From Olivibacter domesticus (GTDB lineage: Bacteria; Bacteroidota; Bacteroidia; Sphingobacteriales; Sphingobacteriaceae), in NCBI RefSeq assembly GCF_900109575.1, contig NZ_FOAF01000001.1, positions 434,001 through 498,000 of the forward strand: DNA of 64,000 nt, given 5' to 3'. Of the stretch, positions 1 to 64,000 are shown in pieces (position 1 is the first letter of the stretch; the number at the start of each line of letters is the position of its first letter). The position numbers and the translations under genes are program-made. The notes beneath the pieces are model-generated. The model saw only the letters and a program-made list of their open reading frames with translations, was not told the origin of the DNA and did not search any database.

Positions 1-3000
1 TATCTTCTAGCAAATCGACCGCCCCTTGTAGCTCATTTTGAACATATACTTCAAAGTAGGGTGATAGCATCTTTTTAAGATAATCGGTTAAGCTGATGTC
101 ATCATCCACTACAAGTATTTTGTTAAAGGAATTGGCAGTTTTTGTTGTCTTGAAAGCCGGTGGAAATACTTCACGTTCGGTGATTGGAATGGCTGTAGAT
201 CCATGAGTCATCTCTTGAGTTGGCGTATCTGCCGGGTTTGTTTCAACTTCTTTTACAGGGAGTTCCACGTAAAAGGTGGTGCCTTTGTTCAATTCGCTTT
301 CATAACGTATGCTTCCATCGTGTAATTGAATCAACGATTTTACCATCCACAAGCCAACTCCAAATCCAGATCCTAAGCTACTTTTAGCATACGATTCATG
401 GTGCGCAAAGGGTTCGAATAGTTTATCACCTATACGTTTGTCTATCCCGCAGCCGCTATCCTGTATGCTGAGGAAGACCTTATTCATCTTATGATCAAGT
501 ATTAAATTAATTTCTAGACTACCTTCTTTAGTGAATTTAATAGCATTGAAAACGAGATTAAATAACACCATTTCCATTTTTTCACGGTCAATTAATAAGC
601 AAAGCTCTTCCTGGCGGGTATGAAAAGTTACTATAAGGTTCTTTTGTTGTACTTGATGGTTAAAACAATTCAACACTTCTAGGATTAGGTTTACCAAATC
701 AGTTGGCTGTAAATGCAGGTTCTCTTTGGTTAAATTATCTTTTCTAAAGGTAAGTGCTTGGTTAGCCAACCTTAACAGGCGGTTGGTATTTACATATAAC
801 GTATTAACAGAAGGATCTTGATTTAAATGGGAATCTTTTTTATTAAGCAATTCTTTAACAGGTTGAAGAATGAGTGTTAAGCTGGAACGAAACTCATGTG
901 ATAATCGTGTATAATAATTGATTTTCAACGAATTGATTTCCTGTTCTTTTGTCCGTTCAAGTTGACTAAGCTTTAGCTGATAATCTAGATACTGCTTTTG
1001 CAACTGATGGCGTCTATAATAGTATAAAGCACCCCCAACTAACAGTATGTACATAGTATAAGCCCACCAGGTTTTATACCAAGGCGGTAAAATCTCCAAA
1101 TCGATGTTCTTTAAACTTTTGGGAAGAATATTACCTCCTTGCTCAAGGGCTACCTGAAACGTGTAATTGCCCGGTGGCAGATAACGATAAGTGACAGATT
1201 GTTCGTTACCAACATAGTTCCAATGTTGATCCAGTCCTACTAATTTATAGGCAAAGCGATGATCGTCTGACTGGCCGTATTTTAAGGAAGCATAATGCAA
1301 GGTAAAGGTCGATAAATTATAAGGCAAGGTGAGTTTCTTGGTATCGTTTAGCGATTGGTTTAACTCGTATATATCCTTTTCTTTACCTAATAAATCTAAA
1401 CCTGTTAAGGTTATTTCTTGTTGAGGGGTTCTATATTTGACTAAGTTGGGATCAAAATAAGTGAGGCCACCTGTACCGGCAAAAAATAATTGATTCCGAT
1501 GCTTACTAAAAATGGCCGCTCGCGGATTGAACACTCCCGCTTGGATTCCTGTTGTTGGACCATAATTGACAATAGCTTTTGAATGCAGGTCGATACTCGA
1601 TAAACCTTTGATTGTACTTATCCAGCAACGTTTGTTTTGATCCTGCTGAATGGCTAGTACGGTGTTGCTAGCCAATCCGTTTTTTTCCTGAAAAGTATGA
1701 ACTATGCGCCTTTTATTCATATCATATACCAAGAGCCCATTGCTTTCGGTAGCAATCCATAAATTGCCGTCTTCCAAGATCGCTAAATCGTATATTACTT
1801 CTGATTTGAGTTTATCGAAGACTGTTCCATCCGGCAAATAGGCATAAAATAGTTCTTTTTGTTGCTCAAAGTAAGTGATGCCAGCACCATAAGTACCAAT
1901 GATGAGATTTCCCTTTTTATCCTCAGCAATTGATCGAATATCATTAGAGGGGATTGTGCTGTTTTGCGGCACATAGGTGCTGAATTGACGTGTTGATGGA
2001 TTTAGCCTATTAATACCCCCGCCATTTGTGCCAATCCAGAGCTGATGCCTCTTATCTTCATAAATAACACGTACATCATTAGCACCTAGGGATCCTTCCT
2101 CGGTAGGATTGGCAGAGAAGTTAGTGAAGTTATCTGTTTTTAGATTGTAGCGGATTAAGCCGCCACGATAGGTGCCAAACCAAAGCTGGTTATTATGGTC
2201 TTTAAATGCAGTAATAATAGCATTGTCTGTGAGCGTATTAGGCGTTTTTTCTTTTTTATAGTGATTTAGAAGGTTGTTGTGACGATCTAATTTAAATATA
2301 CCATGGCCATCTGTACCCACAAATAGATTTCCGGAAGCATCCTCAATCAAGCCGTAAAATCGTATGTTCTGATATTCGTTGGTATTACTAAGTTGCGATT
2401 TATGCAGATTAAAAAACTGGTAAATAGGTTTAGCGATAAGAAACACACCATCGCCGTAAGAACCCACCCATAAGTTTTGATCGCGGTCGAAAAAAAGACT
2501 GGTGATAGAACGTTTGGTAAGTCCATTAGGTGTCGAATCAGCATTGCTAAGTTGTGAGACTTTTTTGATATTTATAAGTCCATCGGTATTTTCGTCGAAT
2601 GTAACATGGTAGCCCCCACCGTCGAGAATACCGAGATAGAGGTCTTGCCGCGTATTTATTGCAACGCTTAAATAATGACTATGAGGGGTGTGAAGTGCTG
2701 CGGCTGTAATCCATTGCCCTTTGCCATTACCACGGCGAAAAGTAAATAAGCCACTATCACTAGCTACCCAAACATTTCCAAAAGGGTCCTCAAAAATATG
2801 GTGTATGCGACTAAAAGGTTTTTCTCTTAAAGCCGTTTGTAAAGGAGCAAGCGGTTCTAGTGAGGTGTTATTTTGTTTAAAAACCTGTAATCCCGCATCT
2901 TGACTTCCTACCCATAATAAGCCTTTGCTATCTTCAAATAGAGCAGTAACCATGTTTGATCGTAAACCGGCAAGATTTTGCGTAGTATACCTTGTGAAAG

Positions 3001-3484
3001 CACCGGAGTCCTTATGAAAACGGTAAACCCCTAAACCATTAGCAGAAATCCACAATATATCTTGGTTGTTCGAATTGCTAATACAGCCTACGTCCATCTT
3101 ATATTGACCTTTTACAGAAGCTAAGATTGGATAATGAGTAAAAGATTCCGTTGAACTATTGTATCTGCTTATCCCTTTTCTAGACGAAACCCAAAGTACC
3201 CCCTGCTTGTCTACCATGATCGTTTGTACATAATTTCCAAGTAGTCCTTGAGGAGAAGAAGCATCATAGCTAAAATTCTTAAAGGCCTTTCCATCAAAAC
3301 GACTCAATCCATTTTCTGTAGCTATCCAAATGAAACCGATGCGATCTTGCTTGATATCCCGTATATTATTGAACGGTAAACCATTTTGCAAGGTGTAATT
3401 GTATTGTTGATAGATTGCACTGTCACCGACGGCAATTGCCGAAATAGGTAATACCAATAATAATAAATATAGTAGGATAGGCAT
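1..3484 (-). CDS. Hybrid two-component system sensor/regulator (HTCS), 3' end outside window
   Basis: One-protein two-component regulator that senses a glycan fragment in the periplasm and activates a polysaccharide locus. The frame is open from the ATG at 3484 through base 1 (about 1161 codons), so the C-terminus, expected to carry an AraC-type DNA-binding domain, lies outside. Visible in order: signal peptide (MPILLYLLLLVLPISAIA), a long two-component-propeller region with repeated 'G.iWIaT..GL..FD'-type blades (first at about residues 40-65), a Y_Y_Y-like region, a transmembrane segment near residues 805-823, a HisKA H-box (RLSHEFRSS) with His863, HATPase N-box (FNAIKFT) and G-box, and the start of a receiver domain (KILVVDDDISL) from about residue 1122. 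The upstream neighbours on the same strand are a SusC/SusD pair and a CE15 esterase, its likely targets. Family assignment is firm; the ligand is unknown. Confidence 0.93.
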   Translation of the reverse strand, partial: MPILLYLLLLVLPISAIAVGDSAIYQQYNYTLQNGLPFNNIRDIKQDRIGFIWIATENGLSRFDGKAFKNFSYDASSPQGLLGNYVQTIMVDKQGVLWVSSRKGISRYNSSTESFTHYPILASVKGQYKMDVGCISNSNNQDILWISANGLGVYRFHKDSGAFTRYTTQNLAGLRSNMVTALFEDSKGLLWVGSQDAGLQVFKQNNTSLEPLAPLQTALREKPFSRIHHIFEDPFGNVWVASDSGLFTFRRGNGKGQWITAAALHTPHSHYLSVAINTRQDLYLGILDGGGYHVTFDENTDGLINIKKVSQLSNADSTPNGLTKRSITSLFFDRDQNLWVGSYGDGVFLIAKPIYQFFNLHKSQLSNTNEYQNIRFYGLIEDASGNLFVGTDGHGIFKLDRHNNLLNHYKKEKTPNTLTDNAIITAFKDHNNQLWFGTYRGGLIRYNLKTDNFTNFSANPTEEGSLGANDVRVIYEDKRHQLWIGTNGGGINRLNPSTRQFSTYVPQNSTIPSNDIRSIAEDKKGNLIIGTYGAGITYFEQQKELFYAYLPDGTVFDKLKSEVIYDLAILEDGNLWIATESNGLLVYDMNKRRIVHTFQEKNGLASNTVLAIQQDQNKRCWISTIKGLSSIDLHSKAIVNYGPTTGIQAGVFNPRAAIFSKHRNQLFFAGTGGLTYFDPNLVKYRTPQQEITLTGLDLLGKEKDIYELNQSLNDTKKLTLPYNLSTFTLHYASLKYGQSDDHRFAYKLVGLDQHWNYVGNEQSVTYRYLPPGNYTFQVALEQGGNILPKSLKNIDLEILPPWYKTWWAYTMYILLVGGALYYYRRHQLQKQYLDYQLKLSQLERTKEQEINSLKINYYTRLSHEFRSSLTLILQPVKELLNKKDSHLNQDPSVNTLYVNTNRLLRLANQALTFRKDNLTKENLHLQPTDLVNLILEVLNCFNHQVQQKNLIVTFHTRQEELCLLIDREKMEMVLFNLVFNAIKFTKEGSLEINLILDHKMNKVFLSIQDSGCGIDKRIGDKLFEPFAHHESYAKSSLGSGFGVGLWMVKSLIQLHDGSIRYESELNKGTTFYVELPVKEVETNPADTPTQEMTHGSTAIPITEREVFPPAFKTTKTANSFNKILVVDDDISLTDYLKKMLSPYFEVYVQNELQGAVDLLED

Positions 3485-3636
3485 AATTTTCCCCTTATCA
3501 TTAACGGGATAAAAATACAAGAAATTTACTCATTTCGGATGATTCTTTATAGGTGGAATCGGTGGTATGAATGGATATATCTATTTTTTATTTGGTAAAT
3601 GACATAACCCTGTACTTAATCAATAAAAGGGAAATA

Positions 3637-3673
3637 AAAATATTCTGGCAGTTTTAGGTTGCCAGAATATTTT
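3637..3673 (-). terminator. Terminator of the susC/susD transcript
   Basis: A perfect 14-bp inverted repeat (AAAATATTCTGGCA / TGCCAGAATATTTT) with a 9-nt loop lies 28 bp past the SusD stop. On the minus strand it runs into a T-rich stretch, as expected of an intrinsic terminator. It separates the CE15-susC-susD transcript from the regulator gene downstream. Confidence 0.75.
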
Positions 3674-3700
3674 ATCTCTACAAGGGGAAATTATGACACA

Positions 3701-5389
3701 CTAGTTATAACCTGGATTCTGCTTAAAATCGTCTTTGTTAAGAATGGCATCGAGTTGGCTTTGTGGTATAGGCCGTACCTGATGATACTCTTTGATATTG
3801 TTTTTTGCGTCAGGGTTATATTGCTGTACATAGGGCAGAAGTTGATGAGTTCTTTTTAAATCGAACCACCGAATCTGTTCGCCTGCCAGCTCACGTGCGC
3901 GTTCTTCTAAAATGAAATCGATATTGAGATCTGCTGAACTAATTTCCATGTCCTGTTCTTTCCCTGCTTTTGCCCGTGTACGCCGAAGAGTATTAATGAA
4001 GCTGAGCGCCTCATTCGGACTGCTTTGTAGGCTCGCTTCCGCAGCAATGAGGTAGAGCTCTGCCAGGCGGATAACGAATACATCCCTCGAGCTCCATTCT
4101 TGTGCTACGGTAAGTCTGGTTGGATCCATAAATTTAGATAGCTGAATAAACTGTGATCGCAAAGCAGGGGTACCATCGGCGCGGTATAAAGTATTCCGAT
4201 CGTAAATCTTATATCTACCTTTTGCACGATTTGCTTGCTCGTTTGTTACGGGATCTCTTAGTGTTACAATGGCTGTATCTCCAAAAGCCATCTCTGGAAA
4301 AACTTGACTGTCCCCTTTTTGCATACCCGCTTTATTGGCTAGCCAAACGGTCTGAAAACTACCGTCATACCGTTGATCAACAGATGGGTTAAATAGCTGA
4401 AGAAGGTGTAATGAAGGCATAAAACGCTGAAAAGGACGACCATAATCAATGCTTCTTTGCAGGCCTTCCTGTCGATCATATACCATAATGAAATGTAAAT
4501 GACTATTGTTACCCTTTCCTGCAACCGCTTCAAAATCACCATTTAACAGATCGTCATTCGTATAATTTACGTAGAAAAGAACTTCACTATTTGTGCTTCC
4601 TTCTGCATTGCTCATATCCCAAAGCGATTTATAATCATTAAACAAGGTATATCGCCCACTATTGATTAGCTCTTTTGCCAACGTCGCCGCTTCGGCGTAT
4701 TTGGCGGCATTTTGGTATTGACTACCTTGCGTGAGGCATACTCGGGCCAGCAAAGCTTTTGCTGCATCTTGTGTGATGCGACCATCCAGCGATTTCCCCT
4801 CTTTAAGAGAAGCTATTGCGGCGTTGAGATCATTGTTAATCACGTCGTAAAAGGCTTCTTCCGAGGAACGGGTAGCCGTCGTGACGATCCCTTCTGTTGG
4901 ATCGGTGTTGAGCACCACACCACCCCAGATCTGTACAATTTGGAAAAGGTAAAATGCGCGTAAAAAGCGTACTTCTCCTTCATATTGTTGTTTGAGGGTT
5001 TCACTCAAGGGGGATTCTGGTAAACGTACTAAAGCAGTATTACATACGTTTAGTGCGCGGTAATACATATCCCACATATCTTTTATATTGGTTTGTCCAC
5101 CGTTTAAATCAACAGTGTAGTCGGATATCTGGTTCGCTTTGTTATCACCTCCCCGAAGCAAAAGGTCTGTGCCGGTTTCTGACAATCCCATACCATGCTC
5201 TTTTCCATACCATAGGCGTAAACCTGCATAACAGGCATTGACAGCGCTCGTTATTCCCGCTTCTGTATTGTAAAATGGATCCTCTGTTAAACTACTCTGA
5301 TTCTTTTCTTCTAAGAACTTCTCGCAGGAACTTAATAGTAGCCCAGTCAGCAAAAGCATTAACCGGCTATAATTCTTTATCGTTTTCAT
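3701..5389 (-). CDS. SusD/RagB-family surface glycan-binding lipoprotein
   Basis: Outer-membrane lipoprotein that caps the partner SusC transporter and delivers oligosaccharides to it. The 562-residue protein starts with a lipoprotein signal peptide (LLLSSCEKFLEE, lipid-accepting Cys22) and shows the N-terminal SusD-like helical region (NACYAGLRLW, later EVRFLRAFYLFQIVQIWGGV) and the C-terminal RagB/SusD domain (RLAELYLIAAEA, FILEERARELAGEQIRWFDLKRT, ending KQNPGYN). Length is typical. It follows susC by 32 bp and ends just before a strong hairpin, so it is the last gene of the CE15-susC-susD unit. Substrate is inferred only from the esterase neighbour. Confidence 0.95.
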   Translation of the reverse strand: MKTIKNYSRLMLLLTGLLLSSCEKFLEEKNQSSLTEDPFYNTEAGITSAVNACYAGLRLWYGKEHGMGLSETGTDLLLRGGDNKANQISDYTVDLNGGQTNIKDMWDMYYRALNVCNTALVRLPESPLSETLKQQYEGEVRFLRAFYLFQIVQIWGGVVLNTDPTEGIVTTATRSSEEAFYDVINNDLNAAIASLKEGKSLDGRITQDAAKALLARVCLTQGSQYQNAAKYAEAATLAKELINSGRYTLFNDYKSLWDMSNAEGSTNSEVLFYVNYTNDDLLNGDFEAVAGKGNNSHLHFIMVYDRQEGLQRSIDYGRPFQRFMPSLHLLQLFNPSVDQRYDGSFQTVWLANKAGMQKGDSQVFPEMAFGDTAIVTLRDPVTNEQANRAKGRYKIYDRNTLYRADGTPALRSQFIQLSKFMDPTRLTVAQEWSSRDVFVIRLAELYLIAAEASLQSSPNEALSFINTLRRTRAKAGKEQDMEISSADLNIDFILEERARELAGEQIRWFDLKRTHQLLPYVQQYNPDAKNNIKEYHQVRPIPQSQLDAILNKDDFKQNPGYN

Positions 5390-5421
5390 ATTTTTCTTAT
5401 CGTTTAATCATTACATATTGA

Positions 5422-8385
5422 CTATAGGTCTATATTGACACCAAATACAATGGTACGGGGAAGCGGAAAGCTGAGATCACCCCCACGTTCTGGATCGTAA
5501 TCTTTAACCTTTGTAAATACAAAATAATTCTGTAAAGTGCTGTAAAATCTTATTCGCTGTACAGCCAGACGATCTAACCATTTTTTCGGAAGGGTATATC
5601 CTAACGTTATATCTCGTATCTTAACGAAAGAGCCATCTACGTAGCGTAAAGTCGACTGAAAAAGATAGTTACTGGTAGAATAACCGCTATTAGGTCTGGG
5701 ATAATCATTAGAAGGGTTTTCCGGCGTCCAGTAATTTGCATTCGCACCATTTTCTAATGCACTTGGTTTATATGTTGCACCATATTCATAATTGATATAT
5801 TGTCCGATTCGACCGAAAACGAAGACGGTTAAGTCAACATTTTTATAGGAAACGCTATTGTTAACGCCAAAAGAATAGCGAGGCACTTGCGAAAATACCG
5901 TACGGTCATCGGGATCGCTCACGCCATTATTGTTGCTGTCCTGAATTTTAATATCTCCCGGCCGATAACCTCCAAATGCTTGTGCGGCTTCTTCTTCACC
6001 TAATTGCCAGATGCCTGTTTTTTTATAATCGTAATAGATTTTAGTGGGTTCACCCACGATCCATGCGTTGGCTATATTGCGTGTAACCCCATCATTCAGC
6101 GCTACAATCTTTTCTCGATTCAGCATGAACGACCAATCAGTTGCCCAATTCCAATTTTCCTGTTGCACATTAATGGTATTAATTGCTACCTCGATTCCCT
6201 TATTAGCCGTTTTTCCCACATTTTGCATAACACTTGCATATCCCGTAGACGTTGGTAATAGGCTTGGCAATAAGAGATTGTCAGTTTTTGAATCGTACAA
6301 TTCGATGGCACCGCTGATTCTGTTGTTGAAAAGGCCAAAATCAACTCCCAAATTCCAGGTTGCGGTGGTTTCCCAAGTAAGGTTGGGATTTACCAGATCG
6401 CTTGGCCAGTAACCGAAGGCTGCCGATGAAGCGAAGGCGTAGGCCGATTTCGACAATGATCCTAAAGTAGAATAGGGGGAAATAGCGCTGTTACCTGCTT
6501 TACCCCAACTCAATCTAAGTTTTAACTCATTGAGCTTACTGCCCTTTGGCATAAAGGGTTCATCGATAATACGCCATGCACCGGCTACCGAAGGGAAGTA
6601 GCCCCATTTATTTCCCTTTGAAAGAACCGACGACCCATCGGCTCTTAGCGATGCCTGGAAAAGATAACGATCTTTTAATTTATAGTTTAGTCTACCGAAA
6701 AAGGAAGCTAAGGCGATTTCCTCTAAACGGCTGCCAATATCTTTGGCCGATGTATTAGAACCGATATCGTAAAACCCAGTAAGGTCTGATGCTTGGTTAT
6801 TACCATAACCCTCAAAAAGCTCATATTTTGATTTGATGGTACTGGTACCCGCGAGGGCACCGATATCATGATCGCCAAGGGTTTTATGATAATTAAGCGT
6901 ATTTTCCCACGTATATTTTACCATGGTGGTAGTTGAATCGCCGGAAGAAGAGTTCCTGCCTACATTGGCTAAGGTGTTAGCTGCCCGAAAATAGCCATTG
7001 CGGATGTCTTGCACATCAATTCCGATTGTGCTCTTAAATACCAAATCTTTATGGAGGTTGATATCTAGATAACCTGACCCGAATAAGCGCTTATCATTAA
7101 TATTGTTTTTGAATACACCGGCTTGTTCGTCCGCTAGTGGACTTATAAAAGTGCTATACCCTGGGGCGGGATAGAGGTTAAGTGTGCCGTCGTCATTGTA
7201 AGGTTTAGCTATAGGTAGATTTTTGTTAGCCATATTCATTGGATTATCCCGCTTGTCTTGGTTTTTAAAAGTGTACTGCATACTTAAACCGAGCTTAAAG
7301 ATTTTATTCAACGTATGATCTACGCTTAAACGCCCATTATACCGTTTGAGCAGGTCGTTTTTAAACATCCCTTTATCGTGCTGATATCCCAAGGATATAG
7401 CGAACTGAGTTTTTTCACTGCCGCCATTCAGGTTCATTTCATAATTTTGCAGCATACCTGTATGAAATAGAAGATCTTGCCAGTTTACAAACTGTCCAGT
7501 ACGAGTATATTCGAGCTCGGTGGCATTGAAAACGTTTTCATCAGGAACATATTCACCTTCGTTGGTAGTACGATAAGCCTCTCTCTTAAGTTGTGCATAA
7601 GTCGGGCCATCCATCATCTGCGGATAGAAAGGTTTGTTGTTAATGGACAGATAGCTGTTGAAGGAGATGTTCGTTCTACCGGATGCGTTACCCTTTTTGG
7701 TAGTAATAATGATGACGCCATTTGCTCCTCTGGTACCATAGATAGCTGTCGAAGAAATATCTTTTAATACCTCAATGGATGCAATATCGCTGGGATTGAT
7801 ATCTACAAACGAACCGTATTGGATACCGTCTACCAGCACAAGCGGTTGGTTGTCTGCATTAAGTGAGCGGTTACCACGTAATACGATTCCTACACTGGCT
7901 CCAGGTTGTCCTGAACTTTGCGTGATATCTAAACCAGCTACTTTACCTTGCAGGGATTTTAGGGCGTTTGTAGTAGGAATGGCAGTAATGTCTTTTGCTT
8001 TAACTGAGGTAACCGCACCTGTTAAATCTCTTTTTCGGACAGTACCGTATCCAACCACCACTACCTCGTCCAAAGCTTCTTCTGCACCTTCCAGCGTAGC
8101 CTGAATGGTCGTTGAGAAAGAGCTTAATTCAATCGATTTTTCATTATAGCCAACAGAGTACAATTGTAGTGTTAAAGGTACCTTGCTCTTTGTCTTTAAA
8201 GAAAAACGGCCGTTGGCATCTGTTTGCGTACTCTCTTGTCCACCTTTTATGCGTACAGTTACGCCTGGTAAGGTCTCTTTCGACCGTGCATCGCTCACGG
8301 TACCTTTTATCTCATTACTTTGAGCAACGCATAAACTTATAGGTGCCCAAATAAAAAAGATTAATAATAAACGTAGTTTAATCAT
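5422..8385 (-). CDS. SusC/RagA-family TonB-dependent glycan transporter
   Basis: Outer-membrane TonB-dependent transporter importing oligosaccharides with the adjacent SusD. The ATG at 8385 (MIKLRLLLIFFIWAPISLCVAQS) is chosen because it begins a signal peptide and avoids overlap with the esterase gene; an ATG 29 codons upstream is open but lies inside that gene. The 987 residues comprise the signal peptide, a CarboxypepD_reg-like domain (IKGTVSDARSKETLPGVTVRIKG), a TonB-box-like motif with plug domain (EVVVVGYGTVRKRDLTGAV; ANGVIIITTKKG) and the beta-barrel, ending in aromatic-rich strands (IVFGVNIDL). Sixteen bp separate it from the CE15 gene upstream and 32 bp from susD downstream. Confidence 0.95.
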   Translation of the reverse strand: MIKLRLLLIFFIWAPISLCVAQSNEIKGTVSDARSKETLPGVTVRIKGGQESTQTDANGRFSLKTKSKVPLTLQLYSVGYNEKSIELSSFSTTIQATLEGAEEALDEVVVVGYGTVRKRDLTGAVTSVKAKDITAIPTTNALKSLQGKVAGLDITQSSGQPGASVGIVLRGNRSLNADNQPLVLVDGIQYGSFVDINPSDIASIEVLKDISSTAIYGTRGANGVIIITTKKGNASGRTNISFNSYLSINNKPFYPQMMDGPTYAQLKREAYRTTNEGEYVPDENVFNATELEYTRTGQFVNWQDLLFHTGMLQNYEMNLNGGSEKTQFAISLGYQHDKGMFKNDLLKRYNGRLSVDHTLNKIFKLGLSMQYTFKNQDKRDNPMNMANKNLPIAKPYNDDGTLNLYPAPGYSTFISPLADEQAGVFKNNINDKRLFGSGYLDINLHKDLVFKSTIGIDVQDIRNGYFRAANTLANVGRNSSSGDSTTTMVKYTWENTLNYHKTLGDHDIGALAGTSTIKSKYELFEGYGNNQASDLTGFYDIGSNTSAKDIGSRLEEIALASFFGRLNYKLKDRYLFQASLRADGSSVLSKGNKWGYFPSVAGAWRIIDEPFMPKGSKLNELKLRLSWGKAGNSAISPYSTLGSLSKSAYAFASSAAFGYWPSDLVNPNLTWETTATWNLGVDFGLFNNRISGAIELYDSKTDNLLLPSLLPTSTGYASVMQNVGKTANKGIEVAINTINVQQENWNWATDWSFMLNREKIVALNDGVTRNIANAWIVGEPTKIYYDYKKTGIWQLGEEEAAQAFGGYRPGDIKIQDSNNNGVSDPDDRTVFSQVPRYSFGVNNSVSYKNVDLTVFVFGRIGQYINYEYGATYKPSALENGANANYWTPENPSNDYPRPNSGYSTSNYLFQSTLRYVDGSFVKIRDITLGYTLPKKWLDRLAVQRIRFYSTLQNYFVFTKVKDYDPERGGDLSFPLPRTIVFGVNIDL

Positions 8386-8401
8386 TTTTGTGGTATTTAG
8401 T

Positions 8402-9691
8402 TTATAGAAATTTTTGAAGATATGCGATAAAGACTTTCCAATCTGAGGGAATGGTTCCATGTCCACCGGCATGCATATAATAACCTAAAGCTTGGAATGC
8501 TGAGGCCGTGTTGCCACTGTTAGGGAATGTCTTGAGCAAGGGGTAGATACCATGTAGTTGGTAGACGGGAACTGCAGCTTGGGCCGCTAGATATTCACCT
8601 TTTGGGTCTGACCAATAATCTTCATCTCCGGTTTGTAGTAGGAGGGGACGTGGAGCAATCAGAGCGATTAGCTCATGCGCATCGACTGGAAAAGCAGCTG
8701 CATTGTTTACATACTGATGTCTATTCGGTGCAAATTGGTAGAAATATCGGGACGTGTCTGTCATATGTGAAATACTTTCACCATATTCTCTTCTGCTTAA
8801 TGCCGCGCCACCTTCGCCCGAACAGCTGGCAATAGTAAGTTTGATACGGGAATCTGAAGCACTTGTCCATAAAGCCGTTTTACCTAAGCGCGAAACGCCA
8901 AATAGTGCTATACGTTTGTTATCTACTTCGGGATCTTGACTGAGGCAGTCGATAATGCGTTGCGTCCCCCATGCCCATGCCGCTATTGCTCCCCAGGTAT
9001 CAGCTTTTATCTGCTTCTTCTCCGTATCCATTAAATGATGCCTGATACCTTCTTTATGAATGGCGTTCTTGTAGTCGGGTTCGATATCGCCATAATAAAA
9101 AGTAGCAAAGCCTATGCCTGCAGCCAATAAACTATCGAGAGGCACCTGCGGTGCTTGTGCAGGTGCTAATAATCGTTCTCCAACTTTATTATATATATAG
9201 GTTGCTTGAATTGCAGAATCGGCCACTGCCCGGTTGTTTGCTTGAAAAGCAATATGCAATAAAAGAGGAGTTTTTCCTTTCACCTGTTTGGGTAGATAAT
9301 AAAGTACATTTACGCTTTGTGTTTTATCATCACTTAAGTAAACCCGAACTTGTTTTCTGATTGCTTTATTTGATTTTGCGCTTCGGTTTTCTTCAATCAA
9401 TTGCCATTCTGCGTTCCTAATGGCCTGTTTTGGAATCTGACCAAATTGATATTCTCCAAAAAAGTTTAGCAATTCTGTTCGGCGTTTTCCTTGCCAATCA
9501 CTAATACTACGTACGGCTTTGCCATTATTGAAAACAAGTGGATCGGGTAGTTTATATTTGCCGACATGTGCTTCGCTATAATTTACGGGAAAGCCTGCTA
9601 CAGTGTTTGCTAATCGCTGTTGTGCTTGTACAGTAAAGGCATAGCAGAGTCCTAACAGCATACTAGCTGTTTTATTTTTTATCATGATCAC
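8402..9691 (-). CDS. Glucuronoyl esterase-like alpha/beta hydrolase (CE15)
   Basis: Predicted CE15 esterase, a family that cleaves ester links between 4-O-methyl-glucuronic acid of xylan and lignin alcohols. The 429-residue protein has a signal peptide ending near VQAQQ, then an alpha/beta-hydrolase fold. The nucleophile motif GVSRLGK (Ser267) matches the CE15 G.SR.GK signature, followed by SGEGG (Glu293) and a C-terminal HAGGHG motif (His407/His411) that supplies the catalytic His. IAPRPLL..TG..D also fits the fold. It is the first gene of the CE15-susC-susD unit, so the locus probably serves glucuronoxylan or a related uronate-containing glycan. The alternative is another acyl esterase of the same clan, such as an acetyl-xylan esterase. 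Start could be Met1 or Met3. Confidence 0.8.
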   Translation of the reverse strand: MIMIKNKTASMLLGLCYAFTVQAQQRLANTVAGFPVNYSEAHVGKYKLPDPLVFNNGKAVRSISDWQGKRRTELLNFFGEYQFGQIPKQAIRNAEWQLIEENRSAKSNKAIRKQVRVYLSDDKTQSVNVLYYLPKQVKGKTPLLLHIAFQANNRAVADSAIQATYIYNKVGERLLAPAQAPQVPLDSLLAAGIGFATFYYGDIEPDYKNAIHKEGIRHHLMDTEKKQIKADTWGAIAAWAWGTQRIIDCLSQDPEVDNKRIALFGVSRLGKTALWTSASDSRIKLTIASCSGEGGAALSRREYGESISHMTDTSRYFYQFAPNRHQYVNNAAAFPVDAHELIALIAPRPLLLQTGDEDYWSDPKGEYLAAQAAVPVYQLHGIYPLLKTFPNSGNTASAFQALGYYMHAGGHGTIPSDWKVFIAYLQKFL

Positions 9692-10015
9692 AATGAATTA
9701 TACTGGTTTACAAGTGTATTGGTGGTGGGATTTTTTATTATAAAGGCGGGCCATCTATCGGATGAGCATCACCTAATGCACGTCTTTTTCCTCGAAAAGC
9801 GTCCAGTAATAAATCATTTAGAAAGGAGATTCTTAGCAATTTGTTTGGCATAACTGGTTTTATTTTGGTGGTCTATAAGTGTTACAGCTTCGATCCCGAT
9901 TGAGGATATGCATGATGGCAAGTTAAAAAAACGGAAGGTATAAGTTAATATTTACTGGAAAAAACTACGCAATCGATACCAAACTTCTTTTGCTAAAATT
10001 GCTTATCATTTCATC
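9692..10015. other. Intergenic region upstream of the CE15-SusCD unit
   Basis: This 324-bp gap holds the presumed promoter region of the CE15-susC-susD unit, although no clean TAnnTTTG box was found, and one 37-codon open frame listed separately. Otherwise nothing recognisable. Confidence 0.5.
9738..9851 (-). pseudogene. Possible gene remnant, 37 codons
   Basis: A short frame starting at an ATG reads MPNKLLRISFLND, then LLLDAFRGKRRALGDA, and stops. The NKxLLISFLNDLL-like beginning is reminiscent of the N-terminal part of Rpn-family (PDDEXK_2) transposase-like nucleases, which usually run to about 280-300 residues, so this would be a fragment. The resemblance is by eye and weak. A meaningless open frame is an equally good explanation. 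Confidence 0.2.
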
Positions 10016-10609
10016 TCACTGGATGTTAAAGAAAAGTCTATATATATAAGAAAGCTCGTAGACAAAAAACAGCAGTATAAGAATTGCGTGAAAGGTTTTA
10101 TTGTTTGAATAGATGGCTATTATACACAGAATAAGATGTGTAATATTTCGTATAGGATATTCCCAATTATAATGCTGATGATAATAATCCTGCCCTTTAA
10201 TAAAAGTATCTATAAAATCCAGTATAAAAGAGAACCCTAATACACCGAAAATCCACTTCTTCCTCGAAAAGAAATATTCTTTATATGATTTATATTCTCC
10301 AAGATTTCCAGGAATTAACAGTGCGCATAACACATAATAAAAACTGATATAGAAAAAAAGGAAAAAGTATTCGGCAAAGTTCCAATGCTTAACAATCCGC
10401 AATTCTGCTTCCCACCACCAGAAATGTATAATGAGCAGTAATACATAACCGCACCAAGTTAAATGGACCCAATAAGGCTTAATTGATTTAGGGTGTTCTA
10501 TAAAGTTCACCATTCCTTTTAATAGGTGTGTAATACTTAACCCCAGTATAATAGCAATAATAGTTTTTACATGATCAAAGGTCATGGTAACCTGAAGCAA
10601 ACTCAACAT
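10016..10609 (-). CDS. Hypothetical multi-pass membrane protein
   Basis: A 197-residue integral membrane protein with about six hydrophobic segments and a conserved-looking N-terminal block (IILGLSITHLLKGMVNFI, then YWVHLTWCGYVLLLIIHFWWWE). I have seen similar uncharacterised proteins in Bacteroidota and Proteobacteria but know of no function. It stands alone, with more than 300 bp on both sides. Its many aromatic residues and lack of charged residues inside the helices give no hint of substrate. Confidence 0.75.
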   Translation of the reverse strand: MLSLLQVTMTFDHVKTIIAIILGLSITHLLKGMVNFIEHPKSIKPYWVHLTWCGYVLLLIIHFWWWEAELRIVKHWNFAEYFFLFFYISFYYVLCALLIPGNLGEYKSYKEYFFSRKKWIFGVLGFSFILDFIDTFIKGQDYYHQHYNWEYPIRNITHLILCIIAIYSNNKTFHAILILLFFVYELSYIYRLFFNIQ

Positions 10610-10931
10610 GGAATAAAATTTTAATAGATCCCTAGAAACGTTATCATAACTAAGTTTTTCAACGCATAATAGACTAAAAATACCATTTTTCTTGGATTAT
10701 TTAGGCTATTATTTTTTTTTGATCCAATGCTTTAGAGCTGCACAACACAATAAAGTCATCATCCAGTATATATCGCTTTCATTTTTTTAAACTTGTAGCA
10801 ACGAATTACTATTGATCCTATTTTCATATTACCTTTTTGATACATGATATAAACAACTATTCATTGTCCTAGTTTTGTTCTATCGTTCGGGATTTATTAA
10901 TTTAGAACTTTCTTATCTTGATTAGTCTTTT
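10610..10931. other. AT-rich divergent intergenic region
   Basis: A 322-bp spacer between divergently transcribed genes (membrane protein on minus, nitrilase-fold hydrolase on plus). It must hold both promoters, but no good -7/-33 pair stands out. Nothing else seen. Confidence 0.5.
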
Positions 10932-11720
10932 ATGAAGATAGCTTTGGCATCACCCCCTTTTCCTAAATCGATTAACGATGGTTTGTATTGGCTTGAAAAA
11001 TTGGTAAAAAATGCTGCCCGCAAAAGGGCTGAAATCATTTGTTTTCCCGAGTCGTTTATTCCAGGTTATCCGGGAATGGGATACGCTATTGAGGAACGCT
11101 CATCAACAAAGCTTCAGCTGGCGCTGGAGAAGGTCTGCCTTATTGCAGCTGAAAATGCCATAACTATTATTGTTCCAATGGATTGGCATTTTGCCAATGG
11201 AATTTTTAATGTAGCCTATGTGGTTTCGAATAGAGGAGAAGTATTGGGGTATCAAACGAAAAACCAATTGGATCCTTCCGAAGATGATTATTGGACTGCG
11301 GGTACGGAACGGAATATTTTTGAAGTAGGTGGAATAAAAATTGGGATTACAATATGCCACGAAGGATTTCGCTATCCTGAATCTGTTAGATGGGCTGCAC
11401 AGCAAGGCGCGCAGATTGTGTTCCACCCGCATTTTGTAGGAAGTAACATAGAAGGTGTACAACTCACGGAATGGGGAAATAAAGATAACCCTTATTATGA
11501 AAAAGCGATGATGATGAGAGCCTTAGAAAACACTATCTATTTTGCTAGCTCCAATTATGCTTCGAGCTACCCAGGCTCTGCCAGTGCTGTGATTGATCCA
11601 GACGGTGGTTGCCTTATACATGAAAAGTATGGAAATATTGGAGTCATCGTGGCAGATATAGATACTGCCCGAGCGACTGGTTTGCTAGCCAAGAGGTTTA
11701 AAAAAGAACTATATCAATAA
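10932..11720 (+). CDS. Carbon-nitrogen hydrolase (nitrilase superfamily)
   Basis: Cytoplasmic hydrolase of a C-N bond (amide, nitrile or carbamoyl). The 262 residues carry the complete catalytic triad of the superfamily: Glu40 (CFPESFIPGYP), Lys110 (YQTKNQL) and Cys142 (ITICHEGFRYPE). A second Glu-like position in the DPSEDDYWTAG loop also fits. There is no signal peptide. Length is typical for single-domain amidase-type members (260-300 residues). It is monocistronic, and no neighbour points to a substrate. Most likely an omega-amidase- or N-carbamoyl-type amidohydrolase; the subfamily cannot be fixed by reading. Confidence 0.9.
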   Translation: MKIALASPPFPKSINDGLYWLEKLVKNAARKRAEIICFPESFIPGYPGMGYAIEERSSTKLQLALEKVCLIAAENAITIIVPMDWHFANGIFNVAYVVSNRGEVLGYQTKNQLDPSEDDYWTAGTERNIFEVGGIKIGITICHEGFRYPESVRWAAQQGAQIVFHPHFVGSNIEGVQLTEWGNKDNPYYEKAMMMRALENTIYFASSNYASSYPGSASAVIDPDGGCLIHEKYGNIGVIVADIDTARATGLLAKRFKKELYQ

Positions 11721-11911
11721 GTAATCGGTCTAAACCGCTATTAATATAAATCGTCAACAATGTTATTCTATCAAGCTACAGCACGGTAGTTCGTAAGGTC
11801 ATTAAGTGAATAAGCTATGAAGTAATAGAAGCCATCCGCAATACACAGCGCGATCGCTAACAAAAAGGCTAACGCTCACTGGCCTTGCAACCTATAATGA
11901 GCCTAGCCCCG

Positions 11912-11961
11912 CTATAGCTTCTTGCTAGGATGACTATAGCTTCTTGCTAGGATGGCTATAG
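11912..11961. repeat. 22-bp tandem repeat, 2.3 copies
   Basis: Two consecutive copies of a 22-bp unit (ctatagcttcttgctaggat + g + a/g) at 11912-11933 and 11934-11955 differ at one position and are followed by the first six bases of a third copy. It lies in non-coding sequence. Confidence 0.9.
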
Positions 11962-12102
11962 AACGAGTATACAATCTTCCTGCACTGACCCTGCAACGAC
12001 CCTACAATCATACTGCCTCAGTCCTGTCTAAGCCTTGTCTATATTATAGCAATTCGTTACCAAGGATTACACACTAATATGTAAGACTATGGCATGCTTG
12101 CA

Positions 12103-12126
12103 GGACCGACCTCATAGGGTGAGCGT
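12103..12126. repeat. Short dispersed repeat, copy 1
   Basis: The 24-nt sequence beginning GGACCGACCTCATA matches 49353-49376 at 21 of 24 positions, both times at the edge of a gene-free interval. Its core is nearly self-complementary in the second copy. Origin unknown. Confidence 0.6.
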
Positions 12127-12304
12127 GAAAAAGTTTCGAGTGGAGTAGGAGAATGATATGAAGGGAAGTGATTGTATACTATGATCTGAGAAGTTTTTTA
12201 GCGAAGATTGTGAAGTCGTGAGTTTTGACCCTTTTTGTCAAGAGCGCTCTATGCAATTTGGCGATGGCTATCCTTACTTTATCAAGCAAACAGAGAAAGG
12301 GTGG

Positions 12305-13036
12305 TCAAAAAATCAGCTGCTTTATTGCCGAAAGATAATTTCGTCCGACATTGATCTCAACATCGTTTGGTAAGGTCACAAATAATTTAGAGATGTCTTT
12401 ATATAAAGTAATGATATGCTCAACATTAACAATATAGGAGCGATGTATCCGGATAAAACGGTTATCCAGTTTTCGTTCTATACTCCCGATGCCAAAAGAA
12501 CTTAAATATGAGTGGTTATCAAGGGTGTAGATCCATGTATAATCTCTCTCTGCTTTAAAGTAGGTTATATCATGAATGGCAATGCTCTGAAGTCGCCTAC
12601 CATTTTCAACGAGTATACGGGAAGGCAATTCGCTCTTCGCCAGCGAGTACAGAAGATTTCCGTTCATCAGCGTGATATCATACCATTTTAAATATTTTTC
12701 CAATGCAAGATATAAGCGATCCATGTTATAAGGCTTTAGCAAATAGTCGATGGCATTATGCTCAAAGGCTTTTATGGCGTGCATTTCTGCTCTACTGGTG
12801 AAAATTACCGGCGGCACATGATCCACATTTGCCAGTACCTTAAAGGCATTCTGCCCAGGTAAATCCGTATCTATAAAAAGCAATTGTGGCGCACGGGCAT
12901 TAATGTATTTTACGGCTTCCAGGCCATTGGAGCATGCACCGGATACGTAAAACGAAGGGAAAAGCCGCATAGATTCGCAAATCAGCGTACGTTGTGTGTC
13001 ATCAGCATCTACAATGAGTACAGATATCTTGTTCAT
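12305..13036 (-). CDS. LytTR-family response regulator
   Basis: Two-component response regulator of the LytR/AlgR class. The 243 residues comprise a receiver domain (about 5-120) with the acidic pair (VDADD, residues 9-13), phospho-acceptor Asp56 (LLFIDTDLPG), the Thr/Ser switch (FTSRAE) and conserved Lys102 (LLKPYNM), followed by a LytTR DNA-binding domain (about 140-240; ITYFKAERDYTWIY, then FIRIHRSYIVNVEHI). No histidine kinase gene lies next to it, so it is an orphan here. A Crp-like regulator follows on the same strand, 68 bp away. Confidence 0.95.
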   Translation of the reverse strand: MNKISVLIVDADDTQRTLICESMRLFPSFYVSGACSNGLEAVKYINARAPQLLFIDTDLPGQNAFKVLANVDHVPPVIFTSRAEMHAIKAFEHNAIDYLLKPYNMDRLYLALEKYLKWYDITLMNGNLLYSLAKSELPSRILVENGRRLQSIAIHDITYFKAERDYTWIYTLDNHSYLSSFGIGSIERKLDNRFIRIHRSYIVNVEHIITLYKDISKLFVTLPNDVEINVGRNYLSAIKQLIF

Positions 13037-13104
13037 GATGTTAGGTTGTTACAGCACAAAGATAAGGGTACATGAAACAGTCAGATCTGACATTTGTCAG
13101 GATC

Positions 13105-13692
13105 TTAATCAGGACGTTTAATAACTTGCTTTCTAATTCTGCTCAGGCTATCCTGATGGATGCCCAAAAAAGAGGCAATATATTTTAAAGGGATCGTCTG
13201 TACTACTTCGGGCTGCTGCTGAAGTAGTTTCTGATAACGTTCTTCTGCGGTAAGGCATACGGCATCGATCTGCATATCCTGCAACCAGCTTAACAGTCGG
13301 TGCATAATTGCCTGTTCAATTTCATAAGCCTTGGATACTTGCTTTTTAATGGCTTCTACATCTGTTTTGGACCACTCCAGCACTTCAATATCGGTTAATG
13401 TTTCCAATGCGCAAGATGATAGCTCACCGTTTAATAAATATAAGGGTGTTGAAATAAAGTCATTTGCCGATACTAATCCTAATGTGTAGTCGCTCCCCTC
13501 GTGTACGCGGAACAGCCTTACAATGCCCTCGTTAAGGAAAAATAGCTTTTTTACGATTTTTCCCTGATGCATGACGATGGTATGTTTTGGTATAATTCGA
13601 TGCCCGGTTACGGAAGAAATCATTTGTACATCCTTAGGCGACATGGATATTCCCCGTGTTTGTAGATATACGCATACTTTTTTAAATATCAT
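13105..13692 (-). CDS. Crp/Fnr-family transcriptional regulator
   Basis: A 195-residue cyclic-nucleotide-binding-fold regulator. The N-terminal beta-roll (HTIVMHQGKIVKKLFFLNEGIVRLF) is followed by a dimerisation helix and a C-terminal helix-turn-helix (IASFLGIHQDSLSRIRKQ). The cAMP-contacting phosphate-binding-cassette residues of E. coli Crp are not evident, as is common in Bacteroidota members of unknown effector. No cysteine cluster for an Fe-S centre is present. It is transcribed alone or just after the OmpA-like gene, which ends 83 bp upstream. Confidence 0.92.
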   Translation of the reverse strand: MIFKKVCVYLQTRGISMSPKDVQMISSVTGHRIIPKHTIVMHQGKIVKKLFFLNEGIVRLFRVHEGSDYTLGLVSANDFISTPLYLLNGELSSCALETLTDIEVLEWSKTDVEAIKKQVSKAYEIEQAIMHRLLSWLQDMQIDAVCLTAEERYQKLLQQQPEVVQTIPLKYIASFLGIHQDSLSRIRKQVIKRPD

Positions 13693-13774
13693 GACTATTT
13701 ATAAGCTTATAGCGCTAGACGGTGATTATTGCTTATAAATATATCAATAATGAATTGAAAAAAAAATATTTGAC

Positions 13775-15094
13775 TTATAGGCGTATAAATTCTACTCGTC
13801 TGTTTTGTGCCATTCCCTCTTTTGTTTTATTATCTCCCATGGGGGCAGATTCACCTTTTCCAAGGGCTTCCAGCCGATTGGCGGTAATACCATAGGTATT
13901 TTGCAGCTTCTCTTTTACTGCCTTTGCCCTAAGTTCGCTTAATTGCTGATTGGCTTGCTCTTCACCAACTGCATCGGTATGTCCGATAATCTGCACGTTC
14001 ATATCTTGGTTTTCGGTTAACACTGTAGCGATGGATTTCAATACGCCTGATGAGCTTGCTTTGATATTGGCAGAACCGGTGTCGAAAAGAATACCGGTAG
14101 TGCTAAACTTACCTTCTTCTATCAGTTTATGTCTTGTGTCGGGCAAACCTTTTGCAATTTTGATATTGGAGATATACACACCTACCTGATCGTTCTGGTA
14201 AGGACTGCTGCTTAACTGGAAGAACAACTGATTGAAGATGCCGTCTATAGGTATGGCCTTAGGCACATCGTATATCTTTTCTTGGTCCATCCATATCCGT
14301 AATCGTTCTTTTTGACCTTGCATAGATACATGTACCACTGTACTGTACCAATTTTTGGCCAGGGTACTACGTTGTGGCGGACTATTAAAATGCCTTGTAT
14401 ACTTTTTATAGGTTTCCAGTACCAGATTGGCCCCATCTGAAAGTGGAGACACTTCCATGTAAAAGGATTTATCACCTTTCGGGTCAGATAGTAAGGGGTT
14501 CCCGGTGGGGTCCTCCTGGCCGGAGGCCAGCAGGCCAAAACGTACTGAAGGCGGTAACCATCCTTTGAAATCGAACTGTAGAAATAGATCGAATTCCACT
14601 GTAAAGTCGGATCCCAGCATTTTCTTATTGTCTGTCAAAGCGACTGTTCGCTGTGCCATGCGCAACCATTGGCCATCCATGCCATCCAGCTTTACAATAA
14701 CAGAACTTCCGTTGCTATTCCAGTTCCTTGGTAATTCTCCAAGAGCCTCGTTTGAAAAGTCGTTAACATATAATACAGAATCACCGGGAACAAAGTCATA
14801 CTTGCTGAATGCCTTTACGCTGGATGGTTCTTGGTGGCCATCGGCAGACTCCTTTTCGTTAGAAGCCTCTTCTTGGATGGTTTCTTGGGTAGTACCTGTT
14901 CCTCCAATGGCTTTATCTAAATGCTTGCCAACAGCTTTATCCGTTTTATCGAGGATTTTGCCTGTGGCCGCTTGAGTAGCCCTATCTTTTATTTTTTTAA
15001 ATAGTGACTGCGCGTTCGATGTGCTGGGTAAGGTCATCATAATAGCGATTATGCCGAAACAAAGCAGGATATTTCTGAAAATGAACCTATTCAT
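13775..15094 (-). CDS. OmpA-family cell-envelope protein
   Basis: Secreted protein of 439 residues with a signal peptide (cleavage near STSNAQS), a Lys-rich alanine segment, a central beta-rich region that resembles a concanavalin/LamG-like domain (about 95-310; DFSNEALGELPRNWNSNGSS), and a C-terminal OmpA domain (about 330-439; ILFDTGSANIKASS, QIIGHTDAVGEEQANQQLSE, NRRVEFIRL). The OmpA domain binds peptidoglycan non-covalently, so the protein probably links envelope and cell wall. The central domain could bind carbohydrate, but that is inference. It is monocistronic with a 314-bp gap upstream. Confidence 0.9.
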   Translation of the reverse strand: MNRFIFRNILLCFGIIAIMMTLPSTSNAQSLFKKIKDRATQAATGKILDKTDKAVGKHLDKAIGGTGTTQETIQEEASNEKESADGHQEPSSVKAFSKYDFVPGDSVLYVNDFSNEALGELPRNWNSNGSSVIVKLDGMDGQWLRMAQRTVALTDNKKMLGSDFTVEFDLFLQFDFKGWLPPSVRFGLLASGQEDPTGNPLLSDPKGDKSFYMEVSPLSDGANLVLETYKKYTRHFNSPPQRSTLAKNWYSTVVHVSMQGQKERLRIWMDQEKIYDVPKAIPIDGIFNQLFFQLSSSPYQNDQVGVYISNIKIAKGLPDTRHKLIEEGKFSTTGILFDTGSANIKASSSGVLKSIATVLTENQDMNVQIIGHTDAVGEEQANQQLSELRAKAVKEKLQNTYGITANRLEALGKGESAPMGDNKTKEGMAQNRRVEFIRL

Positions 15095-15408
15095 ATGTAT
15101 TGTCTTAACTAAACTATTATCAAAAATAGGATGCTTTTTATTTAAAATTCAGGTGTTTCTACCAACGCACATTTTAAGCTGACTAAACGACTATAATATC
15201 GACCAAACGTTAAATTGCGACGGCTAAAGTTAGGCACGAGAGACGAAACTCATCGATATACGGATCAAGAGAGAAAATCTAATTGCAAATTATCAGAAAG
15301 CAGTAGCAGTGTTATATTATAAGGCAGGAACGCGTTAGCGTAAACTTTATAAGGAAAACTGCGTGAAAGGCTCTAAGTCGATCAACTTAGAGCCCTTTAT
15401 ACTTTATA
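15095..15408. other. Intergenic spacer
   Basis: A 314-bp gap between two minus-strand genes. It contains the terminator at 15369-15394; no other gene, repeat or clear promoter was found. Confidence 0.5.
15369..15394 (-). terminator. Terminator of the GAF-protein gene
   Basis: A perfect 9-bp stem (GGCTCTAAG / CTTAGAGCC) with an 8-nt loop sits 14 bp past the stop of the gene at 15409. The T-run after it on the minus strand is short (TTT). Confidence 0.6.
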
Positions 15409-17694
15409 TTAACATACCGGAAGTTGAATGGCTTTTAAACCAGAAATGCTCTGAAGATCTTCAACCTCAAATTGTCTTATTTCGAAACTCCTTCCCCTTT
15501 TATTTTTTAATCGGTTTATATACCCTAGGTATTCCATTTCTTCTATCTCAGAGCTGTATACGATGGTTATTTTTCCTTCTTGTACAATCCTTTTCTTTGT
15601 GTTTTTTATAAAGGCTTTATCAATTCTCTTCTTAACGATTTCATACCGGGCATTATAAGTGCCATCAACATCAAATCTCTTTTCATCCATTCTAAATCGG
15701 ATTGAAATAGGTGAGTGATATACAAGAATTAACCCGGTAACTCCAAGAGGGTAGGGCAAAGCTGCTTTCTGGTTTTCATGCTTTTCAATCATATCGCTTA
15801 ATGTCTCCAGTTGCCAGAATCGCAAAGCATATAAATGACGCGCCGTAAAACCTGTCTCAGGTGAAATACTTATACCTACATATAGATTATGATCAACGCC
15901 ATCTGTTTTAAATCTTTCATAATAATGTGGAATTATTTGTTGGGCTTCCACCTGACTTTTATCTATTGTTTTGCTCAGCCTTTCATTAATAGTGGTGATG
16001 GTTTCGTCGTAAAGTCTCCTGTTAAGATGAAAAAAGCCGTCTTTCTGTAATGTGTTCCGGAAGTATTTCTTTATTTCATCCTGAAGATTTGACGCCTGTA
16101 TACTTTTAAGGAGCGGATGTATTTTTTGCAATAAAAAAGTGGAAATCTCTTGTTCCGTAGATACTTTAAACGTTCCAGTAAGTTCAGAAAAATAACGTTC
16201 AGTTGCAATTGCCGCTTCCGAAAGATCAAGCCTCTTAGCATTCTCGGTTTTAATTTTTTCAAGAATATTGCGAACACTTATCAATTGTTTTTTTAAGTCT
16301 AACTGAATGCTTCTGTTTCTGGTTTCAGAAGAACCTTTAATATCAATTTGCCCATATAGCGGATATACATCATTGAAAATGATTTCATGTAATTTGTAAT
16401 CATTGTTCTTTTCTTTTTTTTGAATATAGGCTTCTACTTCTTGTTTAAATCTCCAATATACACTTTTATGAATGGTTGTATATTGATCTTGGATGATGGC
16501 TTGCACACGATTTTGGTGTTCGGTGATTAACTCCTGCACCCCCTCGCTGAAGTAGGGCATAAATATTTCTAATTTCTGGGCATTTATACTATTAAGAATT
16601 CTATCGCGCGGGCACAAAATTTCAAGGATACCGATGACTTTATTGTCAAGAATGAGTGGCGCCAGTATCAAACTGCCTTTATATTTTAAAAATGTCTTTT
16701 TAAATAGGTTATCTTCTTGTAAATGGTTTACCTTATCTAAAGAAGCGAGTGCAAAATTTCTTTTATATGTAAAAAGTAATTTATGTAGATCTGCGTGAAG
16801 TGCATTAATGGCGATAAGCTCTGCTGTGTTTCGGAGTAAATAGCTTCGAAGATCAGGAGCAAAGGCCGGCTTACTGAATACATCTTGCTCTTCGTTATAT
16901 AACATCAAACCACAGCTGATATCGGATACCTTATAGATGGTTTTTAATATACGTTCTGTGTTCTTTAATATGTTTTTAGCATTTTCAGTTGAAAAATTCT
17001 CTTTGAAGATGGATACAGCATTTTCTATTGTTGCGTCAAACAGGTTAATGATAGCAAAACCTTTTAAGATATAACTTTCGTTTGGAAATAATTTTTTCCA
17101 AAGGGAAATGTCATCAAAGTTATCTATCAGTTGTTCAATATCGGCTTCGGTTAAGGTGATTGATGTGGCTGTAGGAACGATGTCTAAAAAGTCAGCATTA
17201 TATAAAATGCGATAATGTTTAATGTTTCCATTATTGTCCGGAACATCATAAAAAAGCGGTTTGCTGAAATCAAGTTGAGTTCCGTAAAGCTCATTTAATA
17301 TGATACAACAGCTCATTATGTAGAATTCGTGCTCACCAAAATCTCTGATATTGATCTCAAAATCAGAGCCGGCCGCTTTTAAAATCTTTTCCAACCGCTT
17401 TGTGTGGTTAAAGAATATATTGGTATAAGGGATATTGACAGCTTTAATTTCGTTTTCACCCAGCAATGTTGGAAAGAGTGGCTTAAGTAACTCGGCTAAT
17501 ATAGATTTATGATTTTCGAGTTCCTCAGCATTTTTTATACCACTGCGCAACTGTGGATAGGTATGTACTCGTTGAAGCAAATACTTTTCCTGATCCTTTG
17601 CTTCCTGGGTGCTTACTTTTTCCTCCAAATCGCGGATAAGCTGATCGAAAGAGAGTTCAATCCGAAAGGGGGAATCAGTATTGGGCAATATCAT
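15409..17694 (-). CDS. GAF-domain protein of unknown signalling role
   Basis: A 761-residue soluble protein without signal peptide or membrane segments. A GAF-like small-molecule-binding domain is visible at roughly 240-400 (ERILKTIYKVSDISCGLMLY, SLILAPLILDNKVIGILEI), followed by a long helical region rich in charged residues and a C-terminal alpha/beta region (HLYALRFWQLETLSDMI; PLGVTGLILVYHSPISIRF). Similar long GAF proteins occur in Bacteroidota next to sensor or stress genes, but I cannot name a function. There is no histidine kinase, GGDEF or HTH domain. It is monocistronic, ended by a hairpin. Confidence 0.8.
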   Translation of the reverse strand: MILPNTDSPFRIELSFDQLIRDLEEKVSTQEAKDQEKYLLQRVHTYPQLRSGIKNAEELENHKSILAELLKPLFPTLLGENEIKAVNIPYTNIFFNHTKRLEKILKAAGSDFEINIRDFGEHEFYIMSCCIILNELYGTQLDFSKPLFYDVPDNNGNIKHYRILYNADFLDIVPTATSITLTEADIEQLIDNFDDISLWKKLFPNESYILKGFAIINLFDATIENAVSIFKENFSTENAKNILKNTERILKTIYKVSDISCGLMLYNEEQDVFSKPAFAPDLRSYLLRNTAELIAINALHADLHKLLFTYKRNFALASLDKVNHLQEDNLFKKTFLKYKGSLILAPLILDNKVIGILEILCPRDRILNSINAQKLEIFMPYFSEGVQELITEHQNRVQAIIQDQYTTIHKSVYWRFKQEVEAYIQKKEKNNDYKLHEIIFNDVYPLYGQIDIKGSSETRNRSIQLDLKKQLISVRNILEKIKTENAKRLDLSEAAIATERYFSELTGTFKVSTEQEISTFLLQKIHPLLKSIQASNLQDEIKKYFRNTLQKDGFFHLNRRLYDETITTINERLSKTIDKSQVEAQQIIPHYYERFKTDGVDHNLYVGISISPETGFTARHLYALRFWQLETLSDMIEKHENQKAALPYPLGVTGLILVYHSPISIRFRMDEKRFDVDGTYNARYEIVKKRIDKAFIKNTKKRIVQEGKITIVYSSEIEEMEYLGYINRLKNKRGRSFEIRQFEVEDLQSISGLKAIQLPVC

Positions 17695-17932
17695 GTTAAG
17701 GGATTTATTTGATTACAATATTATTCAAATTAACAATAGAGTACAATAGACAAAATTGAAAAAAATGTCAAATACTTTCTGTTTAAATTAGATTTTGCTA
17801 ATACCCTACTTCGTAATAGCTTCTGTTTTAACAGAATTGATAGCATCTTTAGTATAAGGCTAAAAGAAAAATTCTTAACCTAGGTTCATTGTTTGAATTT
17901 ATAATGTCATCGATCTTTGTGTAAAAAATATC

Positions 17933-18424
17933 ATGGTTGAAATTGTTTTATTAGTGGTTTTTATTATTTCTTTGGTTGTACTGAAGATATTAAGAAAAGA
18001 GTATCAGTTTGCTTTGGCAGGGAAAATTGCGATGTCGGCCATGCTAGTGGTTGCCTTTATTGGGCGATTCAAATTTCCTCACGGACTAGCCATGATGTTG
18101 CCTGATGTTATACCTTATCGATTAGAAATGGTATATCTCACAGGGTTTTTAGAATTATTCGCCGCCGTAGGCCTTTTAATACCGCGTTTTCAGGCGCTGA
18201 CAGCGCGATTGCTCATCTTGTTTTTTATATTGATATTACCTGCTAATATTTATGGGGCTATTCACCATGTAAACATAGAAACGGCTAGCTTTGACGGCCC
18301 GGGCCCGGTTTACTTGTGGTTTAGAATTCCCTTACAGCTATTTTTTATCGCTTGGGTCTATTTGTTCGCGCTAAAGAAATATTCCACAATTGCGATTAAC
18401 AAAAAGCCCGCTCTCTTAAAGTAA
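17933..18424 (+). CDS. DoxX-like small membrane protein
   Basis: A 163-residue inner-membrane protein with an N-terminal anchor and four further hydrophobic helices. The spacing and motifs (LAGKIAMSAMLVVAFIGRF, then YLTGFLELFAAVGLLIPRF, then RLLILFFILILPANIYGAI) fit the DoxX/DoxD family. Members are linked to oxidative or thiosulfate metabolism in some bacteria, but the function of this subgroup is unknown. It is convergent with the SDR gene; a possible weak hairpin GCCCGC/GCGGGC follows the stop. Confidence 0.8.
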   Translation: MVEIVLLVVFIISLVVLKILRKEYQFALAGKIAMSAMLVVAFIGRFKFPHGLAMMLPDVIPYRLEMVYLTGFLELFAAVGLLIPRFQALTARLLILFFILILPANIYGAIHHVNIETASFDGPGPVYLWFRIPLQLFFIAWVYLFALKKYSTIAINKKPALLK

Positions 18425-18522
18425 ATACAAAAAATTGCGGGCATTATACGGTGTAATTATTTTTTCAACAAAGGCTCCAGAAGTGACCATGCACAGTTCC
18501 TCTTTCGTTGTTTAATGATACA

Positions 18523-19317
18523 CTAAATTGTTGGAATGGTACCTCCATCAATAATATATTCAGTACCACTTAAGTAGCTTGCTCTTGGGGATACCAGAAA
18601 TCCTATTAGTTCGGCAATGTCCTCTGGTCTGGATGGTCTCCCCATAGGGATTCCACCTAAACTACTCATCACATTTTGTTTGGCCTCTTCGATAGTGATA
18701 CCTAATCGTCCAGATATTTCTGTCATCATACCTTTGGCTCCGTCTGTTTCAATCCAACCGGGTGAAACGGTTAATACTCTAACGCCTTTTGGTGACACTT
18801 CTTTCGAAAGATTTTTGCTGTAGTTAACCAGTGCAGCTTTGGCAGCTGCATAGGGAAGTGTGGAATCATATAGTGGCAATCTTGCCTGAATAGACGCAAT
18901 ATGTATGATCACTCCTGATCCGTTAACAATCATAGAAGGTAAAAGCCCTCTATCAAGACGAACTGCGGCAAGTAAGTTTGTTTGTAGCATATCTTCCCAA
19001 TTCTGATCACTTATAACAGCAAACCCTCCTCCTGGTGTAGTTGATCCTCCCATATTGTTTATAAGGATATCCAGCTTATGGTAAGTAGCGATAATTTCAT
19101 TTATCACTTTAGTAGTGCCCGCTGATTGACTGATATCGGCAGCAATAAAATGGAAGTTTTTTTCAGCAAATGGCGGCGGATTTCTGGCAGTGACGATCAC
19201 CGTTGCTCCAGCAGCGGCAAGTCGTTCCGCAATGGCCTTTCCTGTTCCCTTTGTACCACCTGTAACTAATGCTGTTTTTCCCGACAGCTCATTATTAAAA
19301 TGATAATTTATCTGCAT
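18523..19317 (-). CDS. Short-chain dehydrogenase/reductase
   Basis: NAD(P)-dependent oxidoreductase of the classical SDR family, 264 residues. Cofactor motif TGGTKGTG (residues 19-26), NNMGG (88-92), and the catalytic set Ser142, Tyr156 and Lys160 (YAAAK) are all present; the C-terminal YIIDGGT is typical. The substrate cannot be told from sequence. The gene is divergent from an HxlR-type regulator that probably controls it. A possible promoter on the minus strand is CACATTTG with an upstream TTG 20 bp away. Confidence 0.93.
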   Translation of the reverse strand: MQINYHFNNELSGKTALVTGGTKGTGKAIAERLAAAGATVIVTARNPPPFAEKNFHFIAADISQSAGTTKVINEIIATYHKLDILINNMGGSTTPGGGFAVISDQNWEDMLQTNLLAAVRLDRGLLPSMIVNGSGVIIHIASIQARLPLYDSTLPYAAAKAALVNYSKNLSKEVSPKGVRVLTVSPGWIETDGAKGMMTEISGRLGITIEEAKQNVMSSLGGIPMGRPSRPEDIAELIGFLVSPRASYLSGTEYIIDGGTIPTI

Positions 19318-19407
19318 ATTTATAATATTAAATTGTACAAATGTGACTTATATATACGGTGTTAACAAGTAGGGAAAACCGATTCATATAGGGATAAATT
19401 TTTCTCA

Positions 19408-19440
19408 TTTGAATTTAAATAACGTTTACTACTATTTTTG
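19408..19440 (+). promoter_or_regulatory. Bacteroidota-type promoter of the HxlR gene
   Basis: TTTG at 19408-19411 and TATTTTTG (TAnnTTTG) at 19433-19440, 21 bp apart. The predicted transcript starts at about 19446, almost on the ATG at 19445, so the message may be leaderless. The box also rules out the upstream ATG at 19409 as the real start. Confidence 0.6.
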
Positions 19441-19444
19441 TATT

Positions 19445-19810
19445 ATGTATGAAAGAAAGATACAACCAAGTTTGAATTGTGGTCTCGATTTAATTGCTGA
19501 GGTCATTTATGGGAAATGGAAAATACGTTTACTTTGGTTTATCCATCAGGGAAGTAAGCGCCCGAGCGAACTTCAACGCAAAATTCCGGATGCTTCACGA
19601 CGTGTGTTAAATATGCAGTTGAAAGAATTGGAAGAGCATGAATTGGTAGCCAAAATTATCTACCCACAAGTTCCACCAAAAGTAGAATACAATCTAACGA
19701 CATTTGGGCAAACCCTTATCCCTGTTATTGCAGCTCTTGGTAAATGGGGCGATGAACATGAAGAACATTTGCGAATGGTAATTCTAAAAAACTTAAAAGG
19801 TCCTGCGTAA
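19445..19810 (+). CDS. HxlR-family transcriptional regulator
   Basis: Winged-helix regulator of 121 residues from the ATG at 19445 (MYERKIQPSLNCGLDLIAEV). This start is preferred because the ATG at 19409 lies inside the predicted promoter. HxlR features: Cys near the N-terminus (NCGLD), GKWKIRLLWFI, FxELQRxIPxxSRRVLxxQLKELE-type recognition region (ELQRKIPDASRRVLNMQLKE) and PPKVEYNLTTFGQTLIPVI. The Cys in NCGLD is a position that in some members senses electrophiles or quinones. The gene is divergent from the SDR, the usual arrangement for a local regulator of an oxidoreductase. Confidence 0.92.
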   Translation: MYERKIQPSLNCGLDLIAEVIYGKWKIRLLWFIHQGSKRPSELQRKIPDASRRVLNMQLKELEEHELVAKIIYPQVPPKVEYNLTTFGQTLIPVIAALGKWGDEHEEHLRMVILKNLKGPA

Positions 19811-19880
19811 AATATGTCTTGATAAGATATGATTTACTGTAACATTTCTAACATATATAAGTTAAAATAGGTGTATTATA

Positions 19881-19888
19881 TATATTTG
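19881..19888 (+). promoter_or_regulatory. Promoter -7 box of the GH92 gene
   Basis: A perfect TAnnTTTG box (TATATTTG) ends 18 bp before the GH92 ATG, giving a leader of roughly a dozen bases. No good -33 box is seen. Confidence 0.5.
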
Positions 19889-19906
19889 GAGAAGAACCGA
19901 AAATAA

Positions 19907-22063
19907 ATGAGCGTCTATACTAAAAACCTTTTAAGCTTTATATTGATACTGCTGCTTACACCAATAGCAGGTAAAAGCCAAACAGAAACCTCTTATACAA
20001 AATACGTAAATACCTTTATTGGTACGGCTCCTCTTACTGATCCTAAAATTCTTGGTTATGAATTGCCAGAAGGGTGGAGATCGTGGGCGGGACTTACATT
20101 TCCTGGCAGTTCATTGCCTAATGCGATGGTGCAATTAAGCCCTATTACTGAATACGGATCGGGTGCAGGATATGAATATGAAGATACTGTTATTTATGGC
20201 TTTACGCACACCAATAAAGGTCATTGGAATCTTTGTAATGTTCCTGTTTTGCCTCTTTCAAATTCCGATGGCAAATTTGGTTCGAAGTTTTCGCATAAAA
20301 ATGAACATGCCGCTCCTGGCTTCTATCAAGTATATCTTGATGATTACGATGTTAATGTTAGTTTAACTTCTACATTACGATGCGGTTATCATCAATATGA
20401 ATATAAAAACAATAGAGACCGTCAAATACTTTTTGATCTGGCAAAAGCCAATAATCGCGTATCAACATGGAGTATTGAGCAACAGGGAACGTCTGTTTTA
20501 CAGGGGTATCAGCAAACGGGGGAAAGAATTTACTTTTATGCTGTCCTGAACACTGCTATTGAAAAATTAGAAAAAAAGGAGGAGGGTAAGTCTACAGGGT
20601 TTGCCGTGGCGCATTTAGTTAATGGAAATACAGGCCCCGTTGAACTTAAAATAGGATTGTCATTTGTAAGTGTTGAAAATGCAAAAGAGAATCTGGAAGA
20701 GGAGATTGGCGATAAATCTTTTACTGAAATTCGTAATAAAGGAACCCAAGAGTGGGAGAACCTGTTGTCGTCCATACAAGTGAAGGGTGGAACGGATAAA
20801 CAGAAAGAAATGCTGTATTCTTGCTTGTACCGATCATTTTTATGGCCGGCGTTGCGCAGTGATGTAAATGGAGAATTTACGGATGCAAAGGAAAAAGTAG
20901 ATAAAGCCGACTTTAATTATTATACGGAGCCTTCTTTGTGGGATACCTATCGGAATAAGGATGTGCTGTTAGGTCTAATTTCACCTCAGGTGACACTTGA
21001 TGTTATTAAATCAATGAAGGATGTAGGGGACAAAACAGGATTTATTCCTACTTTTTTTCACGGTGATCATGGTGCCTCCTCTATTGCAGGTGCTTATTTG
21101 AGAGGAATTGATAATTTTGATGTGAGGGGGACTTATGAGATATTGTTAAAAAATGCTAATGTAGCGGGAGGTGCCCGGCCATATATTGAAGAATATATTC
21201 AGAAAGGCTATATCGCTGATCCTGATATTCCCAATCCGCATGTAGAAACAAAGGCAAAGGCAGGCGTCTCGAAAACTTTGGAATATGCCTACGACGATTA
21301 TTCGGTTGCTCAATTAGCTAAGGAGTTAGGTGACACAGCCAATTATAGGATATTAATGGCTCGATCGAAGAATTATAAAAATATGTTTGATCCAACTACC
21401 AGGTTTATGAGGGGCAGATTAGAAAATGGTGATTGGATTAAGAATTTTAATCCGCAGTACCCTTACTATGAATATATGTACCGAGAAGCAAACGCTTGGC
21501 AGGTTTCTTTTTTTGCCCCGCATGACATGAAAGGATTAATTGCATTGTATGGTGGAGAAAAAGGATTTGAATCAAAACTGGACTCCCTGTTTACAGTGCC
21601 ATGGAATCCTACCTACATTGCGAGAAATGTTGAAACAATGATAGGGCAATATTGTCATGGTAACCAGCCGGATCATGAGGCGCCGTTTGCTTATCACTTT
21701 ATAGGGAAACCGGAAAAGTCTCAAAAAATAATCGATAATATTTTAAATAATCTATACGGAATCGGCGATGACGGCTTGGCGCTTTGCGGAATGGATGATG
21801 CAGGTGAAATGTCATCATGGTATGTGTTCAGTGCATTGGGCCTATATCCGTTTTCAGCAACTGACGCCGAATATATTGTTACAGCTCCGCTGTTTGATGA
21901 GGTGAAATGGAGAACGAGCAATGGAAAAATGCTAACCATTAAAAAGCCCGAAAAGGGAAGGGCCATCAGCGCTATAAAAGTGAATGGAAAACCAAATGAA
22001 GGTTATTTTGTGTCGCATAATTTATTTCGTAATGGTGGCGAAATTACTATTGTTACAAAATAA
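19907..22063 (+). CDS. GH92-family glycosidase with Gln at the usual catalytic-acid position
   Basis: Secreted GH92 enzyme, a calcium-dependent exo-alpha-mannosidase family. The 718 residues begin with a signal peptide (to about GKSQ), then the beta-sandwich domain (VNTFIGTA, GLTFPGSSLPNAMVQLSP) and the alpha/alpha-barrel with HGDHGAS, CHGNQPDHEAPF and GMDDAGEMSSWYVFSALGLYP (Asp630-Asp631). In typical GH92 mannosidases the third motif reads GNEP and its Glu is the catalytic acid. Here it is Gln587. A Gln at this place is known in a GH92 enzyme that removes mannose-1-phosphate caps, where the leaving group needs no protonation. The gene has its own promoter and terminator, so it is not part of the following operon. 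Confidence 0.9.
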   Translation: MSVYTKNLLSFILILLLTPIAGKSQTETSYTKYVNTFIGTAPLTDPKILGYELPEGWRSWAGLTFPGSSLPNAMVQLSPITEYGSGAGYEYEDTVIYGFTHTNKGHWNLCNVPVLPLSNSDGKFGSKFSHKNEHAAPGFYQVYLDDYDVNVSLTSTLRCGYHQYEYKNNRDRQILFDLAKANNRVSTWSIEQQGTSVLQGYQQTGERIYFYAVLNTAIEKLEKKEEGKSTGFAVAHLVNGNTGPVELKIGLSFVSVENAKENLEEEIGDKSFTEIRNKGTQEWENLLSSIQVKGGTDKQKEMLYSCLYRSFLWPALRSDVNGEFTDAKEKVDKADFNYYTEPSLWDTYRNKDVLLGLISPQVTLDVIKSMKDVGDKTGFIPTFFHGDHGASSIAGAYLRGIDNFDVRGTYEILLKNANVAGGARPYIEEYIQKGYIADPDIPNPHVETKAKAGVSKTLEYAYDDYSVAQLAKELGDTANYRILMARSKNYKNMFDPTTRFMRGRLENGDWIKNFNPQYPYYEYMYREANAWQVSFFAPHDMKGLIALYGGEKGFESKLDSLFTVPWNPTYIARNVETMIGQYCHGNQPDHEAPFAYHFIGKPEKSQKIIDNILNNLYGIGDDGLALCGMDDAGEMSSWYVFSALGLYPFSATDAEYIVTAPLFDEVKWRTSNGKMLTIKKPEKGRAISAIKVNGKPNEGYFVSHNLFRNGGEITIVTK

Positions 22064-22097
22064 TGGAAAGGCGGCTGTATCTGTTGTCTAGGAATTA

Positions 22098-22120
22098 GAG
22101 GGTGGTTAACCGCCCTTTAA
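22098..22120 (+). terminator. Terminator of the GH92 gene
   Basis: Stem GGGTGG / CCGCCC with TTAA loop (one G-T pair), followed by a short TTTAA tract, 35 bp after the stop codon. Confidence 0.6.
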
Positions 22121-22134
22121 TAAGTAAAAGATAA

Positions 22135-22194
22135 TATGCTACAATACCTTGCATATATGCTATAATACGCCTATTGATCTTGCTAATAAATTTG
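22135..22194 (+). promoter_or_regulatory. Putative activator sites and promoter of the RuBisCO-like operon
   Basis: Two 13-bp direct repeats, TATGCTACAATAC (22135-22147) and TATGCTATAATAC (22156-22168), are exactly 21 bp apart, two helical turns. They lie upstream of a TAnnTTTG box (TAAATTTG, 22187-22194) that has no -33 element. Taking +1 near 22200, the repeats centre at about -59 and -38, the usual place for an activator. The regulator is not identified in the window. Confidence 0.5.
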
Positions 22195-22333
22195 TCAGCA
22201 TAAATCTAATCTATTTAATTTAATAATGATGGTGAATTATTTATGTAGTTCATCAAAAATTAAGGAGGATAGTTGCGCCTCAATTATAGGCACACGCTAC
22301 CATTCGAAGGATTAGCTGGTTTAAACTTTATTT

Positions 22334-23581
22334 ATGGAAAGAATTACGGCAAAGTATTATATAGAAACACCTAATGAACTTGAAAAGGCAGCGCATGTTT
22401 TGGCCGGTGAGCAATCATCTGGCACTTTTGTAAAGATTCCAGGCGAAACGGAAGAACTGAAGCAACGCTTTGCAGCACGAGTTGAAAACATTACTTTGTT
22501 GGAGTCTGTTAAGGAACCGTCTATTCCAAGCAATAAAGTCGTTGCTACTTCATACCATCGTGCAAATATTGAAATTTCTTGGTCGATCGAAAATTTCGGT
22601 TATAATCTACCCTTATTGTTATCCACTTTGCAAGGTAATTTGTATGAACTGAGTCAGTTTACCGGACTGAAATTGATGGATATTGATCTACCGCCTTCTT
22701 ATGAGGAACACTTTAATGGACCTCGTTTTGGTATTGCAGGCTCAAGAAAAAGCATGGATGTATATGACCGTCCTATGATTGGTACCATTATAAAGCCTAG
22801 CATAGGAATGTCGCCGGAAGAAACAGCTGTTTTAGTAAAAAAGTTGGCAATCGCAGGTGTTGATTTTATTAAGGATGACGAATTACAATCATCTGCTGCC
22901 AATTCAAAGTTTGAAGATCGAGTAGATGCGATCATGAAGGTGATTAACGATCAAGCGGATAAGAATGGGAAAAAAGTTATGTACGCTTTCAATATCAGCG
23001 ATGAATTGGATAATATGTTACGACGGTATGAATATGTACTAAAAGCGGGGGGTACTTGTGCCATGATCAGTGTGAATAGCGTAGGACTTACAGGTGTGAA
23101 GAAAATATGTGATCAGGGAAAATTGGTTATTCATGGACATCGTAATGGTTGGGGGATGTTAAACCGTCACCCACTATTAGGAATTGAATTTACAGCCTAT
23201 CAAAAATTATGGCGTTTGGCTGGTGTCGACCAGCTCCATGTGAACGGTATTCAAAATAAATTTTGGGAATCGGATGATTCGGTTGTACGGTCAATTGAAG
23301 CATGTTTGAAACCCTTATTTAGAGGTGAGACGCTTCTCCCCGTAATATCATCGGGCCAATGGGGAGGACAGGCTTTCGAAACGTATAGCCGTACAAAAAC
23401 AACCGATTTACTTTATATGGCAGGGGGAGGAATCATGGCGCATCCAGATGGACCTGCTGGAGGTGTAATGGCATTGCAACAGGCATGGGAGGGGGCAGTC
23501 AACGGCTTAACCTTGGAAGAAGCAAGGCATCAGTACGCAGAATTTTCTAAATCGGTTCAAAAATTTGGTGTTAAAGCATAA
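22334..23581 (+). CDS. RuBisCO-like protein (form IV), probable sugar-acid phosphate enzyme
   Basis: A 415-residue RuBisCO large-subunit homologue. The metal-binding loop is intact: GVDFIKDDE gives the carbamylated-Lys equivalent Lys180 with Asp182 and Glu183. Lys154 (GTIIKPSIG) matches the active-site Lys of the TIKP motif, HGHR (267-270) the phosphate/His region, and SSGQWGG (339-345) and AGGGIMAHPDGPAGG (363-377) the phosphate-binding loops. It is not a photosynthetic enzyme: loop 6 (VNGIQNKFWES) differs and there is no small subunit or phosphoribulokinase. One nucleotide downstream is a DUF1537 kinase gene. That pairing is known from D-apiose/apionate catabolism, where RuBisCO-like proteins act on 3-oxo-isoapionate-4-phosphate. 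The exact substrate here is inference. Confidence 0.92.
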   Translation: MERITAKYYIETPNELEKAAHVLAGEQSSGTFVKIPGETEELKQRFAARVENITLLESVKEPSIPSNKVVATSYHRANIEISWSIENFGYNLPLLLSTLQGNLYELSQFTGLKLMDIDLPPSYEEHFNGPRFGIAGSRKSMDVYDRPMIGTIIKPSIGMSPEETAVLVKKLAIAGVDFIKDDELQSSAANSKFEDRVDAIMKVINDQADKNGKKVMYAFNISDELDNMLRRYEYVLKAGGTCAMISVNSVGLTGVKKICDQGKLVIHGHRNGWGMLNRHPLLGIEFTAYQKLWRLAGVDQLHVNGIQNKFWESDDSVVRSIEACLKPLFRGETLLPVISSGQWGGQAFETYSRTKTTDLLYMAGGGIMAHPDGPAGGVMALQQAWEGAVNGLTLEEARHQYAEFSKSVQKFGVKA

Positions 23582-23582
23582 G

Positions 23583-24980
23583 ATGATAGGCAAGCAAGCT
23601 CTTTTATTGGCTTACTACGGTGATGATTTTACCGGTTCAACGGATGCCCTGGAATTTCTTAGCCGTGCTGGCGTAAATACAATACTTTTTATTGAACCAC
23701 CTACACAAGAGAAATTAGCGAATTATAAAGAGGTGCAAGCGATCGGTGTAGCTGGTGCGAGCCGAGCGATGCCACCATCTGTAATGGAAAGGGAATTGTT
23801 TGAAGCATTTACAGCTCTGAAGATGCTTGGCGCACCACATGTACATTATAAGGTTTGCTCGACATTTGATTCTTCTCCAACGATTGGCAGTATCGGTAAA
23901 GCAGCAGATGTGGGGAAACAGGTTTTTAATGCCGCATTTATTCCATTGTTGGTGGCGGCACCAGCGCTGGGCAGATATTGTGTATTCGGCAACCTTTTTG
24001 CGCGTATGGGTATTGGGAGCCAGGGTGAAATATATCGATTGGACCGTCACCCTTCCATGAGCCGCCACCCGGTTACACCAATGGAGGAAGGCGATTTACG
24101 CCTACATATCGCTAAACAAACTACACAACGCATTGAATTGATGGATATTTTAACCATTAAATTCAAAAAAGAACTAGCCTACGAAAAATTGCAACAGTAT
24201 ATAGACAAAGGTAGTCCGATCGTTTTGTTTGATGCTTTGTATGTAGATCAGTTATTACCTATTGCACAATTAATGGATGACTTTGCTGACGTAGCTAAGC
24301 CATTATTCTCCATAGGCTCGTCGGGTATCGAAATGGCTTTGGGAGAATATTGGAAAGAAAAGGGATTAACGCGAGAAAAAAAAAATTGGGAAGCGGCCGG
24401 TAGAGCTCGAAGCATGTTGGTTGTATCCGGTAGCTGCTCGCCCGTTACAGCTGAACAAATAAACTTTGCCCTGGAGCATGGTTTTGTAGAAGTAGCCATT
24501 TCCGCGATAGCTACCGCTTCTTCTGTAAATGGAGGCGTAGCTCTACAATATTATGTCGAGCAGATAGTTGGACTTATTCAAAAAGGCCATGCCGTCATTG
24601 CACATTCTAGCTTAGGTAGTCATGATCCGAGAATCGAAGAAACATATCATGTCCTAAGCGAACAGGGCCTTACCGATGAAGAAATACGGGCAAAAACAGC
24701 ACTGCTTTATGGTGAGATTTTGGGATTAATTGCTTTAGGTGTAGCTGAAGAAATACATTTGCAACGCTTAGTGATTGCTGGTGGTGATACGTCTAGCTTC
24801 GTTGCTCGTACAATGGGTATCGAGGCTGTGGAGATGATCGCTCCTGTTTCACCGGGCGCACCTTTGTGCAAGGCATACGCACCTGAGTCTGTTGTAAATG
24901 GCATAGAGGTGAATTTTAAAGGCGGACAGGTGGGGAGCAAAGATTATTTTATAACTGTACTGGAGGGGAAAACCTCATAA
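23583..24980 (+). CDS. Four-carbon acid sugar kinase-like protein (DUF1537)
   Basis: ATP-dependent kinase of sugar acids (OiaK/DtnK/OtnK-like family), 465 residues from the ATG at 23583, which follows the RuBisCO-like stop by one base. An upstream ATG at 23565 overlaps that gene and adds nothing conserved. The N-terminal substrate domain has YYGDDFTGSTDALEFL and YKVCSTFDSSPTIGSIG; the C-terminal nucleotide domain has VSGSCSPVTAEQ, AGGDTSSFVA and PVSPGAPLCKA, all family hallmarks. It should make the phosphorylated sugar acid that the RuBisCO-like protein uses. A 3-oxo-isoapionate kinase role is the closest known precedent. Seven bp separate it from the next gene. Confidence 0.93.
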   Translation: MIGKQALLLAYYGDDFTGSTDALEFLSRAGVNTILFIEPPTQEKLANYKEVQAIGVAGASRAMPPSVMERELFEAFTALKMLGAPHVHYKVCSTFDSSPTIGSIGKAADVGKQVFNAAFIPLLVAAPALGRYCVFGNLFARMGIGSQGEIYRLDRHPSMSRHPVTPMEEGDLRLHIAKQTTQRIELMDILTIKFKKELAYEKLQQYIDKGSPIVLFDALYVDQLLPIAQLMDDFADVAKPLFSIGSSGIEMALGEYWKEKGLTREKKNWEAAGRARSMLVVSGSCSPVTAEQINFALEHGFVEVAISAIATASSVNGGVALQYYVEQIVGLIQKGHAVIAHSSLGSHDPRIEETYHVLSEQGLTDEEIRAKTALLYGEILGLIALGVAEEIHLQRLVIAGGDTSSFVARTMGIEAVEMIAPVSPGAPLCKAYAPESVVNGIEVNFKGGQVGSKDYFITVLEGKTS

Positions 24981-24987
24981 AATTTGA

Positions 24988-25656
24988 ATGAAAATGGAAT
25001 TGAAAACATTAGGACTTATTCACACATCAGCTACTTTGATACCTGTTTTTCAACAACTCTGCCAACAATATTTGCCTGGTATAACGATCTTCAATATTGT
25101 TGATGACAGTTTGGTCAAGAATATTATTGCAAAAAACGGCGAAGTAGGGACATCGATTTATAAACGTGTAGCAGATTATGTCGCTTCGGCTGAAGATGCT
25201 GGAGCGGACTATGTGCTGGTAACTTGTTCTTCCATAGGTGCGGCTGTAGAGGCCGCGGCTGAGAAGGTGAGCATTCCGGTATTGAGAGTAGATCAACCCA
25301 TGGCTGATCTGGCGGTACAAGCAGGTAAGCGCGTAGGGGTCATTGCAACACTGCAGACGACTTTAGAACCTACCAGTGATTTAGTAAAACGTCGAGCCGT
25401 CCTCGCTAACAAAGAAATTGAATTGACAGCCAAACTATGTGAGGGAGCCTTTGATGCCCTTATGAGTGGTGACACAGCAAGGCATGATACATTGGTTGCT
25501 AATGCGCTGCGTGAACTGTCTAAGCAGGTGGATGTGATATTATTAGCGCAAGCAAGTATGGCGCGCGTGGTAGACACATTAAGTAGTGAAGATAAAAAAG
25601 TGCCTATTGTTGCTAGTCCGCCAAACGCCATTCAATACATTGCCAATTCACAATAA
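24988..25656 (+). CDS. Asp/Glu-racemase-fold protein with a single catalytic Cys
   Basis: A 222-residue member of the Asp/Glu/hydantoin racemase superfamily. The N-terminal half carries the nucleophile Cys80 in VLVTCSSIGAAVE. The second Cys expected in the C-terminal half is replaced: the matching stretch reads VILLAQASMARVV, with Ala188 where racemases have Cys. Two-base racemisation is therefore unlikely. One-Cys members of this superfamily include arylmalonate decarboxylase-type enzymes, so a decarboxylase, isomerase or lyase role is more plausible. It lies between the kinase (7 bp) and the transporter (9 bp), so it belongs to the same pathway. Specific reaction unknown. Confidence 0.85.
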   Translation: MKMELKTLGLIHTSATLIPVFQQLCQQYLPGITIFNIVDDSLVKNIIAKNGEVGTSIYKRVADYVASAEDAGADYVLVTCSSIGAAVEAAAEKVSIPVLRVDQPMADLAVQAGKRVGVIATLQTTLEPTSDLVKRRAVLANKEIELTAKLCEGAFDALMSGDTARHDTLVANALRELSKQVDVILLAQASMARVVDTLSSEDKKVPIVASPPNAIQYIANSQ

Positions 25657-25665
25657 ACCACTAAC

Positions 25666-26961
25666 ATGAAGCTATTGCAAAAAATCTGTTTGAGTATAAG
25701 TTTCTTATCGCTCATCGTTTTATTGAGCGGACTGATAATGCACAGTATGTCTGTCTGGCAACCGGCAGCAGTTTGTATGGTGGTTACATTTGCCGTTGGA
25801 ATAGGGGGGATTGAAGCCCTGAAAAATTACCAATATACCGCGTGGATCATTGTGGCTGTGGTTGCTGCAATGATTTATCCACATGCATTTTTAAAATGGG
25901 GAAATGTTGACCTTCGAAATAAGTGGCTCATTCTGATTATTGTACAGATGGTTATGTTCGGAATGGGAATACAGATGAGCATTCGTGATTTTTCAGGATT
26001 GGGCAGCACAGGTAAGGGTGTATTGATAGGTCTTATCTGTCATTTCTCTATTATGCCATTAATTGGTTTTCTATTAACGCGTATGTTTGATTTTGATGCG
26101 GAGATAGCAGCCGGTATTATTCTAATCGGTTCTTGTTCAAGTGGATTAGCATCTAATGTAATGGTTTACTTGGCAAAGGCAAATCTGGTATTATCTGTTA
26201 CGGTTACGGCTATGGCTACCTTGGTTGCTCCCTTTTTAACCCCGCTATTAATGCGCTTATTAGCCGGAACGCTCATTGAGGTTAAGTTTTTACCGATGAT
26301 GCTGGAGATTATCCAAATTGTAATTGTCCCTATCGGTGCCGCACTTTTACATGATTACTTAAAGCAAGCTTCATCGAAAGGCAAGCGTGTAACTGCTGGA
26401 ATAGCAGTTGTTTGTATATTATGGTTAGTCTGCCAGTATTTATTTTTATGGGATCAGTTGAATAACTATCTATCAGTCCCTTCAATGCAGTCTCTAACGG
26501 TATTTAACTTTTTTACAGGAGCCTTTATTGTGGGAGCATTATATCACCTGCTTTATCTGAAGTTTAACCATATAGATCAGTACGTTCCTTACTTGTCTAT
26601 GTTCGGCATCGTTTATTTTACGACGGTTACAACAGCCGCTGGGAGAGATAATTTGTTGCATGTAGGCTTGTTGTTATTTCTGGCCTCTGTGCTGCATAAT
26701 GGTGCTGGGTATTTCTTTGGCTATTGGCTTGCTCGCTTATTTAAGCTGGATAAAAATTCGGCTCGTACGATCGCTTTTGAAGTGGGACTGCAAAATGGTG
26801 GCATGGCTTCAGGTCTGGCAGGTAGCATGGGTAAATTGGCCACTGTTGGATTGGCAGCAGCAGTATTTAGCCCATGGATGAACATCTCTGGTTCTTTACT
26901 GGCAAACTATTGGCGTAAGCATCCGGTAGATACTTCTAAAACGAAAACTGAAAATATTTAA
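25666..26961 (+). CDS. Bile acid:sodium symporter (BASS) family transporter
   Basis: Inner-membrane transporter of 431 residues with about twelve hydrophobic segments. The family core is clear: MFGMGIQMSIRDF, then GSCSSGLASNVMVYLAKANL (the crossover/Na-site region), LVAPFLTPLLM, and FEVGLQNGGMASGLA. Despite the family name, members carry many organic acids such as pantoate and pyruvate. As last gene of the operon with a sugar-acid kinase and a RuBisCO-like enzyme, it is the likely importer of the free sugar acid. The stop codon sits inside a strong terminator hairpin. Confidence 0.92.
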   Translation: MKLLQKICLSISFLSLIVLLSGLIMHSMSVWQPAAVCMVVTFAVGIGGIEALKNYQYTAWIIVAVVAAMIYPHAFLKWGNVDLRNKWLILIIVQMVMFGMGIQMSIRDFSGLGSTGKGVLIGLICHFSIMPLIGFLLTRMFDFDAEIAAGIILIGSCSSGLASNVMVYLAKANLVLSVTVTAMATLVAPFLTPLLMRLLAGTLIEVKFLPMMLEIIQIVIVPIGAALLHDYLKQASSKGKRVTAGIAVVCILWLVCQYLFLWDQLNNYLSVPSMQSLTVFNFFTGAFIVGALYHLLYLKFNHIDQYVPYLSMFGIVYFTTVTTAAGRDNLLHVGLLLFLASVLHNGAGYFFGYWLARLFKLDKNSARTIAFEVGLQNGGMASGLAGSMGKLATVGLAAAVFSPWMNISGSLLANYWRKHPVDTSKTKTENI

Positions 26962-26972
26962 TTTTCAGTTTT
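26944..26972. terminator. Terminator of the RuBisCO-like operon
   Basis: A perfect 12-bp inverted repeat (AAAACTGAAAAT / ATTTTCAGTTTT) with a 5-nt loop overlaps the last codons of the transporter. Its A- and T-rich arms allow use from both strands, which suits the convergent DinB gene ending at 27009. Confidence 0.85.
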
Positions 26973-27008
26973 ATACCGTAATTGTATACTTAAATTATGC
27001 ACAAAATA

Positions 27009-27506
27009 TCAGAATGTGGTATCTGCCGACGGTCCGTAGATTGAAGGTACGCTGATATCATTTAATCGCATGTACACTGTGAGTTGCCCTCGATGATGAA
27101 CTAGGTGATTTATGGTAGATTCAATGCTTTTACGTTTAGATGTACTAAACATTACCTGACCATTTGCCTTTAATTCGAATTTACCATCAAGATCTCCGCT
27201 TTTAATTGAATGCAAAGCTATCTTGGCTTCTTCTACGTTTTCATCAAAATGATTAACTAGGTCTTGCGAATTTTGTGGTTTAAAGTGCTCAAATGTTGCA
27301 TAGTCAATATTGTTATTCAATATCATATGTGTTATCCATTTTGGAATTTCCGCAACTAATAAAGATAAATAACCCAATTCCATTGATCTTGAATGGGGTT
27401 TCCATGTGAATAGTTCTTGTGGAATACGCTCTAAGCACTGTCTTGTAGCAGTTTTCTCGGCCTCTAATTCTCCAATAAAGGCCTTAGCAAAAGTAATATC
27501 GTCCAT
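27009..27506 (-). CDS. DinB-family putative metal-dependent protein
   Basis: A 165-residue four-helix-bundle protein of the DinB/YfiT superfamily. The C-terminal motif NHLVHHRGQLTVYMRLND supplies metal-binding histidines, and an earlier ELFTWKPHSRSMELGYLSLLV block fits the family. Members are thiol transferases, damage-inducible proteins or of unknown role. It stands alone, convergent to the RuBisCO-like operon. Confidence 0.88.
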   Translation of the reverse strand: MDDITFAKAFIGELEAEKTATRQCLERIPQELFTWKPHSRSMELGYLSLLVAEIPKWITHMILNNNIDYATFEHFKPQNSQDLVNHFDENVEEAKIALHSIKSGDLDGKFELKANGQVMFSTSKRKSIESTINHLVHHRGQLTVYMRLNDISVPSIYGPSADTTF

Positions 27507-27685
27507 GGCATTAATATTTAGGTTTTAATTCAAGCTATTTAACAATCTTATTAGTTAATAGTTTGAGAGGAAAACTAATTATGTACTACAGATTTCTTGA
27601 ATAAATAATGTTTCGTTAAATCAATGATTTTTTACAAGGAAGCGACTTCCCTTTGTCCCAATTTTGTAAACAAAAAACATAAGAC

Positions 27686-28144
27686 ATGAAACTACCTCAT
27701 TTATCTGGAATAATGGGCTTGGTGTTACTGGGCTTTTATTCGTATGCTCAAATTGACAACTCCAAAACAAAAATGAAAGAAATGACCAAAATGAAAGAAT
27801 TTAGCCTATTGGTGCGGGTACCATTAAATTATTCGACCGAACAAGCGAAAGCCGTGGGTCCGGAATGGACTAAAGTGATTGATAATTGGAAAAAAGAAGG
27901 TGTATATGTGTATAGCTTTGCTTTTCCCGGTGAAAGTTATGTTGTGGCGGGAGTCGGTAAATTGGTGAAAAAAGAACCTGTTGTTGCTAATAACTTAAGA
28001 GTAGTAAGCAATGTTATTCTTCGTGCCAGTGGTATAGAGAATGCACTTAAACTCGCTAAAGACTGTCCGATTCTAGTATACGGAGGGAGTGTTGAAGTAC
28101 GGGAAATCCCTTCAAGAGCTACTTTTCCAATTGAAAATGATTAA
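27686..28144 (+). CDS. Secreted YCII-like protein
   Basis: A 152-residue protein with an N-terminal signal peptide (GLVLLGFYSYAQ) and a YCII-like alpha/beta fold (MKEFSLLVRVPLNYSTEQ, ALKLAKDCPILVYGGSVEVREI). YCII-like proteins of this shape are normally cytoplasmic and about 120 residues, so the export signal is unusual. The usual DGPF motif is missing; VVAGVGKL stands near its place. Function unknown. A hairpin with a T-run overlaps its 3' end. Confidence 0.75.
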   Translation: MKLPHLSGIMGLVLLGFYSYAQIDNSKTKMKEMTKMKEFSLLVRVPLNYSTEQAKAVGPEWTKVIDNWKKEGVYVYSFAFPGESYVVAGVGKLVKKEPVVANNLRVVSNVILRASGIENALKLAKDCPILVYGGSVEVREIPSRATFPIEND

Positions 28145-28173
28145 TTTATCTGTCGAATATTTTCAATTTTTTT
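28131..28173 (+). terminator. Terminator of the YCII-like gene
   Basis: TTGAAAAT / ATTTTCAA stem enclosing the stop codon, loop of 20 nt, followed by seven Ts. Confidence 0.5.
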
Positions 28174-28216
28174 GGATGATGAATGACAAGGGCAAATGTC
28201 ATGAGGTTTGCTCTTG

Positions 28217-28705
28217 TTATGTTCTGGGTTTAAAAATAAAACGACCGGTTAAAAAGGAAAGGGGTAATCCTATCATGAAGATCAGTATCAGCAGTTCTTT
28301 TACTGCATGAAGGGTATCGAAAGGACTTTTTGGTGTATGACTAAGTGGAACAACGATCAAATTCATAATGGCCCATATAAAAATTCCATACACGATTCCA
28401 GTAAAAATTTTATGGTTTGATAGTGATTTTATATGGTAGTAGAGTATGCAAAACAGTATTGTAAATGATAATGCTATAATATAGTGAAGCAACAAGCCCA
28501 TTAAAATAATAGCGGTACCACCGGCAAAAGCATCGGTCCCTAGTATCCCGCTGCTTATATATTTGAAAATCACCATGGGATTCTTACCTGTTGAAATATA
28601 GTAATTTGTCAATGCAGCAAGTATATCAAATGTGCCGACTAGCATGCCGATGTAAAACACTTTTAATCCAATAGCCATAGTAGAAAATGTCGTCTTATTC
28701 TCCAT
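28217..28705 (-). CDS. YagU/DUF1440-like membrane protein
   Basis: A 162-residue inner-membrane protein with four to five hydrophobic helices. Blocks such as GMLVGTFDILAALTNYY, FKYISSGILGTDAFAGG and GIVYGIFIWAIMNLIVVPLS fit the YagU/DUF1440 family of small membrane proteins. E. coli YagU is tied to acid resistance, but transfer of that role here is speculative. The gene ends opposite the YCII-like gene; a hairpin (28186-28217) lies at its 3' end. Confidence 0.75.
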   Translation of the reverse strand: MENKTTFSTMAIGLKVFYIGMLVGTFDILAALTNYYISTGKNPMVIFKYISSGILGTDAFAGGTAIILMGLLLHYIIALSFTILFCILYYHIKSLSNHKIFTGIVYGIFIWAIMNLIVVPLSHTPKSPFDTLHAVKELLILIFMIGLPLSFLTGRFIFKPRT

Positions 28706-28949
28706 AATATTGCTTTTTACTACTCTTACTATATCAGGGTTAGCCAGTACAATTGTACGTTTATAATTGTTGGTGAATAGACATTATGCTTGATCCACTA
28801 ACAATTATAAGAATTTATTTCGATATCCTAACAAAATTTAGTTGAGGTAATGAATATCTATTGTTATAGGTACCAAGCATTGTTAAACTTATTTATTTCC
28901 ATTTTTATCGGCTACAAAAATTAAGCAAATTCATTTTTCTTGAAAAATA

Positions 28950-28995
28950 TTTGCGCAATCAAATGATTGCATTATATTTGCAACCATATAGTTGC
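28950..28995 (+). promoter_or_regulatory. Promoter and twin operator dyads of the ArsR/SRPBCC pair
   Basis: TTTG (28950-28953), 19 bp, TATATTTG (28973-28980): a consensus Bacteroidota promoter. Two palindromes flank the -7 box: GCAATC-AAAT-GATTGC (28955-28970) and GCAAC-CATATA-GTTGC (28980-28995), centres 25 bp apart. One fills the spacer and the other covers the transcription start, the expected place for ArsR autorepression. Confidence 0.75.
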
Positions 28996-28998
28996 ATT

Positions 28999-29334
28999 AT
29001 GATAACAAGAAGAGATGTATTTCAGGCCATAGCAGATCCAACGAGAAGAGAAATTATTCAGCGGCTTGCAAAGGAGCCTTTAAACTTAAACGCTATCGCC
29101 GAAGATTTCGATGTTAGCCGTCAGGCGGTGTCAAAACATATTCAGATTCTCACAGAATGTGGTTTGATCATTATTACTCAAAAAGGACGGGAACGATTCT
29201 GCGAGGCCCAACTTGGAAAATTGACTGAAGTAGTTGATTGGGTGGAACAGTCTAGGAAGCATTGGATCAACAGATTTGAAAAATTAGACAAATACTTAAA
29301 CGAATTAAAAAACAATGATAATGGAACAACTTAA
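28999..29334 (+). CDS. ArsR-family transcriptional repressor
   Basis: A 111-residue winged-helix regulator starting at MITRRDVFQAIADPTRREII; upstream in-frame ATGs lie in the promoter and operator. The helix-turn-helix is NLNAIAEDFDVSRQAVSKHIQ. There are no metal-binding Cys motifs, so this belongs to the metal-independent subgroup usually found before SRPBCC/AHSA1 genes, as here. It overlaps the next gene by 20 bp. Twin dyads in its promoter point to autoregulation. Confidence 0.93.
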   Translation: MITRRDVFQAIADPTRREIIQRLAKEPLNLNAIAEDFDVSRQAVSKHIQILTECGLIIITQKGRERFCEAQLGKLTEVVDWVEQSRKHWINRFEKLDKYLNELKNNDNGTT

Positions 29335-29812
29335 AAAAGAACTTTTTATTACGCATCTCTTTGATGCTCCTAGAGAAATGGTATTCCGTGCCTGGACAGA
29401 TCCGGAACAATTAAATCATTGGTATGCTCCCGATGGTTGTACTATTGAATTTAAAACTATAGAGGTGAAGGAAGGTGGGACCTTCCATTCTTGTATCCAT
29501 GATCCCATTCACGGGGACTGTTGGATTAAGGGTGTTTACCAGGAAGTTATCTTCCCTGAAAGATTGGTTTTTTCTATGGTGTTAACGAATGAATACGGTT
29601 ATTCAGTTGAATCAATTGAGGTAGGAAAACCGGATGATTGGCCAAAGGAGACGATCACAACGGTTACATTTACTGCGATCAAAAACCAGACAAAGCTGTC
29701 TATCCACCAAACTGTTCCAGAAGAAGATGCTAAACAAACCGGGGCGTACCAAAGCTGGATTAAGATGTTCAATCGTTTAAATATTCTTTTAACAGCGTCT
29801 GAAAACGACTAA
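29315..29812 (+). CDS. SRPBCC (AHSA1-like) domain protein
   Basis: A 165-residue START/Bet v1-fold protein that binds small hydrophobic ligands. Family signature: ITHLFDAPREMVFRAWTDPEQLNHWYAPDGC, cut here into its visible parts HLFDAPREMVFRAW and NHWYAPDG, plus ERLVFSM and WIKMFNRLNILL at the end. Start may be Met1 or Met3. It is co-transcribed with, and overlaps, the ArsR gene. Such pairs are common and mostly uncharacterised. Confidence 0.92.
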   Translation: MIMEQLKKELFITHLFDAPREMVFRAWTDPEQLNHWYAPDGCTIEFKTIEVKEGGTFHSCIHDPIHGDCWIKGVYQEVIFPERLVFSMVLTNEYGYSVESIEVGKPDDWPKETITTVTFTAIKNQTKLSIHQTVPEEDAKQTGAYQSWIKMFNRLNILLTASEND

Positions 29813-29870
29813 GAAAAAGGAGTAACTCAAAGCAAAAAAAATCTTTATAATTTTTTGCTAATTTTTTTAG

Positions 29871-29878
29871 TATATTTG
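29871..29878 (+). promoter_or_regulatory. Promoter -7 box of the GHKL-nuclease gene
   Basis: TATATTTG matches TAnnTTTG and lies 54 bp before the ATG at 29933. No convincing -33 element. The gene therefore appears to have its own promoter. Confidence 0.45.
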
Positions 29879-29932
29879 ATTCATCCAAGAATGTAAAATA
29901 AATCACGGTATTTAAGAGTCTATAGCTAATAT

Positions 29933-31963
29933 ATGGAGAATAAGGTAAATATCAGTAACAATAGCGTTGAATCTGCAGGGATTACAAAGGACTATAAAGA
30001 AGCTATTGCAGAGTTTGTTTGGAACGGCTTTGATGCCAACGCGTCAATGGTTAATATTGTCTTTAAACCGAATGAAATTAATTATATAAATGAAATATCA
30101 ATTGTTGATAATGGCTCCGGTATCAACCTGGCTACCTTAGGTAACACATTTGGTTCTTTTCTCGATTCGGTAAAAAGATCATCTTTTAATAGATCTTCAT
30201 CTGTCAGGGGTAAAAAAGGGAAGGGTAGGTTTTCCTTTATAGCATTTGCTTATAATGCGTTGTGGTCAACCACTTTTTTATACAAGCAGTCTAAAAAGCT
30301 TCTTGATTATGAAATAACAATAAGTGCTGCAAATAAAGATATTTATATAGATGAGCACAAAAAAATCTCAAAAAACAAACATACCGGTACAAGTGTCAAA
30401 CTCTACAATTTACATGATGTAACGGGTTCTTCCTTCGGTAGTAAAGAATTTATTGATTACCTTAAATATGAATTCGGTTGGTTTCTCTTACTTAATAAAA
30501 GTAAAGGACTGAAGCTATGCATAAATGGTGATTCATTAATGTATGAAGATATAATTGCGGATAACGAGATGCTTACAAGGATTGTATCGAATGCTCTTAA
30601 TGAAGAATTCAATTTCAGGATAACGTATGTAAGGTGGCATGAAAAAATAGGCGATAAGTTTTATTACTATTTTTTAAATACAGCCCAGAAAGAACTTTTT
30701 AAGCAATTAACATCTTTTAATAATAATGCAATTAACTTTTACCATAGTGTATATGTAGAATCACCTTTTTTTGACAATTTTGCACCTTCTGATAGAGAAA
30801 ACTCAGAGGGGCTCTTTGGCGCTAATTTAAGCAGTGCGGTTTTTAAATCATTGATAAAAGAGCTTCAGTCGATTATCGAAAATAAACAGAAAGATTTTAT
30901 TCGTTCTAATGGTGCCGATGACCTGATTGGGAATTTTGAACGTAAAGGTGTCTTTTCGGCCTTTAAAGACAATAAGTATGAGCAGGATAAGAAAAGGGAG
31001 CTCGTTGAGGTAATCAAAGAAATATACTGTATACAACCGAAAATCTTTAAAGGATTAAACGAAACGCAGGAGAAAACAAGTGTTGCGTTTATTAATCTAT
31101 TATTAGATTCGGATGAAAGAGAAAACATACTTTCTATACTTGAAGGGATTGTCAACATTACAGGCGAAGAACGGGAAAGCCTTGCGCTTTTATTGAAGAA
31201 AACTTCTTTTAATCGTATAACCAGAACCATTAACTTGATCGAAAATAGGTTCAAAACGATTGAGTTGTTGAAAAAACTTGTGTTTGACCTTAAACGATTT
31301 ACTACCGAGCGAGATCATATACAACATGCTATTGCGGAGAATTATTGGCTTTTTGGTGAGCAATTTCATTTAGTTACCGCTAACGAAGGTTTCGAGCAAC
31401 TCTTGTACAAGTATTTAAATATGGTTGACAACGAACATGTAAAGAGGAAATTGAAGCCATTAACTGATAAGGAAAAGAAGAGAAGACCAGATTTATTCAT
31501 CTGCCGTCAAAGAAGTGTACCCGATCCTACATACCATGATGATGAATTAGAGGAGAACATTATGGTTGAACTAAAGCGTCCAACGGTAGTTATCGGTAAA
31601 GAACAATTACGACAAATAGAAGATTATTTGGATTTCATCACGAGGCAGGACGAATTTAATTCGCAGACAAGAGTATGGAAGTTTTTCGTGATAAGTAATA
31701 AGATCGATGATTACGTTGTGAAGCAGTATCAGGAGTTCCAAGATAAGGGCAAGCGTTATTTAGTGAAATCTTGGGGTAATCTGGAGATTTTCGCCATGAC
31801 CTGGGACGATTTATTTAGAAATTTTCAGGTCAAGCATAGGTTTTTATTGGATAAGCTGGATTTTGATAGAAAAGCGATTGAAGAAGAGCTTAAATTCAAA
31901 GGAATAGCATTAACGGCGGATGTTGTTGCAGCAGCGGTAGTGCAAAGAAAAGAAGCGTTTTAA
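29933..31963 (+). CDS. GHKL-ATPase/PD-(D/E)XK nuclease fusion, putative defence protein
   Basis: A 676-residue cytoplasmic protein with two recognisable ends. The N-terminal GHKL (Hsp90/MutL/MORC-type) ATPase has an N-box (EFVWNGFDANA: Glu27, Asn31, Asp34), G1 (IVDNGSGI, residues 57-64) and a Gly/Lys-rich lid G2 (RGKKGKGRFS, 92-101). A middle region (about 180-450) is helical. The C-terminus (about 460-640) looks like a Shedu/DUF4263-type nuclease: AIAENYWLFGEQF, RRPDLFICR (Asp520), ENIMVELKRP (Glu546, Lys548) and EQLRQIEDYL (Gln558). MutL/MORC-like ATPases joined to restriction-type nucleases have been predicted in prokaryotic conflict systems. No methylase or partner gene is adjacent, so it would act as a single gene. 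Role as defence is inference. Confidence 0.85.
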   Translation: MENKVNISNNSVESAGITKDYKEAIAEFVWNGFDANASMVNIVFKPNEINYINEISIVDNGSGINLATLGNTFGSFLDSVKRSSFNRSSSVRGKKGKGRFSFIAFAYNALWSTTFLYKQSKKLLDYEITISAANKDIYIDEHKKISKNKHTGTSVKLYNLHDVTGSSFGSKEFIDYLKYEFGWFLLLNKSKGLKLCINGDSLMYEDIIADNEMLTRIVSNALNEEFNFRITYVRWHEKIGDKFYYYFLNTAQKELFKQLTSFNNNAINFYHSVYVESPFFDNFAPSDRENSEGLFGANLSSAVFKSLIKELQSIIENKQKDFIRSNGADDLIGNFERKGVFSAFKDNKYEQDKKRELVEVIKEIYCIQPKIFKGLNETQEKTSVAFINLLLDSDERENILSILEGIVNITGEERESLALLLKKTSFNRITRTINLIENRFKTIELLKKLVFDLKRFTTERDHIQHAIAENYWLFGEQFHLVTANEGFEQLLYKYLNMVDNEHVKRKLKPLTDKEKKRRPDLFICRQRSVPDPTYHDDELEENIMVELKRPTVVIGKEQLRQIEDYLDFITRQDEFNSQTRVWKFFVISNKIDDYVVKQYQEFQDKGKRYLVKSWGNLEIFAMTWDDLFRNFQVKHRFLLDKLDFDRKAIEEELKFKGIALTADVVAAAVVQRKEAF

Positions 31964-31985
31964 TCAACTTTTACTGAAGACAATG

Positions 31986-33515
31986 TTAGCGGTAGTTGAT
32001 ATGCTCGTTAATTTCCTTTTTAATTCTTTTGTTTATATCAATCTTGGCTCCCTTAAAAACGAATATTGTTGTTCCATACTCTCTAGCAAAAGGGTTTATT
32101 ATGGAATCTGTCGCGGAAGCACTGTTGAAGAAGGGACCGGTTTCCGCTAGTTCATTATTTTTGCCTTCCAAATTTTTAATGCGTATAAGATTGAGATATC
32201 TCTTGTTAAGATCAAACCAAGTAATGTAATCTGAATTGAAGGAGACGGCTCTGATTTTTTTATTTTTTGCATAGTAATTTATTGCTCCCGCTTGCCCGTA
32301 ATTGTCGCAAAGAATGAGTGTTTGATCTTGGTTAGGAAGTTTTGAATAGGCTGCTTCAACTTTTTGTGCTAATTCTTTCCATCCAAGCATGTCTGCGAAA
32401 TCTTGAGGTAAGGAATGATCTTTACCGTCTTCCCAACGAAGTAAACCAAGTGCTTTATACGAATCGGCATTTTTTAAGATATAGTGAGGGCTTTTATTAG
32501 GAAAGACTAGGTTATACATTGGTATGAATAATATAATAGGTATCAATATCGCGATTACCTGCAAATATCTTTTCCCACTTGTTATTAAAATTTTGTCAAG
32601 GTATGCCGAACCAAAGGAAATGTAAATGGGGTATAGCCCAATAGCATAGTATCCCTTTGCTCTTAAATAGGTGAATATAAAGAGCGTGAAACAAAATGAC
32701 CAGAAAAAAAATCTATATTTCTTGAAGGGTGCGTAGACTAATAAGGCATATAGCGCGGCAATAATCACAAATAAGGAGCCGATAAAAAAAAGGAGCTGAT
32801 CTTTAAAAAAATCCCCTCTGCCTACATTCACCAATTGTGTATCAGTCAGTTCTTTCAAGTGGTGGAAGACGGTAAAGTTATGGGTGTACTGCCATAAAAT
32901 ATTAGGTGAGATGAGTAGAGCACCCAATAAGAGAGAAATGTAAAACTCTCTTCTGAGAAAAATTCTCCGATGTTCAGTTAGTAAAATCGCTGGAAAAAGC
33001 CCAATGAGTAAAAAGACTATATTATACTTGTTTAAAAAACCGAAGGCAAATATAAACGCAGCGATAAGAAGCCATCTCGGTTTTTCCGAGTTAATGTATT
33101 TAATGAAGATAAAATAGAAGCTTGTCCAACAAAGGACATCCAGTGAGTTTGGCTGATAAAGGATATTTAATCGCAAGAGAGCAGAAAAAAGTATCGCGGT
33201 TGCTCCTAGAATTAACGCAAATAAACTTCCATTTAGTTCCTGAATGGCTTTCCATACCACTATTATTGTTAGCGCCCCAAATAAAGCTGGAAAAAATCGG
33301 ATCCAAAATACGGTATTTCCGAAAAAATAGATAACGCTTGAGATCCAAGACGTAACAGGTGGAACTGATAAATAGCCCCAAGCTAGATGATGCGCTTGAT
33401 CAAGGTGTAAAAATTCATCTCGCTGTAATTCGTATTCCGGACTTATTAAAGTGTATTGCAGTAAAAATTTTGCAATCACAAAGCAGAATAAGATCGCTTG
33501 CTTCTTTGTCATCAA
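31986..33515 (-). CDS. ArnT/GT39-like membrane glycosyltransferase
   Basis: A 509-residue polytopic membrane protein with about eleven hydrophobic helices and the GT39/ArnT catalytic motif QRDEFLHLDQ (Asp33-Glu34) in the first periplasmic loop, followed by HLAWGYLSVPP. Enzymes of this type move a sugar from a polyprenyl-phosphate donor to a lipid or protein on the periplasmic side. The acceptor cannot be told. It is convergent with the GHKL-nuclease gene, with 22 bp between stops. Confidence 0.9.
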   Translation of the reverse strand: MMTKKQAILFCFVIAKFLLQYTLISPEYELQRDEFLHLDQAHHLAWGYLSVPPVTSWISSVIYFFGNTVFWIRFFPALFGALTIIVVWKAIQELNGSLFALILGATAILFSALLRLNILYQPNSLDVLCWTSFYFIFIKYINSEKPRWLLIAAFIFAFGFLNKYNIVFLLIGLFPAILLTEHRRIFLRREFYISLLLGALLISPNILWQYTHNFTVFHHLKELTDTQLVNVGRGDFFKDQLLFFIGSLFVIIAALYALLVYAPFKKYRFFFWSFCFTLFIFTYLRAKGYYAIGLYPIYISFGSAYLDKILITSGKRYLQVIAILIPIILFIPMYNLVFPNKSPHYILKNADSYKALGLLRWEDGKDHSLPQDFADMLGWKELAQKVEAAYSKLPNQDQTLILCDNYGQAGAINYYAKNKKIRAVSFNSDYITWFDLNKRYLNLIRIKNLEGKNNELAETGPFFNSASATDSIINPFAREYGTTIFVFKGAKIDINKRIKKEINEHINYR

Positions 33516-33732
33516 AGGTTATGTGTTGAGGTCGCTACTGTTATCAAATATATGTAAATTCTGTGACGTAATAAGGGGCCAAAGATTTTATTGATTGCTA
33601 CATCTTCTTAAGCGCATAGGTTTTCCTGTATACAGGAAACTATTTAAAAAAAACAATTAAAATGTTACAGATTATTCATATGTACTAAATAAACTAATGT
33701 TAATCAAAACGGTCCTATTAAAAACTTTAATT

Positions 33733-34062
33733 ATGAAAATACAGAAAATAAATTTTTTATGCTATTTGCCATTTATGTTTTTATCCTCTTGTGTTACAAC
33801 TTCATATATAGGCGATAAACTAGTTCCTACTAATAGAGTGGATGTCTTTTATTCAGCGAAAGATGTAAAAAAGGATTACAAAGTGATCGGACATATATCG
33901 TCTGAAACAGGAATGGGAGAGGAGCGAGCCAAACAAATGATTATTGGAAAAGCAAAAATCGTTGGTGCAGATGCAATTATTATTACGGGTATAGATTATA
34001 CGGGTGGGGAGGATTCATCCCCATATAGCAAAGCGGAGGCAATTAAGTATCATGATGACTAA
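33733..34062 (+). CDS. Small putative lipoprotein
   Basis: A 109-residue lipoprotein from the ATG at 33733 (MKIQKINFLCYLPFMFLSSC). The lipobox LSSC follows a hydrophobic stretch; the in-frame ATG 12 codons upstream gives a poorer signal peptide. The mature part contains DYKVIGHISSETGMGEERAK and AKIVGADAIIITGIDY, an alpha/beta pattern seen in small envelope proteins with YbjQ/BhsA-like folds. Function unknown. Confidence 0.75.
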   Translation: MKIQKINFLCYLPFMFLSSCVTTSYIGDKLVPTNRVDVFYSAKDVKKDYKVIGHISSETGMGEERAKQMIIGKAKIVGADAIIITGIDYTGGEDSSPYSKAEAIKYHDD

Positions 34063-34272
34063 TCGCATTTTGACACCACGTTATGATAATTATCTGTCTG
34101 ACCTGAAGATTTTTGACATGGTGAAATTATAAGGAAACTCAAATGAAATTCCCATATTCCGCTATATTATTATACCGGAATACAGGTATTGTTATAGGCA
34201 ATATTATCATCTACTTTTATCTAGGGAATACCGAAACCCTTAATAGTAGGTCTAATTAATTGAAAATTTATT

Positions 34273-34518
34273 ATGAAAAATTTATTTGATTTCAACGAAC
34301 TAAGTGATCTAAGCCAAGAAGAATCCGTACAAATTTCTGGTGGTGGTAACGCAAAAGCATGCGCCGATTCAATGCTGAGTGGCGGAATGAATGGTGCCGG
34401 TATAGGCGCGATGTTCGGTGCTCTTGGTGGTCCAGGAGGTGCATTGATAGGTGCTGGAATAGGCTCCCTAGTAGGAGGTGCACTTGTTGCACGCTACTAT
34501 AGCGTTTGTCAAGCTTAA
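34273..34518 (+). CDS. Bacteriocin-like peptide with double-glycine leader
   Basis: An 81-residue precursor peptide. The leader LSQEESVQISGG matches the double-glycine type (Gly23-Gly24) processed by peptidase-containing ABC exporters. The predicted core of about 57 residues is extremely Gly/Ala-rich with stacked GxxxG motifs (GAGIGAMFGALGGPGGALIG; GIGSLVGGA) and only two cysteines, Cys30 and Cys79, near its ends, which could form a disulfide. This composition is that of pore-forming two-peptide class II bacteriocins. No exporter or immunity gene is recognised nearby. It could instead be a secreted signalling or self-assembling peptide. Confidence 0.75.
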   Translation: MKNLFDFNELSDLSQEESVQISGGGNAKACADSMLSGGMNGAGIGAMFGALGGPGGALIGAGIGSLVGGALVARYYSVCQA

Positions 34519-34654
34519 TATACAAAGGCTACAATATAGTTGAAGGGGTGTAGAGCTCTTCACCCTTTCAATTGTTATATTGCCTCATATCGAATTTCTC
34601 TTGTCTTACATTTAACCTTTATCTTAGCTGAGAAATCTTTTTTGAATTTATACG

Positions 34655-35956
34655 GTGATACGGCATTATATAATTTGCTTAGGTACTTTTTTCAGTCTAT
34701 GCATATGGTCCTTGACAGGAATAGCTCAAACCGACAAATGGACCGGTACATGGGAAATGCACTATAAGCCTTGGCCACATATTCCTGCAATTGAAATGGA
34801 ACTGCGAATAGCCAAGCCTGTTAAAAATATGTTGTACCCTGCTAAGTTAATACTCTCTTATCGGGGCTTTCGTGGCGAGTATGAACTATTATTGGTAAAA
34901 AAAAATAATAATGAGTTAGGTATCGGCAGAAATAAATATCCGTTAATAGAGAAACCTTTTGACCTAGGGCCATGGATGATGTACTTAAACGGTAAACTAA
35001 GTTACCACACAGGTATACCTTCCGATTCATTGGTGCTTCAGCGACTTTGGATAAATAATTTCGGTGTTTTTATGAAGGGATTGTATGATGATGAATTATA
35101 TACGAATCAAAAAGCATTCTTACGTAATTTTCTTTATAATGAAGGGATAACTCTTTCAAAAAGAGATGACATAGCGTGGACAGATCCCCATATTTCACGT
35201 ATCGTTGATACGGATACTATTTTTTATGGAGTTTATGACCCGATTGAAGTGAAGAAACCAGCGATACTACTTTCCATGCAGGATGAAGAACGTTATGATC
35301 GCGATACGGTGACCGTTGTACATAATGGTAATTTGCTGGCAAACGGACTTGCATTAGAACAAGCTACTAAATTGAATGAATTGGTGTTGGACTCTGGGGA
35401 AAATTATATTGCTTTCTTTGCTGAAAATTATGGTGATATCCCACCCAATACAGCTAATTTTCTATTAACAACACAAGGAGAAAAGGGTGGGATGTACTCG
35501 TTCAATTTTGCTAACAAATCAAATGTTTTTTCTACAGTAATGGTAGCAAGACTTCAATATAAACCAGTAAAAAATATTATTCAAGAAGATGTTGAGGAAA
35601 CACGAACGGCAGGTCGGCGTGATGTTCGTATCGGTACCATGGTGGTTCACGATGAAAAATTGACACTTGAATTATGGGATGAACAAGTTGAGGATGGCGA
35701 TATCATCTCCTTGTATGTAAATGGTACTGAGGTAATAAGTAAGGTAGAAGTACGCAAACGTGTGAAACGATTTACTATTAACCTTCAACCAGGACGTAAT
35801 CGTATTTTATTTTTTGCTGAAAATCTTGGCTTAATAGCTCCCAATACGGCTGCTCTAAGGATGAAGGCAGGAAGTGTAGAAAAAGCACTACATCTAAGTA
35901 CAGACATGCAACAAAATAATGTACTAGAAGTGACATGGAATAAAAAACTACCTTAG
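34655..35956 (+). CDS. Secreted protein with an internal domain duplication, function unknown
   Basis: A 433-residue exported protein (signal peptide ending near TGIAQ). After an N-terminal domain (about 27-190; WTGTWEMHYKPWP) two copies of one beta-rich domain follow, about residues 202-272 and 334-404. Matching ends read YIAFFAENYGDIPPNTANF and RILFFAENLGLIAPNTAAL. Similar 'FFAEN.G..PPNTA' units occur in secreted Bacteroidota proteins of unknown role. It starts 136 bp after the bacteriocin-like gene on the same strand; co-transcription is possible but unproven. Confidence 0.8.
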   Translation: MIRHYIICLGTFFSLCIWSLTGIAQTDKWTGTWEMHYKPWPHIPAIEMELRIAKPVKNMLYPAKLILSYRGFRGEYELLLVKKNNNELGIGRNKYPLIEKPFDLGPWMMYLNGKLSYHTGIPSDSLVLQRLWINNFGVFMKGLYDDELYTNQKAFLRNFLYNEGITLSKRDDIAWTDPHISRIVDTDTIFYGVYDPIEVKKPAILLSMQDEERYDRDTVTVVHNGNLLANGLALEQATKLNELVLDSGENYIAFFAENYGDIPPNTANFLLTTQGEKGGMYSFNFANKSNVFSTVMVARLQYKPVKNIIQEDVEETRTAGRRDVRIGTMVVHDEKLTLELWDEQVEDGDIISLYVNGTEVISKVEVRKRVKRFTINLQPGRNRILFFAENLGLIAPNTAALRMKAGSVEKALHLSTDMQQNNVLEVTWNKKLP

Positions 35957-36054
35957 TCTACTAATCGTCCCTCCGCGCATTAAGCAATCAATTAGTCGGC
36001 TTCAGCACATCAAAAACGAAGAACCCATCATAGCTGGTGCGTGCTGAATAAGAA

Positions 36055-36085
36055 AAGCCTGCGTATCACACGCGATAGCAGGCTT
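36055..36085 (-). terminator. Terminator of the GH76 gene
   Basis: Stem AAGCCTGC / GCAGGCTT with 15-nt loop, followed on the minus strand by TTTTC, 70 bp past the GH76 stop. It may also stop the convergent plus-strand gene. Confidence 0.65.
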
Positions 36086-36155
36086 AAGATTCGTAATCTC
36101 TAATTTCTTCTAAATTCTAAGTAACTGATGAACTCTTACTTACGGTTAGAAACTT

Positions 36156-37415
36156 TTATAAACCATCTCTCTCTAAGGCGGCTAACCTAGCCAACATCTC
36201 TAAACAAGCCCCTTCGTGGAGAATTTCCCAACTAGTTTGCGTAGTGCCGCCCCTAAAATCGCCATTTAATAGATTTATACCAGGATTTCGGCAATCAGAT
36301 AGCCAAGCATGCGTTAATGTTTTCTCATAAGCTGTTACATAAGTTCTATCGTTATTAAGTTTATACAACTCAATAAATCCTCTGAACATAATAGCCTGAA
36401 ACCATACATGGCCAGGTTCTAAAATCTGGAAAGATTCTCCTAATACAGCCGAATTAAATGGAATAAACCATTTGTTGTAAGCAGCACCTGCTATATTTTG
36501 AGCATCTGTAAGGTATTGTGCTTCATGGGTAATCTTGTACAAAAGTGACGCTGCCTGCATAGGTTGCCCTGAATTATACGAGTATTTTTCTTTTGCAATC
36601 AGGATTTCTGAATTCGGGTCATTTTCATCCGCTAATCGAGCATTATCCCAATATAAATAATCATTTGGGTCTTGCAAAGTTTCTTTACACCAGGCGTATA
36701 AGTCTTTAGCACTTTGTAAGTAAGGGGTCTCTTGTGTCGCCTCATAAAGCTTCGCTGCTAAAACAGCCGCTGGTGCTGTAGAACAAGTGTGCTTCGATTT
36801 AAGACCTTCTTTCCAGTAAACGCCACCACCCATAATATCGTCGGTACCAGTCAATATAAAATTCCATACCAATTTTGCTCTGTCAAGATATTTACTGTCA
36901 TTTGTAAGCATATAGAGGTCAACCATGTCAATTCCCACCCAAATATTATCATCAAAGTAGCGTTCATCACCTTCCCCAGGATATACAGCATAAGCCTCTG
37001 CACCGCCATTTCTAGTATTTCTAAATTGATCAATAGCTGTTAGTAATCGATTGTCATAATTTGATTCATATTTTGATTTATAGTCTGGAAATCCTTCAGC
37101 CGCTTCTTTAATGGCAGTATAGCCAGAGAAAGCAGCACCGTGACCCCATATAACAGCAGCTCCATCCCAATACCCATCTGTACGTGGATAATTTGTGCTC
37201 CAGATATCCCTAGGCATACCATTTAAATATAGCTCAGTAATAGAAGAGAATAAAGTGTCTGCTCGTTTTAAAAATATCGGCGCAACTTTTAAACTGTTGG
37301 CCGCATTGAGCGCAGTATTTGTTGGACTTAGTTTGGAAGTATCTTTACTGCATGATACAAAAACAAGGGAATAAAGCAGAAACGCTAAAAGGATTGTACA
37401 TGTTGAATTTTTCAT
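36156..37415 (-). CDS. GH76-family alpha-1,6-mannanase-like lipoprotein
   Basis: Predicted endo-alpha-1,6-mannanase, an enzyme of fungal-mannan breakdown. The 419 residues start with a lipoprotein signal (YSLVFVSCSKD, Cys22), so it is probably anchored in the outer membrane. The alpha/alpha-barrel carries the catalytic Asp pair Asp155-Asp156 in YFDDNIWVGIDMVDLY, the family hallmark, and WKEGLKSKHTCSTAPAAVLA. It is isolated from other glycan genes, with no SusCD beside it. A GH92 enzyme at 19907 could act on the same class of glycans. Confidence 0.9.
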   Translation of the reverse strand: MKNSTCTILLAFLLYSLVFVSCSKDTSKLSPTNTALNAANSLKVAPIFLKRADTLFSSITELYLNGMPRDIWSTNYPRTDGYWDGAAVIWGHGAAFSGYTAIKEAAEGFPDYKSKYESNYDNRLLTAIDQFRNTRNGGAEAYAVYPGEGDERYFDDNIWVGIDMVDLYMLTNDSKYLDRAKLVWNFILTGTDDIMGGGVYWKEGLKSKHTCSTAPAAVLAAKLYEATQETPYLQSAKDLYAWCKETLQDPNDYLYWDNARLADENDPNSEILIAKEKYSYNSGQPMQAASLLYKITHEAQYLTDAQNIAGAAYNKWFIPFNSAVLGESFQILEPGHVWFQAIMFRGFIELYKLNNDRTYVTAYEKTLTHAWLSDCRNPGINLLNGDFRGGTTQTSWEILHEGACLEMLARLAALERDGL

Positions 37416-37803
37416 TTTATTTTGTTTTTAGATAAATAGTATATTTAACGTAAACAAGGAAATGATACGGAATCAGGTATGATTTAACCTAAAAACCTCT
37501 CCATACAGATATATTTAATCTTGTTTATAATGATCTTTTTTATAATTGGTGAACAATCTGTGAGTTTGTTAAACTGTTCTTTTTATTAAGTCAAATATAA
37601 ATAAATAAATGATAGATGCATTACTAAAACGATTTATTCTGCAACATACGATGTTCTGATTACAAGATGGCTTAATAAGATAGTAAATATTTACTATATA
37701 ATAATTGGTGCTCAAATTACTTGTAAATAAGAGATTGAACTTTGTTTAACTTATTTACCATTAAAATGAAATCCCAGCAGAACTCCTACAGTTGGTATGA
37801 TTA
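37416..37803. other. AT-rich intergenic region
   Basis: A 388-bp spacer upstream of GH76. It should hold the GH76 promoter, but no consensus box was identified. No gene or repeat seen. Confidence 0.5.
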
Positions 37804-38904
37804 TTAGTCGGATTTTTCTAATAAATTCTTTAAGTCATTTTCTTCAAGTACCAAACGTTGTGGTTGCTTTCCATCTATACATTTCCATTCTATAAGTTTT
37901 ATAGTATGCCTGTCTAATTCAATTCCAGTAATATCGCCGTCACTATAACAACAGCAACCCGTGTTGAAATAAGTGTCTTTTGAATTTTCTAAACGAGGAG
38001 AGGTCTCACCACTTACTTTACCTGCTTGTAATATTGCTTCCAGTTTTTTTACTTGCTCTGCATCCCCACTTGCTCTGGCAATATCTAATCTTTTATAAGT
38101 ACGTTCGAGGTGTGTTAATGAGTTGAAAACAGGTTGGTGCGTATGTCCAGTAATTAAAACAAGATCTTTTTGCTGGGCGGTCCATTCATACATCATCATG
38201 TTATGTGCCGATTTTAATTGCTGATCATTGGCTGGTGTGTTGGGATTTATGCGTAGATACGATTGCAATGGTCCCCAAATGGTGGATACAAACCATTTAC
38301 TGAACCAATTTCCATCACTTTGCAGGTCGCCTTGATGGCCATGTGTTAGAAAAATAGAAAGCGCTCTTTTGTCAATTTCGGCAGACAATAATACACCGGC
38401 ATATACCGGAATCTTTTTGCCGTATATTTTTTCCAGCATAAAGAAAGCGAGGGGATCATTATCCCAATACAGATCATGGTTTCCCCAAACTTTTATAAAC
38501 GCATTTCTATCTACAAAGCGTTTCTCCATATCAAAGCTTACCTTATGGTGCTTTATAACCGAAAAGATATTATTTTTCCATAGTTCTTCACTGTCACCTA
38601 GACTACAATAGGTATACAATTTGTCATTATAGTAGGTAAGTGCTGCTAGATAATTTTTCTCTGCTAATAAAAAATCATCTCTGTAATCCTTTGCGCCTTT
38701 ATGATGATCAGAAAAGATAATAAATTTGTCATGCTGGTTAAGGTCTAACAGTAGACCTTTTTTCGTTTTATTTTGTTGAATGTTGTTAAGCAACGATGAT
38801 AGAGCGTCATGTATTCTTAGTTTATCAGGCCTTGAGGCATATTTGTCAGCAAAACGAATAATGGGCTTTGTTAACAGTTTTTGTAGCAGTTTTTGCATAT
38901 ACAC
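37804..38904 (-). CDS. Calcineurin-like metallophosphoesterase
   Basis: A 366-residue phosphoesterase with the full metal-binding set: FSDHHKG (Asp66, His68), SLGDSEELW (Gly-Asp 103-104), GNHD (141-144), HGHQGD and GHTHQP. There is no signal peptide, so it acts in the cytoplasm. The DHH variant in the first motif replaces the usual DxH spacing D-x-H, still giving Asp and His ligands. Substrate unknown. It precedes mog-side genes without clear linkage (84-bp gap). Confidence 0.9.
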   Translation of the reverse strand: MYMQKLLQKLLTKPIIRFADKYASRPDKLRIHDALSSLLNNIQQNKTKKGLLLDLNQHDKFIIFSDHHKGAKDYRDDFLLAEKNYLAALTYYNDKLYTYCSLGDSEELWKNNIFSVIKHHKVSFDMEKRFVDRNAFIKVWGNHDLYWDNDPLAFFMLEKIYGKKIPVYAGVLLSAEIDKRALSIFLTHGHQGDLQSDGNWFSKWFVSTIWGPLQSYLRINPNTPANDQQLKSAHNMMMYEWTAQQKDLVLITGHTHQPVFNSLTHLERTYKRLDIARASGDAEQVKKLEAILQAGKVSGETSPRLENSKDTYFNTGCCCYSDGDITGIELDRHTIKLIEWKCIDGKQPQRLVLEENDLKNLLEKSD

Positions 38905-38988
38905 TTAACATCTCTGTGAAAATAATGTTCGTCAAATAACATAGGGTTTTATTTTTTAAGCTTCGATAGGTTGATCTGTTATCTACTG

Positions 38989-39519
38989 TTATTTAGGCCT
39001 GAAAATTTTGATCTTATCTTCATTACATTCAATAAAGGGTCCGTTTAGGAGGTCAATACAATAGGGAACCGCAGGAAAAATAGCCTCTAAACAGGTTTTT
39101 ATAGATGCTGGTTTTCCTGGTAAGTTAACAATGAGCCCTTCATTTCTAATACCTGCCGTTTGTCTTGATAAAATGGCGGTCGGTACTTTTTCCAGACTTA
39201 CTTTACGCATAAGTTCGCCAAAGCCTGGCAGCATCTTGCTGCAAACGTTTTCTGTTGCTTCAGGTGTGACATCGCGTAAACTCGGACCTGTTCCACCTGT
39301 GGTAACAACCAAGCAACATTTTTCTTCATCGATTAAATGAATTAGATTTTGCTCAATTAAGATTTGCTCATCTGGGATAATTCTAATGACCTTTGTCCAA
39401 TCAGATTGAATAAATTCACCCAACGTTAGCAGAATCTGCTTCCCGGAAATATCATCGTATATTCCGGCACTGGCACGATCGGAGACGGTTAAAATGCCAA
39501 TTTTAACTGGTTTCTTCAT
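38989..39519 (-). CDS. mog: Molybdopterin adenylyltransferase
   Basis: Activates molybdopterin with AMP before molybdenum insertion. The 176 residues show the MogA/MoaB fold: GILTVSDRASAGIYDDISG, VVTTGGTGPSLRDVTPEAT and VNLPGKPASIKTCLEAI. Length fits. No other molybdenum-cofactor gene is in the window. The downstream position after the DUF819/epimerase pair gives no functional clue. MoaB, a non-adenylating relative, is the alternative name, but SDRA and GGTGPSLRD favour Mog. Confidence 0.88.
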   Translation of the reverse strand: MKKPVKIGILTVSDRASAGIYDDISGKQILLTLGEFIQSDWTKVIRIIPDEQILIEQNLIHLIDEEKCCLVVTTGGTGPSLRDVTPEATENVCSKMLPGFGELMRKVSLEKVPTAILSRQTAGIRNEGLIVNLPGKPASIKTCLEAIFPAVPYCIDLLNGPFIECNEDKIKIFRPK

Positions 39520-39596
39520 TTGTTTATTTATTAAAGAAAGTTACTACTTTCGCCTGAATATATAAAATGGAAATAAGTTTTACAAGAGACAGTTTT

Positions 39597-40859
39597 TTAA
39601 CCTATTAGGTAAGAAATATACTGTAGAATCAGTCCGCATATATATGCCCCATAAGTTCCAACTGCATAGCCTAAAACTGCCATTAAAACTCCAACGGGTG
39701 CTAAATATTTGCTGAATGCAGCAGCCACAATAGGGGCTGACGCAGCACCACCTATATTTGCTTGACTTCCTACTGCAACAAAAAAGAAGGGTGCACGAAT
39801 TATTCGAGCAACAATAAGCATTATGACGATATGTGTTAAAATCCATATAATGCCAACCAAAAAGAACTTCGGATTATCAAAAAGTGCTTTCAAATCCATA
39901 CTCATACCGATGGTTGCCACTAAAATATACAGAAACAATGAACCAATGTTAGATGCACCATAATTTTCTAATCTTTTAACTTTGGTGAAAGATAGTAACA
40001 TACCCAATGTAGTAACTAAAATTATTAACCAAAAGAAGCTGCTGGTTAGCGAGTATTGTGCACTGGAAGGATAATTGACTTCGAACCACGGAGCAATCAC
40101 ATCGGCACATGCATGTGAAACGGCTGTGACACCAAAAGCAATACCCAGCAAAACCATCCAATGGCGAGTATCAGTATTTGTTACTTTCTCTTGTAGATGT
40201 AGGGCTTCCATTCGTTCTTCTAATTGGCTTAAGGCACTATTATCTGCCCGTAGCCATTTGTCAATTTTATCTTTACGTTGGGCCCCATAAAGCAGCAGAC
40301 CCATCCAGATATTAGCTACAAGCACGTCAACTGCAATCATTTGAGCGAAGAGTGTTTTGCTGGCTCCAAACACTTCCAACATAGCCGCTTGATTGGCACC
40401 ACCACCGATCCAGCTTCCGGCAATAGTGGCGAGACCGCGCCAAGTGTCTTCATTACCGAAATGTAGAATATCGGGAAATGCGGAACCGACAATTGTAAAA
40501 GCAATAGGCCCGCCCAGCATTACACCCAAAGTGCCAGCAAAAAACATAATGACAGCCTTAATCCCTAATCTGCGTAGTCCTTTTATGTCTATGCCAATTG
40601 TAAGTAGTAATAAACTAGCTGGCAAAAGATAGCGGGATGCCATGTTATATAATGACGATTTTTCCCCAGATATCAGGTTAAAAGTATTGAGTAAAGCTGG
40701 TATAAAATAACATAAGAGTACAGAAGGTATAATTTTGTAAAAACGGTTCCAAAAACCACTTTTTAAACCTGAAGTATAAAAAACGAGCGCCAAAATGATC
40801 ATTAAAATACCAAAGACCACCGCGTCGTTAGTAATTAATGGGCTGCTGATTTGTTCCAT
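39597..40859 (-). CDS. DUF819-family membrane protein
   Basis: A 420-residue inner-membrane protein with about eleven helices. Family features are visible: ASRYLLPASLLLLTIGID, then AGSWIGGGANQAAMLEVFGA, and QANIGGAASAPIVAAAFSK. DUF819 proteins resemble carboxylate or amino-acid permeases with inverted repeats. The next gene upstream, 26 bp away, is a dipeptide epimerase, so transport of a dipeptide or amino-acid product is a reasonable inference. Confidence 0.9.
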   Translation of the reverse strand: MEQISSPLITNDAVVFGILMIILALVFYTSGLKSGFWNRFYKIIPSVLLCYFIPALLNTFNLISGEKSSLYNMASRYLLPASLLLLTIGIDIKGLRRLGIKAVIMFFAGTLGVMLGGPIAFTIVGSAFPDILHFGNEDTWRGLATIAGSWIGGGANQAAMLEVFGASKTLFAQMIAVDVLVANIWMGLLLYGAQRKDKIDKWLRADNSALSQLEERMEALHLQEKVTNTDTRHWMVLLGIAFGVTAVSHACADVIAPWFEVNYPSSAQYSLTSSFFWLIILVTTLGMLLSFTKVKRLENYGASNIGSLFLYILVATIGMSMDLKALFDNPKFFLVGIIWILTHIVIMLIVARIIRAPFFFVAVGSQANIGGAASAPIVAAAFSKYLAPVGVLMAVLGYAVGTYGAYICGLILQYISYLIG

Positions 40860-40885
40860 AAAATCTATAAAAAGCTAATAATTTT

Positions 40886-41938
40886 TTAATTGTTTTCAGT
40901 TGAGAAGGATTCAATAGCATTCCAGTCGACATTTTTTAATCCAATACCAGGCGTGTTATCAACGTGAATAGCACCGTTTCTACAAGGAAAAGCACCGTAA
41001 GGGTCATTGGTGACACCTAAATTTCCGTCAAGATCGATAAATTCTGCTAAACTTCCTAACTGAGCACCGGCTGCAATTGCGCAGGAGGTTTCCGACATGC
41101 AACCAATCATTGTTCGAAGTCCTTTTTCCTTAGCTGCCACCAGCATATCGAAGCCCTCTTTAATGCCTGTCGATTTCATCAATTTTACATTAATACCGTG
41201 ATAAAATAAGGAGGCATTGTTAATATCAGCTAGGCGTTGAATACCCTCGTCTCCAATAATGGGTAAGGCACTGCGATTCTTAAGCCATTGCATACCCTTA
41301 TGATCATGTTTCGGTAGAGGTTGTTCAATAAAAATACAGTTTTGCTTGGCCAGCCAGTCAATAAACCGAGCAGCTTTTTCAGTGTCAGTCCATCCTTGAT
41401 TGGCATCGATGTATAAAGGTTTGTCAGTTGCGCCACGGATGGCCTCAATGATCTTGAGATCATGATCAGTTCCTAGCTTTATTTTTAAGTACCGGAAATC
41501 TTCCGCTTCTGCTACACGTGATGCCATTATTTCAGGGCGTTCAATACTAATAGTTTTAGCCGTGTGGAGAACATTTGGGGTTAATCCATAGAGTTCGTGA
41601 ACAGCCTTACCTGTTACTTTTCCCCAAAGATCATGTAGTGCGATATCTATTGCTGCCTTGATAGCTGGGTTGCCGGGAGCGATTGCATCTATATAATCTA
41701 AAATAGGAGCTAGTGGAAACGGTTTTTCAAATAAGTCAAAATTTATTTTATTTAAAAAGGCGGTTGCAGTTTGCATGTCTTCTCCATAACGTGGTGGCAT
41801 AGCCGCCTCGCCAAACCCATCATAGCGTTGATAGGAAATTTTTACTAACATGATGGGGGTCCCTGTTCTTACGTTGTCGGCAATACGAAAGGGGTACTGC
41901 ATCTTCAAAAAGTAGGGTTTGTAGGTTAGTTTTAACAT
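40886..41938 (-). CDS. Dipeptide epimerase (enolase superfamily)
   Basis: A 350-residue enolase-superfamily enzyme of the muconate lactonising subgroup. Catalytic set: Lys152-x-Lys154 (LKIKLG), metal ligands Asp178 (YIDANQGW), Glu205 (FIEQPLP) and Asp230 (IGDEG), second base Lys252 (NVKLMKS). The C-terminal DLDGN (Asp302, Asp304) is the motif that in dipeptide epimerases binds the substrate amino group. The likely reaction is L-Ala-D/L-Glu or related epimerisation in murein peptide recycling. It forms an operon with the DUF819 gene. Confidence 0.92.
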   Translation of the reverse strand: MLKLTYKPYFLKMQYPFRIADNVRTGTPIMLVKISYQRYDGFGEAAMPPRYGEDMQTATAFLNKINFDLFEKPFPLAPILDYIDAIAPGNPAIKAAIDIALHDLWGKVTGKAVHELYGLTPNVLHTAKTISIERPEIMASRVAEAEDFRYLKIKLGTDHDLKIIEAIRGATDKPLYIDANQGWTDTEKAARFIDWLAKQNCIFIEQPLPKHDHKGMQWLKNRSALPIIGDEGIQRLADINNASLFYHGINVKLMKSTGIKEGFDMLVAAKEKGLRTMIGCMSETSCAIAAGAQLGSLAEFIDLDGNLGVTNDPYGAFPCRNGAIHVDNTPGIGLKNVDWNAIESFSTENN

Positions 41939-42238
41939 TAATAAATAAGAATTGTAGTTTGATGGCTGAATTTATGAATTATTTATCTAAAGGGTATAAT
42001 GAATTAATTTTAATTGCTCAATTGAATTATCATTGTCGGCTACTTTGTTAATATGAATTAATAAGTAGTTTGTCAAATTTTATTGCTTATTTAAAGTGAT
42101 TTGTCCTGGTGAAAAGCAAATGTCGTCTTTTTTTAAGGATTATAGGTGCGGGTGATTAATAAAATTTGTCTTTTTTGTAGTTAAAGCCTTTCTAACTTGG
42201 TTTTCGTTGTAAAAAATATTTGCATGCCAAAAAAAAGA

Positions 42239-42261
42239 GAATAATTTTTATCAAATTATTC
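42239..42261 (-). terminator. Terminator-like hairpin facing away from the plus-strand genes
   Basis: Perfect stem GAATAATTT / AAATTATTC with 5-nt loop. On the minus strand it is followed by TCTCTTTTTTTT, a good U-tract; on the plus strand only by ATTTTT. No minus-strand gene lies upstream of it, so its purpose is unclear. Confidence 0.55.
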
Positions 42262-42377
42262 ATTTTTAATTGAGAATTCTGAAAAACACAAAAATTACTT
42301 GATGAAGAAAACAAAACATAATTTGGAATCTAATGGTATTTTAATGTGATTTGGTAGGTTTTTTGTGGTTAAATTGC

Positions 42378-42415
42378 TATATTTGAGAAGATAGAAGCAG
42401 GGTGGGAGCTGCTTC
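42378..42415 (+). promoter_or_regulatory. Promoter -7 box and leader hairpin of the DUF4468 gene
   Basis: TATATTTG (42378-42385) predicts a start near 42391. The leader then forms GAAGCAG / CTGCTTC (42394-42400 with 42409-42415). No good -33 box. Confidence 0.5.
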
Positions 42416-42454
42416 ATTATTGTACTTATTCGTAAACAATTAAATTAAACTGAG

Positions 42455-43006
42455 ATGGTAAATTTTGTGATGTTATTATTTGCAGGAATATTTGCAGATA
42501 CAAAAGAGCAGGAACATACTGGAGGATTTGTGACAGACCCTAATGGGAAATATGTGGTTTTTCAGGAAGAAAAAAAAGAATTTGAAAGCGATATCGATCT
42601 TCAAGATTATGTGCTAGACTTTTTTGATGAAAAAGAAGTTGAGATAGAAAAGGAGAATACTCAACGGGTGAAGATCAGTGGTAAAACAATGCTTAAAAGG
42701 CATGCAGGCATAGGTAATTATATTGCCGGAGATTTGAATTATAATATGACATTTGAAAAAACACAAGATGGATATCGTTATTGGTTTACAGATTTGTCAT
42801 ACCAACCATATGTGAAGGATAGATATGGTAAGATTGTCCCGGCAAATGCAAAACCAATCCCTTTGGAAAAAGAAATGAGTAAAATAAACAAAGGTGTTTG
42901 GAAAAAGCAGCGGGAGTTTGCCTTCCAAACTATGAATGAGTTTGCCGGAAAATTGAATGATTATTTAGGCAGGGTAGATGCACCCAAGGTAATTGCTATT
43001 AATTAG
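42455..43006 (+). CDS. Exported DUF4468-like protein
   Basis: A 183-residue protein with a short hydrophobic N-terminus (MVNFVMLLFAGIFADTKEQE) that may be a signal peptide. The body (VKISGKTMLKRHAGIGNYIAG; YNMTFEKTQDGYRYWFTDLSY) has the alternating beta pattern and YRYWFTDLSY motif of DUF4468/TBP-like-fold proteins of Bacteroidota. Function unknown. It is separated from htpG by a strong terminator. Confidence 0.75.
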   Translation: MVNFVMLLFAGIFADTKEQEHTGGFVTDPNGKYVVFQEEKKEFESDIDLQDYVLDFFDEKEVEIEKENTQRVKISGKTMLKRHAGIGNYIAGDLNYNMTFEKTQDGYRYWFTDLSYQPYVKDRYGKIVPANAKPIPLEKEMSKINKGVWKKQREFAFQTMNEFAGKLNDYLGRVDAPKVIAIN

Positions 43007-43032
43007 GAGATCAATTTTCTTGAAGATTGAGA

Positions 43033-43062
43033 AGCCAGATTCAAGTTGAATCTGGCTTTTTT
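43033..43062 (+). terminator. Terminator after the DUF4468 gene
   Basis: A perfect 12-bp inverted repeat (AGCCAGATTCAA / TTGAATCTGGCT) around a single G, followed by a run of Ts. Confidence 0.9.
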
Positions 43063-43163
43063 GTCAGTTATTGCCTGTCATACTGGCGCTTGAGAGCATT
43101 TGGAACATTGCTTGTGGGGAGTGTTTTGATTAATTGAATTATACCATCAAAATATAGAATAAT

Positions 43164-45053
43164 ATGCAAGAAAAAGGAAACATCTCGATCCATACCGAGA
43201 ATATCTTCCCGGTAATTAAGAAATTTTTATACTCCGACAATGAAATTTTCTTACGTGAACTTGTTTCAAATGCAGTTGATGCAACACAGAAGTTAAAAAG
43301 ATTGGCCTCTCTTGGACAATATCAAGGGGAAGTTGGTGATGTAACGATAAATATTTCTTTTGATGAGCAGGCGAAAACTATTACTATTTCCGATAAGGGA
43401 ATCGGTATGACAGCTGAAGAAGTAAAGAAGTATATCAATCAAATTGCGTTTTCGGGTGCTACTGAATTTATGGAAAAATTCAAGGAAGCAAAGGATGCAA
43501 ATGAGATTATTGGTCGCTTCGGACTAGGTTTTTATTCAGCATTTATGGTAGCTGATAAAGTTGAAATCCAAACGCTTTCTTACCAAGAAGGAGCACAAGC
43601 AGCCAAATGGGTTTGTGATGGAAGTACTTCCTATGAAATTAGTGATGGAAATAAAACCGAAAGAGGTACAGATATTATACTGTACATTAACCAAGAAGCT
43701 GAAGAGTTTTTAAATAAGTCTAGACTTGAAGAAATTTTAAACAAGTATTGTCGATTTTTACCTGTGCCAATTAAATTTGGAACAAAAACTAAATCTGAAC
43801 CTGATGGAGAAGATGAGGAAGGTAAGCCTAAATACAAGTCTGTAGAAGAAGATAATATCATCAATAACACTAGTCCTGCTTGGACTAAATCACCTGCTGA
43901 ACTAAAAGATGAAGATTATTTGGCCTTTTATCGGGAGTTATACCCTTTCGCTGAAGAACCCTTATTTTGGATTCATCTGAATGTTGATTATCCTTTCAAT
44001 TTAACTGGAGTTCTTTATTTTCCTAAAATCAAGAACGATTTCGATATTCAACGGAATAAAATTAAACTTTTTTCCCGTCAAGTATTCATTACGGATGAGG
44101 TAAAAGATATCGTACCCGAATTTTTAATGCTATTACATGGGGTGATCGACTCTCCGGATATTCCATTGAATGTTTCGCGGAGCTTCTTACAAGCAGATAG
44201 CAATGTAAAACGCATAAGTAATTATATTACCAAAAAAGTTGCTGATAAACTGAATGAGCTCTTTAAATCAGAACGTAAATCTTTTGAGGAGAAGTGGAAA
44301 GATATTGGGCTGTTTGTTAAATATGGTATGGTAAGTGAAGATAAGTTTGCCGAAAAAGCGAATGACTTTGCTTTATTACAAAATTTCGATAAAGAGTTTT
44401 ATACACTTAAAGAATACGCTGAGAAAGTAAAGGATCTTCAAAAGGATAAGAACGATCAAATAATTTATTTGTACGCTACTGATGCTGCTAAACAGGATAG
44501 CTTTATTTCGGCTGCTAAGAACAAAGGATATGACGTCTTGTTATTAGATTCGCCAATTGATGGCCATTTTGTGAATTATCTTGAACAAAAAGCCGAGAAA
44601 ACACAGTTAAAGCGAGTGGATTCTGATGTGTTAGACAAGCTTATTCAAAAGGAAGAAGATGCAAAATTGGAGCTCAGTGAGGAAGAAAGTAATAACGTGA
44701 AGGCTTTGTTTGAGAATGCTATCAAGAAGGATAATATGCAGGTGGAAGTAGCTGCGTTAGCAAGTGATGAGATGCCTGTGACGGTAACAATGGATGAGTT
44801 TATGCGTAGAATGAAAGACATGGCACAGAATGGTGGCGGCGGAATGAATTTTTATGGAAGCTTGCCAGATAATTATAAAGTTTCTGTTAATGGCAATCAC
44901 CCGCTTATTAAACGCATTTTGACTTCTGCTGACGACACTGAGAAGGAAAACTTAGCTAAACAGGCTTTTGATTTAGCTTTATTGTCTCGTGGCCTGCTTA
45001 CAGGTGCAGATCTCACAAATTTTGTAAAAAGGAGCGTTAGTCTTATAGATTAA
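43164..45053 (+). CDS. htpG: Molecular chaperone HtpG (Hsp90)
   Basis: ATP-dependent chaperone of 629 residues. The N-terminal ATPase has FLRELVSNAVDATQKL, ISDKGIGMT and IGRFGLGFYSAFMVADKVE; the middle domain has IPLNVSRSFLQADSNVKRI with the conserved Arg; the C-terminal dimerisation domain closes the protein without a eukaryotic MEEVD tail. Length is usual for bacteria. It is monocistronic, flanked by terminators. Confidence 0.98.
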   Translation: MQEKGNISIHTENIFPVIKKFLYSDNEIFLRELVSNAVDATQKLKRLASLGQYQGEVGDVTINISFDEQAKTITISDKGIGMTAEEVKKYINQIAFSGATEFMEKFKEAKDANEIIGRFGLGFYSAFMVADKVEIQTLSYQEGAQAAKWVCDGSTSYEISDGNKTERGTDIILYINQEAEEFLNKSRLEEILNKYCRFLPVPIKFGTKTKSEPDGEDEEGKPKYKSVEEDNIINNTSPAWTKSPAELKDEDYLAFYRELYPFAEEPLFWIHLNVDYPFNLTGVLYFPKIKNDFDIQRNKIKLFSRQVFITDEVKDIVPEFLMLLHGVIDSPDIPLNVSRSFLQADSNVKRISNYITKKVADKLNELFKSERKSFEEKWKDIGLFVKYGMVSEDKFAEKANDFALLQNFDKEFYTLKEYAEKVKDLQKDKNDQIIYLYATDAAKQDSFISAAKNKGYDVLLLDSPIDGHFVNYLEQKAEKTQLKRVDSDVLDKLIQKEEDAKLELSEEESNNVKALFENAIKKDNMQVEVAALASDEMPVTVTMDEFMRRMKDMAQNGGGGMNFYGSLPDNYKVSVNGNHPLIKRILTSADDTEKENLAKQAFDLALLSRGLLTGADLTNFVKRSVSLID

Positions 45054-45071
45054 TTCACCTAAATAAATAAT

Positions 45072-45114
45072 AAAAAAAGCTTAACCCTGGGCATACCTGA
45101 GTTAAGCTTTTTTT
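45072..45114. terminator. Bidirectional terminator between htpG and GAPDH
   Basis: A 14-bp inverted repeat (AAAAAAAGCTTAAC / GTTAAGCTTTTTTT) with 15-nt loop lies between the convergent stops at 45053 and 45126. Both arms give a U-tract. Confidence 0.9.
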
Positions 45115-45125
45115 GATTTGTACCT

Positions 45126-46574
45126 TTAGTAATAAGTTAAGCGTACTACACCTGCTATTTTTTTTGCTAACCGAACAACCTGTTTACTGTATCCATATTC
45201 ATTATCATACCATACATATAACACTAAGGATTTACTGTCTGGGCCTATAAGTGTGGAAGGTCCGTCTATAATTGCTGTGTGGCTATTGCCTATAACGTCA
45301 CTGCTTACTAGTTCTTTCGAGGAAGAATAATCAATTTGTTCCGATAACTCTCCAAATAATGCTTCATTTTTTAAGATTTCTTCAAGTTTTTCCAACAATA
45401 TCGTTTTGTGCGTACTTAAGTTAAGTATAGCTAGTGAACCATTAGGTACGGGTACCCTAACAGCACTTCCTGTCAATTTGCCCGCGAGGTTTGGTATAAC
45501 CTTATAAACGGCCTTGGCAGCACCTGTTTCAGTAATTACCATATTTAAGGCAGCTGCTCGTCCTCGACGTTCTTTTTTATGGTAGTTATCCAAAAGATTC
45601 TGATCGTTTGTATAGGCATGTATGGTTTCTACGTGACCTTTTTGTATCTTAAAGTTATCATTGATCAGTTGCAAAACAGGAACGATGGCATTGGTGGTAC
45701 AAGATGCGCAAGTGAAAATATCCTCTTTTTTAAAGTCAACTTTTTTGTCGTTAATTCCTACAACTATGTCTGGAAGATCTCCCTTACCGGGTGCTGTTAG
45801 CAACACCTTGCTTATTCCTTTGGCATGTAGATGTTTGCTTAAACCAACTCGATCTCTTAATGTACCGGTGTTGTCTATTAGGAGGGCATTATTAATGCCG
45901 TATTTTGTATAATCGATCTCCTCCGGATGATCACTGTTTATAATATGTATACGTTGTCCATTTACAATGAAGCAATTATTGGGTTCGTCAATAGTAATTG
46001 TACCTTTGAATTCATGGTGTATAGAGTCCGATTTTAATAAATTTGCACGTTTAGATAAATCTTCTGTCTGAGAGGTTCTGGCAACGATTGCTTTTAGCCT
46101 TAATTGCTCTCCTTTACCTGTTTGCGTGATAATCTCTCTTGCTACTAATCTCCCTATTCTACCAAAGCCATAGAGTACGATGTCTTTAGGTTCAATTGAG
46201 TGCTTGTCTTTGCCAATATGAGCAGCAAGACGCCTCATTACAAAATCATAAACGGTGGCATATTTGTAATGGCTATCTGTCCATTGCGCAGCTAACGTTC
46301 CGATATCAATTCTACTAGGTGCAGAATTGCTGCTTTTAATGGCTTTTGCTATTTCTAGTGTGTCAAAGATGGATATATCTTTATTGCTGATTTCTCGTGC
46401 ATGTTGATGTATTGCCAGTAACTCACTACTAGCTATATCAACTAAGGTTTTCCTAAAAAGCACCAATTCAATAGACCGCTCTAACCATAGATGCCCTACA
46501 ATTGCTATCAATTCAAGTGTTTTCTTCTCTTTTTCGATCCAGGTTTGAAATTCTGTTTGGTTGATATTTGTCAT
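45126..46574 (-). CDS. Glyceraldehyde-3-phosphate dehydrogenase, long form
   Basis: NAD(P)-dependent glycolytic dehydrogenase of 482 residues from the ATG at 46574 (MTNINQTEFQTWIEKEKK). A further upstream ATG is open but the extra residues are low-complexity, and they reach into the rpoD terminator. The catalytic core has GFGRIGRLV (136-144), CASCTTNAIVP with catalytic Cys292, GRAAALNMVITETGAA and WYDNEYGYSKQV. About 130 residues precede the Rossmann motif, unlike the 330-340-residue standard enzyme. Such long forms are known in Bacteroidota and some Proteobacteria. The function of the helical extension is unknown. Confidence 0.93.
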   Translation of the reverse strand: MTNINQTEFQTWIEKEKKTLELIAIVGHLWLERSIELVLFRKTLVDIASSELLAIHQHAREISNKDISIFDTLEIAKAIKSSNSAPSRIDIGTLAAQWTDSHYKYATVYDFVMRRLAAHIGKDKHSIEPKDIVLYGFGRIGRLVAREIITQTGKGEQLRLKAIVARTSQTEDLSKRANLLKSDSIHHEFKGTITIDEPNNCFIVNGQRIHIINSDHPEEIDYTKYGINNALLIDNTGTLRDRVGLSKHLHAKGISKVLLTAPGKGDLPDIVVGINDKKVDFKKEDIFTCASCTTNAIVPVLQLINDNFKIQKGHVETIHAYTNDQNLLDNYHKKERRGRAAALNMVITETGAAKAVYKVIPNLAGKLTGSAVRVPVPNGSLAILNLSTHKTILLEKLEEILKNEALFGELSEQIDYSSSKELVSSDVIGNSHTAIIDGPSTLIGPDSKSLVLYVWYDNEYGYSKQVVRLAKKIAGVVRLTYY

Positions 46575-46670
46575 TATGAAATTTAAATGGTTTATTATTG
46601 ACAAATATATAAAATTTAGTGATTTTTGAAGGTATTTTTTATTAAATTGATAATATTGAAATGTAGGCGT

Positions 46671-46701
46671 AAAAAAAAGCATCCGCCATTTGGAGGATGC
46701 T
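46671..46701 (-). terminator. Terminator of rpoD
   Basis: Stem AGCATCC / GGATGCT with a 10-nt loop, followed on the minus strand by eight Ts, 31 bp past the rpoD stop. Confidence 0.9.
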
Positions 46702-46731
46702 CTCAGTTTTTATATCAAGAAATTTAAAAGC

Positions 46732-47592
46732 TTATCCTAGATAAGACTTTAATATTTTACTACGTGAAGTATGGCGTAAGCGTTGTAATGCTTTATCTTT
46801 AATTTGTCTTACACGTTCGCGCGTAAGATTAAAGGTCTCTCCAATTTCTTCAAGCGAAAGAGGATGGTTTGAGCCTAAACCAAAAAATAAAACAATTATT
46901 TCGCGTTCGCGTTCAGTTAAAGTAGCTAAAGACCTTTTTATTTCTTCAGATAGCGACTCATCTATTAAGGAGCTGTCGGTATTTGGATCGTGATTTTCCA
47001 ATACATCTAACAACGTGTTTTCTTCTCCTTGAACAAATGGAGCGTCCATTGAAACGTGTCGGCCTGAATTGCTCAGTGTATCTGAAATTTTGTCTACCGT
47101 AGTTTCAAGTATGTCTGCCAATTCTTCAGGTGATGGTTCGCGTTCATATTCCTGCTCTAAGCGAGAGAAGGCTTTGCTTATTTTACTTAATGAACCCACC
47201 TGATTCAATGGTAAACGCACTATACGTGATTGCTCTGCGATAGCTTGTAAGATAGACTGACGAATCCACCAAACAGCATAAGAGATAAATTTAAAACCCT
47301 TCGTTTCGTCGAAGCGTTTTGCGGCTTTGATTAAGCCTAAATTTCCCTCATTAATTAGGTCCCCTAAAGTTAAACCTTGGTTTTGGTACTGTTTTGCTAC
47401 TGATACGACAAAACGTAAGTTTGTTTTAGTTAAACGTTCTAAGGCTGCTTGGTCGCCTTCTCTGATCTTTTGAGCAAGAATTACTTCCTCCTCTGCAGTA
47501 ATAAGGTCAACTTTACCAATTTCATGCAAATATTTATCTAACGATTGCGATTCGCGATTGGTAATTGACTGGGTTATTTTGAGCTGTCTCAT
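46732..47592 (-). CDS. rpoD: Primary RNA polymerase sigma factor (RpoD-type, short form)
   Basis: Housekeeping sigma-70 factor of 286 residues. Region 1.2 ([16 protein letters not shown]), region 2 ([44 protein letters not shown]), region 3 ([13 protein letters not shown]) and region 4 ([32 protein letters not shown]) are complete. Region 1.1 and the non-conserved insert are absent, typical of Bacteroidota, which recognise TAnnTTTG promoters. A candidate -7 box (TACTTTTG, reverse complement of 47629-47636) lies upstream. Confidence 0.96.
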
Positions 47593-47885
47593 TAATTATT
47601 TATATGCCCCTTTCTTTTATAAAGTGTGCAAAAGTACAAAAATTATTTTCTTAATAACGATTGAAAAGCAAAAAAGTTATCTGATTTTTAGGGTTTTATC
47701 AATTTTTTTCTGCATAAAATACTCAGCAAAAAACGAGCCAAATAAACGTGAAAAACGGTGATCCAAGCCCGAATGGCTATTGATTAAGTATTTATGAAAT
47801 GATAATGACAAAATAATTTAATTATCATTTATTTCGTTACAATTATGAACTTATCTAATAGGTTAATATAAAAAAAACACATTGA

Positions 47886-47916
47886 TTTGAAACAAAGGTT
47901 AGCAATACTGACTTTG
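47886..47916 (+). promoter_or_regulatory. Candidate promoter of the nagX-like gene
   Basis: TTTG (47886-47889), 19-bp spacer, TGACTTTG (47909-47916), one mismatch from TAnnTTTG. Predicted leader about 145 nt, containing the TGCG-N6-TGCG element. Confidence 0.4.
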
Positions 47917-47964
47917 TGTCATCAAACAAAACATTTTCATGGTGAAGGATATCGTTATGAGTAA

Positions 47965-47978
47965 TGCGTTTTTTTGCG
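47965..47978. promoter_or_regulatory. TGCR-N6-TGCR motif upstream of the nagX-like gene
   Basis: TGCG-TTTTTT-TGCG. With flanks (ATGCGTTTTTTTGCGTTTTT) it is nearly identical to the element upstream of murQ at 51780. Confidence 0.4.
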
Positions 47979-48067
47979 TTTTTGTTTATTAGAATTGCAA
48001 TTTTCAATATTAGTGAGTAGTTTTATGTTAAGCAAAAGTAACTTCATACCAATAACTGATCTTTGTT

Positions 48068-49267
48068 ATGTCGCAACGATATTATTCTTTAGATGTTTTC
48101 CGTGGCGCAACTGTCGCTCTTATGATTTTAGTCAATAATCCAGGGAGTTGGAGTTATGCTTTCTCACCGCTTAAGCATGCTCCTTGGCATGGTTGTACAG
48201 CCACAGATCTGGTGTTTCCATTTTTTTTATTTGCAGTTGGTAATGCTATGGCCTTTGTCATGCCGCGCCTAATGGATGCTGGCACCCATATATTTTGGAG
48301 AAAGATAGTGAAAAGAACGATCTTGATTTTTTTAATCGGCTTATTGCTTAATTGGTATCCTTTTGTGCAATGGACCGATGAGATATTAGTTTTTAAATAT
48401 TGGGTCAATCCCACCGATGCGGAGAGTGGAATACGCATTTTTGGCGTATTACAGCGGATAGCTTTGTGTTATGGCATTGCTTCTATTATAGTATATTTTT
48501 TAAAACCAAAGAGTGTTATAATCGTAAGCGGACTTATTTTACTGATCTACTGGTTTGTTTGTGTATTATTTGGTGGTGTAGATCCTTATAGTTTAAAAGG
48601 TTGGTTTGGCACAGCAATAGATGAAAAGATTTTAGGGATTGCACACATGTATAAGGGAGAAGGTGTGGCTTTCGAACCAGAGGGAATTATAAGTACGTTT
48701 ACAGCCGTTGTACAGGTGATAATTGGTTATTTAGTAGGAAATTATATTGTAAAATATGGGAAAGGATTTGCAAGCGGAAAAGAAAAACAGCACACATATC
48801 GAGTAATTAGTACACTTGCGGTTGTCGCGGCATTATTAACGTTAGCTGGTTTGACCTGGGGTTTGGTATTTCCTATTAACAAGAAAATTTGGACAAGCTC
48901 TTACGTGCTCTATACTAGTGGTTTGGCAATCACAACATTAAGTGTTTTGATTTGGTTCATTGAAGCGAAACAGATGAAGAATGGATTCACTAAATTTTTT
49001 GATGTATTTGGTAAAAATCCACTATTTATTTTTGTAATGAGTGCACTTATTCCTAAAACCTTATCATTGATACGAATTAATAATGGTCAAAATGCAGAGG
49101 GAAAAATCTTATATACTTCTCCGCTCAGATGGTTTTATACAGAGGTTTGCGCAAAGTTTCCGGGACCGCCGGAAGTTGGTTCATTTATATACGCCATCTG
49201 CTTTCTTACAAGTCTTTGGCTTATTTGTTATATAATGGATAAAAGAAACATTTATGTAAAGGTGTAG
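48068..49267 (+). CDS. NagX/HGSNAT-like membrane acyltransferase (DUF5009)
   Basis: A 399-residue inner-membrane protein with about ten helices, related to heparan-alpha-glucosaminide N-acetyltransferase and bacterial NagX. Signature: YYSLDVFRGATVALMILVNN, HAPWHGCTATDLVFPFFLFAVG, and FGKNPLFIFVMSAL. Bacterial members sit in amino-sugar loci and are thought to move an acetyl group onto or assist uptake of aminosugars; the activity is not settled. Its position beside MurNAc-use genes supports a peptidoglycan or amino-sugar role. It is transcribed opposite to the rest of that locus. Confidence 0.88.
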   Translation: MSQRYYSLDVFRGATVALMILVNNPGSWSYAFSPLKHAPWHGCTATDLVFPFFLFAVGNAMAFVMPRLMDAGTHIFWRKIVKRTILIFLIGLLLNWYPFVQWTDEILVFKYWVNPTDAESGIRIFGVLQRIALCYGIASIIVYFLKPKSVIIVSGLILLIYWFVCVLFGGVDPYSLKGWFGTAIDEKILGIAHMYKGEGVAFEPEGIISTFTAVVQVIIGYLVGNYIVKYGKGFASGKEKQHTYRVISTLAVVAALLTLAGLTWGLVFPINKKIWTSSYVLYTSGLAITTLSVLIWFIEAKQMKNGFTKFFDVFGKNPLFIFVMSALIPKTLSLIRINNGQNAEGKILYTSPLRWFYTEVCAKFPGPPEVGSFIYAICFLTSLWLICYIMDKRNIYVKV

Positions 49268-49352
49268 GTTGTTCGTTATTGGTTGCCAGTTGTTTGTTGT
49301 GAGTTGTTAGGGATGCTAATGAAAGTACAAAAGTTAGCATGGTAGACTGGTC

Positions 49353-49376
49353 GGACCGACCTCATAAGGCAAGCGT
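49353..49376. repeat. Short dispersed repeat, copy 2
   Basis: Matches 12103-12126 at 21 of 24 positions. With flanking bases it forms the near-perfect palindrome GGTCGGACCGACC and overlaps the first base of the symporter stop codon. Confidence 0.6.
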
Positions 49377-50869
49377 TAAGAAAAGTCTTGAACTTCTTCT
49401 TTATTCACTTTATTATTTTTACTAGTGATCAATAGCATTAGAAACGTTAAAAAACCATTAATTAAGATGAGCTCAAATCCCACTATGTATCCGATACTAT
49501 TTTTCAGCCAGTAATCAACGCCGTAACAGAGGAAAGGTGAAATTAGACATATATACGGCACTAATTTATCTGTAACTGCACGTTTCGTAAACATCCCAAA
49601 TCCAAATAATCCTAATAAAGGACCATAGGTATAACCTGCTGCAACAAATATAGCTATTACGACGGAATCGTTATTAATAAGACGAAAAATCAGAATAACG
49701 CCCAACATGAGTAAAGAAAATATAAAATGAACCTTGTTCCTTGTTTTAACTAAAGCAGGGTCATTTGGATCTATCTTTTTATTGAAGTTCAAAAAATCTA
49801 CACAAAAAGAAGTCGTTAAAGCTGTTAACGCGGAATCCGTTGTAGCAAAAGTAGCTGCTGTAAGGCCGAGCATAAATATGATGCCTGGAACAACAGCCAA
49901 ATGATTTAGCGCAATTTCGGGATAAAGGTGATCTGGCGTCTTCAAGCTTGCTATGTCTATATGGTTATTGCTTGCATAGATATATAGTAAAGCTCCTACT
50001 GATAGGAAAAACAGATTGATAAAGATGAAAATAGTTGTAAAGGTCAACATATTCTTTTTCGCTTCACCTATTGTTTTCATACTTAAATTTTTCTGCATTA
50101 AATCCTGATCTAGACCGGTCATCGCAATGGTTACAAAAATGCCTCCCAAGAACTGCTTCCAAAAATTGGCTTTGCTTCCCATGAAGTCTTCCCAAAAAAA
50201 CATTTTCGAATAACTGCTGGTTTTTACGGTTTCAATTGTTTGTATCAAATTGAGATCGAGGCTGTCGGCAATAAAATATATAGAGAGCACAACAGATAGC
50301 AATAGGAAAAAGGTTTGAAGCAAATCAGTAATAATGATGGTTTTTAAGCCTCCTTTGTGTGTGTATACCCATATGAGCATCAGGCAGATAACAATCGTTA
50401 ATGCAAAAGGAATATTCCAGGCGTCAAATATAAACCGCTGTAAAACAATTGCTACCAAGTACAAACGAAAAGCGGAGCTTATTGTTCTAGATATAAGAAA
50501 AATCATTGCACCTGTTTTATAGCTATAGTAACCGAGACGGTGTTCCAAATAAGCATAAATAGAAACTAAATGCATTCGATAATAAAGGGGCAGCAGAACG
50601 AGGGCAATAATAATAAAGCCTACCGCATTGCCTAATACAAACTGGAAATATCCAAAACTGCCATTGCCGACTGCTCCAGGAACAGATATAAATGTAACTC
50701 CCGAAAGTGCCGTGCCTATCATTCCGAATGCTACCACATACCATTTTGAGTTTTTATTGGCTATAAAAAACGTTGCATTATCAGATGACTTTCTAGAAGT
50801 TAAGTAAGCTATTGCTATTAATATTCCAAAGTATATTAATAGAAAGCTAAGCAAGGTTATGGGAGACAT
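49376..50869 (-). CDS. Sodium:solute symporter (SSS family)
   Basis: Inner-membrane Na+-coupled importer of 497 residues with about thirteen helices. Family features: FFIANKNSKWYVVAFGMIGTALSGVTFISVPG, seen as NSKWYVVAFGMIGTALSG, then GLDQDLMQKNLSMKTI, and LTAATFATTDSALTALTTSF (Na-site region). It lies 52 bp after murQ in the same direction. In Tannerella forsythia an inner-membrane MurNAc transporter is encoded beside murQ, so uptake of free MurNAc or an anhydro/disaccharide form is likely here. Substrate is inference. Confidence 0.92.
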   Translation of the reverse strand: MSPITLLSFLLIYFGILIAIAYLTSRKSSDNATFFIANKNSKWYVVAFGMIGTALSGVTFISVPGAVGNGSFGYFQFVLGNAVGFIIIALVLLPLYYRMHLVSIYAYLEHRLGYYSYKTGAMIFLISRTISSAFRLYLVAIVLQRFIFDAWNIPFALTIVICLMLIWVYTHKGGLKTIIITDLLQTFFLLLSVVLSIYFIADSLDLNLIQTIETVKTSSYSKMFFWEDFMGSKANFWKQFLGGIFVTIAMTGLDQDLMQKNLSMKTIGEAKKNMLTFTTIFIFINLFFLSVGALLYIYASNNHIDIASLKTPDHLYPEIALNHLAVVPGIIFMLGLTAATFATTDSALTALTTSFCVDFLNFNKKIDPNDPALVKTRNKVHFIFSLLMLGVILIFRLINNDSVVIAIFVAAGYTYGPLLGLFGFGMFTKRAVTDKLVPYICLISPFLCYGVDYWLKNSIGYIVGFELILINGFLTFLMLLITSKNNKVNKEEVQDFS

Positions 50870-50921
50870 GTAAGGTTAAATTTATGATTTGCAATTTAAT
50901 TAGAAGTTACATTTTCGATAC

Positions 50922-51737
50922 TTAAGCCTTAATGTTCTGTGTTTGTTCTATGGCTTTACGGACACTTCCGTACTTTTCCAATAATTCATTTGCCTTTTCT
51001 TGACTTACACCAGTTTCCTGCATAATAATGCGGGCTCCTCTATTGAACAGTTTGTGATTGGTAAGTTGCATATCCACCATCTTATTGCCCTTAACCCTAC
51101 CTAGTTTAATCATGATAGAGGTGCTGAGCATATTTAATACTAATTTTTGCGCAGTGCCTGCCTTCATGCGTGTCGATCCGGTTACGAACTCAGGTCCGGT
51201 AATAACCTCTATGGGGAATTTGGCTACTTTTGCAACGGGTGTATTGGCATTACAAACTAAACAACCAGTGGTAATTCCTGCGTTATTAGCGGCTGCCAAA
51301 CCACCTATAACGTATGGCGTGGTGCCAGAAGCGGCTATTCCTATAATAACATCCTTGTCATTAATACTATGTTCCTGTAGATCTTTCCATGCTTGTTGTT
51401 CATCATCTTCGGCAAATTCAACAGCTTTTCTGATAGCCGTATCGCCACCTGCTATCAGTCCAACAATCCAGTCAAAGGGCACACCAAAGGTTGGAGGGCA
51501 TTCAGAGGCATCTAATATTCCTAATCTACCGCTTGTGCCAGCTCCTATGTAAAATAGTCTACCACCTTCCTCCATTTTTTCCACTGTGACATTTACCAGC
51601 GCTTCAATCTGCGGAATAGATCTTTCAACTGCTTGCGGTACCGTTTGGTCTTCTTTATTAATATTGGTTAATAACTCGTTAACCGACATTTTTTCTAAAT
51701 TGTTGTAATGAGATTCTTTTTCAGTTGTATTATCCAT
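50922..51737 (-). CDS. murQ: N-acetylmuramic acid 6-phosphate etherase
   Basis: Removes the lactyl ether from MurNAc-6-phosphate to give GlcNAc-6-phosphate and D-lactate. The 271 residues show the SIS fold with IGAGTSGRLGILDASECPPTFG, carrying Glu79, and AVEFAEDD, carrying Glu110, which match the two catalytic Glu of the E. coli enzyme by position. RMKAGTAQKLVLNMLST is also diagnostic. It has its own predicted promoter with an operator-like element. No MurNAc kinase (MurK or AnmK) is present in the window. Confidence 0.97.
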   Translation of the reverse strand: MDNTTEKESHYNNLEKMSVNELLTNINKEDQTVPQAVERSIPQIEALVNVTVEKMEEGGRLFYIGAGTSGRLGILDASECPPTFGVPFDWIVGLIAGGDTAIRKAVEFAEDDEQQAWKDLQEHSINDKDVIIGIAASGTTPYVIGGLAAANNAGITTGCLVCNANTPVAKVAKFPIEVITGPEFVTGSTRMKAGTAQKLVLNMLSTSIMIKLGRVKGNKMVDMQLTNHKLFNRGARIIMQETGVSQEKANELLEKYGSVRKAIEQTQNIKA

Positions 51738-51772
51738 CGCTTTTTATACTGTCAAATCTTTTTTATAATATA

Positions 51773-51794
51773 CCAAAAATATGCATTTTTATGC
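51773..51794 (-). promoter_or_regulatory. murQ promoter -7 box and adjacent TGCR-N6-TGCR motif
   Basis: On the minus strand TATTTTTG (reverse complement of 51773-51780) fits TAnnTTTG, 36 bp before murQ. Directly upstream, TGCA-TTTTTA-TGCG (plus-strand 51781-51794) fills the start of the -7/-33 spacer, a position suited to a repressor. Confidence 0.5.
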
Positions 51795-51827
51795 GTTTTT
51801 ATATTTTAAAACTAAAAAAACATGCAT

Positions 51828-52481
51828 TTATTGTTCCAATAATTCATTTATTTTTTTAAACTGGTAACCTTCAGTCAATAAACTATCAAGCAGCACGGGG
51901 AGCTTATGATAAAATTTATCTTTTCTTTGAGGCCCTGCGCCCAAGTGTATCAGCATAATAAAGCCATTGAGTCCATTTATCTGTTGCTTGTAATAGGAAA
52001 CAACAGATGCTAAAATTTTATCCGACGGGCGATATCTTTTTCCCATTTCAGGGAATGTATAATCAGCCGTTGTGAGCGTTCCGGGCGTAAAGTTAATTAA
52101 TTGTAAGGCATGATTACTAGTCCAAACATTTATTTCTTTATTGTACCATTCATATGGTGGAAGAAAGTAAGATGCATTTTCTTTACGAATGCCGAAAGAA
52201 CTCATTTTCTTATAAACCTCATTTAGGTCTGTATCAAACTGGGCTTTGGTAATAAGCAAACTATCTCTTTTATTCCAATCGCAATACAAAAGGTGTTGAT
52301 CAGAATGCGCACCCAGATAGTGTCCCGCATTTATCATATTCTTTATAAACGGATAATTCTCGGAATTTGCATAAAATCTTCCTGTCAAAAAGAAGGAGGC
52401 CTTTATTTGATATTGATTCAATATTTTGAGTATTGTGTCAGTACCTTCATTAAACTCATCTCCCGAAAAAATTAGACTCAT
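51828..52481 (-). CDS. Polysaccharide deacetylase-like domain (CE4 fold), probably the 3' part of a frameshifted fusion with GH9
   Basis: A 217-residue CE4-type deacetylase from its only in-frame ATG (52481). Metal-site features: FSGDEFNEG (Asp8) and GAHSDQH (His59, His63); FLPPYEWYN and GFIMLIHLGA are the later motifs. There is no signal peptide. However, the frame stays open upstream of the ATG for 18 codons (VIKDSYGAIYRGDIQKKN) back to the GH9 3' end. That stretch reads like the natural N-terminal part of this family ('..G.IIRGD...K'), so the ATG is probably internal. See the frameshift site at 52508-52541. If frameshifting is not used, reinitiation at this ATG would give a cytoplasmic enzyme. 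Confidence 0.8.
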   Translation of the reverse strand: MSLIFSGDEFNEGTDTILKILNQYQIKASFFLTGRFYANSENYPFIKNMINAGHYLGAHSDQHLLYCDWNKRDSLLITKAQFDTDLNEVYKKMSSFGIRKENASYFLPPYEWYNKEINVWTSNHALQLINFTPGTLTTADYTFPEMGKRYRPSDKILASVVSYYKQQINGLNGFIMLIHLGAGPQRKDKFYHKLPVLLDSLLTEGYQFKKINELLEQ

Positions 52482-52507
52482 ATTCTTTTTTTGAATATCA
52501 CCCCTAT

Positions 52508-52541
52508 AGATAGCCCCATAGCTATCTTTAATTACTTTTTT
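52508..52541 (-). promoter_or_regulatory. Candidate -1 programmed ribosomal frameshift signal
   Basis: Read on the minus strand: the slippery heptamer A_AAA_AAG (52541-52535) in exact phase with the GH9 codons GCA AAA AAG, then a 7-nt spacer starting with the stop codon TAA, then a hairpin AGATAGC-TATGGG-GCTATCT (7-bp stem, 52527-52508). A -1 slip skips the stop and enters the deacetylase frame at GTA ATT AAA, giving an 839-residue GH9-deacetylase protein. The alternative is a one-base error in, or recent loss from, the A6 run: seven As would also fuse the frames. Confidence 0.6.
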
Positions 52542-54346
52542 GCTTGAGCTTCCTCCAGCAGCTCGTTTTCTTTTGCAGCTAAAAGATAAATGAGAGCCGC
52601 GGTACCGTCCATCGTGGGCTCATTTGTACTGTAATCACCATAATCGTCATGATAAACTGCAAGATCTGATTGAAATGGTTCATATTCATCAGATTTGACG
52701 AGTTCTATCCCAATTAATCCATTGAAGATATTACCATATACCGGGCCATCAACTAAACCGCCATCAATAGGGAAATTTTTTAAATGTGTAAAAGCTGAAT
52801 GTGGATCTTTTGGCGTGTCACCCCAAGACGGTAAGCCGTAGACCATGCTTGTTCCCCAGGGATTACAGCCGAATAGCCAGTCTATATTTGCCTGCGCTAA
52901 CGCCGCATAGGAATCATCATTTGTTAGCGTATTATACCATAAACATTGTATCGCTAATGAAACTGTTAGATTATTGCTGCACCAAATAAAAGGTACTCCT
53001 CTAAAAAAAGCGTTTTTCTTTGCCCTTGCCCATACTTTTTCAATCCCTTCTTGATAATATGAAATAATTTCTTCACGATCTTTTCCGGTTAATTTTTTAG
53101 CGAGCTCGTAATGTCCAAGATTGATGAAGGGATACCACTGATAATGTGAGGCAGTATCTTTCTCAAACCAAGGTGTTATCTTTTCCTGTTTAGCATATTC
53201 CAAGGCCTCCTGCTGAAACTTAGGCTCTTGCGTAATCTGCCATTGAGTAGCAGCAGCCAATTCCATATCGTCTACCCAATTTTCCTCAGCATAAATATAG
53301 GGTGATTTTACGGAAACCGTTTGGGTCACACCTGGCTTTATTTTGGCAAATTGATATGCGCTTATTGCTTTGTTTCTTAGTAAATTAGCATAAGATGTGT
53401 CTATTTGATTAAATAGAAGACTAGCCACGTTGAATGCACTGGCGAATTTTGCAGCAGTAGAACTTGTACCGGTTGTATTATTTAAAAATTTTCCGCGTTG
53501 CTGAGGTTTTCCATCTATAAAATACACAGGTCGTTCATGACCACGCCCATAAAGGCTGTCTTGCGCAGGCATACGCATGCCCGCGTGATCTCTATCATCA
53601 GCTATTTGGTTGAAAAGTAGGTGAGGTGCTGGATGCATTTTTAACAGCCAATCTAACCCCCATTTAGCCTCATCTAATACATCTGCAATACCGTTTTTTC
53701 CATCCAAGCCACCGGCATTTTTTTGATCACTGAAGACGCCTTGGAAGTCACGGTAAGCAGCGAGAAGATGATAAGTTGCATTAGCCGATGTTGTTGAATA
53801 TTGCAAATAATCGGATGCATCATGCCACCCCCCAACGACATCAATTTTTGTACTATCAACTAATCCTGCTGTTGCAGCATATAAAGTAAAGCCGTCGTGT
53901 GTATGGCAGGAATCCTTTAAATAAGGGTTGTAACCACTGCGTTGCTGGCGCATATAACGAAGTGCAAAATCTGCAGTTCCTTTATATACATCCGGTGCAA
54001 TGCGAAATGTAGGCGACTGAACGTTACCCGCTTTGATATAGTATGTGCCAGTGTCAGAAAAGGATGTGAAATCTAACCGATAGGTTTGCTTAAATGGACC
54101 GTATGTTCCATATTCATTGCCTGCTTGTTGTTTGAATACAATTTTGTTCGTTTTTGCTTCTATTACCGTAAAATCCGAAATAGAATGAGCGGTGAGCGCT
54201 CCCCAAACGGCTATTTTCATCCCTTTTGGCGTATAGCCTAGTTGATTAATTCTAATAACGGATTCTTGCGTTTTCTCTATTGGCTTTTTTACCGTGCAAG
54301 CATACCAGCTCAATAACCCCATTCCTATAAATAGCCATCCTTTCAT
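52532..54346 (-). CDS. GH9-family glycoside hydrolase with N-terminal Ig-like domain
   Basis: A 604-residue exported enzyme, possibly a lipoprotein (LLSWYACT, Cys17). An N-terminal CelD_N-type Ig-like domain (about 25-120; IRINQLGYTPKGMKIAVW) precedes the alpha/alpha-barrel with GGWHDASDY (catalytic base Asp region) and the C-terminal HDDYGDYSTNEPTMDGTAAL with the proton-donor Glu. GH9 holds endoglucanases and also exo-beta-glucosaminidases. In this amino-sugar locus, next to a deacetylase, a glucosaminidase-like action on deacetylated amino-sugar chains is plausible. The gene ends in a slippery A-run and may continue into the deacetylase by frameshift. It starts 3 bp after the phosphoesterase gene. 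Confidence 0.92.
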   Translation of the reverse strand: MKGWLFIGMGLLSWYACTVKKPIEKTQESVIRINQLGYTPKGMKIAVWGALTAHSISDFTVIEAKTNKIVFKQQAGNEYGTYGPFKQTYRLDFTSFSDTGTYYIKAGNVQSPTFRIAPDVYKGTADFALRYMRQQRSGYNPYLKDSCHTHDGFTLYAATAGLVDSTKIDVVGGWHDASDYLQYSTTSANATYHLLAAYRDFQGVFSDQKNAGGLDGKNGIADVLDEAKWGLDWLLKMHPAPHLLFNQIADDRDHAGMRMPAQDSLYGRGHERPVYFIDGKPQQRGKFLNNTTGTSSTAAKFASAFNVASLLFNQIDTSYANLLRNKAISAYQFAKIKPGVTQTVSVKSPYIYAEENWVDDMELAAATQWQITQEPKFQQEALEYAKQEKITPWFEKDTASHYQWYPFINLGHYELAKKLTGKDREEIISYYQEGIEKVWARAKKNAFFRGVPFIWCSNNLTVSLAIQCLWYNTLTNDDSYAALAQANIDWLFGCNPWGTSMVYGLPSWGDTPKDPHSAFTHLKNFPIDGGLVDGPVYGNIFNGLIGIELVKSDEYEPFQSDLAVYHDDYGDYSTNEPTMDGTAALIYLLAAKENELLEEAQAKK

Positions 54347-54349
54347 GTA

Positions 54350-56185
54350 TCAATAATTTAAATTTACAATCCTACCATCCATCGTACTAACAATAATTTG
54401 ATTTTTTTTGAGTGCTAAAATAGGGTTTACTAAGCAATTGGATATTTTATACTGCCAGATTACCTTTCCCGATTGACGGTTTACTGCCGATAATAAGCCG
54501 GAGTTACTTGGAACAAATATTGTTTCGTTATTTTCAATAATAGCCGTGGGGGCCAGTTCATATGGGAGTTGTAAAGATGATTCCCACTCAACTTGCATGT
54601 CTTGGGCTTTTGTAGAAATACCTATAAGTTGCCCATCCATTGTTTTAGCATAAACGAGTGAGCGATCACTCGACAGTCCAATTGATTCCCGTACACGATA
54701 TTCTTCCATTTTTTTTCGCCATATAAGCGTTCCGTTGTTTGCTTGCAAAGCAGTCATATATCTATCGGGGGCTACAATAAAAATTCGTCCATTGGCCGCT
54801 ACCGGATAGCATGCGGCAGGAGATAGCATTCTGCTTGAAGCGCCATTGCTCCATTGCCATTTTTTAGTGCCTGTCTTAGCATCCAGCGCATAAAATTCAT
54901 TTCCCCAGGTACCGAAATAAATTGTTCCATTGTAATACAAAGGTTTGGTCGAAACAAAACCCTTTAGTTTTTCGAAGCTCCATAGGAGCTTTCCGCTTTT
55001 TATATTGATAGCCCTAAATATGCCGTCTGAAGCACCAATATAAGCTATCCCTTTATGAATAACGGGGGAACCTAGCACCGCTTTATCTGCTTTAATTTTC
55101 CATAAAAGCGTTCCGCTTTTGGTATGAATGCCATAAATAAAGTTATCTGAAGAACCGACCACTAAAATGTTTTTCCATACGGAAGGAGTTGAATATATCT
55201 TTCCAGCGGTTTTAAAGGTCCAGATTTTCTTTCCGTTTTTAAGGTTCAAGGCATATACTTCACCATTTGTATTGCCTATAAAGACGGTACCTTTACCTTG
55301 GGCTATACCGGCACCTATATCACTATTGTCTTCAAAAACCCACTGCTGTTTAACTTTATTGTATTTTTTGTTGACAGCGTAATTTGGTCTTGCATATTGC
55401 AGCGAATTTTTTTCAAAGTGATGATTAACTAATTGAATTGTGTGCCAAGGTTCTTGAGTCGCACCGCCGGGGTTTCGTTCCTGATAAACGGCTTTGGAGG
55501 GGCTTATCGTTACTATATTATATCCACCACTAGGGCTTTTAGCGCGTAAGTTCGACCGACCCATAACACTAGGTATTCCCTCGAAGTTGTATGCTTTATT
55601 TATATGGCCGTGGCCACAGAGAAATAGACGAACATCCTGTTTTTTGATGCGATCTAGGGCTTCATACCAATTGTTTAAAGAGGAATCTTGGGGGTAGTGA
55701 TTTACGTATATTAAAGGTAACTGGGTATCGACCTGTAATATAGAATCGAGCCAAACTAAATTTTCTCTTGGTACCTGTCCGGGGCTCATACGCATATTTG
55801 GGCCTGAGTTGGTTCCGGCAAAGCGATACCCATCATAGGTAAAATAAAATGTTTCGGAACCAAAAATATTTCGAAAACTATTGCCCCCACTTTCGGACCA
55901 ATTGGTGTCATGATTACCAGGTATTACATAGTAAGGGATAGCAATGCTATCTAGTATTTGCTTAGCAAGTTTCAATTCTTCATCTGCACCAAATTCCGTA
56001 ATATCACCAGAAACAATAACAAATTTTAAATCTATGTTTTCATTAATATCCTGCACCGTTCTTCGTAGATCATCGGCTCCTGTTTCGCTGCCAACATGTG
56101 TGTCTGTTACATGAGCAAATTTAAAGTCTTGCGTGTAGCCTTTACTTGCGATGAAGCAAAGTATTAATAAAATGAACCGTTTCAT
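54350..56185 (-). CDS. Metallophosphoesterase fused to PQQ-like beta-propeller
   Basis: An exported 611-residue two-domain protein (signal peptide to about GYTQ). N-terminal calcineurin-like phosphoesterase, about 20-260: HVTDTHVG, VSGDITEFG, IPGNHDTNW, NHYPQD and GHGHINKA give a complete metal site. C-terminal PQQ/YWTD-like propeller, about 285-611, with repeated 'G.v...G..Y.ln..tGk..W.f' blades (NGKKIWTFKTAGKIYSTP; SGTLLWKIKADKAVLG; SGKLLWSFEKLKG; NGTLIWRKKM). It probably acts in the periplasm on a phosphate ester linked to cell-wall glycans, but the substrate is unknown. Operonic between namZ (9 bp) and GH9 (3 bp). Confidence 0.9.
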   Translation of the reverse strand: MKRFILLILCFIASKGYTQDFKFAHVTDTHVGSETGADDLRRTVQDINENIDLKFVIVSGDITEFGADEELKLAKQILDSIAIPYYVIPGNHDTNWSESGGNSFRNIFGSETFYFTYDGYRFAGTNSGPNMRMSPGQVPRENLVWLDSILQVDTQLPLIYVNHYPQDSSLNNWYEALDRIKKQDVRLFLCGHGHINKAYNFEGIPSVMGRSNLRAKSPSGGYNIVTISPSKAVYQERNPGGATQEPWHTIQLVNHHFEKNSLQYARPNYAVNKKYNKVKQQWVFEDNSDIGAGIAQGKGTVFIGNTNGEVYALNLKNGKKIWTFKTAGKIYSTPSVWKNILVVGSSDNFIYGIHTKSGTLLWKIKADKAVLGSPVIHKGIAYIGASDGIFRAINIKSGKLLWSFEKLKGFVSTKPLYYNGTIYFGTWGNEFYALDAKTGTKKWQWSNGASSRMLSPAACYPVAANGRIFIVAPDRYMTALQANNGTLIWRKKMEEYRVRESIGLSSDRSLVYAKTMDGQLIGISTKAQDMQVEWESSLQLPYELAPTAIIENNETIFVPSNSGLLSAVNRQSGKVIWQYKISNCLVNPILALKKNQIIVSTMDGRIVNLNY

Positions 56186-56194
56186 CTGTTAGTT

Positions 56195-57436
56195 TTATTC
56201 GAAGTCAGCATACAGGAGATATCTTTTGCGCATCTTTTTGTACGCATCTAATTCAGGCTTCCAACTCTCTTTTATTTGATCTTCGGTCAGACCCGAACTG
56301 ATTTGTTTGATCAACTGATCATTGCCTGCCAGTTTGTTGAAAAAGTCGGGCCTTGCGAAAAACTTATCCGCCATGCCGGCCTTCTCAGCAATATGATAGA
56401 AGTCAATCAGGTATTTCAAAGTAAAGGTGCTTTTTTTGGGGTCTTCCTTTCGTAGATCTATGCCATAGCATAAATTATCTTGTTGTTCAACGTGAGCACT
56501 CATGCCGGGTTTTGTACCGGGAGTAAATGTAAAACTACCAAAGGAGGGGTTAGGATAACCTAGCACCTGAAAGGGCCAATCAGTACCTCTTCCAACGCTT
56601 ATATCAGTGCCTTCAAATAAACATAGTGACATATATAAACGTATGGAGATATGATTTGGTAGACTAGGGGAAGGGATTATTGGCAGCTCATAAGGTGTTT
56701 TATGGTCCCAATTTTTAACCGGTATGACAGTAAGATCACATTTTTTCTTATTATCTAACCAACCTTCTCCGTTAATCATCTTTGCTAATTCACCTACTGT
56801 TAAGCCGTGTATCATCGCTATTTTATGAAAGCTAACGCCCGATTTAAATTTGTCATCTTTCCTCACAGGGCCATCTACCTGATCACCATTTGGGTTCGGT
56901 CTATCCAATACAATCATTTTTTTACCTTGGTTAGCACATAATTGCATCACACGATGCATAGAGGATATATAGGTGTAAAACCGAGCACCTACATCCTGTA
57001 GATCAAATATCATCACATCAATGGAAGCAACAATCGAATCCGCTTTTTCATTTTTACCATATAAACTATGTAGTGGCAACCCCGTTTTTTCATCTACATC
57101 ATTAGCAACCTTTTCTCCTCGTTCGATGCTTCCTCGAAAACCATGCTCTGGGGCAAAGGCAAATTTCAGATCTATATTATGTGCCATTAACACATCTACA
57201 AGGTGTTTTTTCTCCGGGCCTACAATGGAAGTCTGATTACCCATTAGTCCGACTTTTTTGCCTTTAAGCAGCGGGAGATAAGTGTCAATCTGATCGGCCC
57301 CCGTTAGTATTTGTGTTTTATGTTTAGTTGCAGTAGTATTTTCGAAAACCTTTTTCGTTTTTGAAGATCTTTGCGTGCAGCTTGCTTGTGTAAATAGAAT
57401 AGACGCTATTGTGAAAGTGAGAATATATTTTATCAT
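56195..57436 (-). CDS. namZ: Exo-beta-N-acetylmuramidase NamZ-like (DUF1343, GH171)
   Basis: Predicted to release MurNAc from the non-reducing end of peptidoglycan fragments. The 413 residues start with a lipoprotein-like signal (FTQASCTQR, Cys20). DUF1343 hallmarks: GLMGNQTSIVG, FAPEHGFRGSIERGE (the catalytic Glu region of NamZ), FDLQDVGARFYTYISSM, LDRPNPNGDQVDGP and EGTDISVGRGTDWPFQ. The DUF1343 family was shown to contain NamZ of Bacillus subtilis; members occur with murQ in Bacteroidota, as here. It lies between susD (59-bp gap with hairpin) and the phosphoesterase (9 bp). Confidence 0.9.
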   Translation of the reverse strand: MIKYILTFTIASILFTQASCTQRSSKTKKVFENTTATKHKTQILTGADQIDTYLPLLKGKKVGLMGNQTSIVGPEKKHLVDVLMAHNIDLKFAFAPEHGFRGSIERGEKVANDVDEKTGLPLHSLYGKNEKADSIVASIDVMIFDLQDVGARFYTYISSMHRVMQLCANQGKKMIVLDRPNPNGDQVDGPVRKDDKFKSGVSFHKIAMIHGLTVGELAKMINGEGWLDNKKKCDLTVIPVKNWDHKTPYELPIIPSPSLPNHISIRLYMSLCLFEGTDISVGRGTDWPFQVLGYPNPSFGSFTFTPGTKPGMSAHVEQQDNLCYGIDLRKEDPKKSTFTLKYLIDFYHIAEKAGMADKFFARPDFFNKLAGNDQLIKQISSGLTEDQIKESWKPELDAYKKMRKRYLLYADFE

Positions 57437-57451
57437 GATATAATAAATGAT

Positions 57452-57486
57452 GCAATGGAGTAAGTATAAGAAAAATACTCCATTGC
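57452..57486 (-). other. Intercistronic hairpin between susD and namZ
   Basis: A perfect 11-bp inverted repeat (GCAATGGAGTA / TACTCCATTGC) with 13-nt loop lies 9 bp after the SusD stop. No U-tract follows on the minus strand, so it is more likely an mRNA-stabilising or partial-attenuation element that keeps SusCD message above that of downstream enzymes. Confidence 0.6.
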
Positions 57487-57495
57487 GTGAAATGA

Positions 57496-59217
57496 TTACC
57501 AGCCTGGGTTTTGCGTTAGTTCGGATCCGTTCTCACGGTATAGTGTTATTTGATCGATAGACAATGGCCATAAGTACACTTTATCGTTGTCAAAAATACG
57601 TTGTGACTCAGCTCTGAAAGCGGGAATAATATAGCCGATATCGCCACCTCCTTCCAATACCAAATTGGCTACCCTACTTTTTCCATCACCGTCTAAGTAA
57701 TCATTTTTATTGATCCAAGCGCCCCGATTGATCGTTATGTTGTTTCTAGTGTCTGTATAGTTTAGTTTTTTCCAACGTCGCAAATCGTCAAATCTAAAGC
57801 CTTCCATCATAAGCTCCGCCCTACGTTCACGCCTAATTTCCCATAAGATAGAAGATATTTCAGGGTCTTTTTTAGGATCAGAATAGGGAATATTATTTAC
57901 CATAGCCGAAGAACCCGAAACCTGCAAATTAGGTAGTTTATTGGGGATCTCTCCTCTACCGCGAAGTACATTAATAGATTTGTCTAAATCCTCTTGTGTG
58001 ATGGTACCAAGTTCAGCACAAGCTTCGGCATAGTTAATTAATACTTCACCATACCTGATAACCGGCGCATCGGTAGGATTTCCACTTAAGTTTCCTTCTG
58101 GAAGATCCTTTATAGATTCGTTTAGAAATTTATGCACGGAATATCCGGAAGTGGAATAATTGGTTGCGATTCCTTGAAGCCTCAACTCTGGTATAACTGT
58201 TCCAGCCATTCGAGGATCTCTATCCTTCAGCACATTACCGATTGATTGATCACCTTGATATACTTTAGACAAAGCGACTGGAAGCCCGTCAGCACACAAG
58301 TAATTTTCAAGTGCATTTTTGGAAATACCCGCTTGAGATTCTTTGTTGTTATTGCTATGTAAGGCATGAGTTAAAATACCCACTGCGTATTTTCTATATA
58401 GAATCATTTCCGGACTTGAACTCAAATCAAGCGCATTGAACAAGGAACGATAATCTGGCCCAAGCGTATACCGACCTGATAACATAAGTTCATTTGCTGC
58501 CCATTTAGCAGCTTCCAAGTATGTTTTTGCTTTCTCTTGATCTATGTCATGATATTTCAGCCACGTTCCTTGAAATAAAAATACGCGTGACATAAAAGCT
58601 AATACCACATCTTTGTTTACCGTTAGTCCTTTTTCTCCATTTTCAACCCGTACGTTTTCTGCAGCAAATTGAAAATCTTCCAGCATTTTATCTGTTACGA
58701 ATGTCCGTGGATCCCTCTTTTTATAGAGTTGCTCCGTGTCCAGGTAATCTACAACCTGATCGTACCAGGGCATATCACCAAAGCGACTCACGAGCCGATG
58801 GTATTCCATTGCTCTAAAAAAGCGGGCAATCCCTGTCCAGTGATTTTTTGCTTCATCATCCATGGGGACTTGAGGTATTCCAGCTAACATAACATTTGCT
58901 CTTCTAACCCAATCAAATGTCCAATCAGCAGCAGCAGCCGATGAAGGAATAATTTGGACAAACTGAGCAGGAGCGGAATTGGCAAAATCATCGTTTAGAC
59001 TCTCTCCTGAAAAATAATTTCCCCAGCCATTGCCCGCGCCATAGCCTTTGAAATATCGCTCATAAAAGCCATATGAAAATGTTTCTACATTGTTTTCGCT
59101 CGACCAATAATCATTATTGGTTAGTTCATCAAGCGGATCCCGTTCGAGGAAATCTTTTTTACATCCTGCGAAAAAGAGGATGGCTAATAAATATATTATT
59201 ACGTTACTTTTCATCAC
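57496..59217 (-). CDS. SusD/RagB-family surface binding lipoprotein
   Basis: Partner of the SusC transporter 7 bp upstream. The 573 residues start with a lipoprotein signal (LAILFFAGCKKD, Cys19) and have the SusD helices (NHWTGIARFFRAMEYHRLVSRFGDMPW), VIRYGEVLINYAEACAELG, the RRERRAELMMEGFRFDDLRRWK block and the terminal GSELTQNPGW. In this locus it should bind peptidoglycan-derived or other amino-sugar oligosaccharides; that is inference from neighbours. Confidence 0.95.
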   Translation of the reverse strand: MMKSNVIIYLLAILFFAGCKKDFLERDPLDELTNNDYWSSENNVETFSYGFYERYFKGYGAGNGWGNYFSGESLNDDFANSAPAQFVQIIPSSAAAADWTFDWVRRANVMLAGIPQVPMDDEAKNHWTGIARFFRAMEYHRLVSRFGDMPWYDQVVDYLDTEQLYKKRDPRTFVTDKMLEDFQFAAENVRVENGEKGLTVNKDVVLAFMSRVFLFQGTWLKYHDIDQEKAKTYLEAAKWAANELMLSGRYTLGPDYRSLFNALDLSSSPEMILYRKYAVGILTHALHSNNNKESQAGISKNALENYLCADGLPVALSKVYQGDQSIGNVLKDRDPRMAGTVIPELRLQGIATNYSTSGYSVHKFLNESIKDLPEGNLSGNPTDAPVIRYGEVLINYAEACAELGTITQEDLDKSINVLRGRGEIPNKLPNLQVSGSSAMVNNIPYSDPKKDPEISSILWEIRRERRAELMMEGFRFDDLRRWKKLNYTDTRNNITINRGAWINKNDYLDGDGKSRVANLVLEGGGDIGYIIPAFRAESQRIFDNDKVYLWPLSIDQITLYRENGSELTQNPGW

Positions 59218-59224
59218 AATAATT

Positions 59225-62200
59225 TTATAAGGTTACTTGAACACCTAATGAATACGTTCTTCTATAAGGATAAACTCTTCCAAAAGAATTTGGATCATTT
59301 AGGCCCCATGAAGTATAATCTGTCTCCGGATCAATCGGAATGTCTACATTGTCAATCAATTCGAATAAGTTCTCACCGCTGAAAAAGATACGTAAGTTTT
59401 GAATTTTTGCTTTGCTTATTAATTTTTGAGGAAGTGAGTACCCAACCGTTAGGTTCTTCACCCTCAGGTAAGACATGTCAAGCAGGTATTTCGTTTGTAC
59501 GAGAAAATTTTTATTGCTTCTATTCTGCTCGTGATCGGTAGGACGCGGGTAAAAGGCATTTGGGTTTTCAGGTGTCCAGTAGTCCAATTGATGCTGGTAC
59601 CATCCTTCTGCTGCTCTAAATCCAGGAATTCCCATAGTACCAGCGGCCCATAGATCACGTTTGCCTACTCCTTGTAAGAAAAAACCAAAATCAAATCCTT
59701 TATAGCTAAAGTCCATTCGGTAACCATATTGCCATCTTGGAGTGGAATTTCCTATAATTTTCTGATCACCAGGATTATCAACGGTGTTTTCTCCATCACT
59801 AATCACACCATCACCGTTTAAATCTTTATATTTAATGTCACCAGGGCCATAAAAGAACCAAGGACTGGTTCCTTCAAACCGCTGTTGGGAGGCTATGCCG
59901 TCTACTAAAATATAATGGCCTCTGTCATCGGTTAATAAATTGCCGCTCGCATCCTGTTGAAAATCGTCTCTGGTGAAAAAGCGATCGGTTTCATAACCCC
60001 AAATTTCACCACTTATTTGCCCTTCATAGATAGGTGAGGAGGCAATTGTTTGTGTGAAATTCTTCGTTGAATTACCCGGAAATTCGGTCACCTTTTCCGT
60101 AAAATCACTGAGTTGGCCCATAGCGCTTATATTCAATCCATTGTCGAACGTATGATTATAACCGACCGTCAATTCCCAGCCCTTCGTTTGCATCTTCCCG
60201 GCATTCAGAATAGGGGCTTTAGCTCCGAAAGATGAAGGGAGTGTTAAACTTTCGCTTAGCATATCGCTAACCGTACGATTGTACCAATCAAAAGTTAAGT
60301 TGAGTTTGTCGTTAAAAAAATTGGCATCAAATCCGAAGTCGGTAGTGGTTACCCGTTCCCATGTTAAAGTTGGTGCTACAACATTCGGGTTTTGGAAGGT
60401 CGGTATGAACGCATCACCAATGAGCCACTTGCCGGCTAGGTTGCTGGTTGGATAGGCAGGCATAATGGGAAGAAAGACATTTTCGCCGATATTTTGATTA
60501 CCAACACTCCCATAAGATCCTCTTATTTTTAAGAAGCTTAAATAAGGTTTGGCAAAGTCCATGAATTTTTCTTGCGAAAGAATATATCCAGCAGATAATG
60601 AAGAGAAGAAGGCCCATTTATCGTTCACAGGGAACCGAGAAGAGCCATCGTATCGGCCATTCAGTTCTAATAAGAATTTGTTTTGGAAAGAATAATTAAT
60701 ACGTCCAAAATAGCCTAAAGTTGACCAATGCCTAGCTCTTCCACCCACTGTTTGTGCACCCGCAGCTAAATTGAGTTCTCCTTTTGATGGATCCATCAGC
60801 CCCATCCTTTGGGAAAAATGATTACCGTTCTGAAATACTTCCAAATTTGTTCCTAACAATGCCTTAAAAGAATGGTCGCCATATTCTTTCGCATAGTTTC
60901 CATAAGCATTGAAGACGTGTCGATCTTCCCAGCTGGAATTTCTGCTAACCCGATCGTGCGCTGGCGTAGTATAGGTTTCTAAGGTCATGGGGTTTCCATT
61001 CCAATAATTCCATCCTTTTGCCGAACCTCCTATAACATGCTCCATGTCGTTCAATTTGGTATACGTATAATCGGCGTCAATAGTGAAACCAGGTAATACT
61101 TTAGCGGTTCCTCCAACGTTGATACGGGTCATGTTCGACTTTGTACTGTTCATGTTTGCTTGTTCTACATCAGTAATGGCATTTCTAAACGGTTGCCCTT
61201 GATAGGTTCCATAAGGAAATGTTTTAGGCCATCGATATAAATAGAACCAGGGGTCATAGACATCTCCGTTATATGAATAGGGCTCTGTTAATTTGGAGTT
61301 TGAATAAAGTACTTTTGTTCGCGCATCTAACCATTTATTTACAGAAGCGTTCACGGCTAAATTCAAATTGTACCGATCGTATTGATCTGGATTAACTTTG
61401 AGTACCCCATCCTGATTTAAATATCCAAAACCCATGTTATAGTTAATTTTATCACTTCCGCCGCTAATACTTAAATTGTGATTTTGTTGGGGCGTATACT
61501 TTTTCATATACATGCCGGGAGCATCCCAGGGCCTATAAAAAAATAAGGCACCGTCTCTTACTTCAAAATCACGACCTTCAACCATTTCAGGTCCTAAATC
61601 TTGCCCACCGTATAAAGTTTCCCATTCCTGCATTTTTTGGATCGCCAATTCGTCGAAGCGAACGCCCAAACTCGAGAAAAAAGGCTGCGAAGGATTTCTT
61701 CGCAAAGCAGCATCTAGCGCCATGCGGGTGCCACCAACTGCATCAGCAATTTCAGGTGATTTGGTCGGCTTTTGTAAAGCAAAGTTGTTTGTATAGGTGA
61801 TTCTGCTGGGCGTATCTCTCTTTCCAGATTTGGTAGTGATTAAAATAACTCCCCATGCCGCTCTAGTACCATAAATAGAGGTAGAAGCTGCATCTTTGAG
61901 AACAGATACCGTTGCGATATCATTCGGATTTATCATTTGTAAGGACGGAACCTCCACATTATCTACTAATATTAAAGGTTGGGCTCCAGCGGTGCCTGTG
62001 TTTATGGAACCTCTTGCTCCTCTTAGTCGTATCGTTGGATTTGTTCCTAGATTACCGCTCGGAGTGGTAATGGTAAGCCCTGGTACAGTACCTTGTAAAG
62101 CGCGTACGGGGTCGGTTACCGGTCGGGTTTCAAATGTCTTTTGGACATCAACAGTAGATACGGCGCCGGTTAAGTTCGCCCTCTTTTGTGTGCCAAAGCC

Positions 62201-62524
62201 AACTACAACAACTTCGTTAAGTGAAGTTTCGTTTAAGTTCAGTTGAACATTGATGGTATTTTCCCTGCCTACCACGATTTCTCTTGTAGTTGAACCAATA
62301 TAGGAAAATACCAATGTCTGGCCTTCCTTGGCATTTATGGAATAAGAGCCGGCATCATTGGTTGTAACACCTTGATTTGCCTCTTTGATTTTTACAGATA
62401 CACCTGGAAGGGGAAGTTTGTCGGTCGCAGAGGAGACTCTTCCTGTGATGTTTCTTTCTTGCGCAAGCGTGACGGCCGACGCAAAAGATAATCCCATAAA
62501 AAACAGGAGTAGTTTTTTTTTCAT
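59225..62524 (-). CDS. SusC/RagA-family TonB-dependent transporter
   Basis: Outer-membrane importer of 1099 residues from the ATG at 62524 (MKKKLLLFFMGLSFASAVTLAQ), the start that gives a signal peptide; an ATG 24 codons upstream is open but non-conserved. CarboxypepD_reg-like domain (ITGRVSSATDKLPLPGVSVKI), TonB-box/plug (NEVVVVGFGTQKRANLTGAV; AAWGVILITTKSGKRD) and barrel ending YSLGVQVTL. It heads the susC-susD-namZ-phosphoesterase-GH9-deacetylase transcript, with gaps of 7, 59, 9, 3 and about 50 bp. Confidence 0.95.
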   Translation of the reverse strand: MKKKLLLFFMGLSFASAVTLAQERNITGRVSSATDKLPLPGVSVKIKEANQGVTTNDAGSYSINAKEGQTLVFSYIGSTTREIVVGRENTINVQLNLNETSLNEVVVVGFGTQKRANLTGAVSTVDVQKTFETRPVTDPVRALQGTVPGLTITTPSGNLGTNPTIRLRGARGSINTGTAGAQPLILVDNVEVPSLQMINPNDIATVSVLKDAASTSIYGTRAAWGVILITTKSGKRDTPSRITYTNNFALQKPTKSPEIADAVGGTRMALDAALRRNPSQPFFSSLGVRFDELAIQKMQEWETLYGGQDLGPEMVEGRDFEVRDGALFFYRPWDAPGMYMKKYTPQQNHNLSISGGSDKINYNMGFGYLNQDGVLKVNPDQYDRYNLNLAVNASVNKWLDARTKVLYSNSKLTEPYSYNGDVYDPWFYLYRWPKTFPYGTYQGQPFRNAITDVEQANMNSTKSNMTRINVGGTAKVLPGFTIDADYTYTKLNDMEHVIGGSAKGWNYWNGNPMTLETYTTPAHDRVSRNSSWEDRHVFNAYGNYAKEYGDHSFKALLGTNLEVFQNGNHFSQRMGLMDPSKGELNLAAGAQTVGGRARHWSTLGYFGRINYSFQNKFLLELNGRYDGSSRFPVNDKWAFFSSLSAGYILSQEKFMDFAKPYLSFLKIRGSYGSVGNQNIGENVFLPIMPAYPTSNLAGKWLIGDAFIPTFQNPNVVAPTLTWERVTTTDFGFDANFFNDKLNLTFDWYNRTVSDMLSESLTLPSSFGAKAPILNAGKMQTKGWELTVGYNHTFDNGLNISAMGQLSDFTEKVTEFPGNSTKNFTQTIASSPIYEGQISGEIWGYETDRFFTRDDFQQDASGNLLTDDRGHYILVDGIASQQRFEGTSPWFFYGPGDIKYKDLNGDGVISDGENTVDNPGDQKIIGNSTPRWQYGYRMDFSYKGFDFGFFLQGVGKRDLWAAGTMGIPGFRAAEGWYQHQLDYWTPENPNAFYPRPTDHEQNRSNKNFLVQTKYLLDMSYLRVKNLTVGYSLPQKLISKAKIQNLRIFFSGENLFELIDNVDIPIDPETDYTSWGLNDPNSFGRVYPYRRTYSLGVQVTL

Positions 62525-62729
62525 TTCGGGTTGATTTTGATGATTAATAAATAAGAATAATTCAAGTTCATATGATAGTGAAATAGTTTGCAGCAATAAT
62601 CAAAAGCGGTTTAAATGCTTATGTGCCATAAATAATATCCCTTATCTGCTTAATCGGTTACGGGGCCGCATAAACATGTGGCCTAATAATTGGCTATTCC
62701 GTACAATGATAATCAATATATTGATTTAT

Positions 62730-62806
62730 TGCAACTTTATGCATTTTTATTACTACTTACTTTATAAATACGTCATAATTCAACTACTTTATTGCAATAG
62801 TATGCA
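62730..62806. promoter_or_regulatory. Two TGCA-N6-TGCA motifs upstream of susC
   Basis: TGCA-ACTTTA-TGCA (62730-62743) and TGCA-ATAGTA-TGCA (62793-62806), each inside a longer similar block (TTTATTGCAA...TATGCATT), 63 bp apart and 206-282 bp upstream of susC. They match the elements near murQ and the nagX-like gene. Confidence 0.45.
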
Positions 62807-63177
62807 TTATTTATTTTGTTTGTATGTTGTTTGTGTTACCGTTTTATTAAATAACTAACGGGTAGCCACTAAGCAGGATACAAATAAAGTTTGTAAGACG
62901 GATGTGCTCGAATTTATCACACAGATTATCTAAAAGGGCGGGAGAGGGGGGAGCTTTTTCGGGTGTATATTTGCTTAGATATTGAAATCAGTTGCTATTT
63001 TTTTAGTCTGTACCTTTCAATTGTAAATCTGCAATTCGTTTGCGATACGTGATGGGCTTATCTATAATTCTGAATGTTTGCTTGGCGCAATTAGAACAGA
63101 AAACAACAATTAAAATAGATGCCCGGATAGTGAAATATTTCATCTTTTAATCACTTTATAGTTTCTTTCAAATGTAT

Positions 63178-63204
63178 AAGAGGGCGTTTTTTAACGTCCC
63201 TCTT
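63178..63204 (-). terminator. Terminator of the SusD-like_2 gene
   Basis: Stem AAGAGGG / CCCTCTT, extendable by the inner CG/CG pairs, lies 26 bp past the stop at 63230. The U-tract is weak on the minus strand. Confidence 0.6.
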
Positions 63205-63229
63205 AATTCTATTATAGATTTCTAAAGTA

Positions 63230-64000
63230 TTAAGGTTGGTCCCACCAAACGGGTTCATTTAAGTAAATAGGGCTCGATGCATTTGGATTTGCTTTTATTA
63301 CTTGTTCTATATTGTAGTTGATTTCATAACTAGGTACAGCAAACCTTCTTGGCCAATCCGTTTGGCTTGGATAGGCTTCTACAAATGTATGGGATGGTCT
63401 CTTAAAACCTTTATATATTCCTATAGTTTCATTATATGCACCGGAGGCGTCAGTGCAATAATTCATTCTACGAAGATCTGACCAAACTTCGGGGGAATAA
63501 GATAGTGCTATATACTTTTGAATCATGATGTGACTCAGCGTTAGATTACCCGAGTTTTGCACAACGGATGTGCTATTCAGAAACTGTTCAGTAAGTTCTG
63601 CGTTAATTTCCATAAGGTTCATGTGTGAACGGATTCCTGCTTTGTAAGCGGCTAAAGCTTCAGCGGATTGACCAAGGCGTAATCTGACCTCTGCTTCGAT
63701 AAAACGCATTTCTGCATTCGTTAATAAGAGCCCTTTACCTCCCCGTTTTGTGTACCAGGAGCCTGTAGACAAAATGCGATTGCCTGCTTGAGGCTGAGCG
63801 GGATCCCTTCTGAGCTGAACATAAACAGAATCTTTATTTGAAAAACTGTTTGAACTACTAATATATGAATAACTACTAGGGCCCGTTTTTGGCAAATCGG
63901 ACGACATGTCTACCAATTGTGTGGTTATTAGAACGCCCTCTTTGTTTTGCATGCTAGGAATAAGTAAATCTATCCGCGGATCTGCTACATTGTTATTTCC
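63230..64000 (-). CDS. SusD-like_2 family lipoprotein, C-terminal part
   Basis: C-terminal 256 codons of a SusD/RagB-type nutrient-binding lipoprotein; the frame is open through the right edge, so the N-terminus is outside. An internal ATG at 63952 is not the start, since the upstream residues NNVADPRIDLLIPS are the conserved DPR block. Diagnostic for the SusD-like_2 subgroup: LLLTNAEMRFIEAEVRLRLG, SPEVWSDLRRMNY, WPRRFAVPSYEINYN and the terminal EPVWWDQP. It closes a separate locus: a terminator follows and 705 bp separate it from the next SusC. Confidence 0.92.
   Translation of the reverse strand, partial: GNNNVADPRIDLLIPSMQNKEGVLITTQLVDMSSDLPKTGPSSYSYISSSNSFSNKDSVYVQLRRDPAQPQAGNRILSTGSWYTKRGGKGLLLTNAEMRFIEAEVRLRLGQSAEALAAYKAGIRSHMNLMEINAELTEQFLNSTSVVQNSGNLTLSHIMIQKYIALSYSPEVWSDLRRMNYCTDASGAYNETIGIYKGFKRPSHTFVEAYPSQTDWPRRFAVPSYEINYNIEQVIKANPNASSPIYLNEPVWWDQP

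Follow-up and report, generated by a model that had tools for sequence, protein, structure and literature searches.

A four-gene operon of Olivibacter domesticus is proposed to take up and break down aceric acid, a branched acid that occurs, as a rare constituent, in side chain B of the pectin rhamnogalacturonan-II (RG-II); judged from sequence, this reading has a probability of roughly 55%. Aceric acid is 3-C-carboxy-5-deoxy-L-xylose. An earlier note on this DNA had described a self-contained sugar-acid uptake and catabolism cassette, four genes with gaps of 1, 7 and 9 bp, and had suggested a variant or new pathway. The cassette and its kinship to the apionate pathway stand, and the purpose, which the note had left open, is now proposed to be the use of aceric acid from RG-II. 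In the window (the whole stretch of 64,000 nucleotides that was analysed), positions 22334-26961 hold four intact open reading frames on the + strand with exactly these intergenic gaps and with strong family matches:

22064..22333, + strand: non-coding stretch upstream of the operon
22334..23581, + strand: gene for the RuBisCO-like protein (RLP), 415 aa; PF00016 (E 1.8e-64) and PF02788
22631..22633, + strand: RLP Gln100, in the N-terminal loop STLQGN, cassette-specific; Ala in 9 of 11 other RLPs
22871..22882, + strand: RLP Lys180-Asp181-Asp182-Glu183, the carbamylated-Lys/Mg-ligand motif; conserved across 83 cassette RLPs (at least 97%) and 11 of 11 other RLPs aligned
23583..24980, + strand: gene for the DUF1537 kinase, 465 aa from ATG; PF07005 (E 3.4e-53) and PF17042 (E 2.2e-29)
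24988..25656, + strand: gene for the PF01177 racemase-fold protein, 222 aa; PF01177 (E 5.1e-23)
25225..25227, + strand: Cys80 of the racemase-fold protein, first catalytic position; present in every cassette protein (75 of 75) and every outside relative (10 of 10)
25666..26961, + strand: gene for the BASS carrier, 431 aa; PF01758 (E 1.6e-34)

An in-frame TTG at 23565 is an alternative start for the kinase and would make it overlap the RLP gene. Promoter-like sites in 22000-27100 showed no excess over chance (13 found, 14.3 expected).

The cassette recurs across Bacteroidota, as the earlier note had asked to be checked. Among the best 80 of 142 relatives, all from this phylum by record title, the four genes occur together in 76 loci and in the same order and strand in 70, and the set is far beyond chance. 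Exceptions include one locus without the kinase and one with the RLP only, as well as six Dyadobacter loci in which the racemase-fold gene and the transporter are paired separately from the RLP-kinase pair; Croceibacterium likewise keeps the two pairs apart. No non-cassette protein cluster is present in more than 26 of the 80 loci, and thus no other linked isomerase is constant.

The genomic context of these relatives points to RG-II, and most specifically, going by homology, to aceric acid. A GH127 gene lies in 25 of the 80 loci and directly upstream of the RLP gene in 20, which makes it the commonest direct neighbour. These enzymes appear to be of the BT_1003 type, the nearest solved structure standing well above other GH127s: one neighbour matches 5mqo, entitled 'Glycoside hydrolase BT_1003', with 837.6 bits versus 375 for the next structure, and the model of another has 5mqo as its top match at 53% identity. 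According to the available portions of two reports, BT_1003 is an aceric-acid hydrolase (PMC10850190, PMC5698469). In an order-level sample of 300 genomes, a BT_1003-type GH127 was found in 35 of 35 genomes with the cassette versus 108 of 300 overall, and in a phylum-wide sample of 395 genomes, in 8 of 8 versus 21 of 395. Six of these eight lie outside the order, and in one from another class (G286) the cassette and GH127 matches are about 30 bp apart. In nine loci (L018, L020, L021, L024, L025, L040, L056, L059 and L066), a GH106-GH127-SIAE-DUF5703 operon surrounds the cassette; in relatives without the cassette this operon is uninterrupted. GH2 beta-galactosidases occur in 4 of the 80 cassette loci and in 19 of the 39 regions centred on GH127; these are likened by family only, not by orthology, to BT_0993 of B. 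thetaiotaomicron, which, in the accessible part of its report, cuts Gal-beta-1,2-aceric acid (PMC11739564). More broadly, hydrolases from the families of RG-II utilisation in B. thetaiotaomicron (BT_1003 GH127, BT_0993 GH2, BT1012 apiosidase, BT1001 rhamnosidase) flank the cassette in many of the relatives or co-occur with it.

This association has its bounds. In the order sample, 73 of the 108 GH127-positive genomes have no cassette, so the cassette is not the sole fate of aceric acid. The window itself has no match to any of 17 neighbour-family representatives; in the O. domesticus genome, GH127, GH140 and the cassette are found on contigs C18, C7 and C10, respectively. In Croceibacterium, the six-hairpin hydrolase beside the RLP-kinase pair is not of the BT_1003 type.

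The substrate and reactions of the cassette, as we infer them, would run as follows. RG-II hydrolases acting outside the cytoplasm would release free aceric acid for import by the BASS carrier, after which the racemase-fold protein would convert the aldose via an enediol to the 2-ketose CH2OH-CO-C(OH)(COOH)-CHOH-CH3. The kinase would then phosphorylate O1 of this ketose, as on 3-oxo-isoapionate, from which the ketose differs by CHOH-CH3 in place of CH2OH. Isomerised aceric acid being 3-oxo-isoapionate plus one methyl group, the missing dehydrogenase would be explained. Finally, the RLP might strip off the tertiary carboxylate and leave a 5-deoxypentulose 1-phosphate as substrate for a class II aldolase, or might decarboxylate, re-carboxylate at C2 and hydrolyse to 3-phosphoglycerate and lactate. 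The tetronate pathways (LtnD/DenD-OtnI-OtnK-OtnC), in which OtnI is the isomerase, likewise proceed from an isomerase to a 3-oxo acid, a DUF1537 kinase and decarboxylation; the cassette differs in that the proposed isomerase has the PF01177 fold rather than being OtnI and the proposed decarboxylase is an RLP rather than the class II aldolase-type OtnC.

The proposed terminal enzyme belongs to the RuBisCO superfamily by PF00016, PF02788 and the KDDE motif, which we take, by motif, to correspond to RuBisCO K201/D203/E204; its best PDB match is 3nwr (E 2.6e-116). In the tree, the cassette RLPs form their own clade (support 100/99) beside apionate-pathway relatives, from which 13 conserved differences set them apart. 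The loop with Gln100 presumably lines the active site, going by RuBisCO structures. An identity as the methionine-salvage enolase MtnW was rejected (TIGR03332, 135.7 bits against a cut-off of 513.6; NF007095, 172.3 against 409). Form III RuBisCO and MtnW share fold and active-site motifs with the cassette RLP, but it scores far under the cut-offs for both and, unlike them, would have a C6 branched acid phosphate as its substrate, its proposed role being that of a 3-C-carboxy-5-deoxypentulose-1-phosphate decarboxylase or transcarboxylase/hydrolase. Neither outcome that the earlier note had named as fatal to its reading, an RLP in a clade of unrelated function such as methionine salvage or an unconserved gene order, was found.

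Kinship with the apionate enzymes, claimed at the outset, is borne out by the best NCBIfam models, OiaX for the RLP (NF042437, 512.7 bits) and OiaK for the kinase (NF042436, 448.7 bits), both below the cut-off of 700. In Bacteroidota the OiaX cut-off is not discriminating, because the RLP of an apiose-type locus in the genome G592 fails it too (478.4 bits; its kinase scores 447 bits against OiaK, also with a cut-off of 700). The cassette kinase falls in the DUF1537 four-carbon acid sugar kinase family (PF07005, 181.2 bits; PF17042, 103.5 bits; both above cut-offs) and is proposed to be a 1-kinase of the ketose acid. The carrier, a proposed sugar-acid importer, belongs to the BASS/SBF family (PF01758, 119.7 bits) and matches 3zuy (E 2.6e-53); its best NCBIfam model, PanS (NF047939), scores 218.3 bits, below the cut-off of 400.

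The third protein is a member of the Asp/Glu/hydantoin racemase family (PF01177, 82.4 bits; cut-off 31), and its AlphaFold model (pLDDT 93.1) resembles such enzymes, with Foldseek matches to glutamate and aspartate racemases (E 9.5e-9). The subfamily currently carries no annotation more specific than 'aspartate/glutamate racemase family protein'. The single Cys first ascribed to it needs correction, as the protein has three; of these, however, only Cys80 is shared by every relative in the alignment (His12 and His166 are too), whereas Cys151 is conserved within the cassette (74 of 75 proteins) and not in outside relatives. Racemases of this fold use two catalytic Cys for racemisation; here all 75 of the 75 cassette proteins have C80 at the first position and Gln188 at the second. 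One catalytic Cys would suffice for a one-base 1,2-proton shift, and the protein is best read as an aldose-ketose (ketol) isomerase feeding the kinase. It is possible, if less likely, that it is a true racemase or epimerase, or an arylmalonate-decarboxylase-like enzyme, with the aldose-ketose step performed by an unlinked enzyme: racemases are the best matches both by fold and by sequence, the structural matches also include arylmalonate decarboxylase (a one-Cys enzyme), and the gene surroundings of the Rhizobium relatives are amino-acid-like, with FAD oxidoreductases and, in two cases, putA. Against a true racemase stand Gln188 and the neighbourhoods of other relatives, which directly adjoin a DUF1537 kinase in Deinococcus, lie one gene away from it in Haloprofundus and are near it in Pantoea (32% identical), where an isomerase step would be expected. 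Class II aldolases also adjoin some of these relatives.

As for the substrate, the cassette could serve a variant of D-apiose/D-apionate catabolism in which 3-oxo-isoapionate (4-phosphate) is the substrate of the kinase and RLP, with the upstream oxidation and oxidoisomerisation left to unlinked or unrecognised enzymes. The apionate pathway, described in 2018 and summarised in PMC6302742, has adjacent RLP and DUF1537 kinase genes, and it shares with the cassette the RuBisCO catalytic motif and a plant-pectin sugar setting. OiaK and OiaX are the closest characterised families, and GH140, the RG-II apiosidase, is present in 35 of 35 order-sample cassette genomes and in five Dyadobacter loci. Apiose dehydrogenase belongs to the Gfo/Idh family; the window cassette has no such gene, and Gfo/Idh-type oxidoreductases occur in 24 of the 80 loci, with only weak likeness to that of the G592 locus (at most 64 bits, in 13 of the 80). 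Recognisable ApnL and ApnO, encoded by genes of the apionate pathway, are lacking from the cassette loci, which add the one-Cys racemase-fold protein and the BASS carrier. Of 300 order-sample genomes, G592 alone has a recognisable apionate locus, its oxidoisomerase scoring 602 bits versus at most 24.1 bits in 29 others. That distinct locus comprises GH140, a Gfo/Idh dehydrogenase, an ApnL-like lactonase, an ABC transporter and an RLP of a different subtype, 52% identical to the window RLP; the stretch fetched around it holds neither a racemase-fold nor a BASS gene. Its oxidoisomerase, lactonase and ABC binding protein have matches in 0 of 80 cassette loci including flanks, in line with the lack of an isomerase of that pathway stated in the earlier note, and the O. 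domesticus genome has no match to ApnO, nor to ApnL in a weak search in which no control matched. Since GH140, like GH127, is found in 35 of 35 cassette genomes, presence alone cannot part aceric acid from apiose. Of presence and distance, only distance separates them: the best-scoring GH127 lies within 5 kb of the cassette in 7 of 35 genomes versus 0 of 35 for GH140 (within 60 kb, 19 versus 17), and the best-scoring GH140 is never closer than 20 kb. The apiose variant is judged improbable.

The substrate is unlikely to be another acid from RG-II or pectin, such as a tetronate or a product of side chain B or of Kdo/Dha breakdown, in which case the GH127 link would arise through the whole polysaccharide. 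Such a link would suit the occurrence of the cassette with GH78, GH106, GH140, GH141 and BT_1020-type hydrolases, and the absence of seven RG-II marker hydrolases from the fetched flanks of 39 of 80 loci; GH127 is nonetheless the most frequent direct neighbour. Moreover, judged by the apionate case, the combined DUF1537 and RLP chemistry requires a 3-oxo acid whose carboxylate sits on a hydroxyl-bearing carbon beside the ketone, and to our knowledge aceric acid is the only RG-II sugar that gives one by isomerisation alone. It is also rather improbable that aceric acid is degraded not by the cassette but by a module of CoA-transferases, MaoC, Gfo/Idh and FucP that shares these GH127 operons. 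Of 20 cassette-free regions sampled, 10 have the module's MaoC and FucP genes close to GH127 (CoA-transferase in 8), and the module is also present in O. domesticus, but it is missing from the fetched stretch of the other 10, and just 16 of the 80 cassette loci contain MaoC. Module and cassette may be alternative routes.

The hydrolases that dismantle RG-II are known from reports available in part (PMC10850190, PMC5698469, PMC11739564). Within their available portions, the B. thetaiotaomicron accounts cover sugar release and do not state the later fate of aceric acid, and the literature searched, likewise available in part, yielded no account of its fate in bacteria once released. In a bolder and less likely reading, the cassette would be the first aceric-acid catabolic pathway to be recognised, with a one-Cys racemase-fold protein as a novel type of ketol isomerase and an RLP that decarboxylates a branched C6 acid phosphate, re-carboxylates the adjacent carbon and hydrolyses to 3-phosphoglycerate and lactate, a reaction that would amount to RuBisCO's own carboxylation half-reaction on internally supplied CO2. 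If aceric acid is the substrate, one would be assigned both to an RLP clade and to the one-Cys racemase-fold subfamily, the cassette would become a genetic marker of aceric-acid use, and nature would offer another test of the RuBisCO active site on branched acids.

The four open reading frames claimed in the earlier note are intact and separated by gaps of 1, 7 and 9 bp, and the family stated for each of the encoded proteins was confirmed:

22334-23581, plus strand, RuBisCO-like protein (RLP)
23583-24980, plus strand, DUF1537 kinase
24988-25656, plus strand, racemase-fold protein (PF01177)
25666-26961, plus strand, BASS carrier

Relatives of the RLP were scanned in one genome per species, and the best 80 of 142, all labelled Bacteroidota, were kept. 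By tblastn, the full four-gene set is present in 76 of these best 80, and the gene order on which the earlier note's reading depended is conserved, with the same order and strand in 70 of them. Among the 76 complete sets, six from Dyadobacter have the RLP and kinase genes facing the BASS and racemase-fold genes. Incomplete loci number eight by ORF calls and four by tblastn: one at a contig end (L004), one with a partial kinase and the rest absent (L014), one in which the RLP is the sole cassette gene (L046) and one without the kinase (L070), where positions 8001-14187 hold the RLP, a BT_1020-type protein, the racemase-fold protein and the BASS carrier, the kinase being absent from the fetched stretch. 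The entire cassette was also found on a Rufibacter plasmid. A promoter scan gave nothing above chance level. In the window, a GH92 gene on the same strand (19907-22063) ends 270 bp upstream of the cassette; nothing suggests that this gene is part of the cassette, as GH92 clustered with no neighbours from the 80 loci. A 419-aa ORF on the minus strand (36156-37415) weakly matches the GH127 catalytic model; its N terminus resembles a lipoprotein signal, and it seems to be a further six-hairpin hydrolase.

Among curated models, the RLP best matches OiaX, the 3-oxo-isoapionate-4-phosphate decarboxylase, at 512.7 bits against a cut-off of 700; the form III RuBisCO model gives 231 bits. The methionine-salvage type (MtnW), which the earlier note had named as an example of a result against its reading, did not turn up and was ruled out on score, with 172 and 136 bits for the two models. 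In a tree of 51 rows including a picked subset of cassette RLPs, all 35 of the latter form one clade (support 100/99), separate from those that Proteobacteria and Archaea encode in operons of the apionate type or the TRAP/pyruvate-kinase type; the outgroup position is unsure because its branches are very long, and the cassette clade alone was used. Lys154, Lys180-Glu183, His269, Lys309, Ser340 and a GGG motif are common to the cassette RLPs and all 11 other aligned RLPs. Another 13 positions, including Gln100 of the N-terminal loop STLQGN, are conserved within the cassette clade and mostly differ in the other 11.

Our leading reading, to which we assign a probability of about 0.55, is that the cassette serves the uptake and catabolism of aceric acid, from side chain B of rhamnogalacturonan II (RG-II). 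An excerpt of PMC8218411 gives aceric acid as 3-C-carboxy-5-deoxy-L-xylose. Shifting its carbonyl from C1 to C2 would, on chemical grounds, yield CH2OH-CO-C(OH)(COOH)-CHOH-CH3. As 3-oxo-isoapionate is CH2OH-CO-C(OH)(COOH)-CH2OH, kinase and RLP would each have a substrate one methyl group away from that known for its apionate counterpart, and such an isomerization would make a dehydrogenase and an oxidoisomerase unnecessary. In the proposed route, the BASS carrier would import the acid, the racemase-fold protein would isomerize it, and the kinase and then the RLP would act on the product. Among the open-access papers searched (subscription journals lay mostly outside this set), neither a description of aceric-acid catabolism nor a link between aceric acid and a RuBisCO-like protein was found.

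The proposed isomerase role falls to the racemase-fold protein. Its description in the earlier note as a one-Cys enzyme is correct for the active site, where C80 is the one Cys invariant across all aligned relatives and the second catalytic Cys position is Gln188 in 75 of 75 cassette proteins; it does not extend to the whole protein, which has three Cys. A structure model (pLDDT 93.1) matches aspartate/glutamate, hydantoin and allantoin racemases, with arylmalonate decarboxylase ranked lower. A ketol isomerase can manage with one base and a racemase requires two, so a putative ketol isomerase role fits the one-Cys site. Outside Bacteroidota, 12 neighbourhoods of racemase-fold relatives were read, out of 174 matching plasmid records. 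For example, in Deinococcus taeanensis the gene has an oxidoreductase gene on one side and, on the other, a DUF1537 kinase and then a class II aldolase; this row (L161:6093-10064), which comes after a sugar ABC transporter, resembles a pathway for a sugar acid, its kinase being divergent (77 bits to the best NCBIfam model). In Haloprofundus the gene adjoins a class II aldolase, with a kinase resembling OiaK (3-oxo-isoapionate kinase) one gene off; in a second Deinococcus it likewise adjoins a class II aldolase; in Pantoea a relative with 32% identity is two genes from otnK; and three further neighbourhoods hold sugar ABC transporters. The gene is paired with an MFS transporter, apart from the RLP and kinase, in Croceibacterium, and with the BASS gene in six convergent loci. 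Counter-cases are three Rhizobium loci with FAD oxidoreductases, two of them also with putA, and a Sinorhizobium locus with an FAD oxidoreductase. Taken together, the neighbourhoods are best explained if this enzyme works on the acid once it has been imported and supplies the kinase with its substrate. An exported TIM-barrel protein (cluster 14) was set aside as the missing isomerase, because one copy (L010) starts with a twin-arginine-like signal and the protein is present in just 14 of the best 80 of 142 loci.

The genes around the cassette point to RG-II. Neighbour clusters comprise GH127, GH78, GH106, GH141, GH140 apiosidase, BT_1020-type proteins and acetylesterases; of the best 80 of 142 loci, 41 have one or more of seven marker hydrolase families within the flanks fetched, and the other 39 have none there. 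Of the GH78 neighbours, the one examined most resembles 3cih. GH127 is a neighbour in 25 of the same 80 loci, and in 20 it is the gene immediately before the RLP. Against solved structures, this GH127 scores 837.6 bits with 5mqo, titled 'Glycoside hydrolase BT_1003' in the Foldseek output, and 375 with the next; since the mean pLDDT of its model is 68.2, the Foldseek match is used to put a name to 5mqo and not as fine evidence. Excerpts of PMC10850190 and PMC5698469 give BT_1003 as the aceric-acid hydrolase.

Among 300 sampled genomes of the window's order, the cassette RLP (at least 64% identity) occurs in 35, a BT_1003-type GH127 (at least 695 bits; next 394) in 108 and a GH140 ortholog (at least 504 bits; next 317) in 119; here and in the phylum sample, GH127 scoring was limited to the top two or three candidates of each genome, and the gene may be missed where counted absent. 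Two of 37 RLP matches were dropped, namely G552 (a fragment, 23% identity) and G592 (an apiose-type locus, 52%). All 35 cassette genomes hold both hydrolases, and thus presence alone does not decide for aceric acid over apiose; the cassette RLP is missing from every one of the 11 genomes that have GH140 and lack GH127. Across a phylum sample (395 genomes), an RLP match was obtained in 125, of which eight were counted (identity at least 69%), six of them outside the window's order; GH127 was counted in 21 at 736 bits or more, excluding G154, G107, G088 and G312 (561-579 bits), and accompanies the RLP in eight of eight. In G286, a genome of another class, the cassette is complete and GH127 lies about 30 bp from the RLP. 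Hypergeometric probabilities (order: GH127 4.7e-18, GH140 2.6e-16; phylum: 1.5e-11) ignore shared ancestry and overstate significance. Measured to the best-scoring copy per genome, further copies existing in some, GH127 lies within 5, 20 and 60 kb of the cassette in 7, 10 and 19 of the 35 genomes, compared with 0, 0 and 17 for GH140; distance thus leans toward GH127.

A rival reading is a variant of the apiose/apionate pathway, which the OiaX match of the RLP and the GH140 genes would suit. One locus in the order sample gives a direct comparison:

L132:5619-18539 (genome G592), apiose/apionate-type locus of Bacteroidota

This locus, which we take to be the apiose/apionate pathway as reported by Carter et al. 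2018, encodes GH140, a Gfo/Idh dehydrogenase, a kinase, a sugar ABC transporter, a 274-aa protein, a lactonase resembling ApnL and an RLP that is 52% identical to the window's and falls outside the cassette clade; no other of the 300 genomes has a recognizable apionate locus. Its RLP, kinase and lactonase (308 bits, cut-off 750) each score under the NCBIfam cut-offs. The 274-aa protein weakly resembles prephenate dehydrogenase and ketol-acid reductoisomerase and is read as a candidate oxidoisomerase; among the other 299 genomes it gives at most 24.1 bits in 29 and no match elsewhere. Neither this protein nor the lactonase nor the ABC binding protein matched in any of the best 80 of 142 cassette loci, 24 of which have Gfo/Idh-type oxidoreductases only weakly like that of G592 (at most 64 bits). 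Direct reuse of the apionate pathway is therefore weakened by the missing apionate oxidoisomerase (ApnO) and lactonase (ApnL) and by this separate locus. On plasmids, 12 RLP neighbourhoods were read out of 365 records with a match: some RLP-kinase pairs adjoin a 'phosphogluconate dehydrogenase C-terminal' gene, read as ApnO, others stand alongside TRAP and pyruvate kinase genes, and no racemase-fold gene lies beside the pair in the nine loci examined. On Croceibacterium plasmid NZ_CP156083.1 (L137, L138), the pair lies downstream of a six-hairpin hydrolase, amid GH28, GH2, fucosidase and galactosidase genes, and a racemase-fold gene occurs at another site with an MFS carrier; the hydrolase is not BT_1003-like and was rejected as independent support for aceric acid.

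The genome of O. domesticus itself has RG-II genes to which the cassette, on contig C10, is unlinked: the BT_1003-type GH127 is on C18, C7 carries the best GH140 along with the BT_1020-type protein, and 17 neighbour-family representatives gave no match within the 64-kb window. Two class II aldolase-family genes are present, so the product of an RLP decarboxylase could be cleaved. The C18 genes, on one strand, encode GH2, two solute-binding-like proteins, two CoA-transferases, a Gfo/Idh oxidoreductase, a MaoC dehydratase, a FucP permease, GH106, GH127, an acetylesterase and DUF5703, and include a module:

G000 (own genome), contig C18, about 99935-120548 (L091, L092), CoA-transferase/MaoC/FucP module within the GH106-GH127 operon

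This module (the CoA-transferases, solute-binding-like proteins, oxidoreductase, MaoC and FucP) sits in the GH106-GH127 operon both with and without the RLP cassette. MaoC-FucP occurs in 16 of the best 80 of 142 cassette loci (e.g., L001, L018 and L030) and in the further loci L093-L099, L101, L102, L112, L127 and L128. Nine loci that have MaoC and FucP carry the cassette as an insertion, with GH127 on one side of it and the acetylesterase on the other. Of 20 cassette-free GH127 regions sampled, 10 have MaoC and FucP near GH127 (eight with a CoA-transferase), and the other 10 hold neither cassette nor module in the fetched stretch.

The module may act on another acid or be an additional route for aceric acid; cassette and module are possibly alternative routes for aceric acid or one route each for two different sugars. 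The cassette itself is a conserved, self-contained unit for a sugar acid, most probably aceric acid, in Bacteroidota bearing RG-II hydrolases, and is a new variation on DUF1537/RLP-type pathways.
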